64,000 nucleotides of DNA. Origin: Adenophora triphylla var. japonica (lineage: Eukaryota > Streptophyta > Magnoliopsida > Asterales > Campanulaceae). Within the stretch, counting starts at the first letter, position 1; the number at the start of each line of letters is the position of its first letter. The DNA lies in the NCBI GenBank assembly GCA_022495995.1, contig JAFEMH010000075.1, positions 310,001-374,000 on the forward strand. Direction: 5' to 3'. The translations under genes were made by a program, and so were the position numbers. A model generated the notes under the pieces. That model was given only the letters and a program-made list of their open reading frames with translations. It searched no databases and had not been told where the DNA came from. Positions 1-64,000 of the stretch are shown one piece after another.

Positions 1-880
1 AAATGCAAGGAGTATGAGCCTGCATTGAAGTGCTTGTCCCTGTACGAACCTTTGATAAGCTCCTTTTTCTCCTGAATTAACGAACACGAAATGTCTCAGA
101 TACTCAACAATTGAGATTTACAGAACGTGATGTTTGATATAAAAGCAAGTAAAAGATTAAGGGAATGCTATCTCAAAATAAGCAAATATATAGAAGTGAT
201 TATTGATATAAAAGCAAGTAAAGATTAAGGGCAAGCTATCTCAAGCTAAGAACAATCTAAGCTTTCTGGAGGTCGTTTAGTCTTCAATCTATTGACACTG
301 TAACACCAATACATTTATATGTGAAACATTTGGGTCAGTCACTAAAGGCAAGTGTAGATTTTAAACCAATTCAATCAAGTAATAAGCATATTCAAGTTTA
401 ATGCTTCTTATTTCCTATAGCAGGATCCAAAGTTCAACCACATTCATTTCAAACCCTAAAGTGAAATGTCTAAGTACATAACCTTGAACTCAACCACAAA
501 GTTTAAGAAAAGCTATACACACACAAAATGTTTTGATTACGGATTTGCCTAATATAGATAACTATGTGATGAACAGATTGAATATCCAGCTACTGCCAAA
601 GCATTTGTGAACTTCCTGTAAATATCTAGTTTGGCCAGCATTCGCCTAGCCTGTTAGAAAAAGTGATGAACAGATTGAATATCCAATAGCATTCCCAGTT
701 ATAAAAAACTCAAGTAGCATGAGTAGATAAATTCATGGTAATCATGCCCCCTCCCCAGAAAGAAAAAGATAAAAAAAATGAAAAGAAAGGGACGATGAAG
801 CTGGACAGAAAGGAAATCTCAAAAATTCCTTGCAAAAACAAACAGCAAAAAAAAAAAAAAAAAAAACAAAAAAACAATGC
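1..880. other. CACTA interior, no gene recognised; short local duplications
   Basis: I recognise no coding exon here. Two local duplications are visible: a roughly 45 bp direct repeat (GATATAAAAGCAAGTAAA, about 137-180 and 205-250), and the string GTGATGAACAGATTGAATAT at about 567 and 664. Both look like intron or intergenic DNA that duplicated after capture. A 25-base A-run lies near 850. Confidence 0.4.
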
Positions 881-1132
881 AGTTAATGAACCCTGGATCT
901 AGAAATGAGAGAGAATAGATGCAAGCATGAGACAAGCTTGTGATAGCAGACCATCAGGAAATCAAAACCTATTGCATACTTTAAGACTCTCTCTAAATCG
1001 CAACATAAGTACTGAAAAGATTCCTGTTGCATACTGTAGAAAAAAAAGTGAAAACATTGAAGATTCAAGTAAGATGTTGCATACAATTTTAAGGAAGACA
1101 TAGATCAAACTAAAGGCACTCAACTATACCTG

Positions 1133-2446
1133 AAAAATGGTAGGGGGTCGAGAAACTGATGCTCGCAATAAAGCATATGAGAGGTAAGCTTTCACGGAGT
1201 CAATGAAATGGAAATTCTTCGTGAAAGAGTGGATAACCCCCTCCCATAGACCCTGCAAAGCCATCAATTAAACTATGTTTAAAAGATTGAGAAACTGATG
1301 CTCGCAATAAAGTATATGAGAGGTAAGCTTTCACGGAGTCAATGAAATGGAAATTCTTCGTGAAAGAGTGGATAACCCCCTCCCATAGACGCTGCAAAGC
1401 CATCAATTAAACTATGTTTAAAAGATTGTATGGCGCCAAGATTGATAGAGAAACACAGAAATATTGAAAAGTAATATGCCAACAGTTTTAAGGCTTTGTT
1501 GTTGTTATAATATGCCTACAGTTTCTAAAGGACCATTGGGGAAGATAGGATCCATCGATCCTGTAACAGGTGAGCCCAAACCTAGAGAGCAGACTTCTAT
1601 GCAATCTAATTTTGGTTGCAGATCTTGGGTCACGATAAACGTCCCTCTCAGAAAAGACTAGAGGAATCATAAACACTTCTGCATAAGATATGTGCCTGCA
1701 TATCCAAACTGTAAATGTGCTTGCGTGATAAGAGTAAGTTGCATATGTGTACTCAAGTTGCATACATGTAACCATTTAGGACGCCATGCTCTAAAAGCAA
1801 GTAATCTTAAACAACGATTGGTAAGAAGAAAGCAAACCTTGCAGAGAGTTCGGAAAAGGAGCAATGCATCACGTTGTTCGGTGCTCATGCTCTCGAGGTC
1901 AATTCCTCTTAAGAATTTACAGTTGTAAGCACCCAGAAAATATACAAGTTCAGAGGGTATCTTCCCAAGTTATGACAGTAAAGTTTCCATAATAGTGGTA
2001 TATCCATACCTTATGATATTTTCACCATCTTCAAGATTCACAGCCTTATCAAGAACAGCTTCCAGGCCCTATACGACAATAATAAGTAGGTTATATAAGT
2101 AAGAGATCATAACCGAGCGCCACAGGCCCAGAACATGAAGGAAAGCCTTGTAAATGATTGTCTATGCTAAAATATGAAAAGGACAGAAAAAAAGATACAA
2201 AAGGTCATTCCATTGGGGCTTCCTTCCACTAAAAGATCACAAAATGAAAGAAAAGAGGGGTGTCACTTTCATATATATGGCATGAAGACAACAAGCAATT
2301 AAGAACCTTTATATCAGCCCCACCGGCAAGATTCTGAAGTTCTTCAAGCGAAGCAAGAGATGTATCTTTGACTTGACTCACAGAAATTGCATCTCCCTTC
2401 ACCTTTCACGTCACCTGAAGACTCCTCAACCTTTGTGGCTTGACTA
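1133..2446 (-). pseudogene. Captured exons of a BIG5/MIN7-like ARF guanine-exchange factor
   Basis: Four consecutive minus-strand exons read in frame across plausible introns. About 2446-2308 ends LEELQNLAGGADIK. About 2071-2012 encodes GLEAVLDKAVNLEDGENII and has a GTATGG donor. About 1913-1838 encodes GIDLESMSTEQRDALLLF and has a GTTTGC donor. About 1270-1133 encodes [20 protein letters not shown] and has a GTATAG donor. This is the conserved N-terminal DCB/HUS region of plant BIG-type (Sec7) ARF-GEFs, which activate ARF GTPases in trans-Golgi and endosomal traffic. The catalytic Sec7 domain is absent. Retained introns show DNA-level capture, and the last exon has a 139 bp tandem duplication. 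Assignment to BIG5 rather than another BIG is from recalled family sequence and is the less certain part. Confidence 0.8.
1149..1426 (-). repeat. 139 bp tandem duplication of ARF-GEF exon plus splice acceptor
   Basis: About 1149-1287 and 1288-1426 are nearly identical (a C/T change in the CATATGAG region and one in the GACCCTGC/GACGCTGC segment). Each unit contains the intron end with acceptor TTTGCAG and the start of the exon encoding [19 protein letters not shown]. Only the copy at lower coordinates runs into the exon's 3' end and donor. Use of both acceptors would put a duplicated exon into any transcript. Confidence 0.85.
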
Positions 2447-2515
2447 TTTTCTTTATTCGAACAATGTATATCAATAGCAGCCAACCAAACATTTATATAT
2501 AGCTTAAAGGCTTAC

Positions 2516-2695
2516 TTATCCAATGCCTCGAGATACTTCTGCTTCCTAATCTCAAAGAATATCTTCATTGAATATCGATTATCATCGACTTTTGTAAAAC
2601 CAGAAAGGTACCTCTCAACCTCATCCCAATTCCCATTATGCACCTCGTCTTCAAAATACTTCATGTTAAAGAAAAACCCTGATTCCTGTTCAAGC
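2516..2695 (-). pseudogene. Captured TOPLESS/TPR exon (CTLH region)
   Basis: The 180 bp exon encodes LEQESGFFFNMKYFEDEVHN and continues through NWDEVERYLSGFTKVDDNRY to KQKYLEALDK. This is the LisH-CTLH part of the TOPLESS family of plant co-repressors, which binds EAR motifs of transcription factors in the nucleus. Its splice acceptor (AATAG before position 2695) and donor (GTAAGC after 2516) are intact and both are phase 2, so the exon is symmetrical. No other TOPLESS exon is seen. ARF-GEF exon sequence starts only about 70 bases downstream, so the two captures were joined inside the transposon. Confidence 0.9.
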
Positions 2696-3595
2696 CTATT
2701 TCCATACAAAGATGCAATCCCTGAACCCGTTTAAAGATAATCAGGTCTCAACTCAAGCAAATCTGTAAAACCCCAAAACGAAGAAATTAAATAAAAGAAA
2801 AACAAAATAAGGTCAGCAACCCCTCTAACTTCATTTAATCACTAAAATACTTGCATAAGCAATAATTTATTGCCGGACACAAGGTTCAAAATTTAAATTT
2901 AAATTAAATTATTAAAAAATAATTTGAAAATCAAAGTAAATATACAAAAAAAAGGAAAATACCCAAAAATCTCTAACCAGAACTAAATCATGACGAACTG
3001 ATCTTCAGTCAAACGAAATTCAGGGTACTATTTATACAAGCTTAAATCCGGGTTTCTTGAGCATGCACCGACAAATAATTATAGGGAAAGGTACAATCAA
3101 TTTTCCTATTTACAATCGATTTCCCTAAAGAAGGAATCCCAATTTTGCAATTTCTGGGTTCCTAATTGACTCGGACGACGATTCTTTGCATTGTAACCAA
3201 GATAGATCATGAAAGCTTGAGAAAGGTAGATAGATAGAGAGAGAGAACCTGTTGTTTGCAGGAGGATGCCGGAGGAAGACGAAGGAGCCCTAACCGAGCT
3301 TAACCGAGCGGCGTGATTTTTAGAGAGGAGTTGCAAAACCCTAATGAGAGAGGAGAGAGAAGCCGAAGGAGGACGAAGGAGGATGCCGGAGGAAGACGAA
3401 GGAGCGCGGCGTGATTTTTGATTTTTAGAGAGAAGGAGCTACAAAACCGTAATGAGAGAGAGGAGAGAATATTGTTTTTAACCTAAGTTTCGTCTTTTGT
3501 TTCGTCTTTTGCGATGGGATTTTTTTTTATTATTAATTCTTATTTATTTATTTATTTTGAAAATTGATTTATTATTGAATAGTTTATGAGACGGC
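2696..3595. other. CACTA cargo upstream of captured exons; duplicated GA-rich segment
   Basis: No protein is recognised. The motif GGAGGATGCCGGAGGAAGAC with flanks occurs at about 3261 and 3377, together with repeated AGAGAGGAG and CAAAACCCTAATGAGAGAG strings, so a 5'-UTR-like block of roughly 115 bp is duplicated. It could be the 5' leader of a captured gene lying upstream of the minus-strand exons. An AT-rich stretch follows at 3520-3590. Confidence 0.4.
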
Positions 3596-3795
3596 TAAGT
3601 CCATCACATATTTATAAATGCAGTCGCATATTAAAATATCTCTCCCGCCAAAATTTGGCCGCGAAAATTTCCAAGATTTTTTGGACTGCCGCTCCAAAAT
3701 GCGACCATTTGTTTGCGATTGCCTTAGCCATCGCCTAAACATGTCTACTGCGACGGCCTTTATTGCCATCGCAATAAGCCATCGCATATTCCTCT

Positions 3796-3808
3796 TTTTC
3801 TTGTAGTG
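3796..3808 (-). repeat. CACTA terminal inverted repeat (right end)
   Basis: Reading inward from 3808 on the minus strand gives CACTACAAGAAAA, the canonical plant CACTA terminus. The partner terminus is outside the window. Its exact length is uncertain because only one end is visible. Confidence 0.85.
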
Positions 3809-3934
3809 AGTGGGGTTGGCATCCTCGTCTTCTTCCACGGTGAAGGTGCCATCGGGATTGAGGCTGGCGGCCAGACCGTGACTCTTAATAGCCTCCATAA
3901 GGCTGTTTAGCTGTGCTTCCTGTCGTAACCTCAT
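3809..3934 (-). pseudogene. gag N-terminus of Tat-type fragment A, cut by the CACTA insertion
   Basis: The minus strand begins MRLRQEAQLNSLMEAIKSHG and continues into a proline- and acid-containing segment before meeting the CACTA end at 3808. The same start codon context and protein begin at 21042 in element B (MRLRQEARLNGLMEAIKSHG). This is the first part of a Ty3/gypsy gag; the rest lies beyond the CACTA element and outside the window. Confidence 0.75.
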
Positions 3935-5457
3935 ACGTTACGCTAAGCGATTCCACTGTTGCTGCGTGCGAGGGGTCCGGGAGGCGGAGTGACGTTATCC
4001 CCATCATTACCGGGCGATGCGGACATTCGAAACCCGGAGTCGGAACAAATGGCGAAGGCGATGACGCGCTTGACTCTTCCCAACCGATCAAACGTGACCT
4101 CGGTGCCCGAAACCAAGCTTTGTGCGGAGGCATGGGAAAGGACATGAAGGTTCAGATGTCAGGAATGGAAGGAAGGTAGGTGTTTGGGCTTTAGGCTCAT
4201 GCAACATGCGAGTTATTTGTTCACGTTTACTTAAAACATGTTTTATTATCCTAATCGGTTGGAAAAGATTGCTCTTCTTTTTCGCAAACTACTCGATTCC
4301 TGGATCGGTGGGCCCCGTCACTACGTCTATAAGCCCCTCGTATTCCACCCGTATTTCGACCTCCCGGGGTGGGACGGCCCGGGCGAGGGTCCTATAGGGC
4401 AAGCGGGTCCCACCGACCGAAAGAAAAACGATCCTAAAAGTCGCGGGTAATCGAGTCTTAACGAGCATTCGATGTAAATTACGGACAAAGGCGACGTCGA
4501 AAGTCAAGATCATGTCAGGGCTCGACAAAAAGTCGGCATGATTTGGGCGATAAGCGTCCACGATTGATCTTGACTTGTCGTCGGTTAAGCCGTAATTAGG
4601 CATGGAATAATCATTAATCCTTGATGACTCGGTGTCAATCTTTGGGAGTCGGTGTATAATTTGTGCCGGATCGAGCCCAGAAGTCAAGGCGCCGGTCAAT
4701 ATCTTGGTCAAAGTCCGCGGCGGAAAACCGGCGGAACCCCGGCGATTAGGGACCCGAAAGATATTGAGTCGGTATGCCGACAAAGGCTTGAAAGGAAAGG
4801 TCTATACACGGACAGGGGCATGACACGAGACCAGACTAAAAACCAACCGGGTCTCGGACAAAGTGTGTCACGGACAAGTGCATGGTCGACACGAGGCTCC
4901 ATGGGATGTTTGGGTAGTCCTGTGCTCATCCGAGAGGCGTAATAAGACCAAACGGACCGCGACAAGGATTTCCCCGGGTTAAGGACGTAGTGTGCAGTGT
5001 ACGGTCACGTGCGCGTAGTGTGCAAGCAGTCTATATTCTTTTTCTGAGTAAAATAGAAATTTTTTTATGTGTCTTAAAAATATGATGCATGATTTTTTTT
5101 TGGAAATTTTCTCTTTTTTTTGATTTTTTTTTGATGAGCACATAAGCACGTAAGCACGGAAATTCCGACAGTTAGGGACATTATTCCGACAGTCAAAATT
5201 TTGACTTTCTCCGAGGCGGCCAAAACAACATGAAAACTGTGCAAAAAATCAACACACACACAAAAATGATTTTCAAAGCCGGGACGGAAGCTTGACCCTC
5301 AAAAGCTTTTCTTTTTTTTTTGAAAATAATGATACCGGTACGTGGGATTGTTAGACCACAATTTATCCCCGACTCGTGTTAGGAGGCGATAACGGGAAGT
5401 TTAATGGTTTCCACCAATATACCAAATATCATTTTTTTTTAGAAAAAGCTTATTTAG
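3935..5457 (-). other. Untranslated leader of fragment A
   Basis: This stretch runs between the gag start and the primer-binding site and matches 21043-22592 of element B almost throughout. In the block around 4850-5040 the two copies differ by only about one base in 200 by eye. No conserved protein is visible in any frame. T-rich tracts lie close to the primer-binding site. Confidence 0.7.
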
Positions 5458-5475
5458 TCCCCAGCGGAGTCGCCA
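5458..5475 (-). other. Primer-binding site of fragment A
   Basis: On the minus strand this reads TGGCGACTCCGCTGGGGA, one base downstream of the LTR end. It begins TGG, complementary to a tRNA CCA end. The same 18-mer follows the D 5' LTR at 28371. I attribute it to tRNA-Arg priming, as described for Ogre/Tat elements, from memory only. Confidence 0.85.
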
Positions 5476-5594
5476 CTGTGATGTACCCGATTTTTTTTGA
5501 AAATCAAACGGAGTCGCCACGCCATTTTTGTTTTGAGGGCCAAAACTTTGAAAAATGCCCGAGATCAGAGATTTAGGTTCGGAGGTCATGTTAC

Positions 5595-5627
5595 GCGTCG
5601 GGAAGGACGTTAGTGTGCACCCGACGC
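5595..5627 (-). other. LTR hairpin with covarying stem (B, shared LTR)
   Basis: Arms GCGTCGGG (5595-5602) and CCCGACGC (5620-5627) enclose 17 bases. The equivalent positions in element E carry TGTTGGG and CCCAACA (38628-38657), so the paired bases changed on both sides. The B 5' LTR keeps CCGGG/CCCGG (22755-22781). Confidence 0.6.
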
Positions 5628-5668
5628 GCCTCGCAAAACGAGTCTTCCAAACATTTGAAATCCTTTTG

Positions 5669-5696
5669 TTGTGTGTGTGTGTGTGTGTGTGTGTGT
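5669..5696. repeat. (GT)n microsatellite in LTR
   Basis: About 14 GT dinucleotides lie inside the shared LTR. A GT run occupies the same place in the B 5' LTR at about 22821-22851, so it was present before the LTRs separated. Confidence 0.9.
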
Positions 5697-7180
5697 TTTG
5701 ACCAAAATAATTTGAAACTGGAAAAAGTGAAAATTGGGATCTCTTTTTAAGACTTTAAACTGATCCCATGATTTTTTGGAGAAATTTTGGGTTGAGTCTT
5801 GGCACTCAAAAGATTTTTGGATTTGAAAAGCAATTCTGCCAGAATGAAAGAAGGCAGTTGACCCTTGACTTTGAAATGGACTTAAAGGCTTCAAAACCTC
5901 AGAATCTGGGGAAAGTCCGAGAATGAAAGTTGCTTAAAACACCCTAAATAGGGTTTCTGCAAAGAAACTTTTCATTTTGGAAGTAATTTGAGGGGTCAAA
6001 ACCTTCTGGAAATCTCAGATGTGAAATCTGGATTTCCAGAAGCTGATGAACTGGCCTCTAAAAGAAAAATTGAAAAAAGGAGTTTTACTTAGTAAAAAAA
6101 TAAAATAAAAATATGTCTGGAAATATCTGGATGTTGTCTACAAAAAGTGTTTTGTAGTCAACACCCAATTCCAAGTTTTACTGGGTCCAAAAAATAAGAA
6201 AATGGACTGAGGTCTCAGAACAATGCTACTGGACAGCAAGATGTTCTTGAGGGAAAATGTGATTTTTGGGGGATTTGCATCTATGTTCACCCCATTTTCA
6301 TCCCTAGACTTGATACCACTACTTTTTATTGAGTGGTTATCATATTCAAGTCATCCTTGGGGAATTTATGGGGTTTAAACATGTCCTTTGCAAAGGGAAA
6401 GGGGATATTTTGTAGAAATGAAATTAAAGAGAAAAAATCAATTTAGAGATTTAAAATATAGACCATTTGAGATGGTCATTCATGAAGATGAACTTCAAGA
6501 TGACCATCTTGGGTCAAAACTCAAGTTAAACTAAACATCAAGTAGATCCAAGTAAGAAGAACAAGATGAACAAGAAGTCAAAAGTGAATTTTAGGGTTTT
6601 TTGAGAAGGAGGGCTTTACCAATGGTGACACCCTATCTTCCTAGGCTTGGAATTTGACTTGAGGAGTATCAAGATTTGGTGTTTGGCTTGAGGAGTATCA
6701 AGGTTTGATGTTTGGATTTGTGTTTGGAGTGAGATTGGGAAAGATTCAAGAGAAAATGGTGGCAATCAAGGGATTCCCCCTTTGTTTTCTCTCTATATTT
6801 CGCCGTAACTTCGTTGCTATGATCAAATTGTGTTGTTTAAGGCGAGAGAGGAGGGTTCAATTTATAGCCCTCTGAAATCCTCAATCATGTCCGCGCGGAG
6901 GGTATCGTCGGCGTGCCTTTGTTCATTAATTACGGCTCCAAAGCTTTGGACGGGAAGAAAAAATCTTTTCAAAATTCAAATTAATCACCAGTTTTGTTCC
7001 AGCTTCTATCTTTGGTTTTTGGCTTTTTGAGATTCTTTTCTAGGCTTAACCTTAAGTGGCAATGCCCACTTTACCCTCACTTTGTTAGAAAGGTCAGGGT
7101 TTGTTAGGAATGTTAGAAATGTTAAAACTTTCGTTAACTTTCTAACGAAAAAGCTACCAATTCAAATTGGAGCACTTACG

Positions 7181-7191
7181 GTAGCCCCTCG
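7181..7191 (-). other. Polypurine tract of element B
   Basis: On the minus strand this reads CGAGGGGCTAC immediately before the LTR start. The same GAGGGGCTAC precedes the 3' LTRs of D (36722-36732) and C (43714-43724). It primes plus-strand DNA synthesis and marks 5477-7180 as a 3' LTR. Confidence 0.8.
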
Positions 7192-7284
7192 GCGACGGCG
7201 CTTTCGAAGGAAGCGGGGTCGTCGATAAAATGGGCTCCATATTTGGCGGGATGATCAGTGATCGGGTGGTGAACCTAGCGATAG

Positions 7285-7773
7285 GCTACCTACGTATCCC
7301 GAATGGGAATCAAGCCGATCGTAGTTCGGGTCTTTGACCACAGATGATGGCGTTTTAGGTGCCTCGAACACGATGAGCGAGTTCTACGGTCGGTTCTTTG
7401 GAAAGAAACTCTGCTTGGGGATAAGAGATGACCATTTTCGGTCGATGGGTATCCGCTCTGGGGATAGGGAATGACCATTTTCGGTCTCTGTTTGGGGATG
7501 ATTGCGATTTATCGCTTTCCTAGTGATAGCGTCTTAGGTGCCTCGAACCTTGGAGATGGCGTTTTAGGTGCCTCGGACCTTGATGATGGCGTTTTAGGTG
7601 CCTCGAACCTGGATGGTGATGGCTTTTTAGGGCGCCTCGGACCTTAATTTGAAATGGCCTTTCGGTGGACTGTCTCTTCTGTAGAAGGATAGGGTGACCG
7701 TTTTGAGTCGAGAAGTGGACCTAATGATAGGCTACCTACGTATCCCCAGTGGGAATCAAGCCCTTTCGTAGTT
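7285..7773 (-). other. Two CTACG/CGTAG hairpin motifs and AGGT-type repeats
   Basis: Copies of the conserved motif lie at 7285-7328 and 7730-7773. On the sense strand each runs from GAACTACG or TAACTACG through a TTCCC/GGGAT inner stem to ACGTAGGTAGCC. Between them, at about 7340-7650, the phrase TTTTAGGTGCCTCGAACCT recurs about five times; its AGGT and ACCT ends can pair. No protein is seen. Confidence 0.65.
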
Positions 7774-7894
7774 AGAACTCTTCTCGAGATTTCGTTGGCT
7801 TTTGGGATTCAGTTAACTTTCTTTGGGGATTTCGTTAGCCTTTCTTTGAGGAAAATCGGACGTATTTAATGCAGGAAATCGGTCTTACGTTTGT

Positions 7895-8930
7895 GTTGCC
7901 GTTGAGAATGATTTGATGAAAGATACGGGATCTCGTTATCTTTCTACGGGAAGACTCGGTCTTACGTTTGGCTGCTTAGGGAATGGGATTTTGATGAAAG
8001 ATACGGGATCTCGTTATCTTTCTCGGGGCTACTCGGACTTACGTTTGGCTAGCAGGGAAGGATTTTGATGAAAGATACGGGGATCAGTTATCTTTCCTCG
8101 AGACACTCGGTCTTACGTTTGGCTAGCGGGGAATGATTTTGATGAAAGATACTGGGGATCCGCGTTATCTTTGCTCGGGGAATACCCTCCGGTCTTACGT
8201 TTGGCATTGCCAGGGAAGATTTTTGATGAAAGATACGGGATCTCGTTATCTTTCTCGGGGCACTACGGTCTTACGTTTATGTGCCTGGGGAAGATTTTGA
8301 TGAAAGATACGGGATCTCAGTTATCTTTCTCGAAGAATCAGAGTCTTCTAACGTTTGGCTCTTAGGGGAAGATTTTGATGAAAAGATGCGGGATCTCGTT
8401 ATCTTTCTCGAAGAGATCGGTCTTACGTTTGAGTGCTATAGGGGAAGATTTTGATGAAAGATGCTGGATCTCGTTATCTTTCTCGAGGAAATCGGTCTAA
8501 CTACGTTTGTGTGCTTGCCGGGGAAGATTTTTGATGAAAGATCACGGGATCTCGTTATCTTTCTCGAGGAATCGGTCTTACGTTTGGCTATGCAGGGAAG
8601 ATTTTGATGAAGATCACGGGATCTCGTTATCTTTCTCGGGGAAGGCTCCGGTCTTACGTTTGGCATGGAGAATGATTTTTGATGAAAGATACGGGATCTC
8701 GTTATCTTTCTCGGGGCGCTCGGTCTTACGTTTGAGCTAGCAGGGAAGGAGGGGTAATTTTTGATGAAGATCACGGGATCCCGTTATCTTTCTCGGGGCA
8801 CTACGGTCTTCACGTTTATTTGGTAATCGGTTGGAAGATTTTGATGAAAGATACGGGATCGATTATCTTTCTCGGGGGCCACTCGGTCTTACGTTTATTG
8901 CTTGCCGGGAATGATTTTTCTTGTAAGGGC
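7895..8930. repeat. Hairpin tandem array, GAAAGATA type (element B)
   Basis: About 12-13 units of roughly 75 bp each contain GATGAAAGATACGGGATC followed by TCGTTATCTTTC. The arms GAAAGATA and TATCTTTC form an 8 bp stem around an 11-base loop, and the phrase CGGTCTTACGTTTG links units. Units vary by small indels and point changes. Located between the PMD genes and the 3' LTR of B. Confidence 0.8.
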
Positions 8931-9082
8931 GACTTTGGTTAACTTTGGTTAACTTTCTGTCAAGTTGAGGTGGCCCCGAATTGCGGGAGTCACGGAATTT
9001 TTAAGGGGCAAAAGGGTCATTTTGACCCTTGCTTGATCTGATCCTTGCGGAGAGGACCTGAAAATCAGGGAGTATTAATTAG

Positions 9083-9094
9083 AGGGCGCGCCCT
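9083..9094. promoter_or_regulatory. AGGGCGCGCCCT palindrome upstream of B PMD1
   Basis: Perfect 12 bp palindrome about 125 bases upstream of the probable start of the first PMD pseudogene (9219). It is CGCG-centred, like the palindromes in the B LTR (6890-6899) and upstream of B PMD2 (12485-12496). Function is inferred from position only. Confidence 0.45.
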
Positions 9095-9218
9095 TCTCTT
9101 CTTCCATTCGGTCTTTTCAAATTTACGACGACGAGAGAGAGAGAGAGAGAGAACTGAATCCGCATTTGTTGGCCTTAAAAGCTTCAAAAATCTTCCGATT
9201 TTCTTCGATTTTCGAGCA

Positions 9219-12157
9219 ATGGAGACATGGGAGGAAGGCGCTTTTCAAGGCCAAGGGCGTGGCCCGGTAGCGGAGAGGCGGTGGAGCTCGTCCGAATGAG
9301 GAGGCATTACAATCTTTTCGCAATCGATTGCGGAGAGCCACTACCCGATGCTTGGCAACATTGGAGGGCTTACGGATCCAGGATCTCCGAACGGTATACT
9401 TTGAATCCTCTTGATTCCCTTTGTTGATTTCTTGTTTGAAATTTGAATTTTGGGTGATTTTGAAATTTTTTTTTTTGAAAATTCGAATGATTGCATGTTC
9501 ATTGTCTTTGAATCTTGATTTTGATGCTGCATGTTGCAATGATTTATGTGAGTAACCCAGAAATGTGCATTTTGCTTGGGAAAAAGAATTGGCATTTTCG
9601 CCATTTTTTTATTCGAAAATTGCATGTGAAAATTCGAAAATTGTGAGTTTTTTTGTTGATGATGATTTTTTTTGAAATTGAATATTGCATGTTGATGATG
9701 ATGATTTTTTTTGAAATTGAATATTGATATTGATGAATGATGCAATGCATGCATTTTGTTTTGGAAAGAATGGGCATTTTGCCAATATGGGATGTATGTA
9801 TGTTTAGGATTTTTATTTTTGAAAAAGTGGGACGGATTTTTCCTCCCGTTGCATGTAAGATGGATGATATGCATGTATGCAATTTTTTTTTTGAGATGAT
9901 GGATGGTATGCATGTTATTTTATGAAAATGGGACGGAGTTTTTACTTCCGTAGGAATGCATCTTTTTTTTTTGATGAATGCATTGGGATTTCTTGTGTTT
10001 TCTTTTATGCGAGAAAAATGGGGCTATGCTCATTGTATCTTTGTTATCTTTGTCGAAATTTTTTTTTTTAATGCATGTGTATGCTCACTTTTTTTTGTGT
10101 AAATGCAAATGCAATTTTTTTTTGACATTTTCTCTCTCTTTTTTTTTTTGCAGGGCGGAAACCGTTTTGTGACGGAGCGCTGAACAAAATGAAGACTCGA
10201 GGATCGGTGGAGTCCGTGATTGACTTGTGGGACCGGCTTCCGAATGCGGGCCGAGGAGCTTCTGCCGAGTCAGAGGGCAGTGTTGTCGAGACGGGGCTTT
10301 GGGAGTTCGTCGAGTGCTTGAGGAGGCCGGTCAAGTTCCACTAAGAGCAAGGGCTTGATGTTTGCTGCGGCGCGGCATTGGTGGGACGCGACCCACACCT
10401 TTCACTTCTTACGGGGCGAGGCTACGGTTACGCCCTCCGACTATCTTTGCGATCACGGGCTGTCCTTTAATGGACGCGGCATTGAGTGGCGGGACGGCTA
10501 CAGCGATGCGGTCTGCGGGCTCTTACGGGATTTTCCCCTATTCCCAAAAAAAGGGGATGGGGATGGAGTATGCCGTGGTCTACGGCAAGATTGTGGAGAC
10601 CATAGCCGAGTTATGAGGTGGGGAGGAGAGGATAGGCGCCGTCGGATTGCCGGGGCCTTCTTGTGGTTTGCTTTTTCGAGCACGCTCTTTGGACATGCGA
10701 GGGACGGCGATCTTTGCCTTGTTGAGGTCCTTGGAGGGACATGGAGACGGCCGGAGATGTCTCGTGGGGAGAGGCCGGGGCAGCGAGCTTTATTTTGCTC
10801 TTGATAGGTACAGTAGGAGAGGCTGTGAGCTCTTTGTCTTTGCTTTGAGTTTGCCACTGGAGGTATAAGCTCTCTTTTGCTTTCCCTCTTTTTTTTTTTG
10901 AGCACGCACTTTTCTTTTGCCTTTGGATTGATTGGATTTTTACCTTTCGCAGTATGGGCGTTGGAGTTTTTCGCGTCACGATGTGGCGACGGCCGGCGGA
11001 GTACGTCGGGCGTATCCGGCCATGCGGTCTTGGTCCAAGCATGCCCGGGAGAAAGATAAGCTCCGAGGGCGTACGACTCTCTGTACGCGGATTGCCTTCC
11101 TTTGACGGAGGCCGAGACGGATGAGGGGATGATATTCTTCCCACAGGATCGCTTTGAGGTGGCGCGGTGAAGCGGCGAGATTTACGGGTTTGTGCGGCGG
11201 AGGATTTTGAGAGGTCGACTGCGTGCATATTATGCGGGAGAGAGGGTGACGCGCCGGCATGGCGTGAGCTCGCCTTTGAGGACACGGTGGAGCCTCCCGT
11301 CGATATGATGCACCCGGCGATCGGTCCGTGACTGGGATGATTACCGAGCCGGCCCGGCACTTCTCGGATTTCGTGGCGATTGAGCCATATGCGACATTCG
11401 TCTTGAGGAGGCCGAGGATGCCTCGGGTTACGGATAGGGAGGGGCTTGGGATCCGCGGTACCCTCGGACGGATTTTTCCTATATCCCGGGATGGGGTCCG
11501 ATTGAGGGTGCGAGATCCCTCGGCCCGAGCGACTTCCACGAAGCTTTCGGCCTCGTCGGGTATGAAGGTATGGCTTCACCTTTTCCCCTTCTTTTTCTTT
11601 CCTTTTGTTTCATCATCTTTAGCATCACCTCTTTTTTTTTGACGCTTTTGCTTTTGTGCGGTTTTCGGAGGTGGTCGTCGAGAAGGCGCGAAGCAAGTGA
11701 TCGGGGCCAAGAGATTCATCGGGAGGATGGTCGCTTGCGGGGCTCCTCGAGGCTAGAGCGGCGACCACGGCCGGCGCACAGTCGGACGGGAGGCTTCCCC
11801 TATTCGCTCGTAGACTTCTTCGGAGACTCCTTTGTCTCCTCTCCTTGATCCCCGCGGTGCTGCCTTCGGATCACGTCATTCTCGAGGATCCACACGGGCG
11901 GGGACACGTATGGCGGCATGGCGGGTCGTCTTCGTACGTCCGGGGAGTCCGACGCCTTCACCTTCGGATACGATTTTTCGCGAGATCTCGGCTTGCCCTA
12001 TCGGAGCGTGCCGGTTGGTCTGATGAGCCTCTTCTACGGAGACGAGGACGATTACGAGCCCGAGATTTTCGGGGCTCCTGAGGAGGCGGGCCCGAGTGCA
12101 AGAGGGCCGGGGAGACATCGGGCGGCGGAGACTCCGATTGATTTTTTTGAGATTTGA
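9219..12157 (+). pseudogene. Decayed PMD gene 1 of element B (antisense to B)
   Basis: This is the homologue of the intact PMD gene at 44895-47284. The first exon is about 9219-9393. A long T-rich intron (9394-10154) ends TTTTTTTGCAG. The second exon, about 10155-10862, contains HWWDATHTFHF and EATVTPSDY and ends with the same CTGGAG|GTA donor as the intact gene. The third starts near 10953 and ends near 11567 with GGTATGAAG|GTATGG. The last part ends at 12157 with ETPIDFFEI. Several frameshifts break exons 2 and 3. PMD (aminotransferase-like) proteins are plant nuclear factors, some active in transposon silencing. Exon limits are approximate. Confidence 0.75.
9394..10154 (+). other. T-rich intron of the B PMD1 pseudogene
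   Basis: No coding signal. The stretch is rich in T-runs and in ATGCATG and TGATGATG strings, and ends with a long polypyrimidine tract and GCAG. The corresponding C intron (45447-45548) is only about 100 bases, so B's is expanded, or part of it is decayed coding sequence. Confidence 0.55.
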
Positions 12158-12484
12158 GATTGAGATTTAGATTTGTACGGCTTATGCATGCACATTTTTT
12201 TTTTTTTTTGGATGTAATAATTTAGGATTTTATTTATGTTTGTTTGTTTTTTTTTATGCACACTCTTTTTTTTTTTGGAATGTAATAATTTAGGATTTTA
12301 TTTTATGAATGCAATGCGGTATGAATGCGAGTGTTGCATGAGCCTTGATTTTTTTTGCAAGGGTGTTTGGTATATGGTGGTTTGGGGAGGTTTTGCACGG
12401 GTTTCGAGCAACCTGGACGGAATATTCCTCTTTTGGTGTAGCGGCTTGGGCCCATTTGCAGATTTTTTTGGAAAGACAATCCCT
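12158..12484. other. Spacer between PMD pseudogenes of B
   Basis: T-rich 3'-UTR-like sequence with the phrase GGAATGTAATAATTTAGG repeated in variant form at about 12210 and 12275, a short tandem duplication. Nothing coding is recognised. Confidence 0.5.
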
Positions 12485-12496
12485 ATCCGCGCGGAT
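12485..12496. promoter_or_regulatory. ATCCGCGCGGAT palindrome upstream of B PMD2
   Basis: Perfect 12 bp palindrome about 120 bases before the probable start codon of the second PMD pseudogene. The core TCCGCGCGGA is identical to the palindrome 23 bases upstream of the TATA box in the B LTR at 6890-6899. Confidence 0.5.
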
Positions 12497-12617
12497 GAGG
12501 GGGCATCGACGTTGTCCTTTAATTTTTGGTTGAATCTGGTCTTGCTTTATTTCAAATTCAAATATCCTCTTCAACCTCCAGTCCAACACATTTTCGGGGA
12601 GAAAGAGAGAGAAAAAC

Positions 12618-14150
12618 CATGGAAAACTTTAGAAAAGCTCCATCAAAATTGTCCCAAGAAGTCCCAAATGTCATTCTTGACAAGTTCAAGGATTGGTCCT
12701 GGAAATCATGCATGAGAGGAGGTTCTTCTTTGAAGAAAGGTATAAGGTGAAGTGCTTATGGTCTCTCAAGGAATTGATTCCGGATTATGAGCTTTTGAGG
12801 GCTTCTTCCTCATTTTGGGATACTAGGAGGCATGTCTTTTGCCTTTCCTTCAACGAGATTGTTCCGGCGTCGAAGAATTTCGGGCCTTGCTTGGAGGTCG
12901 GAGGTGGAAGGGATAGCGGTTCCTTTGCCCGGAGGGGCTTCTTTTGCTGACAGATTGTGCGTCCTCCTTCATCTTTCCCCGGAGGAAGCGCAAGGTATGA
13001 TCCGCGGTCCCGATCATTTCGATATTTCCGGTCTTCCCGACAGATTTAGGGGCCTAGGTTTGGTGGATGATGCCTATTGGGATGCCTTTGCACTTTGTAT
13101 GTTTGGCACTTTGTTCATGGTCTATTCCTTTGGGATTTGCCATCGGTCTGCTAGATGTTGTTGTCGTTCGCTGTCGCACAGGCGAAGATGTCGTTCCTTT
13201 GATTACTGGGGGAGACTTTTCATGCTCTCGATAGTTAGCTACGGAAGACGGTATATGCGCGGGGCGGCCCGTTCCTCTTGACCCCGTGGGTGATGGAGCG
13301 TTTGGGGTTCTTCGGGAAACCTCGATATGATCAAGCCTTGGACTTTTGCCGGGAGAGGTGTTGATGTAGATTTTGATGATCGGGGCTCGTGGGAGCGTTG
13401 GATGGCGGGTCGCCAGGGGAAGATATCGGATGGTCGGTGCCTCATTGGCGGGTGGAGACTCGCGAGTGCTTCGAAGGGGACGGGTCTCCCGTGGTTATGC
13501 TTAGGGCTTTCTCGGTCCGGCTTCTATATTCCGCTTTAGTTCTGAGACAGTTTGGCTTGGAGCGAGGTTCCTTTGGAGGGCTTTGATGATATAGCCACCG
13601 GGTGGTGGCTCCTGTTTCTATGGATGATCCCTCGGTGTTTCCATTTCTTTCCCGAGCATGGAGGTATGATGCCTTTCCTCCTCGGGTCATTCTCAGGGCG
13701 TCAGACCGGTGTTCCCGACCACTTGGTACACTGGATTGGTATGAGAGGCATGCAGGAGAGACTCGGGTGGCTATTTTGAGACGAGGCGTGAGGCCATTGT
13801 GGGTGCGGAGGACAGGCCGTTTCGAGAGGAGGAGGGCCGAGGCGAGGGCCAACCCTCATGACAGAGCGGAGACGGCGTGACCGACTATGAGGCTTACGTC
13901 AAGAGACAGGAGAGGAGGGCTCCTATGCTACCGGCTAGGCTACGGGAGATGAGGGATGACGCTAGTGGCTACTAAGGCCCCGACAGAGGCTGGTTTGATA
14001 GACCCTTGTCCCTATACCGAGCTTGGTAGGAGGAACACCGACATTTTCTGTTCGGAAAAGAAGACTCGAAGGGGAAGAAGAGGGGAGAGGCCGTGCAGTG
14101 GCTTGGAGTGACTACGAGGTTTCCGAGTATCCCTTTCTTGTCATGGCGTA
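12618..14150 (+). pseudogene. Decayed PMD-like gene 2 of element B (antisense to B)
   Basis: This is the homologue of the intact gene at 47892-49313. The opening MENFRKAPSKLSQEVPNVIL is followed by pieces in shifting frames: FEERYKVKCLWSLKELIP and SFWDTRRHVFCLSFNEIVP, matching FGVKCIWSLLPM and FWDESNHVFNFSYNEITP of the intact gene. Several frameshifts break it. Downstream, the phrase CTTAGACTCATCAAA (about 14219) is shared with the 3' flank of the intact gene (about 49429), so even the 3' UTR is homologous. The gene is convergent with B's integrase. Confidence 0.75.
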
Positions 14151-14809
14151 CACATTAGTTTGATTATGTATCTTAGTTTTCTTTTAGCGAGGTTGCCGGT
14201 TGTAGGAATGAATCGGGCTTAGACTCATCAAAGAGCTTTTTAACTTGTAATGAATATTTGAATTGCTTTAGAGTTTTTCGAGACGCTTTCATGGTCGATC
14301 AATTGTATTGATGCCAAAGTATGGCTTTTATTTGTGCTTTAGACCGAACCGTTTCCGGTGCCTACGTTCCCCTCATTTTGAGGAGCTCGGGTCTTCGTAG
14401 TTCAACCTGGTGAACTCTTTTTTTTTGTTTTTGTTTTTTTGTTTTTTTGTTTTTTTTTTTTGCAACCACATTTTTACCTAGGCCGCCCTTTTCGGGTTTC
14501 TAACCTAGTTGGGTATTACTCTTTTAGCACTCCTTTTTTTTTGTTTTTTTGTTGTTTTTTTTTTGGTGCAACCCCGTTTTTTACCTAGAGGCCGCCCTTT
14601 CGGGTTTCTAACCTAGTTGGGCATTACCTTTAGCACTCCTTTTTTTTTTGTTTTTTTTTTTTTTGTTTTTTTTTTTTGGTGCAACCCCTGTTTTTTACCT
14701 AGACCGCCCCTTTTCGGGCTTTCGACCTAGTTGGGTATTACTCTTTTAGCACTCTTTTTTTTTGTTATTCTTCTCTCTTTTTTTACGCGTAGTATCTCGC
14801 GCAGCCTTG
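14151..14809. repeat. Spacer between convergent units: conserved hairpin plus three CCTAG repeats
   Basis: A CTACG/CGTAG hairpin motif lies at 14358-14403, with inner stem CCTCA/TGAGG. Three roughly 112 bp units follow (about 14471, 14583, 14694), each with ACCTAG, CCGCCC, TTTTCGGG and AACCTAG, separated by T/G homopolymer. The CCTAG/CTAGG and CGCCC/GGG arms can pair. In C the same interval (49500-49820) holds two similar units, so this block sits between the 3' ends of pol and PMD2 in both elements. Confidence 0.7.
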
Positions 14810-15520
14810 TCACCATTCACCGGGTGTACAAAGTGGGATTCCCGTCGAGGTCTCAAGGAAAGCTGTATGGTTCCTCCGGAGAAGATCTTCCTCGGACGAC
14901 ATATGGCCCGACCCATACAGGCTCCCATTTGCCGAGGGGGTTGATACGGACCGGGGCTTTTCTTTTAAAACGAGATCACCTTCTCGGATCTCCCGATGCT
15001 TTACTTTCTTGTCGAAGGCTCTAGCCATTCTTCCTTGGTAGGCCCGGATGTGTTCCATGGCCTTCAATCGGCGTTCGTCTAGTAGGGCCAATTCATCATG
15101 GCGACTCTAGAGCCATTCGACCTCGTTGATCCGGCTTTCCAAGCAGTATACCTGAGCGAGGGTATTTCTAGCTCGATTGGGAGTACGGCTTCCATTCCGT
15201 ATGTGAGGGCAAAAGGTGTTTCCCGCTGCCGTTCGACCGATGTTCTCGTAGCCCCAGAGTGCCAGTGTAACTTCTGCCAATCTCTCGCCTTGGACAGCCA
15301 TTTTCCGGATGATATTTTCCAGAGTCTTGTTTGCTGCCTCGACGGCTCCGTTGGTTTGGGGCCCGTAGGAGATGACTTGTGACGGGTTATTCGGAATTCC
15401 GCCAAAGCTTTTTCACATTCCCTTCGAAGTGGGATCCATTATCTCGAGATGATTTCGCCGGCAACCCGTATCCGCACATGATGTTTTCTTTGATGAAGAG
15501 GGCAACTTTCTTTGAGGTTG
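14810..15520 (-). pseudogene. Integrase remnant of element B
   Basis: Frameshifted minus-strand pieces match the integrase of C: EFRITRHKSSP, ETPFALTYGMEAVLPIELE and LLDERRLKAMEHIRAYQ, then IREGDLVLK. Only the C-terminal half of the catalytic core and the C-terminal domain remain. The upstream part, from the zinc-binding domain back through RNase H and reverse transcriptase, is deleted. Confidence 0.85.
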
Positions 15521-15560
15521 AGGATTTTGTAGACTTTGCAGAGCATCCTTTCCGATTCCT
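15521..15560 (-). other. Junction of ~2.5 kb RT-RNase H deletion in B
   Basis: Left of here the sequence aligns with C near 50530-50560 (integrase). Right of here it aligns with C near 53035 (TCCTTTCGATTCCTTCGAAGAA, pol N-terminal linker). About 2.5 kb holding the reverse transcriptase, both RNase H domains and part of integrase is missing. The exact breakpoint cannot be read by eye. Confidence 0.75.
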
Positions 15561-17470
15561 TCGAAGAAATCACCAATCAAGGCGTCTCTTTAGGCTCTTC
15601 CGCAGCTCCCAAATTCACACTTGTCAAAATCTCTTCGGCGAGCTGGGCTCGATTTTCCTCTTCCTGACAACCCGCTTAAAGATTTTTTTTTGTTGTTTGA
15701 TTTTTTTTTGTTTAATGTGTCCGCTTCTTTATCTAATGAATTATTATTAAAAAAAATTTTTTTTAATTAATTCATCATTAGTTAAAGTGGCAATCAAGGG
15801 ATACTCGAAGGTTCGTCATTTCATTGAAAACGAAAAGGAATACAAAGGCTTGCTACATACACTCGTAGTCTTCAGCGTAAGGCCATCGGACGACCCTAGA
15901 GACTCGATCTTAACAAAGAGAGACTCGGGAGGACTTGTCCTAGATTGACACAAAGTGGACGGGGGACCAATCCAAGCTTGGTGATCATTTCCTCCTTGGT
16001 CGCGGACGGGCTCGAGAGAGTTTCCCAATTCTTTAGCGGCATCGCCGCTTGGTGGCCTCATGACTCTGAACCGTGGCCGTTTTTGTTTTCCTTTCTCAAT
16101 TGCCGCTATCATCTCTTGGACCGAGCCGAGATCAATCAGTCTCGGCACTGTACTTCTTCTTCGAACAATTGCCGCATAACCGCACCATCCCAATCATCTC
16201 GAGGGAAATTCCGTGGCCTTAGCTTTTGGCACCGTCAATTCGAATTCGTGTTTCGGATCTTCCCTGCGTAGGAATAGTGGTTGTGAGCTTCTCGAACCTG
16301 CTCCACTGTGTCGTGCACGCTCTCGAAGGTATACTCACTCTTCATGGCAAGTGGTAGCCCTGTGTATCTTGGGTAGGTCCAGAACATTCTACGGACCGGG
16401 TTAGCCTTGGTTCCTCCGAACTTGTTGAGGCTATCTTGTAGCTTTAGCCATCCCGCCGTAGGAGTGGGCTCTGTGATGTTTCCCGGTTGTGTGGGACCCT
16501 TTACAAAGTAGTCACCAAATTAGGACCGAAGGGGAGAGATTTAGGGTTGTCGGCCGGGACCTTTCCCGTGGCGCCTTCAAATCTTTTTTCCTTTCGCAAA
16601 GGTCCACTGGGAGGCCTCATATCCTGTGCCGTGGCGAGTATTCCGTCCTTTCACTTCGATGAGTTTGTGAGTTCCTTGTTGGTGCTTCCCTGCACCGAGG
16701 CCAGTAGATAGCTCATTTTTCTCATCATTTTCAAGACCGGTGGGATTTTATCCCGAGTGACCGTCGATCTATGTTGCACACTTGGGCCTTGGGAGGCTCG
16801 ACCGTGAAGCCTCGTTAGCATGTGACCTTCCTCGTCATGTTTGATTTCTAGAATAGGTATTCCGCCCGTATCTCGTGCCCTCTAAAGTGACTAAATCTCC
16901 GTAAATGGTCGTCGATCCCCATTCGAGACGAATTTCACACACTCGGTGGAGGCTTGAGGCGACCCCTTTGACTTGATGGAGCCAAGGTCTTCCCAATAAG
17001 GCATTGAAAGTAATCGGGATGTCGATAACCCGGAATTCCACAGTATCAATTTCGTCCAAACCAGAGGTCTAAAGTGGCGACTCCAAGGACTGCTCGGGAT
17101 GTTGAGTCGTAAGCTTTGACTGTGAGGAAGAAGGCTTCAAGTCTCGTAGTCTTGATATCAAGCAAGCTCATGATCTTTGCCGGAAGAATGTTCATTCCGG
17201 ACCCATTATCAACCAGACCCGAGGGAGGCGTCGTTCATCCACTGGACCGTGATGAAGAGAGGCTCATTATGATCAGCCCCAAATTGAGGGAGGTCGAGAT
17301 CTCGTGAAAGTGATTATGTTCCCGTAATGGATGTTTCCAATCAGTCGTACCACATCATCGGGAGTAGCATCAATAGGCACGAGAGTGCGAGCCAGCTTTC
17401 TTCCGCTTTCACTTATGGGGATAGGACGAAGTGAGTAGAGACCAGAGGGAAATGTTGGCCTCGTGTTTGC
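15561..17470 (-). pseudogene. Protease / G-patch / pol linker remnant of element B
   Basis: This corresponds to C 53040-54700. The phrase GTGTCCGCTTCTTTATCTAA (about 15718) matches C 53196. The minus-strand peptide FNALLGRPWLHQVKGV (near 16980) matches MGRPWLHQMNGV after the C protease. Around 17150-17230 the sequence fits the protease strand (GSGMNILPA-like). Frames are broken repeatedly, so no protein is made. Confidence 0.6.
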
Positions 17471-19343
17471 TTCAACCGGGTGAGCACGGGATCCTCTTTT
17501 TCGTGGTCCGGAGTTTCACTGCCTTAGCATAGGGGCGGCGATCTTCTTTCGGTGCTTGATCTGTGGCCTTCTTATCTCGCTCTTGGGATTTCCTTGGAAG
17601 ATCTCGCCTGCAGCGGGTCAACAGATTAACTTCCTCATCGGCCGTCTCTTGACCGGATTTCTTCAATGCCGCTAAGGTCAACGGGGAGCCCTTTGGCTAT
17701 TGGCCACCGGGCCCGACGGAGTCTAGCGACAAAGTGAGGGGCCGAGCCAGACCGGCTCCTTCCCCGGGCGGCCCTTATAACCGCTTCCCAAGTCACAAGC
17801 TTTGGGTTTGGGGTTGTGTTGTTGCCCTTGATGGCCCACGAGCTAGGGCGTCCTCCGATTCACTCTCATGGCCGGCCTTGCTCATAGTTATCATGCAACA
17901 AGAGTCGCTATTGTCGGGACTCTGCGGCTTTTCGATCTCATCCCCGGTATAGTGCAGCCATTCCGATTCCCTTCGTAATACTCGAGTTGGAGATGATTAT
18001 AGCGTTCCGTGTGGGAGGCGCATCCGGTATCATGCCGCTTCTAGGACTTCTCTCGAAAGCCGACATACATTCGGGGAAGGTGACCTCTTCTGGGTAACCC
18101 CGACAAGGAGTGTTACTTTGTTCTGGGTGGATTTGATCTAACCATGGTTATTTTCTCATTTGGGCGGATGGGAGTTAATTTTCCTCTTTCGATCGTATCT
18201 TCGACTATCACCGGATCGGACACCCGAAAACCCTTTCCCCAAAGCATGGTAGGCAAGTGTTGAATTCTAAGACATCCACGTGCTCGCATCCATGAAACTT
18301 CATGGCCTTCATGTCCTCGGTCTCATATTCGTCTTCCGAAGTTTCTTCGTCGTCGCTTGCCGATAACCAGCCATTGTGCCCGGCTCCCATGGGCTCATTT
18401 CTCGGCATGATTGTTCCGCATTGTTTCCGGATCGGGGCCTCGCTTGACTCTTCACTCGTCATCATCATCATCATCGCCATCGGAATCTTCTTCCCATACT
18501 ACCGGGATTTCGCCGAGAGGGAACGCCGATCAAACCCGTTGGGGGAATATGGGTGCGTGCAACCGCAAAAATTGTCATATGTTCCCATTCCCTAAGTGGC
18601 AATTGTGACTCGCCTTCTCCTCCCGTAAATTGCGGGGGAAGAGTGAGAGGGGGTGGCACGTATTTGACACTGTGTAGGATATAGAAGGAATCCTCCTCTT
18701 CCGATTCTTCACTGTTCTCTGGATCATATTCGGCTCTCCCAAAGCCAATTTGCAAGTGTACTAGCTCCGCATGCTCTTCGGCCTCTTTGCCGATAAGCCC
18801 CAAGACAGCGCCGCCGGAAGCTTTCTTGTTCGATTCTTCTCGATTGTTCTAACCATCTTGTGTAAATGGTCCTCTCATATTTTGAACGGAATGCCCCTGC
18901 TTCTTCGTATTGGCCTTCCCTTCATCCGAGAAATAGCGGGCCTCGTATTCTTGCAAGGAGTCTCCGACATGAGACCAAGATGGGTTGATTCGCTCGATAT
19001 CCTCAAGGCCGAGGGGGAATCCGACCAGATCCTCGACGAGGTTGGCCACGGGTATTTGGGGACCTTCATCAAGCATCTTCCGGGCGTGCGAAGATTCTCC
19101 GCATTCAATCATATTCACTCGATTATGGTTCCTTGGCGTGATTTTTGATCGTGTTAGGCCCCTTCGGGGCCTTCCAACTTTCCTTGCTCTATTAGCCCCT
19201 GGATTGCCTTTTTCAGAGTAAAGCGGTGCCGCCGATGTCCGTGAGCTTGATGAAAAGCACAATACTTTGTAGTATCCACGGGAGCATTCGGATTTCTGGG
19301 TTGGAAATTCTCCAAAGGCCGCAAAGAAGCCTTCTTTCACCAC
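17471..19343 (-). pseudogene. gag-protease linker remnant of element B
   Basis: The minus strand holds unlinked frames: an acidic segment (SDDEETSEDEYETED near 18340), a serine/glutamate-rich one (EESEEEDSFYILH near 18700), and one with INPSWSHVGDSLQEYEARYF (near 18960). I recognise no domain beyond the expected zinc-knuckle-to-protease interval. The A/G-rich codons hint at a disordered acidic linker. Confidence 0.5.
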
Positions 19344-21042
19344 CCCCTAAAGATGTCATTCAGGGCATTCCAAAGTTTTCGAGATTTATGACCCGCGGTC
19401 CGGGCTCTACCGGTTTCCCGGGAGCAAAAGGAGTCGTGTTATTACATTCCCGTCCCGCATAGTTAATCATCTCTTTGCCTTTAGCAGGTGAAGCAGCGGT
19501 GTTTGCAGGAGGAGCCCGATATCTCGTAGGCGTGTGCAAAGCAGCCTGCGGTTGCCGATTGTAGGCCTTTTCAAACTTAGCCGCAGAGTTAACCATGGCC
19601 CGTAAGTCCGAGTATGGGAAGTGACCGAGGGAGGCTCTCGATGTGGTTTCAAGCATGACCGGAAGATGTCCAATTGTTCCTCTTCGGAAGGAGGGATGGC
19701 CATTTCACCGAGTTTCGCATTCCACCGCTTGTAAAAGTCCCCAACATTCTCATCAGACGCCGCACCGTTGTTTGTAGGTCAACCCTATTTGTTTCCCATT
19801 CCAAGTTGGCCTTATATTTTTCTCGTGAAGGCATTGGTAATCTGGTCCCATGTAGCCCCGGCTTCGTGTTTCAAACGGAAGAACCACTTTAAGGCACCGG
19901 ACTTCAAGGATAGATCGAAATAGTCACCAACCGCCGATTGGTACATCCTTTGGCTTTCATCGCCAAGGTATACGTGTCCAAATGGGTTTTCGGGCATGCG
20001 GTCCCATCAAAGAGATCCAGATTAGGCATCACGAATTTGTGGGGCAGAGGAACAATGGAGTCCGGTCTCAGTAGGCCTGGCGGCGTACTTCTTGCGCCGG
20101 CCCGCCGATCTGCGCTTTCATTTCCTTGTGTTGTTCCATGAACCAGCCGATGAGGGTCTTGTGGCGGAACCATGGCATTCAAGCTAGTGGCCGAGCTAGA
20201 GAGAGGAGCTACCACCGGAGGCAGATCGGTGGAGGGAACGGCCGATCCGGGGACGTAGGTGAAAACCCGTCCCGGGCCGAGTTACCCCGGGAGCATGAGT
20301 AGGAGCCTCGAGCAAAAGGATAGAACCTGCGGCTTGCCGTTGATTTTCAACCGGCAAAGTAGGTGGGGCAGCCCCGATGTAGCCGGATAACTTGGATTTC
20401 CAGAGTGGGGCCCGTAAGTAGGCTTGAGTGCGGTCAGCCGTCCCGGATTGTTGAATTGCATGGCCGCCGTGGTGAAGGTGTGTAACCCGGGTACTGCGGT
20501 CCCGGTGATTCGGATGACACCGGGATGGAGGCTTGGTAACCCATAGAAGTCTCGAGTGAGGAATGGATTTGTGTGAGGAGCAAACGAACTAGTACCGTTC
20601 CGAGGAGGCTCCCGATCGTGGCCCGTAACCAAGCCGCGGCGGCATTCCGAACCGTGGCCGTTGCCGCGAAGGTCCGGATTGATCGGTTCCGAACCGAGGA
20701 GGGATCCCGATTAGCCGTGGCATTCCGAGATAGCCCCAACCATGAGAAGACATTCCGTACCGATTTTGCCCCCACCGATTTGTGCCGTCGGGCCGCATGG
20801 ATCCGGTGGTCTCGTGGTTCGGGAGCCGGGCCGACCCGAAAATCGAGGAGCATGGGTTCTCGTAGTGGCACCATAGAGGTGGGTGGCGGCATCCTCGGTG
20901 TAATCGTGGCGACCGAGAGTGGGGTTGGCATCCTCGTCTTCTTCCACGGTGAAGGTGCCATCCTGGATTGAGGCCGGCGGCGACCGTGACTCTTAATAGC
21001 CTCCATAAGGCCGTTTAGCCGTGCTTCCTGCCGTAACCTCAT
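19344..21042 (-). pseudogene. gag remnant of element B
   Basis: Starts MRLRQEARLNGLMEAIKSHG at 21042. Later fragments in different frames match the Retrotrans_gag domain of C: CPKTHLDTYTLAMKAKGCT, GALKWFFRLKHEAGATWDQI, KYKANLEWETNRVDLQTTVR and NSAAKFEKAYN, then NLENFGMP. Frameshifts occur about every 150-200 bases, so the protein is not made. Order and spacing of the fragments follow the C gag. Confidence 0.8.
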
Positions 21043-22592
21043 CTCGTTCGCTAACCGATTCCACCGTTGCTCGTCTCGAGGGGTCCCGGAGGCGGAGTGA
21101 CGTTATCCCCATCATTACCGGCCGATGCGTACATTCTCAAACCCTGAGTCTAACAAACGGCGAAGCCGACGACGCGCTCGACTCTTCCCAACCGATCAAA
21201 CGGTGACCCGCCCGAAACCAAGCTTTGTGCGGAGTCGCGGGGAAAGGACATGAAGGTTCGATGTCTGGGAATGGAAGGAGGGTAGGTGTTTGGGCTTTAG
21301 GCTCATGCAACATGCGCTTATTTGTTCACGTTTACTTAAAACATGTTTTATTAACCTAATCGGTTGGAAAAGATTGCTCTTCTTTTTCGCAAACTACTCG
21401 ATTCCCGGATCGGTGGGCCCCGTCACTACGTCTATAAGCCCTCGTATTCCACCCGTATTTCGACCTCCCAGGTGGAAAGCCCCGGCGAGGGTCCTATAGG
21501 GCAAGCGGGTCCCACCGACCGAAAGAAAACGATCCTAAAAGTCTCAAGGGTAATCGAGTCTTAACGAGCATTCGATGTAAATTACGGACAAAGCCGACGT
21601 CAAAAGTCAAGATCATGTCCGAGGGCTCGACGAAAAGTCGCATGATTTGGACCGATAAGCGTCCACAATTGATCTTGACTTGTCGTCGCTAAGCCGTAAT
21701 TAGGCATGGAATATTCATTAATCCTTGATGACTCGGTGTCAATGCCGGGAGTCGGTGTATAATTTGTGCCGCCGAGCCGAAGTCAAGGCGCCGGTCAATA
21801 TCTTGGTCAAAGTCCGCGGCGGAAAACCGGCGTAACTTCGACCGATAAGGGTCCCCGAAAGATATTGAGTCGGTATGCCGACAAAGGCTTGAAAGGAAAG
21901 GTCTATACACTGACAGGCATGACACGTACCACTAAAAACCAACCGGGTCTCGGACAAAGTGTGTCACGGACAAGTGCATGGTCGACACGAGGCTCCATGG
22001 GATGTTTGGGTAGTCCTGTGCTCATCCGAGAGGCGTAATAAGACCAAACGGACCGCGACAAGGATTTCCCCGGGTTAAGGACGTAGTGTGCAGTGTACGA
22101 TCACGTGCGCGTAGTGTGCAAGCAGTCTATATTCTTTTTCTGAGTAAAATAGAGATTTTTTTATGTGTCTTAAAAATATGATGCATGATTTTTTTTTGAA
22201 AATTTTCTTTTTTTTTTTGAAAATCCTTTTTTTTTTTTTGAAAATCCTTTTTTTTTTTTTTTGAAATTTAATGAACACATAAGCACGTAAGCACGAAAAT
22301 TCCGACAGTTAGGGACATTATTCCGACAGTCAAAATTTTGACTTTCTCCGAGGCGGCCAAAGCAACACGAAAACTGTGCAAAAATCAACACACACACAAA
22401 AATGATTTTCGAAGCCGGGACGGAAGTTTGACCCTCAAAAGCTTTTTTTTTTTTTTGGAAAACGGTGATACCGGTACGTGGGATTGTTAGACCACAATTT
22501 ATCCCCGACTCGTGTTAGGAGGCGATAACGGGAAGTTTAATGGTTTCCACCAATATACCAAATACCATTTTTTTTTTTAAAAAAAGCTTAGT
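21043..22592 (-). other. Untranslated leader of element B
   Basis: This lies between gag and the primer-binding site and matches 3935-5457. It is 97-99% alike by eye near 21930-22150 and less alike toward gag. It contains the T-run/GAAAAT array at 22190-22265, two or three imperfect copies expanded relative to fragment A. No conserved protein. Confidence 0.7.
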
Positions 22593-22610
22593 CCCCAGCG
22601 GAGTCGCCAC
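22593..22610 (-). other. Primer-binding site of element B
   Basis: Minus strand TGGCGACTCCGCTGGGGA, one base past the LTR end; identical to the sites of fragment A and element D. Confidence 0.85.
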
Positions 22611-22611
22611 T

Positions 22612-22818
22612 GTGATGATGTGTATCCGAAAATTTTCCCATTTTTGTTTGAAAAAATCAACGAAACGGAGTCGCCACGCCATTTTAATTTTGAGGGCCAA
22701 AACTTTGAAAAAATCCCGAGATCAGAGATTTAGGTTCGGAGGTCATGTTACACGCCGGGAAGGACGTTAGTGTGCACCCGGAATGCCTCGTAAAACGAGT
22801 CTTCCAAGCTGAAAATCA

Positions 22819-22854
<36 letters not shown>

Positions 22855-24349
22855 GGCCAAAATAAGTTGAAACTCAGAAAAGTAAAAATTGGGATATCTT
22901 TTTAAGACTTTAAACTGATCCCATGATTTTTTGGAAGATTTTTGGATTGAGATTTGGTACTCAAAAGACCTTTTGAAGTTGAGAGCCATTTCTGCCAGAA
23001 TGAAAAAGGCAGTGGACCTTTGATTTTGAAATGGATTCAAGGGTCTTAAAACTTCATAATCTGGATAAACTCAGAGAATGAAAGTTGTTCTAGACACCTT
23101 AAATAAGATTTGTGCGAAGTAATTTTCCATTTTGGAGAAGATTTGAGGGGTCAAAACCTTCTGGAAACCTCAGATATGAGATCTGGATTCCCAGAAGCTG
23201 ATGAACTAGCCTCTGAAAGAAAATTTGAAAAGAGGAGTTTTACTCACCCAAAAAATAAAGTAAAAATATGTATGGAAAGATATAGATGTTGGCTACAAAA
23301 AGTGTTTTGTAGTCAACACCAAATTCCATTTATCTGTGTCCAAAATTTAAGACAATGGACTGAGGTCTGGGAAAATTGCTACTGGACAGCAACTTCCCAA
23401 GAGAGAAAATATGATTTTAAGGGGGGTTTTGCATCCATGCTTGTCCCCATTTCCCTAGGTTTTGGTTAGTGATCACTTGAAATTTTAGTGGTGAATCAAC
23501 TATACCAAACCATCCTTGGGGTACATTAGGACTAAGCATTTCATTTGCTTGGGAAGGGGATTTTTATCCTTTGAAAATGAGATTTTATGCTTGAAAATGG
23601 TTTTTAGGGTTTTGAAAATAAGTTTTCTTTGCTAGAAAGTAAGAGATCTTGAAAATAATTTTGATCTTTGTAGAAGATCATCCATGGAGATGGTCTTCCA
23701 TGGTGATCTTCTTAGATCTAAAGCAAGAAGATGAAAGAACTACATTTTGTAGTTTGCAAATGCATGCATGGTTGGAGTTTAGGGTAAGGAGAAGGAGGGT
23801 TTACCAATCTTCCTTGTGTTCTTGAGTTTTTGGCTTGAGTGTATGAGTGTTTAAGGCTTAAGTATGAGAGTGAGTGGATGAGTGTGAGTTGGGAAAGATT
23901 GGAGAGAAAATGGTGACAATTCTTGAAGAATTCTCACTGTTTTCTCTCTATATTTCGCCAGAGGTTCGGTGCAATTGGTGTTTTTCTCTCTTATTTTTGT
24001 GACTGGAGGGCTCAATTTATAGCCCTCCTGAAATGACAAACTCATCCGCACGGACAAGACCCTTCAGCGTGCACTGTTCATTAAATGCAGCTCCAGCTTT
24101 GGACACAAGGAATAAAATTCTTTTCAAAATCTCAAATTAGAAAAATGTTGTTTCAACTTGTCTATTTGTGGTTTTATTCCTTTTGTTTTACTTTTTGAGA
24201 TTCTTTTTGAGGTTTAACCTTAAATAACAATGCCCATTTTACCCTCACTTTGTTAGAAATGTTAGGATTGTTAGGAATTGTTAGAAATGTTATAACTTTC
24301 GTTAATTTTCTAACGAAAATTCTAACAAGCTCAAATTGGAGTACTTACA
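22612..24349 (-). repeat. 5' LTR of element B
   Basis: The minus strand starts TGTAAGTACTCC at 24349 and ends CATCACA at 22612, giving TG...CA ends. A minus TATA (CTATAAATTG) lies at about 24013-24022. The degraded palindrome TCCGCACGGA (24045-24054) lies upstream, one base different from TCCGCGCGGA in the other LTR. A (GT)n run lies at 22821-22851. Confidence 0.85.
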
Positions 24350-24510
24350 CAAATAAAAAGAATGAAACGAGGAAACCTACCTCACTAAGCAACATGCCTT
24401 TCCTATTGACCAGATTTTCTATGGACGGCTTGGACTCAATAAGTTGGTCCAAGTATTCCTCATCAACAGACCGATGAAGAACATCTCGGCCTGCTGTTGA
24501 GTTTCAAACC
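24350..24510 (-). other. Gap between B and the next LTR; possible orphan exon
   Basis: The minus strand can encode DEEYLDQLIESKPSIENLVN followed by RKGMLLSE and a GTAGGT donor. The composition and open frame look exon-like, but I cannot name the protein. It may be host DNA or part of element F. It is too short to decide. Confidence 0.3.
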
Positions 24511-26382
24511 TGACGGTTCTTTTTATACCGCAAGTGCACGGGCTATAATAGTATAGCTAATGCAAGCACGGTCGATCCCACAGAGATATGGTTTACTTTT
24601 GTATGATACTCGTCTTTATAGAAGTATATAGATAAAATAATTGAGGGAGATATGAATTGGTGTGAGAAAATACTAGAAGCATACAAAAACTACTCTAACT
24701 TAAAATAAAAGTGTTCTCGGGATTGGAAATTCGAACAACATATATTCATCAAGTAATCATGCTTTAAATAAAGGTTTTCATCAAAATAACAAGGATGGTA
24801 CATTAGGCCTATGCTACTTCTCACGATCAAGCAAGTAGCATTTGTATTCTTCACTAACTATGCTCTATCTCTCGATGGCCCATAATTAGTAAGAATCCAT
24901 TAATGCTTGTAAAATCCACGTACTTTCCATTCAAAGAACACCCCTAGGCCATTGAACTACTCTCAGGATCAATGAAACCCAGTTTACTTCATATGGTTCG
25001 TCTAACTGAGATTCACAACAACGTCCTTCTCTCAATTAACTAGGGTTCATACAAATACGAACGTCTCTATATTTGTAGGCATTTAAGAATAATATGAAGA
25101 AATTGCTTTAAGATGAAAAAGTAGAAATCAAGGATGATACGCTAAGTTGTGCTAACCACTCATGGATGAAGGCCTAGCACATGTATTTGAAAACCAACAC
25201 GGCCTATCTCTTGAGGGTCCGTTTATAGGTATTCTCGTTCGTCACACAAGTAACCCGGTTCACCTCTCGATGGTTTCGTATTAACCAAAATCCGTTAAGT
25301 CCAGGTTATACTCACGTATTCTCCACTAAAGGATCATCCCTAGGTCTTTAAACTATGCTTGTGATTAATGACCTAGTTCAATTCTTAGGATTCCGCTAAT
25401 CAAGATTTTTCAATTGATCAACTAAGGTTATACAATTAAGGACGTCTCCCTATTTGTAAGTATTAAGATTAATAAGAAGATAATTGAATTGACATGAAGA
25501 GGAAGCATGAATTATAAATTATTGAGTTTCCAACTCCAAGAAACGGAGGATTACTCGCAAGCCTTTGAACATTATAAAAGAACAAGAAGTAAACATAAAA
25601 GATGAATAACGAAAGAAATACTTATTCTCATAATTGTAGAAGAAATAAAGGATGGACGAAATCTTGTATTGCATTCACAATCTTCAAAGATGTACAAGAA
25701 CTTGTTACTAATAATTGATAAACTTTGAATATTATCTAAGTATTATTTGATCCATATATGGATGTGTTTCTGATCATTTTTGCATGCTTAGACTAATTAC
25801 AAAGGGTCATTAAATAGGCAATCTAAGCTAGGGTTGCAATTCTTCAAAAAGATGTCTTCAAGAGGTGCCTTTTGGAATCTGGAACAGTAAGTGCACGGTC
25901 GTGCGTTATAACTTGCACGGCCGTGCACGCCTTGGCGCCAACTTCCAATTTGAACTGGACATTCTGCACGGCCGCTCCAAAGTATGCTGCACGGCCGCTC
26001 TGGCCTGAATTGCTCGGCCACTCCAGATTTGAAGGCTCGACCACGCGCTCCATTGATTTGGGGCCATTTTGCCCTGGCTGAAGGCTTTTGCACGGCCGCT
26101 CCTTTCTATAGAGCACGACCGCTCTGGCTTAGTTTTGGTCTTGATGACCATTTTGAAGCTGTCCTTCCTTGCCTTTGGTCCCTTAGTTTTCCCAAGCCTC
26201 ATTTGTTCAAGAATTGACTTAAAACCTGTAAAAAAAATGCTAGAAATATACCAACAAGTGTAAAATCGAAGATATGAAACAAAGGAAGCTAATTTACATT
26301 GATTTAAGATTAAACGGTAATAAAAACTAAGTAAATGATAAAGAAATAATGATATAAATGACTATAAAATAGTCACTTATCA
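24511..26382 (-). repeat. LTR of element F (gypsy-like, possibly Athila-type)
   Basis: The minus strand starts TGATAAGTGACT at 26382, directly after the polypurine tract GTGTGGGGGAGTT, and ends near 24511 (GGTATAAAAAGAACCGTCA). This makes it the 3' LTR of a minus-strand element. A degenerate internal duplication relates about 24820-25110 to 25220-25500 (shared TCTCGATGG, ACGTCTC, TATTTGTA). GCACGGCCGTGC-type palindromes lie at 25893-26127, upstream of a minus TATA-like CTATTTAATG (about 25808-25818). Lineage is uncertain. Confidence 0.65.
25893..26127. promoter_or_regulatory. GCACGGCCGTGC palindrome array in F LTR
   Basis: Perfect copy GCACGGCCGTGC at 25915-25926 and near-perfect GCACGGTCGTGC at 25893-25904. 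At least five half-conserved copies (GCACGGCCGCTC type) lie at 25966, 25989, 26011, 26093 and 26112. All lie upstream of the likely U3 TATA on the minus strand. Confidence 0.6.
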
Positions 26383-27269
26383 AACTCCCCCACACTGAAT
26401 CCTTTCTTGTCCTCAAGCAAGATTAAGATAAAAAGATGGAGAGGGAGAAGAAATGCAAAATAATAAAAACATAAAGTGGATCCCTTAGAAAATAAATAAA
26501 TGTTACAAGCCTTTATTGCCAAGAAGATTTTCTTTACCTACCTATTCATACTTGTTATAACTTTAGAGATTATTTAGAAAGAGGTTTAGGAAGATATTTA
26601 AGAGAGTAAAATCAAGACAATAAATCATTATAGCGTAAATAGAATTTGACTAAGCAAAGAATAATGTAGAGTAGGATGAATCTTTGGATCAAAAGCTTGG
26701 TATAAAGAAATTTTTCACTCTTTAGAGTGTTTTGTGAGAAAGGTTGCTTGAAATGTACAATTCAAGAAGAATGATCATTTATTCACAATCTAGAAGTATT
26801 CATGGGAATCTAGATGCACTTTGAATCACAAGGATGGAAATGGAGGATGATAGTGGAAAATTTATCAAGGCTTAACAATTTATCTTAGTTATATGTGTTA
26901 AAGTTTGCAAAAGACTTAAGTGATTTTGAACCTTTCAAGTAGGATACATTGTGGCCGCGAACCCTATGTTCCTAATACTTAGTTCAAAAACACACTTATA
27001 AACTATATCCAATTGGCAAGAGTGCATCGTCGCTGCGAACGTCGTGCCCCGAGTTACTTAGAAAACAATAGCTTGTGCTTTTTGCCCTTTTTCAAAAATT
27101 AGTGACAATGTCACTTTTGAGCACTAAGATTAAATTTTGTTGCCTTGATTTATTAGTGGAAATGGAAAGATGGATTTTTGTGAAGGGTTGTGATTCAAAA
27201 GATGCAAAACAATATGTATTTCTAAGGATGGAATAAAAATCAAAAATTTTAAAGTGTACATTTGAAGAA
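26383..27269 (-). mobile_element. Element F internal region, left part
   Basis: Begins with the polypurine tract (AACTCCCCCACAC on the plus strand, 26383-26395). No protein is recognised. The remainder is A/T-rich non-coding DNA interrupted at 27270 by element D. It continues at 37833. Confidence 0.6.
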
Positions 27270-27274
27270 ATAAC

Positions 27275-28369
27275 TGTTAGTACCCGGTCCGAAAAAAGGT
27301 ATTCTAAATACTTGGGCCCGGTTTAATATAAAAAACCCTAAAAGAATTTCACCCTTCGTCCATACCTCCGCCGTCATTGCATGCGTGGAAAGTACGCCAG
27401 ATCAAAGTGCCGATCGGCCCTTTATTCGATGTATGGCCGATCGACCCTTTTGTTTGGTGCCGATCGAACCTTCAATCATTGTGCCGATCGTCCCTTTATT
27501 TTGTGCCGATCGACCCTTATATTTAGGGTCGATCGACCCTTCAGCTGGCCCAGCCCAAGTACCGAAACACTATAAATAGGGGTGACCGGTTCCCCAATTT
27601 CAACACACAATTCATTCGGGAGAAGCGAGATTACACTTGCTTTACCCGTATTTCTTCCCACATTCTTCGAATCGCCCTAGATTCGATCCCAAAGTCTTGC
27701 TACAATTGGTAAGGCTCTTTTTAATATTTTTGTTCTCTATTATTATTATTGTTATGTTAGAATAAATTTACTTGCATGCTTAATATGTTTTAATTATTCC
27801 TTTATGCTAGATTTAGGACTATTTTAATATATTTAAATATGTATAGCCGAGGATGATCTAAGGTTTCGCCCAAGAAAACCCAATGGATCTAGGAACTATT
27901 TCTTTCCTTCCACCTTAGTTATAATTATCCCATGATCAACAATCCCCCAAGGATGAACGTTGATTAGTGCACCTTCCGAGGGCCTAACTCAAAGGTTCTA
28001 GGGTGTGATCATCAATTAATTCTTTCTCTCCCATCCTCCTTATGCATGATCCCGTTTCTTCTATTTATTCCTGTAAACACCGCACACAACCAACACCCCA
28101 CATGCTAGAAAGACCGATTCGTCGGGCAATAGGAGTGATAGCGTTTCTTCTTCTGTTGTAACTTGACCCCCGAACCCAATTAACTGTTTAGCCTTTTTTC
28201 AAAGCTTTGGGCTATATCAAAGTGGCGTGGCGACTCTCAAAATTAAACTAATATTTTAATATGATTTAAAGCGAGTGTCACTAAATGAATATCCCATTTC
28301 GATCCGACATTATATGATTAACTATTTTAAACCTCCGAATGCGCGTTGCATCGGGACGGGGTATTCACA
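27275..28369 (+). repeat. 5' LTR of element D
   Basis: Starts TGTTAGTACCC, ends GGTATTCACA. Six CGATCG-centred palindromes lie at 27409-27539 and a TATA box (TATAAATAGG) at 27571-27580. A hairpin with arms AAGCGAG/CTTGCTT and loop ATTACA lies at 27623-27642, within the expected first bases of the transcript. Confidence 0.93.
27409..27539 (+). promoter_or_regulatory. Six-copy CGATCG palindrome array upstream of the D TATA box
   Basis: GCCGATCGGCCC at 27409, GCCGATCGACCC at 27436, GCCGATCGAACC at 27459, GCCGATCGTCCC at 27483, GCCGATCGACCC at 27505 and GTCGATCGACCC at 27528. Spacing is 22-27 bases. The array ends 31 bases before TATAAATAGG (27571-27580). Regulatory role is inferred from location and repetition. 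Confidence 0.65.
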
Positions 28370-28370
28370 G

Positions 28371-28388
28371 TGGCGACTCCGCTGGGGA
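28371..28388 (+). other. Primer-binding site of element D
   Basis: TGGCGACTCCGCTGGGGA, one base after the LTR. Identical to the B and A sites. The equivalent site in C differs by two transitions. Confidence 0.88.
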
Positions 28389-29095
28389 CTGTTTTGAAAA
28401 CTTTTTCAAACTTAGTGGGTCAGACTTTCGTTTTCTTGTATGGTGTTGTATTTTACTTTCTTTTTCTTTTCCTTCTATTCTTAACTGTTGCATTGCATGC
28501 ATGCATCTCCTAAAAAAAATCTTTCTCTTAAAAAAGAATTAGACTTCTTTACCTCACACTACCACTGTCCGTGTCACACTGCACAGCTACCCCTTAACCC
28601 ATCGGAAAAGCCAAAGTGCGGGAAGTGTGGTGATCATGTCGCCTCCCTTCCGAGTCTCACTTGGCCATCCACTCATCAGTGCGCTTCGGCTGCACGGTGG
28701 GAGCCTGAAATCTAACCCTTGTGTCACCCACTTTGCTAGGAATACACTCCATGTGACCGGTTGGTTTGGCTAGCTTTTTTATATAGACAATTAATAAGGT
28801 CTTTATGTTAAGTCACTACGAATCAATGATAAGTCAAGATCTATAGAGAGAAAAGAGCACTAAAAAATTTGATTTCCTTTTAAAGGACGTGCCATGTAAG
28901 GTCGAGCGCTTGTTAAAAGATCTTGTCTTATCATGGGTCTGTAGTACTTCCCATAAATATCTCTTAAATGTCTATATGAGACGGTTAGTCGTTAGGATCC
29001 ACCACTTTAGGACCTTTAGTTAGTTGCGAAAAAGGGGTATCCCTTCCAACCAAGAGTAGGTTCTATAAAAAATAGAGGGCTTTTTTGTAAATAAA
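28389..29095 (+). other. Leader of element D
   Basis: Colinear in reverse complement with the C leader (57240-57972). Shared phrases include GCACTGATGAGTGGATGGCC and the GGGGTATCCCTTCCAACC region. No conserved protein. It confirms that C and D belong to one family. Confidence 0.75.
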
Positions 29096-29750
29096 ATGCT
29101 TAACTATCCCTCATTTCTAGGACCTTCCGAGGTCCACTCCTCATTTTTAGGACCTTCCAAGGTCCACTCCTCATTTCTAGGACCCTTCAAGGTCCACTCC
29201 TCATTTCTAGGACCCTCCAAGGTCCACTCCTCATTTCTAGGACCCTTCAAGGTCCACTCTTCATTTCTAGGACCCTTCAAGGTCCACTCCTCATTTCTAG
29301 GACCCTCCGAGGTCCACTCCTCATTTCTAGGACCCTTCAAGGTCCACTCCTCATTTCTAGGACCCTCCAAGGTCCACTCCTCATTTCTAGGACCCTCCAA
29401 GGTCCACTCCTCATTTCTAGGACCCTTCAAGGTCCACTCCTCATTTCTAGGACCCTTCAAGGTCCACTCCTCATTTCTAGGACCCTCCGAGGTCCACTCC
29501 TCATTTCTAGGACCCTTCAAGGTCCACTCCTCATTTCTAGGACCCTTCAAGGTCCACCCCTCATTCCTAGGACCCTCCGAGGTCCACTCCTCATTTCTAG
29601 GACCCTCCGAGGTCCACTCCTCATTTCTAGGATCCTCCGAGGTCCACCCCTTATTCCTAGGACCCTCCGAGGTCCACTCTCCACTCTTCATTTCTAGGAC
29701 CCTCCGAGGTCCACTCTTCATCTCTTGGACCCTTCAAGGTCCACACTCTC
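29096..29750 (+). repeat. 30 bp tandem repeat with GGACC/GGTCC hairpins
   Basis: About 21 units of TCATTTCTAGGACC, a six-base variable centre, then GGTCCACTCC. The six-base centre alternates among CTTCAA, CTCCAA, CTCCGA and related forms while the GGACC/GGTCC arms stay fixed. Because 30 is a multiple of three, long open frames appear on both strands (29096-29917 plus, 29104-29721 minus); these are repeat artefacts. Confidence 0.9.
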
Positions 29751-30330
29751 TACTACGGACCGTCCTAGGTCCAGTTTCTCTATCTTGGACCGTTCAAGGT
29801 TCACTCTTTGACCCTTCGTGGTTCTCTTCCTATACTAAGTCCACTCTCCCAATCTTGGACCATTCAAGGTCCGCTTCTCATCTTTTGGACCCTTCTAGGT
29901 CCACTCTCTCTATCTAGGACCACTAAAGGTCCACCCTTCCACCCGGGACCCTCCGTGGTCCACCTCTCATCTCTCGGACCATCCATGGTCCACTCCTCTA
30001 CCTTAGACCATCCATGGTCTATATCCTTCTACTTGGGACCCTCCGTGGTCCACCTCTCATCTCTCGGACCATCCATGGTCCACTCCTCTACCTTAGACCA
30101 TCCATGGTCTATATCCTTCTACTTGGGACCCTTCATGGTCCACCTCTCATCTCTCGGACCATCCATGGTCCACTCCTCTACCTTAGACCATCCATGGTCT
30201 ATATCCTTCTACTTGGGACCCTCCGTGGTCCACCTCTCATCTCTCGGACCATCCATGGTCCACTCCTCTACCTTAGACCCCATGGTCTACATCCTTCAAG
30301 TTAGGACCCTTTAAAGTTCTACCTCTTATC
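29751..30330 (+). repeat. 90 bp higher-order repeat with covarying hairpins
   Basis: Three and a half 90 bp units (about 29941-30290). Each contains GGACCATCCATGGTCC and AGACCATCCATGGTCT, both complete palindromic hairpins with 7 bp arms, plus a GGACC-CTCCGT-GGTCC hairpin. The outer G-C pair of one hairpin is replaced by an A-T pair in its neighbour, a compensatory change. Confidence 0.88.
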
Positions 30331-30725
30331 TCTTGAACCATCCACAGTCTGCTCCCTTAGTCTTAAAACCATCCATAGTTTAGATCCTTTATCTCTAGCA
30401 CCCTTCAGCCAAAGACCCACCTAGATCAAACCTCTCTCGACCCATCTAGATTAAACCACCATCTAGGGCCTACCTAAGCCAACTTACCAATCAAGACCAA
30501 TTCTCATCCAAGTCCGATCAGCTCGTCTAGATCACCCTCACTTATATTTGACCAAGGATCGAGTCATCTTCCTCTTCCTCTTTTACATTCATCCTCTCTC
30601 TTTCTCTAAACTTAACCCTGGTTGTATCATCAATCAGGGCCCCCTCGAACTATGGTGACCTGAGACTCATACCTTAAATGGTAAGGGTTACGTAGGCAAC
30701 TTCAGCCCGGTCAAACTCTCAAATT
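30331..30725 (+). other. Degenerate repeat tail and a CTACG/CGTAG motif copy
   Basis: The 30 bp repeat fades out. At 30647-30700 is a worn copy of the conserved hairpin motif (GAACTATGGTGACCTGAG, then GGTTACGTAGGCAAC, with inner CCTT/AAGG arms). It lies just upstream of the gag remnant. Confidence 0.6.
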
Positions 30726-31376
30726 GTGGAGATCAACTATTTTCTCAGAGGTGCCTTAAGATTAATTATGAATCTAATTCAACTCATTGGTTTGACTCTG
30801 CCGTATGTTCTTACAGAATTCTACATCATGTCTATGGAGAAAAGCATTGAAGCCCTTAAAGAAGTCTCAGACATGAGGTTGGGAGTGATCAACCTCCTCA
30901 AAGACATGCATGAAATTGAGCAGCACCATTTGTCTTACATTCAGGAATACTTGAGAAGAGTTTCTCCTCCTATTCAATTCCGGGGTCCCTATCATCCACA
31001 TGCTCATGGTTCCCCTTATGGTCCTACACATCAGAATTTCTCATTCAGGATGCCTGCTGTGGCCACCAACCAACTAAAGGCATCAATACCCGAGAAGAAG
31101 ATCAACAAGGAACATTTTGATGACTTAGGAATGCCTGTGGGTGAGTTCTTCGACATTTTGGTGGGAAAGAATTTGATCTAGCCGCTCGAGAACTACAAGC
31201 CTATTAACCCAAGGGAAGACTTAGATACATCCAAGTTTTGCAGATACCACAAGTACGTTGGGCATACCACTGACAGATGTGTGCAGCTGAAGCGCTCAAT
31301 TCAAAGGTTGATCAACCAAGGAAAAATCCAAGGCCTCATTGATGAAGGAACCCTCGCCCTTCGAGGGAAGATTTAG
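30726..31376 (+). pseudogene. Reduced gag of element D with an internal TAG
   Basis: The frame from 30726 (more likely start MSMEKSIEALKEV at 30828) reads to a TAG at 31179-31181, then continues in the same frame to a stop at 31374-31376. The region keeps HFDDLGMPVGEFFDILV and PLENYKPINPRED, then the zinc-knuckle-like CRYHKYVGHTTDRC, all matching the C-terminal part of the C gag (55700-55800). The Retrotrans_gag capsid domain is missing. The N-terminal segment has a predicted helical, heptad-like stretch. Whether the TAG is read through is unknown; the preserved frame beyond it is the notable point. Confidence 0.75.
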
Positions 31377-34360
31377 ATTCATTCAGTCTTGTAGGTTCTA
31401 GTGTGTCTTTCTTACGTCCATTTTGGGCATTGATATGTAATGTCCACTTTGAACTAGTTACTTCGATAATAAAAAAGGTCTTTCTTTCTTTTCTCTCTAG
31501 ACTTGAGACATAATCTCGCATTACTTTCAAGAAGATTGTTTTATTTATAATTATCACTTGGTTGCTAATCTCACTGATAAACTCACCGGCTAATAAAGTA
31601 AACAATGAATGAATGCTTTGATTGGAGTAAACAACTCACCGTTCCTTCTTCATATACACCATCCCTATACACCCTTCTCTTATACACTCCCTCCATACTC
31701 CACCATATACTTTTCATACACTCCTTGTACATACCCGTTATACCTTCTCAAACATACACTTCCCCAAATACACCCTCCCCCGCTTGACCTCCTTTCCATA
31801 TGATCAAGACAAGCACAAAGACCGTTGTTGCTCATCATCAGAAAATAGCTGCTCACGCCAATGCATGATGCAAAGGGTTGTTCTTATCCTTCGCAAGTGC
31901 TACATAAATATCAACTAGGGGCTCACCAACCCCCCAATCTCGCGTCTCCTCTGTTTTTTTCCATTTGATCGTTAAGCTTTCATTGAATATGCTCACATAT
32001 CTTTCTCATGGTCTGAATATATTTTGCCTTACATTAATAAGTCGGTTAAATGAGTTTTACATTTATCTTAAAATACTCTTTTGAGAATGCTATCCAGTAG
32101 CGATTGAAGCTTAAACCTCTCACCATAGGAAGCCATAACCTTATCCTCACTAAATAAATACCCTTTCATTTCAAGATCGACAAGTTTTGAAACCCTAAGG
32201 AAGAAGCCCATACTAGGGGCTCCCCTGACTCACAAAGCTCAAGAAAGGCGAAATGCGAAAGAAACTCATACAAGGACCTCACTCGACTCACAAAAGAAGG
32301 GACCATCTCCAAGCCCAAGAGGGAAAAGGTAAATGCATCCTAAGGCGTACGCTAGGGGCTATCGCGAGCAAACAAATCCGAAGGCTTTTCGAGAAGATGG
32401 TGTTAAAAAAAAAAAAAGAGACATCGAGTGAAAGCCCTATCGTGATCAAGTTACCTGCTGAAAGGTTGTGAAAATGAGACATCGAGTGAAAGTCCTATCA
32501 TGATCAAGTTACCTGCTGAAATCACAACAAACTCGCGAGAAGAAGCAACAAAGATTCCCTCTTGGACAAATCCCGTAAACCAATTCCAAGTCCATCCTCT
32601 CACTTTTAGAGGATTCCATCACCACCCTTGACCTTATCAAAATCAAAGTTAACCTCACTCTTAGAGGTTACAAGAAGCAAAGAACAAGAAAATCCCTTCA
32701 CCTTAGAAATTCCAAACACATCCCTCAAGCCAACCTCTCAACAAATGGCCCAGCCGACCTCTCACTTTAAGAGGTCATGTTAAGCATCACCTAATGGTCG
32801 ATCGCAACCCAAAGACCAGCTACAACCTCTACCGGATGGCATTCTCATTCTGAGTCACTTGTTATCCTATGTGAGCATATTGCATACTCTCGCCAAGTTT
32901 GGGAACTCGTCCTATTCTTGAAATTCGTTTAATCGACTCTTCAAACACTGTCTGCAAAAGTCTCACTGGGGCTTCGCATCCGTGCCTCTCAGCGGCACTC
33001 CGGTAAAAGCAAGGAGACGCGCGCCAGGGACTACTCCCCTCGGCTTGCGAGAACGAAGGAACAATGAATCTTAACTCGAAAGACAGAAAAATAGAAGGGG
33101 CTATAATCAGTCAAATCCCAATTTTTCTTCCACTCCAGTCTTGTTTCTTCCACTCCAGTCTTGTTTCTTCCACTCCAGTCTTTTTTCTATTTTTCATTCT
33201 TTCCCATGAAGAAGATCAATGCAGTGGCAGCCTACACGAAAATTACCACCAGTCAGCCCAGAGCAGCAAGCAACAACGGAACATCCTTCTCCTTCTAAAG
33301 TCAAACCAGATTTCACCATCGATCAATCCTCTCTCTCTTATTCCAACTTCTAATCAAAGTAGTCATTATTTGTTTACTTATATAATTGGAATTTGATAAA
33401 CCAATCAGTGAGGTCCATTCTCGAGCAATCAAAACATAATTCTGAATAAAACAAATCTTCAAATGTCTCGACAAGTCTTATTTTCTACAATCTAGGAAGA
33501 GCCAAACACTGTCTTTCTGTCAGCAGGGGCTTCCATACACTTTTCTACACCTAGTGATGCTTATACTCTCCCAAAAGAGTCAAACCCAAAAGCGAGAGTG
33601 TCATACACGAATTCGGGATCCACTCCCACTTTCGAAAAAATGTGCCCCTGCACATATGCATTTCCGAGTCTTGTCCAAGTAACTGATTGACTATTGTTCA
33701 AAACGAGGGGTCGCCTCCATGGCCGCAAGATGACTCTGTCTGCAATAGGGATACATTGAATCTCTCCAAGCCGGGGCTTTTGTTAAGCTGTTCTCTCAGG
33801 CTCTCTTCAGGTTTGCTTTGCATCATCAACTGGGGCTTCGCCATTCCCTTCAGGTCTGCTTTGCATCATCAACTGGGGCTTCGCTATTCATCATCAATTG
33901 GGGCTTCGCCAAGGTAACTTCATCAAACATTGGGGCTCCCCTCAACAAAAATGGGTCGAATATGTGGTCCTTCAGAAAAAGCCAGGGGCTCTAACAAGAA
34001 TCGTGGCTCCAATGAAGTCATATCTAGCAAGAAGGGCATCCCTTGTCATCAAGATCAGCATGTGGCAAACTCTTTGAGTTAGTTAGAAATATAATTAATC
34101 ATAAGGCCTCCTTATCAAAATAACATACTTTCAAAAGGCCACCCTCTTTGGCACCTTGTTTACAAAAGTCACTCTTTGGTCTCCACAAATTTTCAAACTC
34201 TTCAAGTCTACCAAAGACGCCTCTCTGTGACTCTTAAGATGACTCGGTCCTACCCCTTATCTCTGGACATCAAACTTATCCAACCCCATCTTCTATCATA
34301 AAACACCTACTCAGCCTCGCCCTGCTTAAAACATAACCTTTTTGCTCAAATTGCCTTGTT
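31377..34360 (+). other. Non-coding interior of element D with CCTCT hairpins and short repeats
   Basis: No protein is recognised. Hairpins with a shared CCTCT/AGAGG core lie at 32594-32614, 32650-32670 and 32756-32776. CTTCCACTCCAGTCTTGTTT is repeated three times at 33124-33182. A roughly 35 bp unit containing CATCATCAACTGGGGCTTCG is repeated three times at about 33805-33912. A C/T/A low-complexity patch lies at 31640-31790. The sequence is colinear with element E, including the site where C inserted in E (33712-33778 here is uninterrupted). Confidence 0.7.
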
Positions 34361-34364
34361 CAGA

Positions 34365-34960
34365 AGTGCCACAAATCTAAACCCTAGCCTCAAGCCTAGG
34401 TGACCAAAAACCTCTCTAAACCCTAGCCGCAAGCCTAGGTAACAAAAAACCTCTCAAAACCCTAGCTTCAAGCCTAGGAGACAAGTACCTTTCTAAACCC
34501 TAGCCGCAAGCCTAGGTGACCAAAAACCTCTCAAAACCCTAGCTTCAAGCCTAGGAGACAAATACCTTTCTAAATCCTAGCCCCAAGCCTAGGTAACAAA
34601 TCTCCTCTCTAAATCCTAGCCTCAAGCAAAAACTCCTCTCTAAGCCCTAGCCTTAAGCCTAGGTGACAAATACCTTTCTAAGCCCTAGCCTTAAGCCTAG
34701 ATGACAAAACTCCTCTCTAAACCCTAGCCTTAAGCCTAGGTGCCAAATACCTCTCTAAACCCTAGCCTCAAGCCTAGATGACAAATACCTCTCTAAACCC
34801 TAGCCTTAAGCCTAGGTGACAAATACCTTTCTAAGCCCTAGCCTTAAGCCTAGATGACAAAACTCCTCTCTAAACCCTAGCCTTAAGCCTAGGTGAAAAA
34901 TACCTCTCTAAACCCTAGCCTTAAGCCTAGGAGACAAGACTCCTCTCTAAAGACTTAGCA
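34365..34960 (+). repeat. 36-38 bp tandem repeat with CCTAG/CTAGG arms
   Basis: About 15 units of CTAAACCCTAGCCTTAAG followed by CCTAGGTGACAAATACC. CCTAG and CTAGG can pair around CCTTAAGC or CCTCAAGC. The variation is mostly in the loop and in the linker. Confidence 0.88.
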
Positions 34961-35044
34961 ATAATCCAAATCTTTTAATCTCTTGGTTCTTCGGCTTGGG
35001 AAGCCATAATAATCCCAATCAATTCACACAACTATTCCTCATCA

Positions 35045-35915
35045 ATTAAACAGTAGCCTAAGTCCTTTGGCAGCTACAGTTTTCATCATTAGTGGCCTAA
35101 GTCCTTTGGCAGCCACCATTCTTCATCAATAAGCAGTAGCCTAAGTCCTTTGGCAGCTACAGTTACCAGTTTTCATCAATAGTGGCCTAAGTCCTTCCGG
35201 CAGCCACGATCATCGATAATTGTAGCCTAAGTCCTTTGGCAGCTACAGTTATCAATCTCCATCAATAGTGGCCTAAGTCCTTCCGGCAGCCACGATCATC
35301 GATAATTGTAGCTTAAGTCCTTTGGCAGCTACAGTTATCAATCTCCATCAATAGTGGCCTAAGTCCTTCCGGCAGCCACGATCATCGATAATTGTAGCCT
35401 AAGTCCTTTGGCAGCTACAGTTATCAATCTTCATCAATAGTGGCCTAAGTCCTTCCGGCAGCCACGATCATCGATAATTGTAGCCTAAGTCCTTTGGCGG
35501 CTACGATTATCAATCTCCATCAATAGTGGCCTAAGTCCTTCCGGCAGCCACGATCATCGATAATTGTAGCCTAAGTCCTTTGGCAGCTACAGTTATCAAT
35601 CTTCATCAATAGTGGCCTAAGTCCTTCCGGCAGCCACGATCATCGATAATTGTAGCCTAAGTCCTTTGGCAGCTACAGTTATCAATCTCCATCAATAGTG
35701 GCCTAAGTCCTTCCGGCAGTCACGATCATCGATAATTGTAGCCTAGGTCCTTTGGCAGCTACAGTTATCAATCTCCATCAATAGTGGCCTAAGTCCTTCC
35801 GGCAGCCACGATCATCGATAATTGTAGCCTAATTCCTTTGGCAGCTACGGTTTTTCCACAAACTTCGCAGCAATAGTGGCCTAAGTCCTTCCGACAGCCA
35901 CGATCATCGACTCTT
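35045..35915 (+). repeat. ~88 bp tandem repeat: alternating GTAGC/GCTAC and GTGGC/GCCAC hairpins
   Basis: About ten double units. One half is GTAGC, CTAAGTCCTTTGGCA, GCTAC. The other is GTGGC, CTAAGTCCTTCCGGCA, GCCAC, followed by GATCATCGATAATT. The A-T pair inside the first stem is a G-C pair in the second. An early copy (35091) carries the GTGGC/GCCAC stem with the CTTTGGCA loop, so stem and loop changed separately. Confidence 0.9.
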
Positions 35916-36004
35916 TCTTTTCCTCGCCTCGGTCATAGCGTTTGACCAGACTTTTAATAATATCGCTTTTTTTCAAAATTAACTTTTGTTATTATTTATA
36001 ACTC

Positions 36005-36275
36005 AAATTTCTATTTTTTCGGGGTGACTCCCACAGAGTCAAATTTCTATTTTTTCGGGGTGACTCCCACAGAGTCAAAATTATTCTTTTTCGGGGTGAC
36101 TCCCACAGAGTCAAATTTCTATTTTTTAGGGGTGACTCCCACAGAGTCAAATTTCTTATTTTTTTGGGGTGACTCCCACAGAGTCAAATTTCTATTTTTT
36201 CGGGGTGACTCCCACAGAGTCAAAATTCTATTTTTTCGGGGTGACTCCCACAGAGTCAAAATTCTATTTCTTGGG
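36005..36275 (+). repeat. ~35 bp repeat with TGACTC/GAGTCA hairpins
   Basis: Eight copies of GGGGTGACTCCCACAGAGTC plus an A/T-rich linker. Each holds a perfect TGACTC/GAGTCA stem with loop CCACA. Open frames through it (36024-36278) are due to the period. Confidence 0.9.
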
Positions 36276-36432
36276 TGACGACCGCAGAGTCAGGCGTTGG
36301 GTGACGACCGCAGAGTCAGGCGTTGGGTGACGACCGCAGAGTCAGGCGTTGGGTGACGACCGCAGAGTCAGGCGTTGGGTGACGACCGCAGAGTCAGCCG
36401 TTGGGTGACGACCGCACAGTCAGATGTTGAGT
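36276..36432 (+). repeat. 26 bp repeat GGGTGACGACCGCAGAGTCA
   Basis: Six units joined by GGCGTT. TGAC and GTCA arms are kept, so it is a derivative of the preceding array with a different loop. The last unit shades into TGATTCCCACACAATCA, which still pairs. Confidence 0.85.
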
Positions 36433-36732
36433 GATTCCCACACAATCATATCTTCGGTTTGAGACGTCGCACATCCGCCATTCTCGGGTACTAAACGCCC
36501 ACTTTTTCTGAACTACGACTTGGCTTGATTCCTATTGGGATACGTAGGTAGCCCGATGTGGGTCCAGCCGCTCGACCTACCTGGTCATCTTCCATTTGTG
36601 ACTCAGCTCGAGTCCAAACCTCATATCCGCAAGATCATTATTTCACCTCCTGAAATCCCTTTTTTCAGGACGGCTCCTATTCTTTTATCGTCGACCCCAC
36701 TTGTCTTACAAGAAGCGTCGCCGAGGGGCTAC
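36433..36732 (+). other. 3' tail of element D: conserved hairpin motif and polypurine tract
   Basis: A clean CTACG/CGTAG motif lies at 36510-36553 (GAACTACGACTTGG, then GGGATACGTAGGTAGCC). The polypurine tract CGAGGGGCTAC at 36722-36732 abuts the 3' LTR. The arrangement is the same as in C (43714-43934). Confidence 0.75.
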
Positions 36733-37827
36733 TGTTAGTACCCGGTCCGAAAAAAGGTATTCTAAATACTTGGGCCCGGTTTAATATAAAAAACCCTAAA
36801 AGAATTTCACCCTTCGTCCGTACCTCCGCCGTCATTGCATGCGTGGAAAGTACGCCAGATCAAAGTGCCGATCGGCCCTTTATTCGATGTATGGCCGATC
36901 GACCCTTTTGTTTGGTGCCGATCGAACCTTCAATCATTGTGCCGATCGTCCCTTTATTTTGTACCGATCGACCCTTATATTTAGGGCCGATCGACCCTTC
37001 AGCTGGCCCAGCCCAAGTACCGAAACACTATAAATAGGGGTGACCGGTTCCCCAATTTCAACACACAATTCATTCGGGAGAAGCGAGATTACACTTGCTT
37101 TACCCGTATTTCTTCCCACATTCTTCGAATCGCCCTAGATTCGATCCCAAAGTCTTGCTACAATTGGTAAGGCTCTTTTTAATATTTTTGTTCTCTATTA
37201 TTATTATTGTTATGTTAGAATAAATTTACTTGCATGCTTAATATGTTTTAATTATTCCTTTATGCTAGATTTAGGACTATTTTAATATATTTAAATATGT
37301 ATAGCCGAGGATGATCTAAGGTTTCGCCCAAGAAAACACAATGGATCTAGGAACTATTTCTTTCCTTCCACCTTAGTTATAATTATCCCATGATCAACAA
37401 TTCCCCAAGGATGAACGTTGATTAGTGCACCTTCCGAGGGCCTAACTCAAAGGTTCTAGGGTGTGATCATCAATTAATTCTTTCTCTCCCCTCCTCCTTA
37501 TGCATGATCCCGTTTCTTCTATCTATTCCTGTAAACACCGCACACAACCAACACCCCACATGCTAGAAAGACCGATTCGTCGGGCAATAGGAGTGATAGC
37601 GTTTCTTCTTCTGTTGTAACTTGACCCCCGAACCCAATTAACTGTTTAGCCTTTTTTCAAAGCTTTGGGCTATATCAAAGTGGCGTGGCGACTCTCAAAA
37701 TTAAACTAATATTTTAATATGGTTTAAAGAGAGTGTCACTAAATGAATATCCCATTTTGATCCGACATTATATGATTAACTATTTTAAACCTCCGAATGC
37801 GCGTTGCATCGGGACGGGGTATTCACA
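36733..37827 (+). repeat. 3' LTR of element D
   Basis: Same length as the 5' LTR (1095 bp), no indels, about ten substitutions by eye. CGATCG palindromes lie at about 36867-36997 and the TATA box at 37029-37038. Followed by target duplication ATAAC. Confidence 0.93.
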
Positions 37828-37832
37828 ATAAC

Positions 37833-38299
37833 TTACAATATTTCACAAGATTTAAACAACCAAGAGTTTAAGATGATCAAAAGGAATTCAACTAATCTAA
37901 ATAATGCTTTTTCTTAATAAAATCCTATATAATGCTATACTAACTTATGAAGCTTCAATATACTTTCTAAAATATCCCTAAGTTTCTTTTCCTGGTAATT
38001 TCTAAGTTTATAGGAAATATGAAGAGAAAGGGAAAGTCATTATCCTAAGGCAATTGGCAAGCAAAAAGAGAAGTAATTTTGTCATCTTATAGGGATTTTT
38101 TTTAATGAAAAACATGATGCATATATATAGAAAGATAAAAAGAAATGTAACTAAAAAAAAAGGAAAAAAACTTAAACTAAAAAATAATAAAAATAGATAG
38201 ATACCCCCCCCCACACATGAGGTAAACATTGTCATCAATGTTTTAAGGACATATGAAAGGGGGGAGGGTGAAGAAATATTTACTTGGGATGAGAGGTTT

Positions 38300-38342
<43 letters not shown>

Positions 38343-38521
38343 GATGAAGTAAAAATGGGGTAGAGGGAAGAGTTATGTCTGTTTGGTTGAATCGACACAT
38401 CTCCCAAAACGAGGTACACGGCCGAACCAACAAAACAGCACGGCCGCTCCCCTAAACTGAGTTAACTCAGTTTCATCCATTCTTGAACGTACGGCCGTGT
38501 CATTTTAAGTGCACGGCTGAA
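37833..38521 (-). mobile_element. Element F internal region, right part
   Basis: Resumes after D. It contains a second C-run, ACCCCCCCCCCACACATG (about 38202-38219), resembling an internal polypurine tract on the minus strand, and an (AG)n run at 38303-38339. Further ACGGCCG motifs lie at 38417-38518 and a 14 bp palindrome CTGAGTTAACTCAG at 38457-38470. No protein is recognised. Confidence 0.5.
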
Positions 38522-40493
38522 TGTGCGCTCGCCAAAAAAATAAAAATAAAGGAGTCGCCACGCCATTTTTAGAGGAAACATTGAAAACCTTTTTGGAAGA
38601 GAAAATGGGTTCGGGGGTCAAGTTACTTGTTGGGAAGAACCGAGAGTTCACCCAACACGCCTCGTCCATAGACGAGTCTTTCTATTGTTCAACATTCAAA
38701 ACATTCATATGTGTGTGCGAAGTGTGTATGACAAGATATGTGTAAAATGCATAAGAGTGCTTTGTTTTATTACTCAACAAGGGGAATTACAATTTGTAAG
38801 CCATTTGCCATGGGAGGCCACATCCCATTTACAACTAAGAGAATAGCACTTACAACTGAAATGGAACCTACTGCAGATGACTCATTGTGTCGCGTGACAT
38901 AGGATCTGAGGGATCAAATGTGTCGCGTGGCACAACAAAGCAATCTGCAGAGGTTTTACAAAACCACACTGCAACAACACCAAATGATCACAAAACCATG
39001 ATACCACATAACATGAACACAGGGATCAATATTTACAACTTAAATAATAGTCTCTACAGAGGTCTACTTGTGTCGCGTGACACAGGACTCCAAATGTCCA
39101 ATTGTGTCGCGTGACACAGGTTAACCATATGCAGAGACCTTACACTTTTGAAATCAGATCCAACAGAGGCCAAATTAAATCAATCAACAACATCCAAACA
39201 ATTCAGAAACCAACGAATTCACAATGGATTGACCAAGGGGATATAGATATAGGGAGACCCACACTCCCTTGGCCAATAAACGACAAATACCACAAAATTA
39301 CATTATGAATATCAATTGCATCCAACTAAGCTAATTTAAACAGAGGAATGGCAGTTGGGACTTGATAATTGAGGACGGACGGAGTCCAATTATCAAGTTC
39401 GGGAAATAAATTGCAACGGAGCAAACACAATAGCAAATATGAGATAAAAGTGAGGGAAGAGATTCGTTACCCTCGTAGTCCATGCTCCTTCAACCACGTT
39501 AGGTGGAAGGATCTTCAATCAGATTCAGAACGGAATGAGCTCAGATCGGAGTTGCTTTGTCGTTCCAAATTGGCTTGCGTGCTTGGGCTTTGGAACAGAA
39601 TAGGGGAAGGGAACGGCAATTGGTTTTAGGGTAGTTTGAGGTGGAACCAGGTTAGGCAGAGAAGGGGAAAGGTAACGGTGAGGAAGGACGACCTCTTGGC
39701 TTGGCGTTGTTGGGGGCGGCGTCGGTGAGCGAATTCAAGGTCCGGAACGGGGAAACGATTGATTGGATTTATGAGAGAGAGGGGAACGGATGAAGTAGCG
39801 GTTGTCGTTGGAGGAGGAAAACGGTGGTGAAGGGGTTTAGATCGGTGATAGGTATAGGGATGATGGAGGGATGGTCGGAGCGATTGGAATTGGTGGGCGT
39901 TGATTGGAGTTGGTGGCTGTTTGGGTAGAGAGAGAGGACGGGAAGGAGCTTGGTTGAGGAAGGATTGGTTTTGGGTTTGGTTTGGGTGAGGTCGCCGGTT
40001 GATTGGGGTGGAATTTGGGTGAAGGTTTGGCCGAAGAAGGGGAAGCTTGAGGGACGGCAATGGAGATCTCTTGTCTTTGCGTATAGAGAGAGAGAGGCTG
40101 TGAGTTGTGTGTGTGAGATCCTTTGACAAATGAACGTAAATTAGTATTTAAACAGTTGATTGGGAAATGCTTTATTTGGTCGCACGACCTCTCGTGTCCA
40201 ATTTCCATGCTTCAAGTTGTCGCACGACCAGCTACGCCCGTAACTGTTTCTGGCGCCAAAACCTGCTTCTGGAACATTTCGGGTTAATTCTTTAAAAGCC
40301 CAAAGCAGTTAATTCCCTGTAGGTCCTTTTGTTCGGGAAAAATACTAAAAAAACACTTCCTTCGCGGGAAACTTATAAAAAGTTCCCGAAAGTCTCGGAA
40401 TGGACCGGGAATTTACCAAAACGCCCCTTAGTGGAATTTTATCATTTAAAATGCACCTAAAAAGGGATCGCGAATTGGATTGGTGTACTCACA
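38522..40493 (-). repeat. 3' LTR of element E
   Basis: The minus strand starts TGTGAGTACACC at 40493, next to the polypurine tract GTCGAGGGGCTC. The low end (near 38522) is placed by analogy with the B LTR and could be off by some bases. A minus TATA-like TTTAAATACT lies near 40146-40153, with GGTCGCACGACC (40178-40189) and GTCGCACGAC (40219-40228) upstream of it. Four TGTCGCGTGACA-type palindromes lie at 38887-39117. The hairpin TGTTGGG/CCCAACA is at 38628-38657. Its R-U5 part is clearly related to the B LTR. Confidence 0.7.
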
Positions 40494-42634
40494 GAGCCCC
40501 TCGACAACGTCACTTATGGAAGAAGTGAGGTTGTCGATAAAAGGACCCAATCTCAATGAGCAGCAGGGGGATAAGGCGGAGGGCTGGACGGTGATCTGGG
40601 GAATCGGATGGCTGGACCTTTGGAGAAAGGATTCCTACGTATCCCTGGGAGGGAATTGAGCCGGTCGTAGTTCGGAAGAAACTAATTGAGGGGGGTCTGA
40701 ACATAGGGAAAGCTACTTGAAGGTCTCTTGACCTAGAAGGGATTATTTGAAGGTCTCTTGACCTAAAAGGGGAAATATTTGAAGGTCTCTTGACCTAAAC
40801 GAGATTGTTTGAAGGCATCACAACCTAATAGGGATCATTTGAAGGTCTCTTGACCTAACAGGGATTATTTGAAGGTCTCTTGACCTAAACGAGATTATTT
40901 GAAGGCATCACGACCTGAAAAGGATTATTTGAAGGTCTCTTGACCTGAAAGGGATCATTTGAAGGTCTCTTGACCTAAACGAGATTATTTGAAGGCATCA
41001 TAACCTGAAAGGGATTATTTGAAGGTCTCTTGACCTAAAAGGGATTATTTGAAGGTCTCTTGACCTAAAAGGGATTATTTGAAGGTCTCTTGACCTAAAA
41101 GGATAATTTGAAGGTCTCTTGACCTAAAAGTGGTTATTTTAAGGTCTCTTGACCTAAACGAGATCATTTGAAGGCATCACAACCTGAAAGGGATTATTTG
41201 AAGGTTTCTTGACCTAAAAGAGATTATTTGAAGGTGTCCAACCTGGAACAGGATTTAATGCTTCTAGCAAAGTAATCGACTGAGATATGCTTTCATACCT
41301 GTGCTGTGCTTACCTGTAGCTTTCGGAGGGTCCTATGCTACTACTGCTGTTGACAGTTGCTGGGTGCGGGGCGGTTTTTGTCGACTGTTGGCTTTGGGTT
41401 CTGGGACCTTTCCTGCTTTGACGGGAACTTTGCTTGCTGGGGATTGGATTCTTGTTCGTGCTTTGGCGGTGGGGCCTATCTTTGTTGACGGTTGACTTTT
41501 ATGTCTCGAGCTTTGCTTGGTAAGCCGGGGACTTTGATTGTTGGGCAGCGAACTCTTATTGACGCTTTGGCGGCAGGGCCATCTTTGTTGACGGTTGGCT
41601 TTGTGTCCCGAGCTTTGTTTGGTAAGCCGGGGACTTTGCTTGCTGGGCAGCGAACTCTTATTGACGCTTTGGCGGCGGGGCCATTGATCTTGATGCGCGC
41701 TGCTGGGGAGACTCAAATAGACACGGATTCTTTGTCTTGATCGTGCTTTGAGGAGCAATCTTTGAGATTCGGTGCAGCTTCGTTGATCATTGTACCTGCG
41801 GGGGTAGATGTAGCTGGGGGAGGGTCGCATGCTACTGCTTGATGACCGTGGCTGCCGGAGGGATCTATACCACTTGTCGATGCTTACTGGGTGGCCGTTC
41901 ACGGGACGGTCTTTGCAAAATAGGCTTTGAAGTCGTCTAGACTGGTGAGCATTATTGCCTGGATTATGGGGCAGCTAGGGCTCTTTTCTTTGACAAGCAC
42001 TGCTTGGAGGCTGAGGCAGCTAAGGCTCTTTCAGATGATGCTGGTGAGTCCGGGCCTGACGCAGATAATAAAGGCGGGGTCTGCCACCTGCAGGATTTGG
42101 AATTCTCGTCCCAAAATTGTGATTCGAGGGGCAATCCTCACGATCAGATTATGATCACTTGATTATTGTACCCTGCGGGGGGAAAACACAACACTTCTAG
42201 GCACTTTGCACTTTATTTGACTTTTTTCTTATGCATTATTAATCTTTTGTTGCACAAGTCCATCTCAGCTGGGGAGAATAGGAAGTAGGGATTTGGCTCG
42301 ACTTGACGAGCAAATATGTCTGTATCATTTGCTCTATGAGGGAACGAAAGTGTTTATAACGGGGTGGACCCCCTCCCATGAGGTGGGAAAATAAAATGGC
42401 GCAGCTAGACAAGTCAGGGACGCTTCCGAGAGTACAGATTGCAGCAGGTCCATTGCTAGTGAGGACAAAGTGTATTGCGCGTCAGAAACAGCCAGCAGCA
42501 GAGAAAGTTCAGAGAATGATCCCGGCTTGATGAAGCCCCAGTTGACAGTGCAAAGCAAACCTGGAGGGAATCTGGTAAGGGGAGCCGGAGGGATACCTTA
42601 ACCAAAGCCCCAGCTTGAGGTAATTCCATGCAGC
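40494..42634 (-). mobile_element. Element E internal region, part 1, with AGGTC/GACCT array
   Basis: Starts with the polypurine tract (40494-40505) and a CTACG/CGTAG motif (40630-40674). About 18 units of roughly 30 bp (about 40715-41250) carry AGGTC-TCTT-GACCT hairpins with the linker AAAGGGATTATTTGA. A 111 bp unit with TTGACGCTTTGGCGGC is repeated about 2.5 times at 41402-41690. Near 42520-42570 the sequence matches D (33800) in reverse complement. No gag or pol is seen. It ends at the GCAGC duplication, where C inserted. Confidence 0.75.
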
Positions 42635-43713
42635 TGTGAATACCCCGTCCCGATGCAACGCGCATTCGGAGGTTTGAAATAAATAATTATATAAAGTCGA
42701 ATCGAAATGGGATATTCATTTAGTGACACTCGATTTAAACCATATTAAAATATTAGTTTAATTTTGAGAGTCGCCACGCCACTTTGATATAGCCCAAAGC
42801 TTTGAAAAAAGGCTAAACATGTAATTGGGTTCGGGGGGGGGTCAAGTTACAACAGAAGAAGAAACGCTATCACTCCTATTGCCCGACGGATCGGTCTTTC
42901 TAGCATATGGGGTGTTGGTTGTGTGCGGTGTTTACAGGAATAGATAGAAGAAACGGGATCATGCATAAGGAGGAGGGGAGAGAAAGAATTAATTGATGAT
43001 CACACCCTAGAACATTTGAGTTAGGCCCTCGGAAGGTGCACTAATCAACGTTCATCCTTGGGGGATTGTTGATCATGGGACAATTATAACTAAGGTGGAA
43101 GGAAAGAGATAGTTCCTAGATCCATTGGGTTTCTTTGGGCGAAACCTTAGATCATCCTCGGCTATGCACCATTAAATATATTAAAACAACCCTAAATCTA
43201 GCATATATGGCATAGGCAAGAAATAAAGTAATTAAAATATTCTAAGCATGCAAACAATAATAATAAAGACAATAATAAAGAACAAGAATATTAAAAAGAG
43301 AGTCTTACCAATTGTAGCAAGACTTTGGGGTCGAATCTTGGCGATTCGAAAGGAAAAAGAAGAACTGAGGGTAAAGCAAGTGTAGTCTCGCTTCTCCCGT
43401 ATGAAATTGTGTGTGAATATGGGGAGCCGGGCACCCCTATTTATAATACCTCGGTACCTGGGCTGGGCCTCTAAAGGGTCGATCGGCGCTAGGGCTGAAG
43501 GGTCGATCGGCTCTAAATAAAAGGGTCGATCGGCTCTACCACGGGCAAAGGGCCGATCGGCTCTTCTAACTGGCGTACCTTCCAAGCTGACAGTGACGGC
43601 GCTGGTACGGACGAATTAAATGATTTTTTAGGGTTTTCTAGGGTTTCGCTAGGGTTTATTAATTAACCGGGCCAGGTATTTGGAATACCCTTTTTTCGGA
43701 CCGGGTACTAATA
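42635..43713 (-). repeat. 3' LTR of element C
   Basis: 1079 bp. The minus-strand start is TATTAGTACCC, one base off the TGTTAGTACCC of the 5' LTR. Four CGATCG motifs lie at about 43478-43561 and a minus TATA (TATAAATAGGGG) at about 43436-43447. Hairpin arms AAGCAAG and CTCGCTT (43374-43393) enclose TGTAGT, equal to ACTACA in sense. Confidence 0.93.
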
Positions 43714-44060
43714 GTAGCCCCTCGGCGACGCTTCTTGTAAGACAAGTGGGGTCGACGATAGAAAAATAGGATCCGTCCTGAAAAAATGGATTTCAGGAGG
43801 AAGACAATGATCTTGCGGATGTGAGGTTTTTGGACTTGAGCTGAGTCGCAAAAGGATGACCAGGTAGGTCGAGCGGCTGGACCCACGTCGGGCTACCTAC
43901 GTATCCCAAGAGGAATCAAGCCAAGTCGTAGTTCGAAAGAGTGGGCGTTTAGTACCCGAGAGTGGCGGACGTGCAACGTCTCGAACCAAAGATGTGATTT
44001 GTGGCGAGGCTTTGAGGATCGAATCTAAGGGCAATTCGAATAATATTGAGAGATGTACGG
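43714..44060 (-). other. Polypurine tract and conserved hairpin motif of C
   Basis: The polypurine tract (CGAGGGGCTAC on the minus strand) is at 43714-43724. A CTACG/CGTAG motif copy is at 43891-43934 (CTACCTACGTATCCC and GTCGTAGTTC on the plus strand). The layout matches the 3' tail of D. Confidence 0.75.
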
Positions 44061-44063
44061 AAA

Positions 44064-44291
44064 GGAGAATCAAGTATAGTCTTGCCTTCTCCGCGGGAAA
44101 ATATGTTGTGTGTGTGGAAAGGAAACTCAAGTATAGTCTTGATTTTTCCTTTGAAAATTGTGTGTGATGGAACAAATCAAGTGTAGTCTTGATTTGTGAG
44201 ATAATGTGTGGAAAGGAAATTCAAGTATGGTCTTGAATTTTTCCTTTGAAAATTGAATGTGATGGAACAAATCAAGTGTAGTCTTGATTCG
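44064..44291 (-). repeat. Five-hairpin array related to the LTR leader hairpin (element C)
   Basis: Hairpins at 44064-44092, 44121-44149, 44173-44196, 44215-44244 and 44268-44291. All have CAAG/CTTG next to a six-base loop (TATAGT, TATAGT, TGTAGT, TATGGT, TGTAGT). Outer arms vary together: GGAGAA/TTCTCC, GGAAA/TTTCC, CAAAT/ATTTG, GAAATT/AATTTC. The sense loop ACTACA is the same as in the hairpin just downstream of the LTR TATA box. Confidence 0.75.
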
Positions 44292-44611
44292 TGTCCCGAG
44301 AAAAAGTGTATGGGGCAATGTGGAAAAAACTGTGTGGGAATCAAAAGCCAAGCATTTGACTTTTGCGGGAGTCACCCCGAAAAAATATTAATTTAAACAA
44401 AAAAGTTTGGAATAAATTAAAAAAAGAGGTATTATTTTTTAAAAAAAGCTTTTTTGAAAAAACGGTCAAAATTTTTTTTAAATGGGGGAATTTTTTGAAA
44501 ATGGGGGATTTGTTTTTTGGGAAGGGGAAAGATTTTTTTTGAAAAGAGGGGTAATAAATACCCGGTCAACTCACTCTGACCGAGGAGACACGCGTCAGGC
44601 AGAGAGGCTGA
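44292..44611. other. A/T- and G-rich spacer upstream of C PMD1
   Basis: Purine-rich homopolymer tracts; no gene. It separates the hairpin array from the PMD1 promoter. Confidence 0.5.
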
Positions 44612-44770
44612 AGGGCCGATCGGCCCTATGCTCTGATTGGCTGGGGCCATTTGACGAGGATCGGGGTCGCCAGGGAGAGATCCTGGCCGTTCGATCAGGC
44701 GGAAGAAGCACAAAATGGGAGGGCCGATCGGCCCTTGACTCCCATTGGCTAAAAAAGCGGCCGATCGGCC
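44612..44770 (+). promoter_or_regulatory. PMD1 promoter palindromes AGGGCCGATCGGCCCT
   Basis: Perfect 16 bp palindromes at 44612-44627 and 44720-44735, and GGCCGATCGGCC at 44759-44770. The first two are each followed about 8-10 bases later by ATTGGCT, an inverted CCAAT box. No TATA is obvious before the start codon at 44895; the interval is CT-rich. The core equals that of the C and D LTR arrays. Confidence 0.65.
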
Positions 44771-44894
44771 TTAAGAGTCACGAACTCTCCTTCTCCAATT
44801 CACTTTCTTCTTCTTCCTCTGAACTTCTTCCTCTCTGCCGAGTTTCTTGAAGGTTTTCGCCGGAGTTCCCTTGATTTTGTGCCGAGATTTCACC

Positions 44895-47284
44895 ATGAAT
44901 CCTCCAGATTGGGTTGAAGATGTGATTTCTTTGATGAATCGCCCGGACCACCAACCTTTGGGATCGTACACCGGTATGGGTGATGCTTCTTATGGCCAAG
45001 GCGGAGGAGTTGGTGCTAGTGGCTACGGCGCCGGGGGTAGCCGCGGTTCTGACAGTTTTAGGGGCGGTTTTGGTGATATGGGTGGTGGTTTTGGTGGTGG
45101 TTATGGAGGTTATGGAGGTGGCAGCCATGGCGGCAGCGGTGGTGGTCACGGTGGTGCTGGTGGCGGCAGCCATGGCGGTGATGGCGGTGGGTATGGCGGC
45201 AACGATGGCGGCCATGGCGGGAATGGTGGAAATGATGGTGGTGATGATGATGAAGAGGAGGTTGATGTTGATGCCGGGGAGAGTGACCGGAGTGACGCCG
45301 GCGGGAATGCCGAGGCTAGGAGGCGGCGAGCTTCGCGTAATTATCGGCCTTCGAGGCTGTTCGTTCTGTTGCACAACCAGGCGGATTTTTACGCGGGCCT
45401 GAATTTTCATGGATCCACTGGTCTTCGCTCCCGCGTCGGGATGAAGGTACAATTTTTATTTAACAACATAATAATTGATACATGTGCAAAGTATTTTATT
45501 ATTTAAAATGCGAGTAATGACACATACCTGTGCTGTGTTTACCTGCAGATGAAGAAGATGAAGGGACGTAGTTCCCTTAAGGCGGTTGGTGAGCTGTGGG
45601 CGCTTTTGCCGGCCGGTGAGGGTGGTCCTCGCGAGATGGTGTGGAACTTGGGGTTGGGCCCCTTCTTTGATATGGTTGCACTGATGGGTCAGACCCGGAA
45701 GTGTAATGCTGTGGTGAAGGTGTGTCGTGAGTTTTGGTGGGACACGACACATACTTTCCATCTGAGTTGGGGTGAGACTACGATCACTCCTACTGACTTC
45801 GCCGTCCTCACCGGGTTGAGATTTACAGATGTAGTGTTGCCTTTTGATGAGACCCTACACTCTGATAAGGCTCGTCAGATCCAGCTGTTCGGCGCTAGTG
45901 TTGGCCCGAGCAGGAATTTCGGTGTTGACGCAGGGAAGCTGTACAAGCTTGTTGAGACTGCTATCGATCGATACAGAGTCGGTCAGTATGGGATGGACAC
46001 ACTTGTCCGGGGATTCCTCTGGTACGGCTTATCAGTGGCTCTCTTTCCCAACTCGGGCCCGGTGTGCCGATTCTCTTTATTGGGTGCTTTGTCTGACTTG
46101 GACTTAGTGCGGTATATTTCTTGGGGAGGGGCCGGCTTGGCTGAGCTGTACCGGGCCCTTGACACTGTCTCGAGGTCCAACACCTCTTCTTTTGATGCTT
46201 TTCACTTTGTACTGGAGGTACGCTAACTCTTGTCATTTTCATTACCTCTTACTTGTTACTTGTCTTTCCGTTTTTTGTAACTATCTGCTTTTCTGTCTTT
46301 TGCAGGCTTGGGTTTATGAGATCTTCGGCGTTGCGCCTTTCACCTTACGGGACCAGACTCGGGATGTGCCCGTCTTGCGGTACTGGAGGAAGGAAAACCG
46401 GGTTGAGGGGTATCCGAAGACGGTTCGTGAATCTGATTTGAGGGCCGTGTTTGATGGTCCCAGTAGACCTGAGTTTTTACTCTTTCCATGGACCCCTGAG
46501 GCTTCTGAGGCTGTTGGTGCCGTTCGGGATGTTACTGCTTCCCGCAGACTGCTGGTTGGATTGCTTGCCGATGAGATGTATCTGGGCGAGCGGGTGTCGA
46601 GACAGCACCATGCGTGGGCTCCTCTTTATGCGCCACAGCACCCTCCCAAGAATATGTGGTACCCAGACCGACTGCCGAGGAGGATGGAGTATCTATATGG
46701 GGTCCCCGCTTATCACTTCCGCCTTGACATGCCTTATGTAGATTTTGTGGCTCTCTTTCTGAGATCACCGCAGGTGGTGCGGCGGGCTGCTGCGGATGCC
46801 CAGGCTGCTGGTATGGGGGAGCAGGATCCGGTTATTCCTGAGCAGATGGGTGCTCCACCTCCCGAGATAGTAGATATGCCTCCATTTCCCGACCACTTCT
46901 TTGTACATATGGCCGACGGGGAGGTGAGGGTAGACTTGACACCCACAGAGGCTGACGAGGTCGAGGGTGCTCATCTTCCTCCTGGCGGTGCTGGCGGGGT
47001 ATGCCTTTTATCTTTCCTCTTCATTTCTGGTACTTATACTTTAGCTGTGATGTAACTCTCGCCCTTTGATTTTTCAGGTCACTCGGGAGTCTTATGTGCG
47101 GTCAGTGAGGCACAGCAATGTACTGACCCGTCTGCTGAGGAGTGCAGTGGCGGCGCTTTCTTGCCAATCCCGGAGATCGGTAGATGTGGATCCGGCACAG
47201 TGGAGACAGCGCTCCCAGGGTGAGGGTAGCTCGACATCCGGATTTTCTCGCGGTCGTGCCTCGACTTCCCGTAGGGGTCATTAG
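44895..47284 (+). CDS. Intact four-exon plant mobile domain protein, antisense in element C
   Basis: Exons 44895-45446, 45549-46217, 46306-46998 and 47078-47284 are all phase 0 with GT...AG introns, giving 706 codons. Exon 1 starts MNPPDWVEDVISLMNR, then has a glycine/histidine-rich stretch (residues about 33-117) and an acidic patch (DDDEEEVDVDAGE). The PMD core begins in exon 2 (FWWDTTHTFHLSWGETTITP, then TDFAVLTGLRF) and runs through exon 3 (AWVYEIFGVAPF to the VDLTPTEADEV region). Exon 4 is serine/arginine-rich (SRGRASTSRRGH). PMD proteins (aminotransferase-like; MAIN/MAIL type in plants) are nuclear and some affect transposon silencing. The start was chosen as the ATG in ACCATGAA, past an upstream in-frame ATG at 44847. 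Its role in the element is unknown. Intact frames and introns argue for selection or recent activity. Confidence 0.88.
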
Positions 47285-47628
47285 GATTTTTCATTTTTAT
47301 GTAGTACCTGTTAGGAAAACGGAGCATGCAGACTCTATATTTTATGCTGACTCACTCATGTATGCAATTGATTTATGTACTAGTTTATGGATTTAATATA
47401 TATAAAAGTTAGTCTTTTCTATTTATGTACATTTCTATTTTTGGACATTATCTATTTTTGTACACTGCATTGGACACACGAGGACAAAGCAAAATAAAGT
47501 AAAAATTGAAAATAGAAAATAATAATAAATAAAGAATAAAGATAAAAAATAAAATAAAAGAACAAAAAAGGTGGGGCCTTGGAATCTGTTGAAGCTGCTG
47601 AAGTGGAGCCGTTTTCTGGAGAGGCCAA
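47285..47628 (+). other. 3' flank of PMD1 and spacer to PMD2
   Basis: A/T-rich 3'-UTR-like sequence followed by an A-rich tract (47490-47570). No gene seen. Confidence 0.55.
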
Positions 47629-47631
47629 AGA

Positions 47632-47817
47632 GTCGATCGGCCCAAATAAAAAGGTCCGATCGGCCCAAAATTATAGGTCCGATCGGCCCTATGCTGAAAA
47701 GGCGGCGGTTGGTCTTCCTGGAAGGGGCCGATCGGCCCTCCGATGTCCTTTCCCTACACGGATTATTCTGGCAGTCCTTTTCCTGTACGGATTTTAATAT
47801 CAAACCCATATAAATAC
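47632..47817 (+). promoter_or_regulatory. PMD2 promoter: four CGATCGG palindromes and TATA box
   Basis: GTCGATCGGCCC at 47632, TCCGATCGGCCC at 47655, TCCGATCGGCCC at 47678, and GGGCCGATCGGCCC at 47725-47738. A TATA box (TATAAATAC) is at 47809-47817, 75 bases before the start codon. Array then TATA repeats the layout of the D LTR promoter. Confidence 0.7.
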
Positions 47818-47891
47818 CTTACCCAGCGACGGCATAAACACACTTTTCTCTTCTTCGTACTGTTCTCTTTTCTCTGCCTTGGGCAAGCACA

Positions 47892-49313
47892 ATGAATTCT
47901 CATCCCTCCGTCTTGATGGAGAAGCAAAACAATTTTGAGAGTGATTTGGCCGTTTGGGTATCCAAAGTACCTCGTTCTGTTCGCCATGCTTTTGATAAAC
48001 GCTTTGGGGTGAAGTGTATTTGGTCTCTTTTGCCCATGCATCCCAACTGGAATCTCCTACATGCTGCAGCTGCTTTTTGGGACGAATCCAATCACGTTTT
48101 CAATTTTTCTTACAACGAGATTACACCCACCTACGAGGATTTTCTTGCTCTGTGCGGAGGGGATGATGTCAGTTTGATAGCGGTTCCGCAGGATCGAGTT
48201 CCATTGGTGACAAGGGTGGCCAAATTTCTGCGCATCCCTACAGCTGTGGCTAGAGGTTTGGTTGAAGGTGTAGACATAGATATCTGTGATCTGCCGGGGA
48301 GATTTGCCCATGGTGATGACTTTGACTCGGATTTTGCTTTGGATTGCCTGGCCCTCTGCTTATTTTCCAAGGTTCTGTTTTCTCCTTATGTGGGTGTAGC
48401 TACCAGTGGATGCTTGGATATGGTTGATCAGGCCCGTTCGGGGAGGAGCATCATTCCGGTTCTCTTGGGCGAGACACTCCATGGTATATCTCAGATAGCT
48501 AAGGGTGCCCCGCTTATGACTAGGGGCAGTGCCAAATTACTGACCACGTGGCTCGAGGATCGACTTTTTGTTCTAGAGATTCCCCCTTCGAGTGTTAGGC
48601 CTTGGTTTCATGGTTGTAGGAGGAAGATTGATCCGCTTTCCGGCTTGTCAGAACGGGAGTGGAAGATGTATTTGGCGGAGGTGGATACTGATAGGATTCA
48701 TTGGCGAGTACAGCATTGGGGCCTCTCCTTCATTCGGAGCCTTCAGCTTGGGCAATGCCTGATTCGTGTACCAGCTTTTGAGACCACCACTTTTTATTAT
48801 GCAGAGCGGGTACTTCGGCAATATGGCATGGAGCAGGTCCGTCCTCAAACTTGGGGGACTTCTGAGTTTGATGATTCTGCAAAAGTCCTTCCAATGGACG
48901 TTGGTGTTTCAGTTTTGATGGTAAGCTTATGGAGTTCTCATGGGATGCCACGAGTCTATCTTGCACAGCGGACCCTTAGCACTCATTTGTCGCATGCTTA
49001 TTTGACATGGTATGAAGAAAACTTGGGACCGATGAGGGAGACTTTGTATGACTTGAGACGGAGATTGGTCCCTAACATATCTTCGAGCCGTTTTCTCAGA
49101 GACAGGGAGGCTTTGGGGATTTCACTAGACACAGTGGAGGAGAATCCTCCCAAGAAGATGGAGCGGAAGTTGAAGGGTAAGGCGATCGAGGAGGTTCCCC
49201 CATGGAAGAAGAAGTATTCGCCTTATTTTAAGAGAGAGAATAAGAAGAAGCCGACTCGACGAGCTGCCAAGAAGAAGAAGGACGGAGATGAGGGGCCTAG
49301 TGCCAAGGAGTAG
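47892..49313 (+). CDS. Intact PMD-like protein 2, antisense in element C
   Basis: A single exon of 473 codons. It starts MNSHPSVLMEKQNNF, then VRHAFDKRFGVKCIWSLLPM and AFWDESNHVFNFSYNEITPT, then YEDFLALCGG. This is the pattern of PMD or the related DUF7745 family seen in plant retroelement-linked genes. The last 60 residues are lysine-rich (KKMERKLKGK, then ENKKKPTRRAAKKKKDG), a likely nuclear localisation signal. It is convergent with pol, whose stop is at 49825. The decayed homologue in B (12618-14150) keeps the position and orientation. Whether it binds DNA is not shown by the sequence. Confidence 0.85.
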   Translation: MNSHPSVLMEKQNNFESDLAVWVSKVPRSVRHAFDKRFGVKCIWSLLPMHPNWNLLHAAAAFWDESNHVFNFSYNEITPTYEDFLALCGGDDVSLIAVPQDRVPLVTRVAKFLRIPTAVARGLVEGVDIDICDLPGRFAHGDDFDSDFALDCLALCLFSKVLFSPYVGVATSGCLDMVDQARSGRSIIPVLLGETLHGISQIAKGAPLMTRGSAKLLTTWLEDRLFVLEIPPSSVRPWFHGCRRKIDPLSGLSEREWKMYLAEVDTDRIHWRVQHWGLSFIRSLQLGQCLIRVPAFETTTFYYAERVLRQYGMEQVRPQTWGTSEFDDSAKVLPMDVGVSVLMVSLWSSHGMPRVYLAQRTLSTHLSHAYLTWYEENLGPMRETLYDLRRRLVPNISSSRFLRDREALGISLDTVEENPPKKMERKLKGKAIEEVPPWKKKYSPYFKRENKKKPTRRAAKKKKDGDEGPSAKE

Positions 49314-49824
49314 ACCTTATACGTCCGAGTATCCACCCACAGTCATATGCAGACACATTAGTTATTTATTTTGTCTTTTAATTTTTTAGTTTCTTTTGCA
49401 AGTTATTTAGTCATTAGTATAGTCGAGCTTAGACTCATCAAATAAGTGTAATCATGCATTGATTGTGGGAATGAAAAAAGTTTATTTCTTTAGTAAAAAA
49501 CAGATTGGATTTTTATTTATTTTTTGGACCGCGCCGATTAAGGCTGCCTACGTTCCCCTTTTACAATGAGAACCAAGGGGCTCAGGTCGTCGTAGTTCAT
49601 TTTCATCAAGCTACTATTTTTAGAAAGGGGAGATAGAAGCGGGACAATTTTTATTTTATTTGCTCTAACTTTTGCCTAGACCGCCCTTTACGGGTTTTCA
49701 ATCTAGCGAGCTTTTGAACGCACCCTTTCTTTTATTGCTAGACCGCCCTTTGCGGGTTTTCAATCTAGCGGGCTTCTTTTTGCGTTTTTTTTTTTTTTTT
49801 TTTATTTAGAGGGGGAGGAAGAGC
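49314..49824. terminator. Spacer between convergent PMD2 and pol with paired hairpin repeats
   Basis: Two copies of TAGACCGCCCTTT(A/G)CGGG followed by TTTTCAATCTAG (about 49676 and 49739). The CTAGA/TCTAG arms can pair outside CGCCC/GGG. A CTACG/CGTAG motif lies at 49542-49598 with inner arms CCCCTT/AAGGGG. The block sits where two transcription units meet tail to tail, and the same block is present in B. A terminator or polyadenylation role is inference. Confidence 0.5.
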
Positions 49825-52800
49825 TTAATCATAGTAGCGTCTGAGCTTGCTGAGGTTGGTGGGCTCCTTGAATTCGTTGCCGTCCAAATCTGCCATTTTA
49901 ACTGCTCCACCCGAAAATATCTTCTTGATCACATACGGGCCGGTCCATGTAGGGGCCCACTTCCCAAGAGGATTGAACTTGTTGGGAAGTTGCTGCTTCA
50001 AAACCAAATCTCCTTCCTTAATGTCTAAGGGCTGCACCTTTTTGTTGAAAGCCCTTGCTGTCCGTCTTTGATAGGCTCGGATGTGTTCCATGGCTTTGAG
50101 TCTGCGCTCGTCAAGTGTGGCCAACTGATCATATCGACTACGGAGCCATTCAACTTCTGCTACTTGATTCTCTAATAAGATCCTCAAAGACGGGACTTCC
50201 AACTCAACCGGGAGTACTGCCTCCATCCCATATGTCAGAGCAAAAGGAGTTTCACCTGTAGCTGTACGAACGGAGGTTCTATATCCCCAAAGTGCCAGTG
50301 GTAGTTTCTCGGGCCAGTCCCTACCTCGAATTGCTGTCTTTCTGATTATCTGCTCAATCGTTTTGTTAGCTGCTTCGACTGCTCCGTTGGTCTGAGGCCT
50401 ATAAGGGGAAGACTTGTGCCGGGTAATCTTGAACTCTGCCAATAATTTGTCACAATCTCCGCCGAAGTGGGACCCGTTGTCCGAGATAATCTCATTTGGT
50501 ACTCCATATCTGCACATGATGTCCTCCTTAATGAACTGTGCCACCTTTTTGGAAGTCAACACCTTGTAAGATTTTGCCTCGATCCACTTGGTGAAGTAAT
50601 CCACTGCTACTAATACAAAACAATGCCCGTTGCTTCCCGGCGGTGTAATCTTGCCAATCACATCAATCCCCCATGTCGCAAATGGCCAAGGGGTTACCAT
50701 GCTATACAACTCGTGAGGGGGCACATGGTTCAAATTGGAACACATTTGGCATTTGGGACATTTCCGCACAAACTGGATGCAGTCGGCTTCTATAGTGACC
50801 CAATAATAACCCAACCGTGTGATTTTCTGTCTCAACATTCTGGCATTCATGTGTGGACCGCATAAGCCATCGTGTACTTCTTCCATGATCATTTCTGCTC
50901 GTTTCGCGTCTACACAGAGTAACAGGAGACCATCGTAGTGTCTTTTGTACAACATATCATCTAGTAGAACAAACTGTCCGGCCAATCGCTTCAATGCCTG
51001 CAAACTTTTGGCTTTCACGTCACCTAGAAAAGACACATTACCCTTCTTGAGATACTCATAAATCTGTATGTACCACGGATCCTTATTCTCCTCGGTGTCA
51101 GCTTGAATCTCGCAGCAGTAGGCTTCGTAGCAGTAAGCGGGGTTCTCTCTTCGGCCAACTCTGAACGGTTTTACAGACATTCCGTGAGGGATCTCGACCA
51201 AAGAAGCCAGTGTGGCTAAAGCGTCGGCAAATCTATTTCTGTCTCTGGGTAGATAATGGAATGTTACCTCCCTGAATTGCTTAACTAGCTCTTCCATGTG
51301 AATCTGGTACTGCTGCAGGTAGGGGTCAACAGTCTTCCACTTCTTAGACGTCTGATTGATAATTAAAGCTGAGTCTCCATATACCTCCAACTCCTTTACA
51401 TTACGCTCCAAGGCTGCTTCTAAGCCAGCTATGCATGCCTCGTATTCAGCCGCGTTATTGGTGGTTGTAAAATTCAGCTTGATGGCGATGGGGGTGTGCT
51501 CATCTTTGGGATCAACCAAAAGGATTCCCACTCCATTGCCCCTCTTGTTCGCGGCTCCATCAAAGAATAGTTGCCATCTCTCTTCCGTATCAATGCTAAA
51601 AATCCCTTCGTCTGGAAATTCTGGTTCAAGCCCCTGTTCTTCTGTACTTGGAAACTCTGCTAAATGATCCGCCATGGCTCTCCCTTTAACTGCTTTTCTC
51701 GGCACATAGGTGATATCGAATTCCCCCAGAAATACCGACCACTTGGCTAATCTCATGGACAGAGAGGGTTTGTCGAACAAATACTTAATTGGATCCATCT
51801 TTGACACTAGCAGAATCGGATGCGCTGACAAGTAATGCTTGAGCTTATTAACCACCCAAACTAGCCCGGTACAGGTCTTTTCCAATGCTGAGTAGTTTAG
51901 CTCACTCCCCTGCAATTTTCGACTAACAAAATAAACGGCGTTCTCCACCCGAGAGTCCTTGGCTTCTTGTGCCAGCATAGCCCCAACGGCTGTATCAGTT
52001 ACTGTTAGGTACAATAGCAATGGTTTCTCCGAATGTGGGGGGCGAAGGATAGGGGGATTGACCAAGTATCTCTTGATTTCCTCAAAGGCTTCTTGACATT
52101 TCCAGTCCCAATCTATACTTGCGGTCTTCTTCATCAATCTAAAAATCGGCTCACACATGGTAGTTAATTGATTAATGAAGCGGCTGATGTACTGTAACCG
52201 TCCCATGAATCCCTTAACTTCTTTTTCTGTGCGTGGTGGCCTCATCTCCATGATGGCTTGAATCTTCCTTGGATCTGCCTCAATCCCTCGTTCGGTGACC
52301 ATGTAGCCCAGGACCTTTCCTCGAATAACTCCAAATGTACACTTGGCAGGATTCAGACGCATTGCGTGCTCGCGCAGTCTGTCGAAGAACTTTCTTAAAT
52401 CAATGAAATGCTGACCGTCTGACCCCTTGGAATGAATGATCATATCGTCGACATACACCTCAATCTCTTTATGGATCATGTCATGGAATAATGCTGTGAC
52501 CGCTCTCTGGTATGTAGCCCCTGCATTTTTCAATCCGAATGGCATTACAGTGTAACAGTATGTTCCCCATGGTGTAGTGAAAGCCGTCTTCTCCTGGTCT
52601 GCCTCCGCCATCTTGATCTGATTATATCCTGCAAAACCATCTACAAAAGACTTGACCTCGTAGTTGGCAGTGGCATCTACTAGCATGTCGATATTGGGCA
52701 ACGGGAAGTCGTCCTTTGGGCTAGCCTTGTTGAGATCTCGGAAGTCAACACAAACTCTAACCTTGCCATTCGATTTACTGACCGTCACAATATTAGATAA

Positions 52801-53418
52801 CCACGTCGGATACTCAATAACTCTGATAAAGCCTACCCGGAGGAGCTTCTCTATCTCTTCTTTAACTTGCAGAGACCATTCTGGCTTAATGCGGCGCAAT
52901 TTCTGTTTGACAGGCTTGGCGTCTGGTGTTAGCGGTATTCTGTGCTCCACTATCGAGTTATCCAGCCCCGGCATATCCTTGTATGACCATGCGAACACAT
53001 CCGAATATTCTTTAAGCAGCTCAATCAATGCTTCCCTTTCAGTCCCTTCGAAGAAGCTTCCAATCTGTGTCTCTCTCGGCTCTTCTTCCGTTCCCAAATT
53101 AATACATGATAACACCTCATCGGCAGCTTGGGCCCGACCTTCCTTTTGATTGATAACTTGCTTAGAAATTTCTTTAATGTATTCATTGTTTAGTGTGTCC
53201 GCTTCTTCTAATGAGTCATTATTAACTAAGTTAATTTGATTAAGTTGAGCATTATTTTTAGTTAATTTATCATTAAGAAGATTGGCTATGAGGGGATACT
53301 CAGAAAGATCTAGTTTTTCATTCATAGCGAAAGGGAAAACAACATTTGCAACTAATTCATAGTCTTCTGACGTGAGGTCATCGCACTTGGAAGACGACTC
53401 AAACTCAAAAGAAAACAC
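49825..53418 (-). CDS. pol: Pol polyprotein of element C: RT, RNase H, second RNase H, integrase
   Basis: The 1197-codon open frame copies the element's RNA and integrates the cDNA. Reverse transcriptase spans about residues 165-365 with YVDD at 322-325. The classical RNase H is about 465-590. A second, archaeal-type RNase H is about 615-740 (FFDGAANKRGNGVGI, NNAAEYEACIAGL, YGDSALIINQ, DRNRFADALA), a hallmark of the Tat lineage. The integrase zinc-binding HHCC is near 849-893 (CPKCQMC). Catalytic residues are D919, D980 (SDNGSHFGG) and E1015. A GPY/F-like module is near 1165 (WTGPYVI). No chromodomain is seen. The start Met lies in an acidic linker and may not be the true N-terminus, since gag-pro-pol is probably one polyprotein. 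Confidence 0.93.
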   Translation of the reverse strand: MFSFEFESSSKCDDLTSEDYELVANVVFPFAMNEKLDLSEYPLIANLLNDKLTKNNAQLNQINLVNNDSLEEADTLNNEYIKEISKQVINQKEGRAQAADEVLSCINLGTEEEPRETQIGSFFEGTEREALIELLKEYSDVFAWSYKDMPGLDNSIVEHRIPLTPDAKPVKQKLRRIKPEWSLQVKEEIEKLLRVGFIRVIEYPTWLSNIVTVSKSNGKVRVCVDFRDLNKASPKDDFPLPNIDMLVDATANYEVKSFVDGFAGYNQIKMAEADQEKTAFTTPWGTYCYTVMPFGLKNAGATYQRAVTALFHDMIHKEIEVYVDDMIIHSKGSDGQHFIDLRKFFDRLREHAMRLNPAKCTFGVIRGKVLGYMVTERGIEADPRKIQAIMEMRPPRTEKEVKGFMGRLQYISRFINQLTTMCEPIFRLMKKTASIDWDWKCQEAFEEIKRYLVNPPILRPPHSEKPLLLYLTVTDTAVGAMLAQEAKDSRVENAVYFVSRKLQGSELNYSALEKTCTGLVWVVNKLKHYLSAHPILLVSKMDPIKYLFDKPSLSMRLAKWSVFLGEFDITYVPRKAVKGRAMADHLAEFPSTEEQGLEPEFPDEGIFSIDTEERWQLFFDGAANKRGNGVGILLVDPKDEHTPIAIKLNFTTTNNAAEYEACIAGLEAALERNVKELEVYGDSALIINQTSKKWKTVDPYLQQYQIHMEELVKQFREVTFHYLPRDRNRFADALATLASLVEIPHGMSVKPFRVGRRENPAYCYEAYCCEIQADTEENKDPWYIQIYEYLKKGNVSFLGDVKAKSLQALKRLAGQFVLLDDMLYKRHYDGLLLLCVDAKRAEMIMEEVHDGLCGPHMNARMLRQKITRLGYYWVTIEADCIQFVRKCPKCQMCSNLNHVPPHELYSMVTPWPFATWGIDVIGKITPPGSNGHCFVLVAVDYFTKWIEAKSYKVLTSKKVAQFIKEDIMCRYGVPNEIISDNGSHFGGDCDKLLAEFKITRHKSSPYRPQTNGAVEAANKTIEQIIRKTAIRGRDWPEKLPLALWGYRTSVRTATGETPFALTYGMEAVLPVELEVPSLRILLENQVAEVEWLRSRYDQLATLDERRLKAMEHIRAYQRRTARAFNKKVQPLDIKEGDLVLKQQLPNKFNPLGKWAPTWTGPYVIKKIFSGGAVKMADLDGNEFKEPTNLSKLRRYYD

Positions 53419-55377
53419 ATCGACTCAAACAAAATGTATGACTCGAAGAAACAGAGGACTTGGGGGAACCAGGGGAGACTCAACAGAGGAGGCATCGCCC
53501 CAGCTCTTCAACCATGTATTCTTTCGTGGCTACGGTCCGCCAAATACGCACCAATTCTTCACTTTCCAACCATGGGTGTCACCAACGTCCTTGGATCCGT
53601 ATCGTCCGCCCTGCTTCCGCCCCAATGACTCGCAACCATATCATCTTCTATATTCGTATTCCCCAAATGCCGCAAATGTGTTCGACCATCCCATTCTTCT
53701 CGCATCCTCTCGAAACCGCAATGTTCTCAACCAACGGCTCATCCAAAGATACCGCCCTAGCCGATCGACCAACTCATCTTCGCCTTGATGATGTACCGGC
53801 TCTGATCGTGACAACCTTGCCTCTCTTTTGACGTGGATCCATGAGAACCGTCTTCGCCTTCGATCTATCAACCTCTCGTATCTCTGAAGATTTCGAAACC
53901 CTTCGCAGCCTCGCCCGTATGATCAAACCAAGGCTCGCTAAACTCCATGCAAGAGAATTCTTCGCCCTCCTTAACAAAGTAACTATTGAGGGAAAGGCGG
54001 TATGGCCTCATCTCTCGCTGTTGGTAGGGCAGCTTCACTCTTTTGATGTATTCAATTCTTTCCATTTCGGCTTTATCTTCGGGAGTAAGGACGTAGCCTA
54101 GACCTTGGTGGCTGCGGTGATCAATAGCCTCCACTATTTTCGTGGGTCCTTGGAGATGCCTGCCAAGACCCAGTCCTGGTATAAATCCCATGTTTCTCAT
54201 CATTCTTATAGCCGGCCGTACTGTCTCGATGTCTTTGTGAGATCTACCGCGCAAACCTCGCGCTCGTGCTATTAGCTGAAAAACGCTGAACATAGAACTA
54301 CCCTCTTCGTGCTGAATCTGCAGGACTGGCTTTCCCCCAGTGCTTGTTCCTTGAGATGTTACCAGATCGCTGTAAATGACTGTCACTTGATCGCCCGACT
54401 GGAATTTCACACATTGATGCAATGAGGAAGGGACTCCATTCATCTGATGCAACCATGGCCTACCCAAAGAAGATGGTGAAGGTGGACGGTATGTCTATGA
54501 CTTGAAACTCAAAGAATCATAGTAGTGGTCCCGCAAGTAAGGGGCAACCGATTATTCCCAAAACCGACCGGCTAGTAGAATCGTATCCCCGCACGGAATG
54601 AACTCAAGGTCTCAAATCTCGTGGGACTTAGATCAAGGACGTCCATCATCCTGGAAGGCGTATGTTCACCGCAGAACCGTTGTCAATGAAAATACGTGGC
54701 AACCTTTTTCCGTTAACTTCAATAGTAATGTACAGTGGTTCATTATGATCCGATCCAAACTCCGGCATGTCCAACTCTGAAAATGTAATGATATTCCCAA
54801 AGTGTATGTTGCTGATCATCTGCGTTACATCTTCTGGCTTTGTATCGACGGCACCAAAGTCGCAAAGCAAGATTCTCGTTCCAACATCATCCTGTGGGCA
54901 TACGAGGACGTTAGCAAGGACCATAAGGATATATTGGCTTGAGTTAACTTCATTGAGTGAGAATAGGGTCTTCTTTATCGGGATTCACTACTTCGGTTTC
55001 GGACCAAACACTTTCTTCGCCCCTCTATCTTCTCGGTTGATACACCTTTCCGGACCTCGTGAGTAGACTAACCCCATTCTTTTCCATATCGATACTTCTG
55101 CGTGAATTTCAGCCAACGAGAGAGGTTTAGGACTCTCTTCCACATAATCACCATTTAACGAGGCAACTTCTCTAGACAGCTCCTCAAAAGACAAAGCATA
55201 TAACAAGAAAATTCTTTATAAATTGAACTCAAATTACAACCGACACAACCGCCTCACCGTCCGTCACAACAGACTCGACCGGATCGTGAGGTCTTTCTCT
55301 ACCATAGCAATACCACTACCAACTATCTTACTAGGATTCTCTATCTTCCCTTCAATGATGAGTTTCGCACGCCCTTT
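53419..55377 (-). pseudogene. Protease and G-patch region of element C, frame interrupted
   Basis: Coding signal lies in several minus-strand frames. 55206-54988 has SWKRMGLVYSRGPERCI-like sequence ending KKVFGPKPK with two adjacent stops at 54985-54990. 54924-54646 has the protease strand (PLYITIEVNGKRLPRIFIDN, then GSAVN; active site DNGS). 54467-53868, in another frame, has GRPWLHQMNGV and a G-patch-like MRNMGFIPGLGLGRHLQG. 53867-53419 has no clear domain. At least two frame changes are needed to join gag to pol. An intron, as described between protease and RT in Ogre elements, could explain only part of this. The rest looks like damage in this copy. Confidence 0.7.
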
Positions 55378-57069
55378 TCAAAGCAAAACCAAGCATACTC
55401 GGAGAGTTTCGGCACGAACAATCCCTTTCGACAATAGCCGAGAATACATCTTCTCGTCGACAGCCCCCAGTTTCTCAAAAGCATCTTCCATCTCTACCAA
55501 GCTGATAAAATTACCTTCCACCATGTGGATCTTGTTGTTAGGGAGAGGATTCACCACAAAGTTTGGAGACTTCGGCTTCTCTACCTTACCTTGCCGAATC
55601 AAGTCTTGCACTAAACGCTTGAACTGAAGGCGAATCGCAGTGTGACCCTTGTACTTGTGGTAGTGGCAATACTTAGAAGCATCTAAGCCTTCCTTCGGGT
55701 TTAACGGTTCATAATTCTCAAGCGGCTTGACCAACCCCTTCTTCACTAGCACTTCAAAAACCTTGCCCATTGGCATTCCAAAATCATCAAATACTTCCCT
55801 CTCGCGGTGAATACTGTTATTCCCCCTCATTACGGCTTGAACATCCAAAGCAGCTTCCCCTTGCACATAATTTACTTGCCCCACGGGCTCTTTCTTTGCT
55901 GCGGTATTTGCGGGAGTTCTATAGCGGAATGAATTATTAGCAGCCCCAGTGTCCTTTAGTGGAGCGATTCCGGTGATGCCACTCTCATATCGTACGCCCG
56001 AATCCACCATTTCCCTAAGATTGGGAAAGTAACCATTACCAACTGCCAACTTGTGTCCAGGCAACAAGCACTTGTAAAAAATCTGTTTCTGTTCATTTTC
56101 CTTGGGCGGATACTGAATTTCGCTCAACTTATCATTCCAACGTTTGTAGAAGTCATAAATCGACTCTCCATTCTTTTGAAGCGTGTGCTCCAAATCAGCT
56201 CTATTCACTTGCCAATCCATGTTTGCTTGATACTTTTCAGAGAACACCCTACTAACCTTGTCCCATGTGTCCCTTTCCTCCTCGTTCAACTTCAGAAACC
56301 AACGGAGAGCAGCCCCTTCCAATGTGCTATGGAACATTCTTGCCATTTTCTCGGGTGTACAGTCTTTGGCCCTCATCGCCAACGTATAGCTGTCTAAATG
56401 TGTCTTTGGGCAAGTAACTCCTCCAAACATGGCCATCTTGGGCATCTTGAAATCTTGAGGTAGGGGTGCAACTTTGCTCGGATTAAGCATCTTGATGGGG
56501 GACACACCTTGCTTTCCCATTTGCTCGGTCAATGCCTTCACTTGTTCAATCAATGCTAACACAGTCGGGTCCGTAGCAATGTTGGAGTTCTGCATGGCTG
56601 GGGGTTGAGTGATGGTAGGGGAGGTGGAGTAGGTAGGGATATGATGGCCGGAATAATTGAAGGGTAAAGTGGGAGGGGGTAGATTAGCAAAGTGGTCCTT
56701 GGGTGTGTTGGCAGGAGGTTGATAAGGTCTTTTGGATTTGCTTGAGCTCCCATACATGTCAGGTGGTGGAACATTGTTGTAGCTGTTTGGAACATAGTTG
56801 GGTAGAGGGAAGGTAGGTGCATTGGGATTGGCGGGATTAGGAGCATTGACAGTTTCATCTTCAACATCGACCACTTCATTCCCCATCAAGATAACCTTGT
56901 GTCCCCTTTTACTGAGTTCCTCAACAAAATGATCCTTCAGCTCTTGATTGTGATTCTTCAAGGTGCGATTCTGCTCTTCAAGTTTCTCAACCCTCATGGT
57001 TAAACCGGCAAAGTAGGCGTGCAGAGCAGGCGGAATGTCATTGAAGTCGGGGTTGGCAAGACCTTCCAT
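55378..57069 (-). CDS. gag: Gag protein of element C
   Basis: 563 codons. The N-terminal coiled coil is MRVEKLEEQNRTLKNHNQEL (near residues 26-45), followed by a proline-rich stretch with THL and YSTSP repeats. The Retrotrans_gag capsid domain lies in the middle (LRWFLKLNEEERDTWDKVSR, KYQANMDWQVNRADLEHTL, YDFYKRWNDKLSEIQYP). Near the C-terminus the zinc-knuckle-like CHYHKYKGHTAIRLQFKRL lacks the final cysteine kept by the D remnant (GHTTDRC). It ends in frame zero, the same frame as the protease fragment, at a TGA/TAA-type stop at 55378. It forms the particle that packages element RNA. Confidence 0.92.
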   Translation of the reverse strand: MEGLANPDFNDIPPALHAYFAGLTMRVEKLEEQNRTLKNHNQELKDHFVEELSKRGHKVILMGNEVVDVEDETVNAPNPANPNAPTFPLPNYVPNSYNNVPPPDMYGSSSKSKRPYQPPANTPKDHFANLPPPTLPFNYSGHHIPTYSTSPTITQPPAMQNSNIATDPTVLALIEQVKALTEQMGKQGVSPIKMLNPSKVAPLPQDFKMPKMAMFGGVTCPKTHLDSYTLAMRAKDCTPEKMARMFHSTLEGAALRWFLKLNEEERDTWDKVSRVFSEKYQANMDWQVNRADLEHTLQKNGESIYDFYKRWNDKLSEIQYPPKENEQKQIFYKCLLPGHKLAVGNGYFPNLREMVDSGVRYESGITGIAPLKDTGAANNSFRYRTPANTAAKKEPVGQVNYVQGEAALDVQAVMRGNNSIHREREVFDDFGMPMGKVFEVLVKKGLVKPLENYEPLNPKEGLDASKYCHYHKYKGHTAIRLQFKRLVQDLIRQGKVEKPKSPNFVVNPLPNNKIHMVEGNFISLVEMEDAFEKLGAVDEKMYSRLLSKGIVRAETLRVCLVLL

Positions 57070-57972
57070 TGAAGTGGCGGTGTAGAGCCGGTTGCGCAGG
57101 CAAAGAGTGCGCTTGGAGTAGTTGATGGAGGCAAGGTTGTCATTGTTGAATGAAGAACGCGGCCCGACCTTAGCTCTGCGGAAGTATCAGAAAAGACTCG
57201 GTTTTAGGACAAGGGTTGACTCAATGCAGTGTACTGGCTTAAAAATTTTTTATTTACAAAAGCTTTGTACATTTTAGTCCTACAAAGGTTGGAAGGGATA
57301 CCCCTTTTTCGCAACTAACTAAATATCCTAAAGTGGTGAATCCTAACGACTAACCTTCTCGTATAGACAGTCAATATGATTTTTATGAAAAGTACCGCAA
57401 ACCAATGATAGGCCAAGATCCTTTAACAATATATAACTCGTTCTCACATAGCACGTCCTTTGAAAGGAAATCAATTTTTTAGTGCTCTTAATCTCTCGAT
57501 AGATCTTGACTTATCATTGGTTCGTGGTGACTTAGCGTAAAGACCCCATTAATTGTCTATATAAAAAAGCTAGTCAAACCAACCGGTCATATGGAGTGTA
57601 TTCCTAGAAAAGTGGGTGACGCAAGGGTTAGGTTTTAGGCTCCCACCGTGCAGCCGAAGCGCACTGATGAGTGGATGGCCAAGTGAGACTCGGAAGGGAG
57701 GCGACATGATCACCACACTTCCCGCACTTTGGCTTCTCCGAAGGGTAAAAAGGGTGTCTGTGCAGTGTGACACGGACTCTAGTGATAGTGTGAGGTGGAG
57801 AAATCTAATTCTTTTTAGAGAAAAAAGAGAAAGATTTTTTTTATTTACATGAAATGCATGCATGCAATGCAACAGTTAAGAGTAAAGAAAATAAAAAGAA
57901 AGCGAAAAAAATACAACACCATACAAGAAAACGAAAGTCTGACCCACTTAGTTTGAAAAGATTTCAAAACAG
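57070..57972 (-). other. Leader of element C
   Basis: Non-coding, colinear in reverse complement with D 28389-29095. No conserved protein. It presumably carries packaging signals. Confidence 0.75.
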
Positions 57973-57990
57973 TCCCCAGCAGAGTCACCA
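57973..57990 (-). other. Primer-binding site of element C
   Basis: The minus strand reads TGGTGACTCTGCTGGGGA. It differs from the B and D sites at two positions, both C-to-T, the pattern expected from deamination of methylated cytosine. Confidence 0.85.
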
Positions 57991-57991
57991 C

Positions 57992-59066
57992 TGTGAATAC
58001 CCCGTCCCGATGCAACGCGCATTCGGAGGTTTGAAATAAATAATTATATAAAGTCGAATCGAAATGGGATATTCATTTAGTGACACTCGATTTAAACCAT
58101 ATTAAAATATTAGTTTAATTTTGATAGTCGCCACGCCACTTTGATATAGCCCAAAGCTTTGAAAAAAGGCTAAACATGTAATTGGGTTCGGGGGTCAAGT
58201 TACAACAGAAGAAGAAACGCTATCACTCCTATTGCCCGACGGATCGGTCTTTCTAGCATATGGGGTGTTGGTTGTGTGCGGTGTTTACAGGAATAGATAG
58301 AAGAAATGGGATCATGCATAAGGAGGAGGGGAGAGAAAGAATTAATTGATGATCACACCCTAGAACATTTGAGTTAGGCCCTCGGAAGGTGCACTAATCA
58401 ACGTTCATCCTTGGGGGATTGTTGATCATGGGACAATTATAACTAAGGTGAAAGGAAAGAGATAGTTCCTAGATCCATTGGGTTTCTTTGGGCGAAACCT
58501 TAGATCATCCTCGGCTATGCACCATTAAATATATTAAAACAACCCTAAATCTAGCATATATGGCATAGGCAAGAAATAAAGTAATTAAAATATTCTAAGC
58601 ATGCAAACAATAATAATAAAGACAATAATAAAGAACAAGAATATTAAAAAGAGAGTCTTACCAATTGTAGCAAGACTTTGGGGTCGAATCTTGGCGATTC
58701 GAAAGGAAAAAGAAGAACTGAGGGTAAAGCAAGTGTAGTCTCGCTTCTCCCGTATGAAATTGTGTGTGAATATGGGGAGCCGGGCACCCCTATTTATTAT
58801 ACCTCGGTACCTGGGCTGGGCCTCTAAAGGGTCGATCGGCGCTAGGGCTGAAGGGTCGATCGGCTCTAAATAAAAGGGTCGATCGGCTCTACCACGGGCA
58901 AAGGGCCGATCGGCTCTTCTAACTGGCGTACCTTCCAAGCTGACAGTGACGGCGCTGGTACGGACGAATTAAATGATTTTTTAGGGTTTTCTAGGGTTTC
59001 GCTAGGGTTTATTAATTAACCGGGCCAGGTATTTGGAATACCCTTTTTTCGGACCGGGTACTAACA
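57992..59066 (-). repeat. 5' LTR of element C
   Basis: 1075 bp. The minus strand starts TGTTAGTACCCGG and ends GGTATTCACA. CGATCG motifs and the minus TATA occur as in the 3' LTR. Followed by GCAGC (59067-59071). Confidence 0.94.
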
Positions 59067-60797
59067 GCAGCTTAATCGCAGACAGAGTCATCTTGTGGCC
59101 AAAGAGGCAACTCATCATTTCAAACCGCAGTCAATCAGTCACTGGACAAGACTCAAAAATGTTTACGTGCAGGGGCACATCTTTCGAGGGTGGGAATGGA
59201 TCCCGAATTTATGTATGACACTCTCGCTTTAGGTTTAAATCTTTTGGGAGAGTATAAGCATCACAAGGTGTGGAGAGGTGTATGGAATCCCCTGCTGACC
59301 GACACAGTGTTTGGCTCTATCTTCCTATGATGTAGAAAGAGAAGACTTGTCGAGACACTTGAAAACTTGTCTTATTCGTGATGATCACAAAGCTACTTAA
59401 AACCCTTTATTGATGTTCGGGTTATTCAACCACCAAAGCCGATATGAGCAAATATTTTTATCAATCCTGAGGAGAAAGCCCACTGATATCGAGAATCAAA
59501 CTCCGAAGGATGGAAAGTGTATAGGGACGTCCCTTGAGGAGACCGAATTTTCTGAGATCTGTTTGCAATTTCGACCGGACCAGTTATGGTTGCCTACGTT
59601 CCCCTCCTTGGGAGGAGCTCAGGTCGCCGTAGTTCGGCTTATCTTGAATGAAGAGAATGAACGTTGAAATTCGGGGATGTCGAGGACTTTCGAGGATTTT
59701 GGGAATTTAGAAACATGTCCTCTTGGAGTGTCGATGGGAGACACGGATGTGAAGCCCCAGTGGGACGTTCACGGCAAGTGTTTGCGGAAGAGAAATGAAA
59801 TATGCTCACATGCAACGTCGAATAAACGGAGGGAATTTGCACAATCTTCGCTTGATAATATTTTGAGCCGGGATGGACTTGGCTCCGCTTTAAGCAATAA
59901 TCTGTTTTAGATCTCGACGATATTGGAATGAAACTGCTATCTGATAGGAACTGCGACTGGGTTTCAGGGTTACGATCAGCTCTTGGGTGATTTAGGATAT
60001 CATGACCTCTTAAGACGAGAGGTCGGCTAGGCCTTTGTTGACTGAACCTCTAAAGATGAGAGGTTGGCTCGCAGGGATGTGTTTGGGATTTCAAAGGTGA
60101 GGGAATTGATTTGCCTCTAAGAATGATAGGTCAATCTTGGCTTTGGCTAAAGGCAAAGGTAAGGGTAATGGTAATGGGGATGGGAATATCCTCTAAAATT
60201 GAGAGGACGGCTTGGAATTGGTTAAGGCAGTGGGAATATCCTCTAGAATCGAGAGGATGGCCGGAGTTGGTCAAGGTAGTGGTGAGGGACATCCGTGCTG
60301 TCTCTTTATTCACTCTGAGACTCTTCTTGAGTAACGACCGGATCCTCTGACTTTTTGCTTTTGAGAGGATCGCTGGGGACTATGCTCTCTTTCTTTTCTT
60401 TTTTTTTATTCTTCTTTTTTTTTTTTTTGCATTTTTGTCTCTCTCTTTTTTCAATTTTGTTTTGAGAGGAGAATTTTAGATAGTCCCCAGGATGGATCAT
60501 TGTTTTCCGTCGTTCTTGAGCTTGGAGACGGTCGATCTTCTTTTAACTCACGGGAGTCTCAAGGATAGTTCCTTTTCTTCTGGCGATGGCTAAATGGGTT
60601 TCAAAAACATGCCGATCTTGAAATGAAGGGGTATTGTTTAGTGAGGGTAAGGTAAAGGTCTTCCTAGGGGTGAAAGGTTTCAACCGCAGTCCCTACCGAA
60701 TGATCCGAACGAAATTAAGTCTTCATTGCTTTGCTTAAGCTTACTTTGAGGAAGATCCGTGCAAATTCATCGAACAACGAGATGATGAGGACGAAGG
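59067..60797 (-). mobile_element. Element E internal region, part 2, with covarying CCTCT hairpins
   Basis: Continues E beyond the C insertion. About 59150-59290 matches D 33540-33660 in reverse complement. A CTACG/CGTAG motif lies at 59588-59635. Hairpins with a CCTCT/AGAGG core and seven-base loops lie at 60004-60024, 60045-60065, 60189-60207 and 60238-60258. The arms CTGGGGACTAT (60373-60383) and ATAGTCCCCAG (60480-60490) flank a T-rich 96 bp spacer. No protein is recognised. E is cut off at 60798 by the copia LTR. Confidence 0.75.
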
Positions 60798-62207
60798 TGT
60801 TGGTGTAATGCCCTAGGCTTTAGTTATGTTTAACTTAAAACCGTTATGTATCGTCTTTATCATTAAGCATATTATTTGATTATTATATATTTTGCATATT
60901 TATTATAATAATCTCCGTCCCTAATTATTAAGAGAATAATTAGTATAATTGTCAATGGATAATCATATGATGATTATATGCATAGAGATGCACATTGAAA
61001 TTATGGGTACTTGTTAGTGAACAAGTGACTGGACTTGACCCGTATGAGATTTATGTCGTGGTCAAATATCATAATTAAATCTCATATGGTCACTTCATTT
61101 AGTCCCTAGACCTGAGATTATCATGACCTTACATATGATGAAAGTCATGTTTGATTTTAGTCAAACGATATCTTAACACGATATTTATAAAGGCTATCTT
61201 TGGCATGATCGGATTCATGATGGGAAGGATGATAAGTCAAGATGGAATTTGTCCCTCGAAAGAGAGATGTTTTGCTTGGGCCCCTCGATGAGTGATAATG
61301 ATGAAAGAGTGTGGCCACACCCCAATACGATTGGATTATCATTATACTCAAGATCGAGAAAGCATTGAACAAATACAAGTTGACGTGGACCATGACTTCT
61401 GTTCAATATAACATCGTGAGACAAAGGGAGAAATGGAAGTGTACCATTGGAAACGTGAACTCCTACGTTATATTATTTGGGTAGACATAATGGCTTGCTA
61501 GAGTCCGCTTATGTCTTATGAGGATCGATATGATCGAGCTCATTGCCAACATAATATAATCCTATTGGGTCACACACATCTAGAATGAATTAGTTAAACC
61601 AAAGGAAGAAATGATTGAGAGTTCCTGATATGGCTTGTTCTGTAGCGCGACACAACTGGCCATCTGGCTAGTTGTGTAGCGCGACACAACTGGCCATCTG
61701 GCATGTTCTGTAGCGCGACACAACTAGCCACAGAGGCGGTTTACACTTGTTTCCTAATTTGATTAGGGCACAAACTCTAATACTAATGTAGTATAAATAT
61801 GAGTCTGTAAACAGCCGAAATTGAGCCGAATTTTCAAGAGAGAAAATCACCAAAAAGGTTTCTCAATATTTCTTCCATAGGTTTAAGAATCTAGCAATTC
61901 TCAAGAACTGTTCTTGGTTCATTCTAACGTGTGGATACTACTAGAGGGTCTTCGCTCATACGACGATCAAGGCCTAGAGTTCAAATTGTCTAAAGCAATC
62001 TGAAGGTTCAAAGGTTTTGAAGACGAAGATTGTGATTCAAAATCACAGCGATAAATTGTTCGATAGCTCAAGACCGGAAAGCAATAAAGGTTGGTAAATT
62101 CAATCTCATAGGAATTCAATTTAATCGTATAGAACGGATCTTAGGGCTTTGGGTTTTGTGTTATTTAGATGCTTATTCCGCTGCGCATGGATCCATAAAA
62201 CCCAACA
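60798..62207 (+). repeat. 5' LTR of a Ty1/copia element
   Basis: Starts TGTTGG and ends CCAACA, a 6 bp terminal inverted repeat. Three TGTAGCGCGACACA motifs lie at 61641-61722 and a TATA box (GTATAAATAT) at 61791-61800. A primer-binding site follows one base after the LTR. The 3' LTR is beyond the window, so the start at 60798 is by terminal-repeat logic only. Confidence 0.8.
61641..61722 (+). promoter_or_regulatory. Three GTAGCGCGACAC motifs upstream of the copia TATA
   Basis: Copies at 61641, 61673 and 61709, about 34 bases apart and followed by AACTGGCCA or AACTAGCCA. The last lies 68 bases before the TATA box. Related TGTCACGCGACA (62503-62514) and GCGCCGCGCGAC (62536-62547) lie in the leader. 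Confidence 0.6.
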
Positions 62208-62208
62208 T

Positions 62209-62220
62209 TGGTATCAGAGC
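62209..62220 (+). other. Copia primer-binding site (initiator tRNA-Met)
   Basis: TGGTATCAGAGC matches the 3' end complement of plant initiator tRNA-Met, the usual Ty1/copia primer, one base after the LTR. Confidence 0.92.
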
Positions 62221-64000
62221 CCCGTTCGTATGGTTAAGCTTAAATTAACATGCTAGAATCAAGATATAAATCGTTTATATGCTTATTGCATGTTTTGTAT
62301 GCGATAGAATGTTTATTGTTTATTAGAAACAATGTGAAAGTCGTCTTTTGATTGTGCTGAATTAAATCTGTAAAAGTTGTTTACTTGATTTGATTGCTTT
62401 ATGATTGGAATTGACTGAAATTTAGAAAATCTGCCAAACTGGCAACTCAAGTCGTGCGACAGAGTTAGCCACGAGGAGAAATTCTGGTAGTTGGGCTTGG
62501 TATGTCACGCGACAGATCTGGCCAACTAGCTGATTGCGCCGCGCGACATAACTAGCCAATCTGGGCAGAATCAGTTTGATAATTTTTCTGCTAATCTGTG
62601 ATTATGTTATAATCTGAGATGTTTAATGTCTTAATCTGGATGCTATAAATTTCTGGAAATTGAGTTTATAGGGCTATGCTAGATTAATTCATTGTTTATG
62701 CATGCTTAATTAATTTAAATGTGTTTTTATTAATTGTTGCGATGCATGAATTATGTGTTCTTAAGTGTTAAGAATTTTATTAGATTTTTAGTTGAAACAT
62801 TGATTCATAATTTCCTAAATGTTTAGTTGAAACATTAAATTTTGGTTTTCTGATTGTTTATGAGAAACAAGTCAGATTACGCAAAATTTAAAGGAATCTG
62901 ATTGTTTATGAGAAACAAATCAGTTTATGAGTCTGATTGTTTAAGAGAAACAAGTCAGTATACAAAGTATTGATTATGTTGCATTCAAATTGGTATTATA
63001 ATTGTACATGACTAGGAAAGTTCTATCGAAGGAAGATTTGGTACTTAAGCAGTCCTTGTGGCTCACCTATTTTCTTGGGAACTTACCTGGTGCACAGTTA
63101 TGATTATCCTTATTGATATGCTTATAATCCACTTTAAAGAACCTTCATTTGACTTTTAAGTTCTTTATGCCAATCCATGATTAAAACACTTGAGACCACT
63201 CGGATAGTTTTGGGTGGGCTTGCCATAGCAAGGTGCTTTGATTCTATTTCGTTTGCGAGCAAGATGAGGAAATGGTGGTTCCTATACGTTTAAAGTTGAT
63301 GAACTTAATTGGGTTATCAAAATGGTTTTGGACCCAAGGCATAAGATGAGATTAAAATATGCTTAGACATAGGATGTCTTAAACAAATCTCATAAAAGAT
63401 CTAAGAGTCATATATGATATGATTGATGTTTTCTACCTAATTAATTTAATCTTGAGCGGTGCGCCATAGCGTACTTGAGATTAAATTAAAGTTGGATCTT
63501 AGACCATTAAATTATATTATGCTTATTTGCATTGGAAGGTGTATAATTTAGTGGGAGTATTTGTGAAATACATAATTTTCTCTTAAGTGATAAATGTGTT
63601 GGTATTGATATGTGTTCATATAATTTGTATATTTTGTTGTAGAAGTAGCATTACATAATGATAAATTGCGATTCGTCCTTATGAAGGACAAAGTTCGGAA
63701 GGAACGATACAGATAATTCTGATTAGATCAGAAGCCTAAAGAATGGTTCTTAGGCCATGTGTTCGTTCTTGACGAATTCATTCCTGTTGAACCTACTGCA
63801 AATGTTGCAAATGGCAAATAAGGAAGCAACATTAGAAACATATTGATGATTCTGACAGCATTGCTTGCCTTATACTTGCCACCATGTTTAAAGGCACTTA
63901 TGAAGAACCTTGAACACATGGAAACTGCTTTTGTTCTAGCACAACACAAAAGGAAATGTTCCAAATGCGAACTAGGCAAAAGATGTATGTTGTGGTGAAG
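62221..64000 (+). pseudogene. Copia internal region start with decayed gag
   Basis: The first 1.4 kb is non-coding leader with a thrice-repeated GATTGTTTATGAGAAACAA segment (about 62860-62960). From about 63640 pieces of a copia UBN2-type gag appear in shifting frames: EWFLGHVFVLDEFIP near 63740, MKNLEHMETAF near 63910, EMFQMRTRQKMYVVVK at 63953-64000. Frameshifts and stops break it; it runs off the window. Confidence 0.7.

Follow-up and report, generated by a model that had tools for sequence, protein, structure and literature searches.

Paired antisense PMD genes and family-specific palindromes shared with the LTR in Tat-clade retrotransposons of Adenophora triphylla

A 16.4-kb Tat-clade Ty3 retrotransposon of Adenophora triphylla var. 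japonica, element C of the studied window (the whole 64,000-nt stretch of DNA analysed), carries two PMD-type genes, PMD1 and PMD2, antisense to gag-pol, and both are under purifying selection. Four families of the 2.48-Gb genome (B, C, E, and F), diverged from one another, contain the pair, with constant order and strand. Moreover, CG-NN-CG palindromes of the general form Y-CG-NN-CG-R, specific for each family, are located in U3 of the LTR as well as ahead of the PMD genes, and vary jointly between families, clearly in C and F, partially in B, and weakly in E. Judging from this arrangement, we lean, if only slightly, toward a PMD cassette that controls or un-silences its own LTR and genes, with the family palindromes as operators.

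Near-identity of the LTRs of C, proposed in the first-pass annotation, holds: they are 99.08% identical over 1085 aligned positions, and a direct repeat, GCAGC, borders the element on both sides as a 5-bp target site duplication (TSD). The pol frame (1199 aa) comprises RT_RNaseH (466–569), RVT_3 (621–739), and rve (914–1010). In the Ogre/Retand group of Tat, RNase H and integrase are described as separated, by rule, by a second RNase H of archaeal type (PMC6317226); C has this domain, and its TSD falls within the 4 or 5 bp of the group. The gag-pol of C is broken into frames of 602, 208, and 1199 codons; elsewhere in the genome, in a score-selected list, it is a single open frame of up to 2461 codons. 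Hence, the word "intact" is appropriate for the PMD genes of C, and not for the element as a whole. Coordinates are given in Table 1.

Table 1. Features of elements B, C, and D in the window.
Feature	Position	Strand	Basis or comment
Element B LTR palindrome TCCGCGCGGA	6890..6899	.	motif scan
Element B PMD1 remnant	10379..10738	+	tblastn, 31.5% aa
Element B palindrome ATCCGCGCGGAT, upstream of PMD2	12485..12496	.	
Element B PMD2 remnant	12696..12929	+	tblastn, 39.7% aa
Element B other LTR palindrome TCCGCACGGA	24045-24054	.	motif scan
U3 of element D (in which no pol was found), with five palindrome sites of the C type	27406..27540	.	motif scan
TSD GCAGC of C, left	42630..42634	.	flank sequence
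3' LTR of C (element read on minus strand)	42635..43713	-	99.08% identity to other LTR
Array 1, LTR U3 of C: four AGGGCCGATCGGCCCT-type sites, 12-nt cores at 43477, 43501, 43524, 43551	43475..43564	.	
Array 2, before PMD1, with cores at 44614, 44722, 44759	44612..44772	.	motif scan
PMD1 exon 1 (Gly-rich, then acidic stretch)	44895..45446	+	reading-frame analysis
PMD1 exon 2	45549..46217	+	frame and Pfam
PMD1 exon 3	46306..46998	+	frame and Pfam
PMD1 exon 4	47078..47284	+	reading-frame analysis
Array 3, before PMD2, with cores at 47631, 47654, 47677, 47726	47629..47739	.	
TATA-like CATATAAATACC, 85 nt before PMD2 ATG	47807..47818	+	putative promoter
PMD2, single exon, PMD/DUF7745-like, basic C-terminal tail	47892..49313	+	uninterrupted 473-codon frame
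Conserved non-coding stretch between convergent PMD2 and pol ends	49314..49824	.	0.972 mean identity, 19 copies
pol of C: RT, RNase H, second RNase H, integrase	49825..53424	-	
G-patch ORF of C	53868..54494	-	ORF/profile analysis
gag of C	55378..57186	-	ORF/profile analysis
5' LTR of C: palindrome cores at 58830, 58854, 58877, 58904	57992..59066	-	
TSD GCAGC of C, right	59067..59071	.	flank sequence

The earlier observation of the antisense pair in C is confirmed: the four exons of PMD1, separated by GT..AG introns of 102, 88, and 79 nt, join into an uninterrupted 706-codon frame, and the single-exon PMD2 has no interruption either. As also noted before, both genes survive in element B as degraded pieces whose order and orientation match those in C. 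The assignment to PMD is secure for PMD1, which scores 90.3 bits (E=1.8e-25) with Pfam PF10536 (cut-off 34.9). PMD2 is below the cut-offs of both PF10536 (28.0 bits) and DUF7745 (PF24924; 24.7 bits, cut-off 26), and is therefore filed as a sub-threshold relative of both. Pfam scans of the two proteins give matches to PMD and DUF7745 alone. A protein database search with PMD2 and PMD1 exon 2 yielded no matches at E≤0.001, in a collection that missed the window's own protein and hence is uninformative on plants; PDB searches gave nothing meaningful (best E 0.09 and 0.052), and a single-sequence structure model of PMD2 failed (pLDDT 33.9). No literature on DUF7745 was found in an incomplete search, and we know of no demonstrated DNA binding by PMD. 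In print, PMD is listed among the domains without an assigned function (PMC8616336).

Of 52,028 candidate PMD2 matches in the genome, the top 90 by PMD2 score include 85 that lack an internal stop, a recurrence that chance would not explain. Among the 20 C-family copies ranked next after the window's own, PMD1 accompanies PMD2 in 19, with order and strand kept, the exception (L021) having no PMD1. The DUF7745 profile produced 118 scored matches, all above the cut-off (15,523 candidates); the five fetched ones are PMD2 genes of family F, which was found without using the palindrome motif, and L037 is a further F copy with a different insertion upstream. The claim that several divergent elements retain a pair of distinct antisense PMD-type genes, of which one has introns, stands.

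In these 19 copies, picked by PMD2 and not by PMD1, dN/dS of PMD1 exons 2–4 is 0.06–0.27; the value of 0.76 obtained for L021 came from a spurious alignment and was discarded. For PMD2, dN/dS is 0.02–0.12 in all 20 copies, the values being biased as the copies were picked by PMD2 score. Two copies selected by pol gave 0.20 and 0.14 for PMD1 exons 2–4, and 0.19 and 0.10 for PMD2. The pol part has 0.04–0.28 in 20 copies out of 20, calculated from the first whole-region alignment, which was noisy in PMD1; PMD1 was realigned. In family F, two PMD1 stretches selected by match to C yielded 0.10–0.19 in each of the 12 comparisons made pairwise among four copies, with dS of 0.31–0.91. Values near 1 across copies are not observed, with one exception that counts against constraint, PMD2 of L029 compared to the decayed copy L030 (0.97). 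Small frame-breaking indels are present in PMD1 of the majority of the copies fetched, and a clean reading was obtained for 3 of 20. As their numbers in pol are similar, we attribute them to decay or assembly noise, still unhelpful to a functional reading; given this and the selection of the lists by score, frame intactness was dropped as a test of function.

The palindrome of family C, GGCCGATCGGCC, is found in all three places, that is, in U3 and upstream of PMD1 and PMD2. With both LTRs counted, C has 16 sites (at most 2 mismatches in 12), compared to a mean of 0.295 and a maximum of 3 in 200 dinucleotide shuffles. Counted per copy with at most 4 mismatches in 16, there are 3–5 sites at the LTR side (20/20 copies), 3 upstream of PMD1 (19/19 copies with this gene), and 3–4 upstream of PMD2 (20/20); in the pol-selected copies, where the PMD sides were scanned, we observe 3 and 3 sites before PMD1, and 4 and 3 before PMD2. 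In the whole genome, AGGGCCGATCGGCCCT and TATCTCGCGCGAGATA, as exact 16-mers, are present 618 and 5,758 times, and the same letters read backwards, 0 and 0 times.

Conservation was profiled in 19 of the 20 copies (L021, without PMD1, was left out). The 16-nt sites have values of 0.987, 1.0, and 0.97 in array 2, and 0.895, 0.993, 0.954, and 0.934 in array 3, and conservation within and outside the sites is 0.986 and 0.820 at the PMD1 side, and 0.944 and 0.781 at the PMD2 side. One of the seven sites of C before the genes (47631), at the 72.8th percentile, is not above the upper quarter of windows. CpGs within the sites (0.992, n=7; 0.974, n=8) are conserved above those outside (0.785, n=26; 0.754, n=9), opposite to what CpG decay predicts.

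In family F, sites of the TCTCGCGCGAGA type are present in U3 and both PMD promoters, and are kept at the three places in copies at dS 0.31–0.91. The longest word common to three 300-nt promoter windows is 13 nt in C, and 10, 12, and 13 nt in the F copies L034, L035, and L036, lengths reached by none of 500 random window triples in each case. For family B, the PMD1-side ATCCGCGCGGAT site is present in one copy of three, L039 (of 12 letters, L040 matches 7, and B of the window, 9), and hence none of the examined B copies has all three places; shared words as long as those of the pairs U3–PMD2 (L040) and PMD1–PMD2 (L039) turned up in 40 and 41 random pairs out of 1000, B being a family with many tandem repeats. 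The signal of the E palindrome, AGCCGTGCGGC, is weaker: the three windows have 6 nt in common (reached by 474 of 500 random triples), and the best pair, U3–PMD2, 11 nt (21 of 500 random pairs).

When 12-nt words of the four families are compared, the own-family word is the best in 8/8 U3, 10/11 PMD1, and 13/13 PMD2 windows, the words having been derived from those same loci. This comparison covers every window available, which excludes the U3 of L029, L031, L032, L037, and L039 (absent from the fetched piece, or not recognised there) and of L033 (end not located), and the PMD1 sides of L029 and L037. Foreign words score 10 of 12 in four windows, which equals the minimum for own-family words, seen in four clear cases.

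These data suggest a model in which PMD1 and PMD2 would constitute a two-gene regulatory cassette with its own promoters, antisense to gag-pol, the latter presumably driven by U3 with its palindrome array. A PMD protein, probably a homodimer or a PMD1/PMD2 heterodimer, or, alternatively, a factor co-evolving with the PMD proteins, would bind the palindrome of its own family, switching on the LTR and the PMD genes or shielding them from CG methylation, and resulting in a self-recognition circuit of the VANC/VANDAL kind in an LTR retrotransposon. In this model, binding of the palindromes by a factor, the identity of this factor as PMD, expression of the genes, and an activating or anti-silencing effect are inferred.

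It is less probable, though a serious alternative, that host transcription factors bind the palindromes and drive gag-pol and PMD together, while PMD acts on chromatin, RNA, or the particle. The CpG-rich palindromes may resemble the CGCG-box and the BZR1-type CGTGCG, which are known host sites, and the arrays are at promoters near TATA-like sequences, the nearest PMD2-side site of C lying approximately 70 nt above one, and those in L034 of family F being found approximately 15 and 60 nt below sites. However, the word shifts between families at two or three promoters jointly while the symmetric CG-NN-CG core remains constant, and a co-inherited recogniser fits this better than repeated recruitment of host factors.

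Self-limitation, with the PMD pair repressing its own LTR for copy-number control through palindromes as repressor operators, or with antisense dsRNA/siRNA restraining the element, seems to us rather improbable. It would agree with silencing of TEs by the host PMD proteins MAIN/MAIL1 (PMC5418596, PMC7156037), with 175 PHAS loci described at PMD genes in tea (PMC10673657), and with antisense-RNA regulation proposed for aORF-3R (PMC7264820). Yet constraint resides in the encoded proteins, with dN/dS far below 1, and hence RNA alone is insufficient to explain the PMD genes; the sign of regulation, activating or repressing, is not readable from sequence. Passive cargo, in which the genes would be usual Ogre eORFs, constrained weakly or in the past, and recombination of the LTR with PMD upstream regions would have spread the promoter words, is already disfavoured and very improbable: exchange between arrays may happen, as the PMD2 upstream array of L032 aligns with the LTR array of C (45 nt, 80–82%), but dN/dS of PMD is as low as that of pol, and the sites are conserved above their flanks and kept at three places in the diverged F copies.

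The proposed PMD-operated circuit has partial parallels. Ty3/gypsy elements of the Ogre/Tat (OTA) group with PMD eORFs were reportedly described by Steinbauerova in 2011. Like C, Ogre/Tat elements have the second RNase H and a PMD extra ORF between pol and the 3' LTR. The PMD domain was found in 57% of surveyed Ogre elements (Neumann 2019, PMC6317226) and belongs to the extra domains seen most often in plant Gypsy elements (PMC9289625). Unlike the Ogre/Tat elements in the portion of PMC6317226 consulted, C has two PMD-superfamily genes in a fixed order, one with three introns, and common promoter palindromes; a word search of that paper gave no occurrences of "palindrom" or "promoter". The clades PMD-A1/A2 are reported as exclusively Gypsy-encoded, and element PMD as having a common origin with MAIN and MAIL1, silencers of the host (PMC5418596); as a guess, PMD1 and PMD2 may correspond to the two clades. 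That study places PMD clades on a tree, the portion consulted does not mention one element carrying both, and a text search found no "palindrom". Its authors speculate that MULE elements use PMD for anti-silencing, and the idea of counter-silencing by element PMD is also in print (PMC8616336). The first-pass interpretation is therefore partly supported: a self-regulatory or anti-silencing module is favoured in spirit by the family palindromes common to the LTR and PMD promoters, while the novelty of the cargo was overstated, PMD genes of Ogre/Tat being well documented (PMC6317226, PMC5418596).

An antisense gene between pol and the 3' LTR is also described in Grande (gene23, which has a promoter of its own and encodes a nuclear product), Retand (TRP28), and RIRE2, but with domains other than PMD, and the available text mentions no operator shared with the LTR (PMC7264820, PMC11963269). 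An incomplete literature search, partly of excerpts, found no family-specific CG-NN-CG palindrome in U3 and PMD promoters.

A further parallel is VANC/VANDAL anti-silencing, with binding and demethylation shown experimentally (Hosaka 2017, PMC5735166; EMBO Rep 2023, PMC10398659), whereas in C both are predictions. In both cases, a TE-borne protein is accompanied by family-specific short motifs arrayed in the non-coding DNA of the TE and changing together, strongly in C and F, partially in B (PMD1 side in one copy of three), and weakly in E. In contrast, VANDAL is a DNA transposon and C an LTR retrotransposon, VANC motifs are described as one-orientation arrays and those of C are palindromes, and PMD1 and PMD2 match PMD/DUF7745 alone in Pfam.

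A family-specific word common to the LTR and PMD genes makes the function of element PMD a binding question in which a control of specificity is already included. Should PMD bind the palindrome, plant LTR elements would possess a means of self-recognition comparable to that of VANC/VANDAL, and a molecular activity of the PMD domain would become known. More tentatively, Ogre-type elements might have independently evolved sequence-specific anti-silencing, in which paired PMD proteins would read family CG-NN-CG palindromes, operator and recogniser would co-evolve, and MAIN/MAIL1 would be domesticated or counter-adapted members of the recogniser family.

Several minor features were also observed. 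An Rfam scan of 40000–60000 gave one sub-threshold match (plastid leader), which was disregarded. A PBS-like stretch beginning with TGG adjoins the 5' LTR of C, a PBS for tRNA-Arg being a mark of the Ogre subclade, and the conserved non-coding stretch of C between PMD2 and pol has counterparts in B, E, and F.

Both PMD frames that the first-pass annotation placed in element C, the 16.4-kb Tat-clade Ty3 LTR retrotransposon of the window, are present exactly as claimed: the plant mobile domain gene PMD1 and the PMD/DUF7745-like gene PMD2 are antisense to the gag, G-patch and pol frames, which occupy the minus strand. A GCAGC repeat on both sides marks a complete insertion, and LTR divergence, at a substitution rate of 1.3e-8 per site per year, gives it an age of roughly 0.35 million years. 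Introns such as those of PMD1 can outlast retrotransposition, because the RNA that is copied comes from the other strand. The gag-pol region is split between three frames (602, 208 and 1199 codons), with single open frames of up to 2461 codons in other copies in the genome; in element C the PMD genes are intact while the polyprotein frame is broken. A second RNase H is placed between RNase H and integrase of pol, an arrangement by which Ogre and Retand are recognised among the Tat lineages of angiosperms (PMC6317226). The G-patch ORF has a decayed equivalent in element B of the same window, and G-patch domains in Gypsy elements are already on record (PMC9289625).

Features and palindromic sites of the elements and loci studied
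Feature	Coordinates	Strand	Details
LTRs of element C	42635-43713 and 57992-59066		mutual identity 99.08%
PMD1	44895-47284	plus	four exons, 706 codons; GT..AG introns of 102, 88, 79 nt
PMD2	47892-49313	plus	one exon, 473 codons
Non-coding stretch of element C	49314-49824		between convergent PMD2 and pol ends
gag-pol of element C	49825-57186	minus	broken frame
G-patch ORF of element C	53868-54494	minus	between gag and pol
Decayed G-patch of element B	16499-16996
CTACGTATCCC..GTCGTAGTTC unit	43884-43935		beside 3' LTR of element C
CTACGTATCCC..GTCGTAGTTC unit, other sequence	~40630-40680
Element D	27275-37827	plus	LTRs 99.1% identical, TSD ATAAC
gag remnant of element D	31107-31331
Possible solo LTR of family B	L029:167-2077		in 5' part of PMD1 of a family-E element
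Extra family F palindrome AATCTCGCGCGAGATAAGG	L038:884-902		between PMD2 and pol, adjoining conserved non-coding unit
C-type sites, element C			four per LTR, ~150-240 nt from U3 end; three upstream of PMD1; four upstream of PMD2
Sites in L030 (family E)			U3 AGCCGTGCGGC; upstream of PMD1 AGCCGTACGGCT; upstream of PMD2 two AGCCGTGCGG
Sites in L029 (family E)			two upstream of PMD2
Sites in element B			one LTR TCCGCGCGGA, other LTR TCCGCACGGA; upstream of PMD2 ATCCGCGCGGAT
Sites in L039 (family B)			ATCCGCGCGGAT upstream of PMD1 and of PMD2
Sites in L040 (family B)			TCCGCGCGGAT in U3 and upstream of PMD2

The genome (2.48 Gb in 8,432 contigs) was searched with PMD2, and the best 90 of 52,028 candidates were scored, with identity of 94–100%; internal stops are absent from 85 of these, a count that, coming from best-scoring matches, is not a rate of intactness. 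All 20 loci ranked directly after the window's own match element C in its arrangement, with at least a part of the LTR, PMD2 and a part of pol, and 19 of them have PMD1. Compared to element C, dN/dS is 0.02–0.12 for PMD2 (20 of 20 copies, a sample picked by PMD2 and hence biased), 0.06–0.27 for PMD1 exons 2–4 (the 19 copies with PMD1) and 0.04–0.28 for the part of pol compared (all 20). The PMD1 values are free of the selection bias, as the copies were not picked by PMD1. Two copies selected by pol (rows 3 and 12 of 87 in the pol-based list) yield 0.20 and 0.14 for PMD1 exons 2–4, and 0.19 and 0.10 for PMD2. In family F, PMD1 dN/dS is 0.10–0.19 in all 12 comparisons (two stretches, four copies, dS 0.31–0.91); a contrary value, 0.97, is observed for PMD2 of L029 versus the decayed L030, both of family E. 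The PMD1 reading frame is clean in three of the 20 copies, with 0–30 small indels per copy (2.1 kb, 19 copies), likely reflecting post-insertion decay or assembly noise, since indels are equally common in pol (1–26 per copy in about 2.3 kb, 20 copies).

The PMD pair is found in four diverged element families, B, C, E and F. Both genes are present as remnants in element B, and two further family B copies were fetched out of 150 scored matches. In the sister family E, with RT 83–84% identical to that of C, both genes keep the order and strand seen in C, with amino-acid identity in matched stretches of 29–40% for PMD1 and 36–41% for PMD2. Family F was reached via the DUF7745 profile, for which all 118 scored matches lie above the cut-off. 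It also has the C order, with PMD1 identity of 30–39% in the main stretches; its pol is antisense to the pair and matches in two stretches, at 65% and 47% identity. As this layout is constant over diverged families, the pair is an old fixture, diverging fast between families and constrained within them. The cargo type itself is already known (PMD of Ogre-like elements), and is here more elaborate.

In element C, the palindromic 16-mer AGGGCCGATCGGCCCT and its near variants cluster in the LTR U3 and upstream of each PMD gene, with one weak match elsewhere; 16 sites are observed, whereas 200 shuffles give at most 3 (mean 0.295). Every cluster is repeated in the 20 C-family copies, the PMD1-side one in all 19 that have PMD1, and both pol-selected copies have the clusters upstream of PMD1 and PMD2 alike. 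Conservation is 0.986 and 0.944 in the sites versus 0.820 and 0.781 in the remaining same intergenic DNA, individual sites ranking between percentiles 72.8 and 99.8 of 16-nt windows. For CpGs the values are 0.992 (n=7) and 0.974 (n=8) in the sites, and 0.785 (n=26) and 0.754 (n=9) for the remaining ones; as methylated CpG is expected to decay fastest, this retention is good evidence of function. The exact 16-mer occurs 618 times in the genome, and the same letters reversed, zero times.

The C-type site is absent from both family E loci checked, L029 and L030; families E, B and F have palindromes of their own. The PMD1-side site of family B is absent in L040 and element B, and no B copy examined has sites in all three places. 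The family F motif was derived unguided, by listing 12-nt palindromes and shared 10-mers. Sites of TATCTCGCGCGAGATA type are present in the LTR-side region and on the PMD1 and PMD2 sides in all four loci that extend this far (L033–L036; the U3 end of L033 was not located), paired on the PMD2 side at a distance of 19 bp, and also upstream of PMD2 in L037. Exact TATCTCGCGCGAGATA occurs 5,758 times genome-wide (reversed control, 0), and its carriers therefore must be very abundant.

The longest word common to three 300-nt promoter windows was compared with that in random triples. It spans 13 nt in C and 10, 12 and 13 nt in F (L034, L035, L036), each exceeding all 500 random triples. The three-window test failed in family E, with 6 nt common, equalled by 474 of 500 triples; the U3–PMD2 pair of this family shares 11 nt (equalled by 21 of 500), and the family B pairs are equalled by 40 and 41 of 1000. 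When the words of all four families are scored in every family's windows, that of the own family ranks first in 8/8 U3, 10/11 PMD1 and 13/13 PMD2 windows, a diagonal that is partly by construction, because the words were derived from these same loci. Own-family scores are 10–12 of 12 letters, except for 7 and 9 in the two B copies without the PMD1-side site, and foreign words score 6–10.

Hence two constrained genes have in their upstream regions a DNA word in common with the LTR, and this word varies by family. As its CG-NN-CG form persists nonetheless, a putative factor, binding the palindrome as a symmetric dimer, is probably encoded by the element itself, PMD1 and PMD2 being natural candidates; the rival possibility is a host factor as the binder. 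Since each site contains at least two CpGs, binding would probably lead to activation or to shielding from CG methylation, while a rival of the opposite sign is self-repression via the palindromes. An activating or shielding element-encoded binder would resemble VANC21 of VANDAL21, which acts in this way via motifs specific to its family in the non-coding DNA of the VANDAL21 element (PMC5735166, PMC10398659). The annotated gene pair thus stands, and its proposed role as an anti-silencing or self-regulatory module is partly supported, now in a concrete, testable form. In a non-exhaustive survey of the accessible 'plant mobile domain' and 'retrotransposon' literature we found neither a paired antisense PMD cassette nor a shared palindrome, nor a description of the family-specific cis-regulatory code of which the present data give evidence.

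Element D has neither pol nor PMD genes, contains a gag remnant and large tandem-repeat arrays, and is probably a non-autonomous relative, its LTR being 82% identical to that of C. Five C-type sites are retained in its U3, the pattern that trans-acting control would predict.

The non-coding stretch between PMD2 and pol is 97% conserved over 19 copies, beyond most synonymous-site distances. Its counterparts in B, E and F retain hairpin-like CCTAGACCGCCC..CGGG..CTAG units and also a CTACGTTCC..CGTAG unit, in which CCCC/GGGG has undergone a paired change to CCTC/GAGG in family F. The stretch, for which Rfam gives no match, may be a structured RNA with a role in export, packaging or the formation of the 3' end. 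A similar CTACGTATCCC..GTCGTAGTTC unit, 0.98 conserved, is located beside the 3' LTR of C, and recurs in other sequence of the window.
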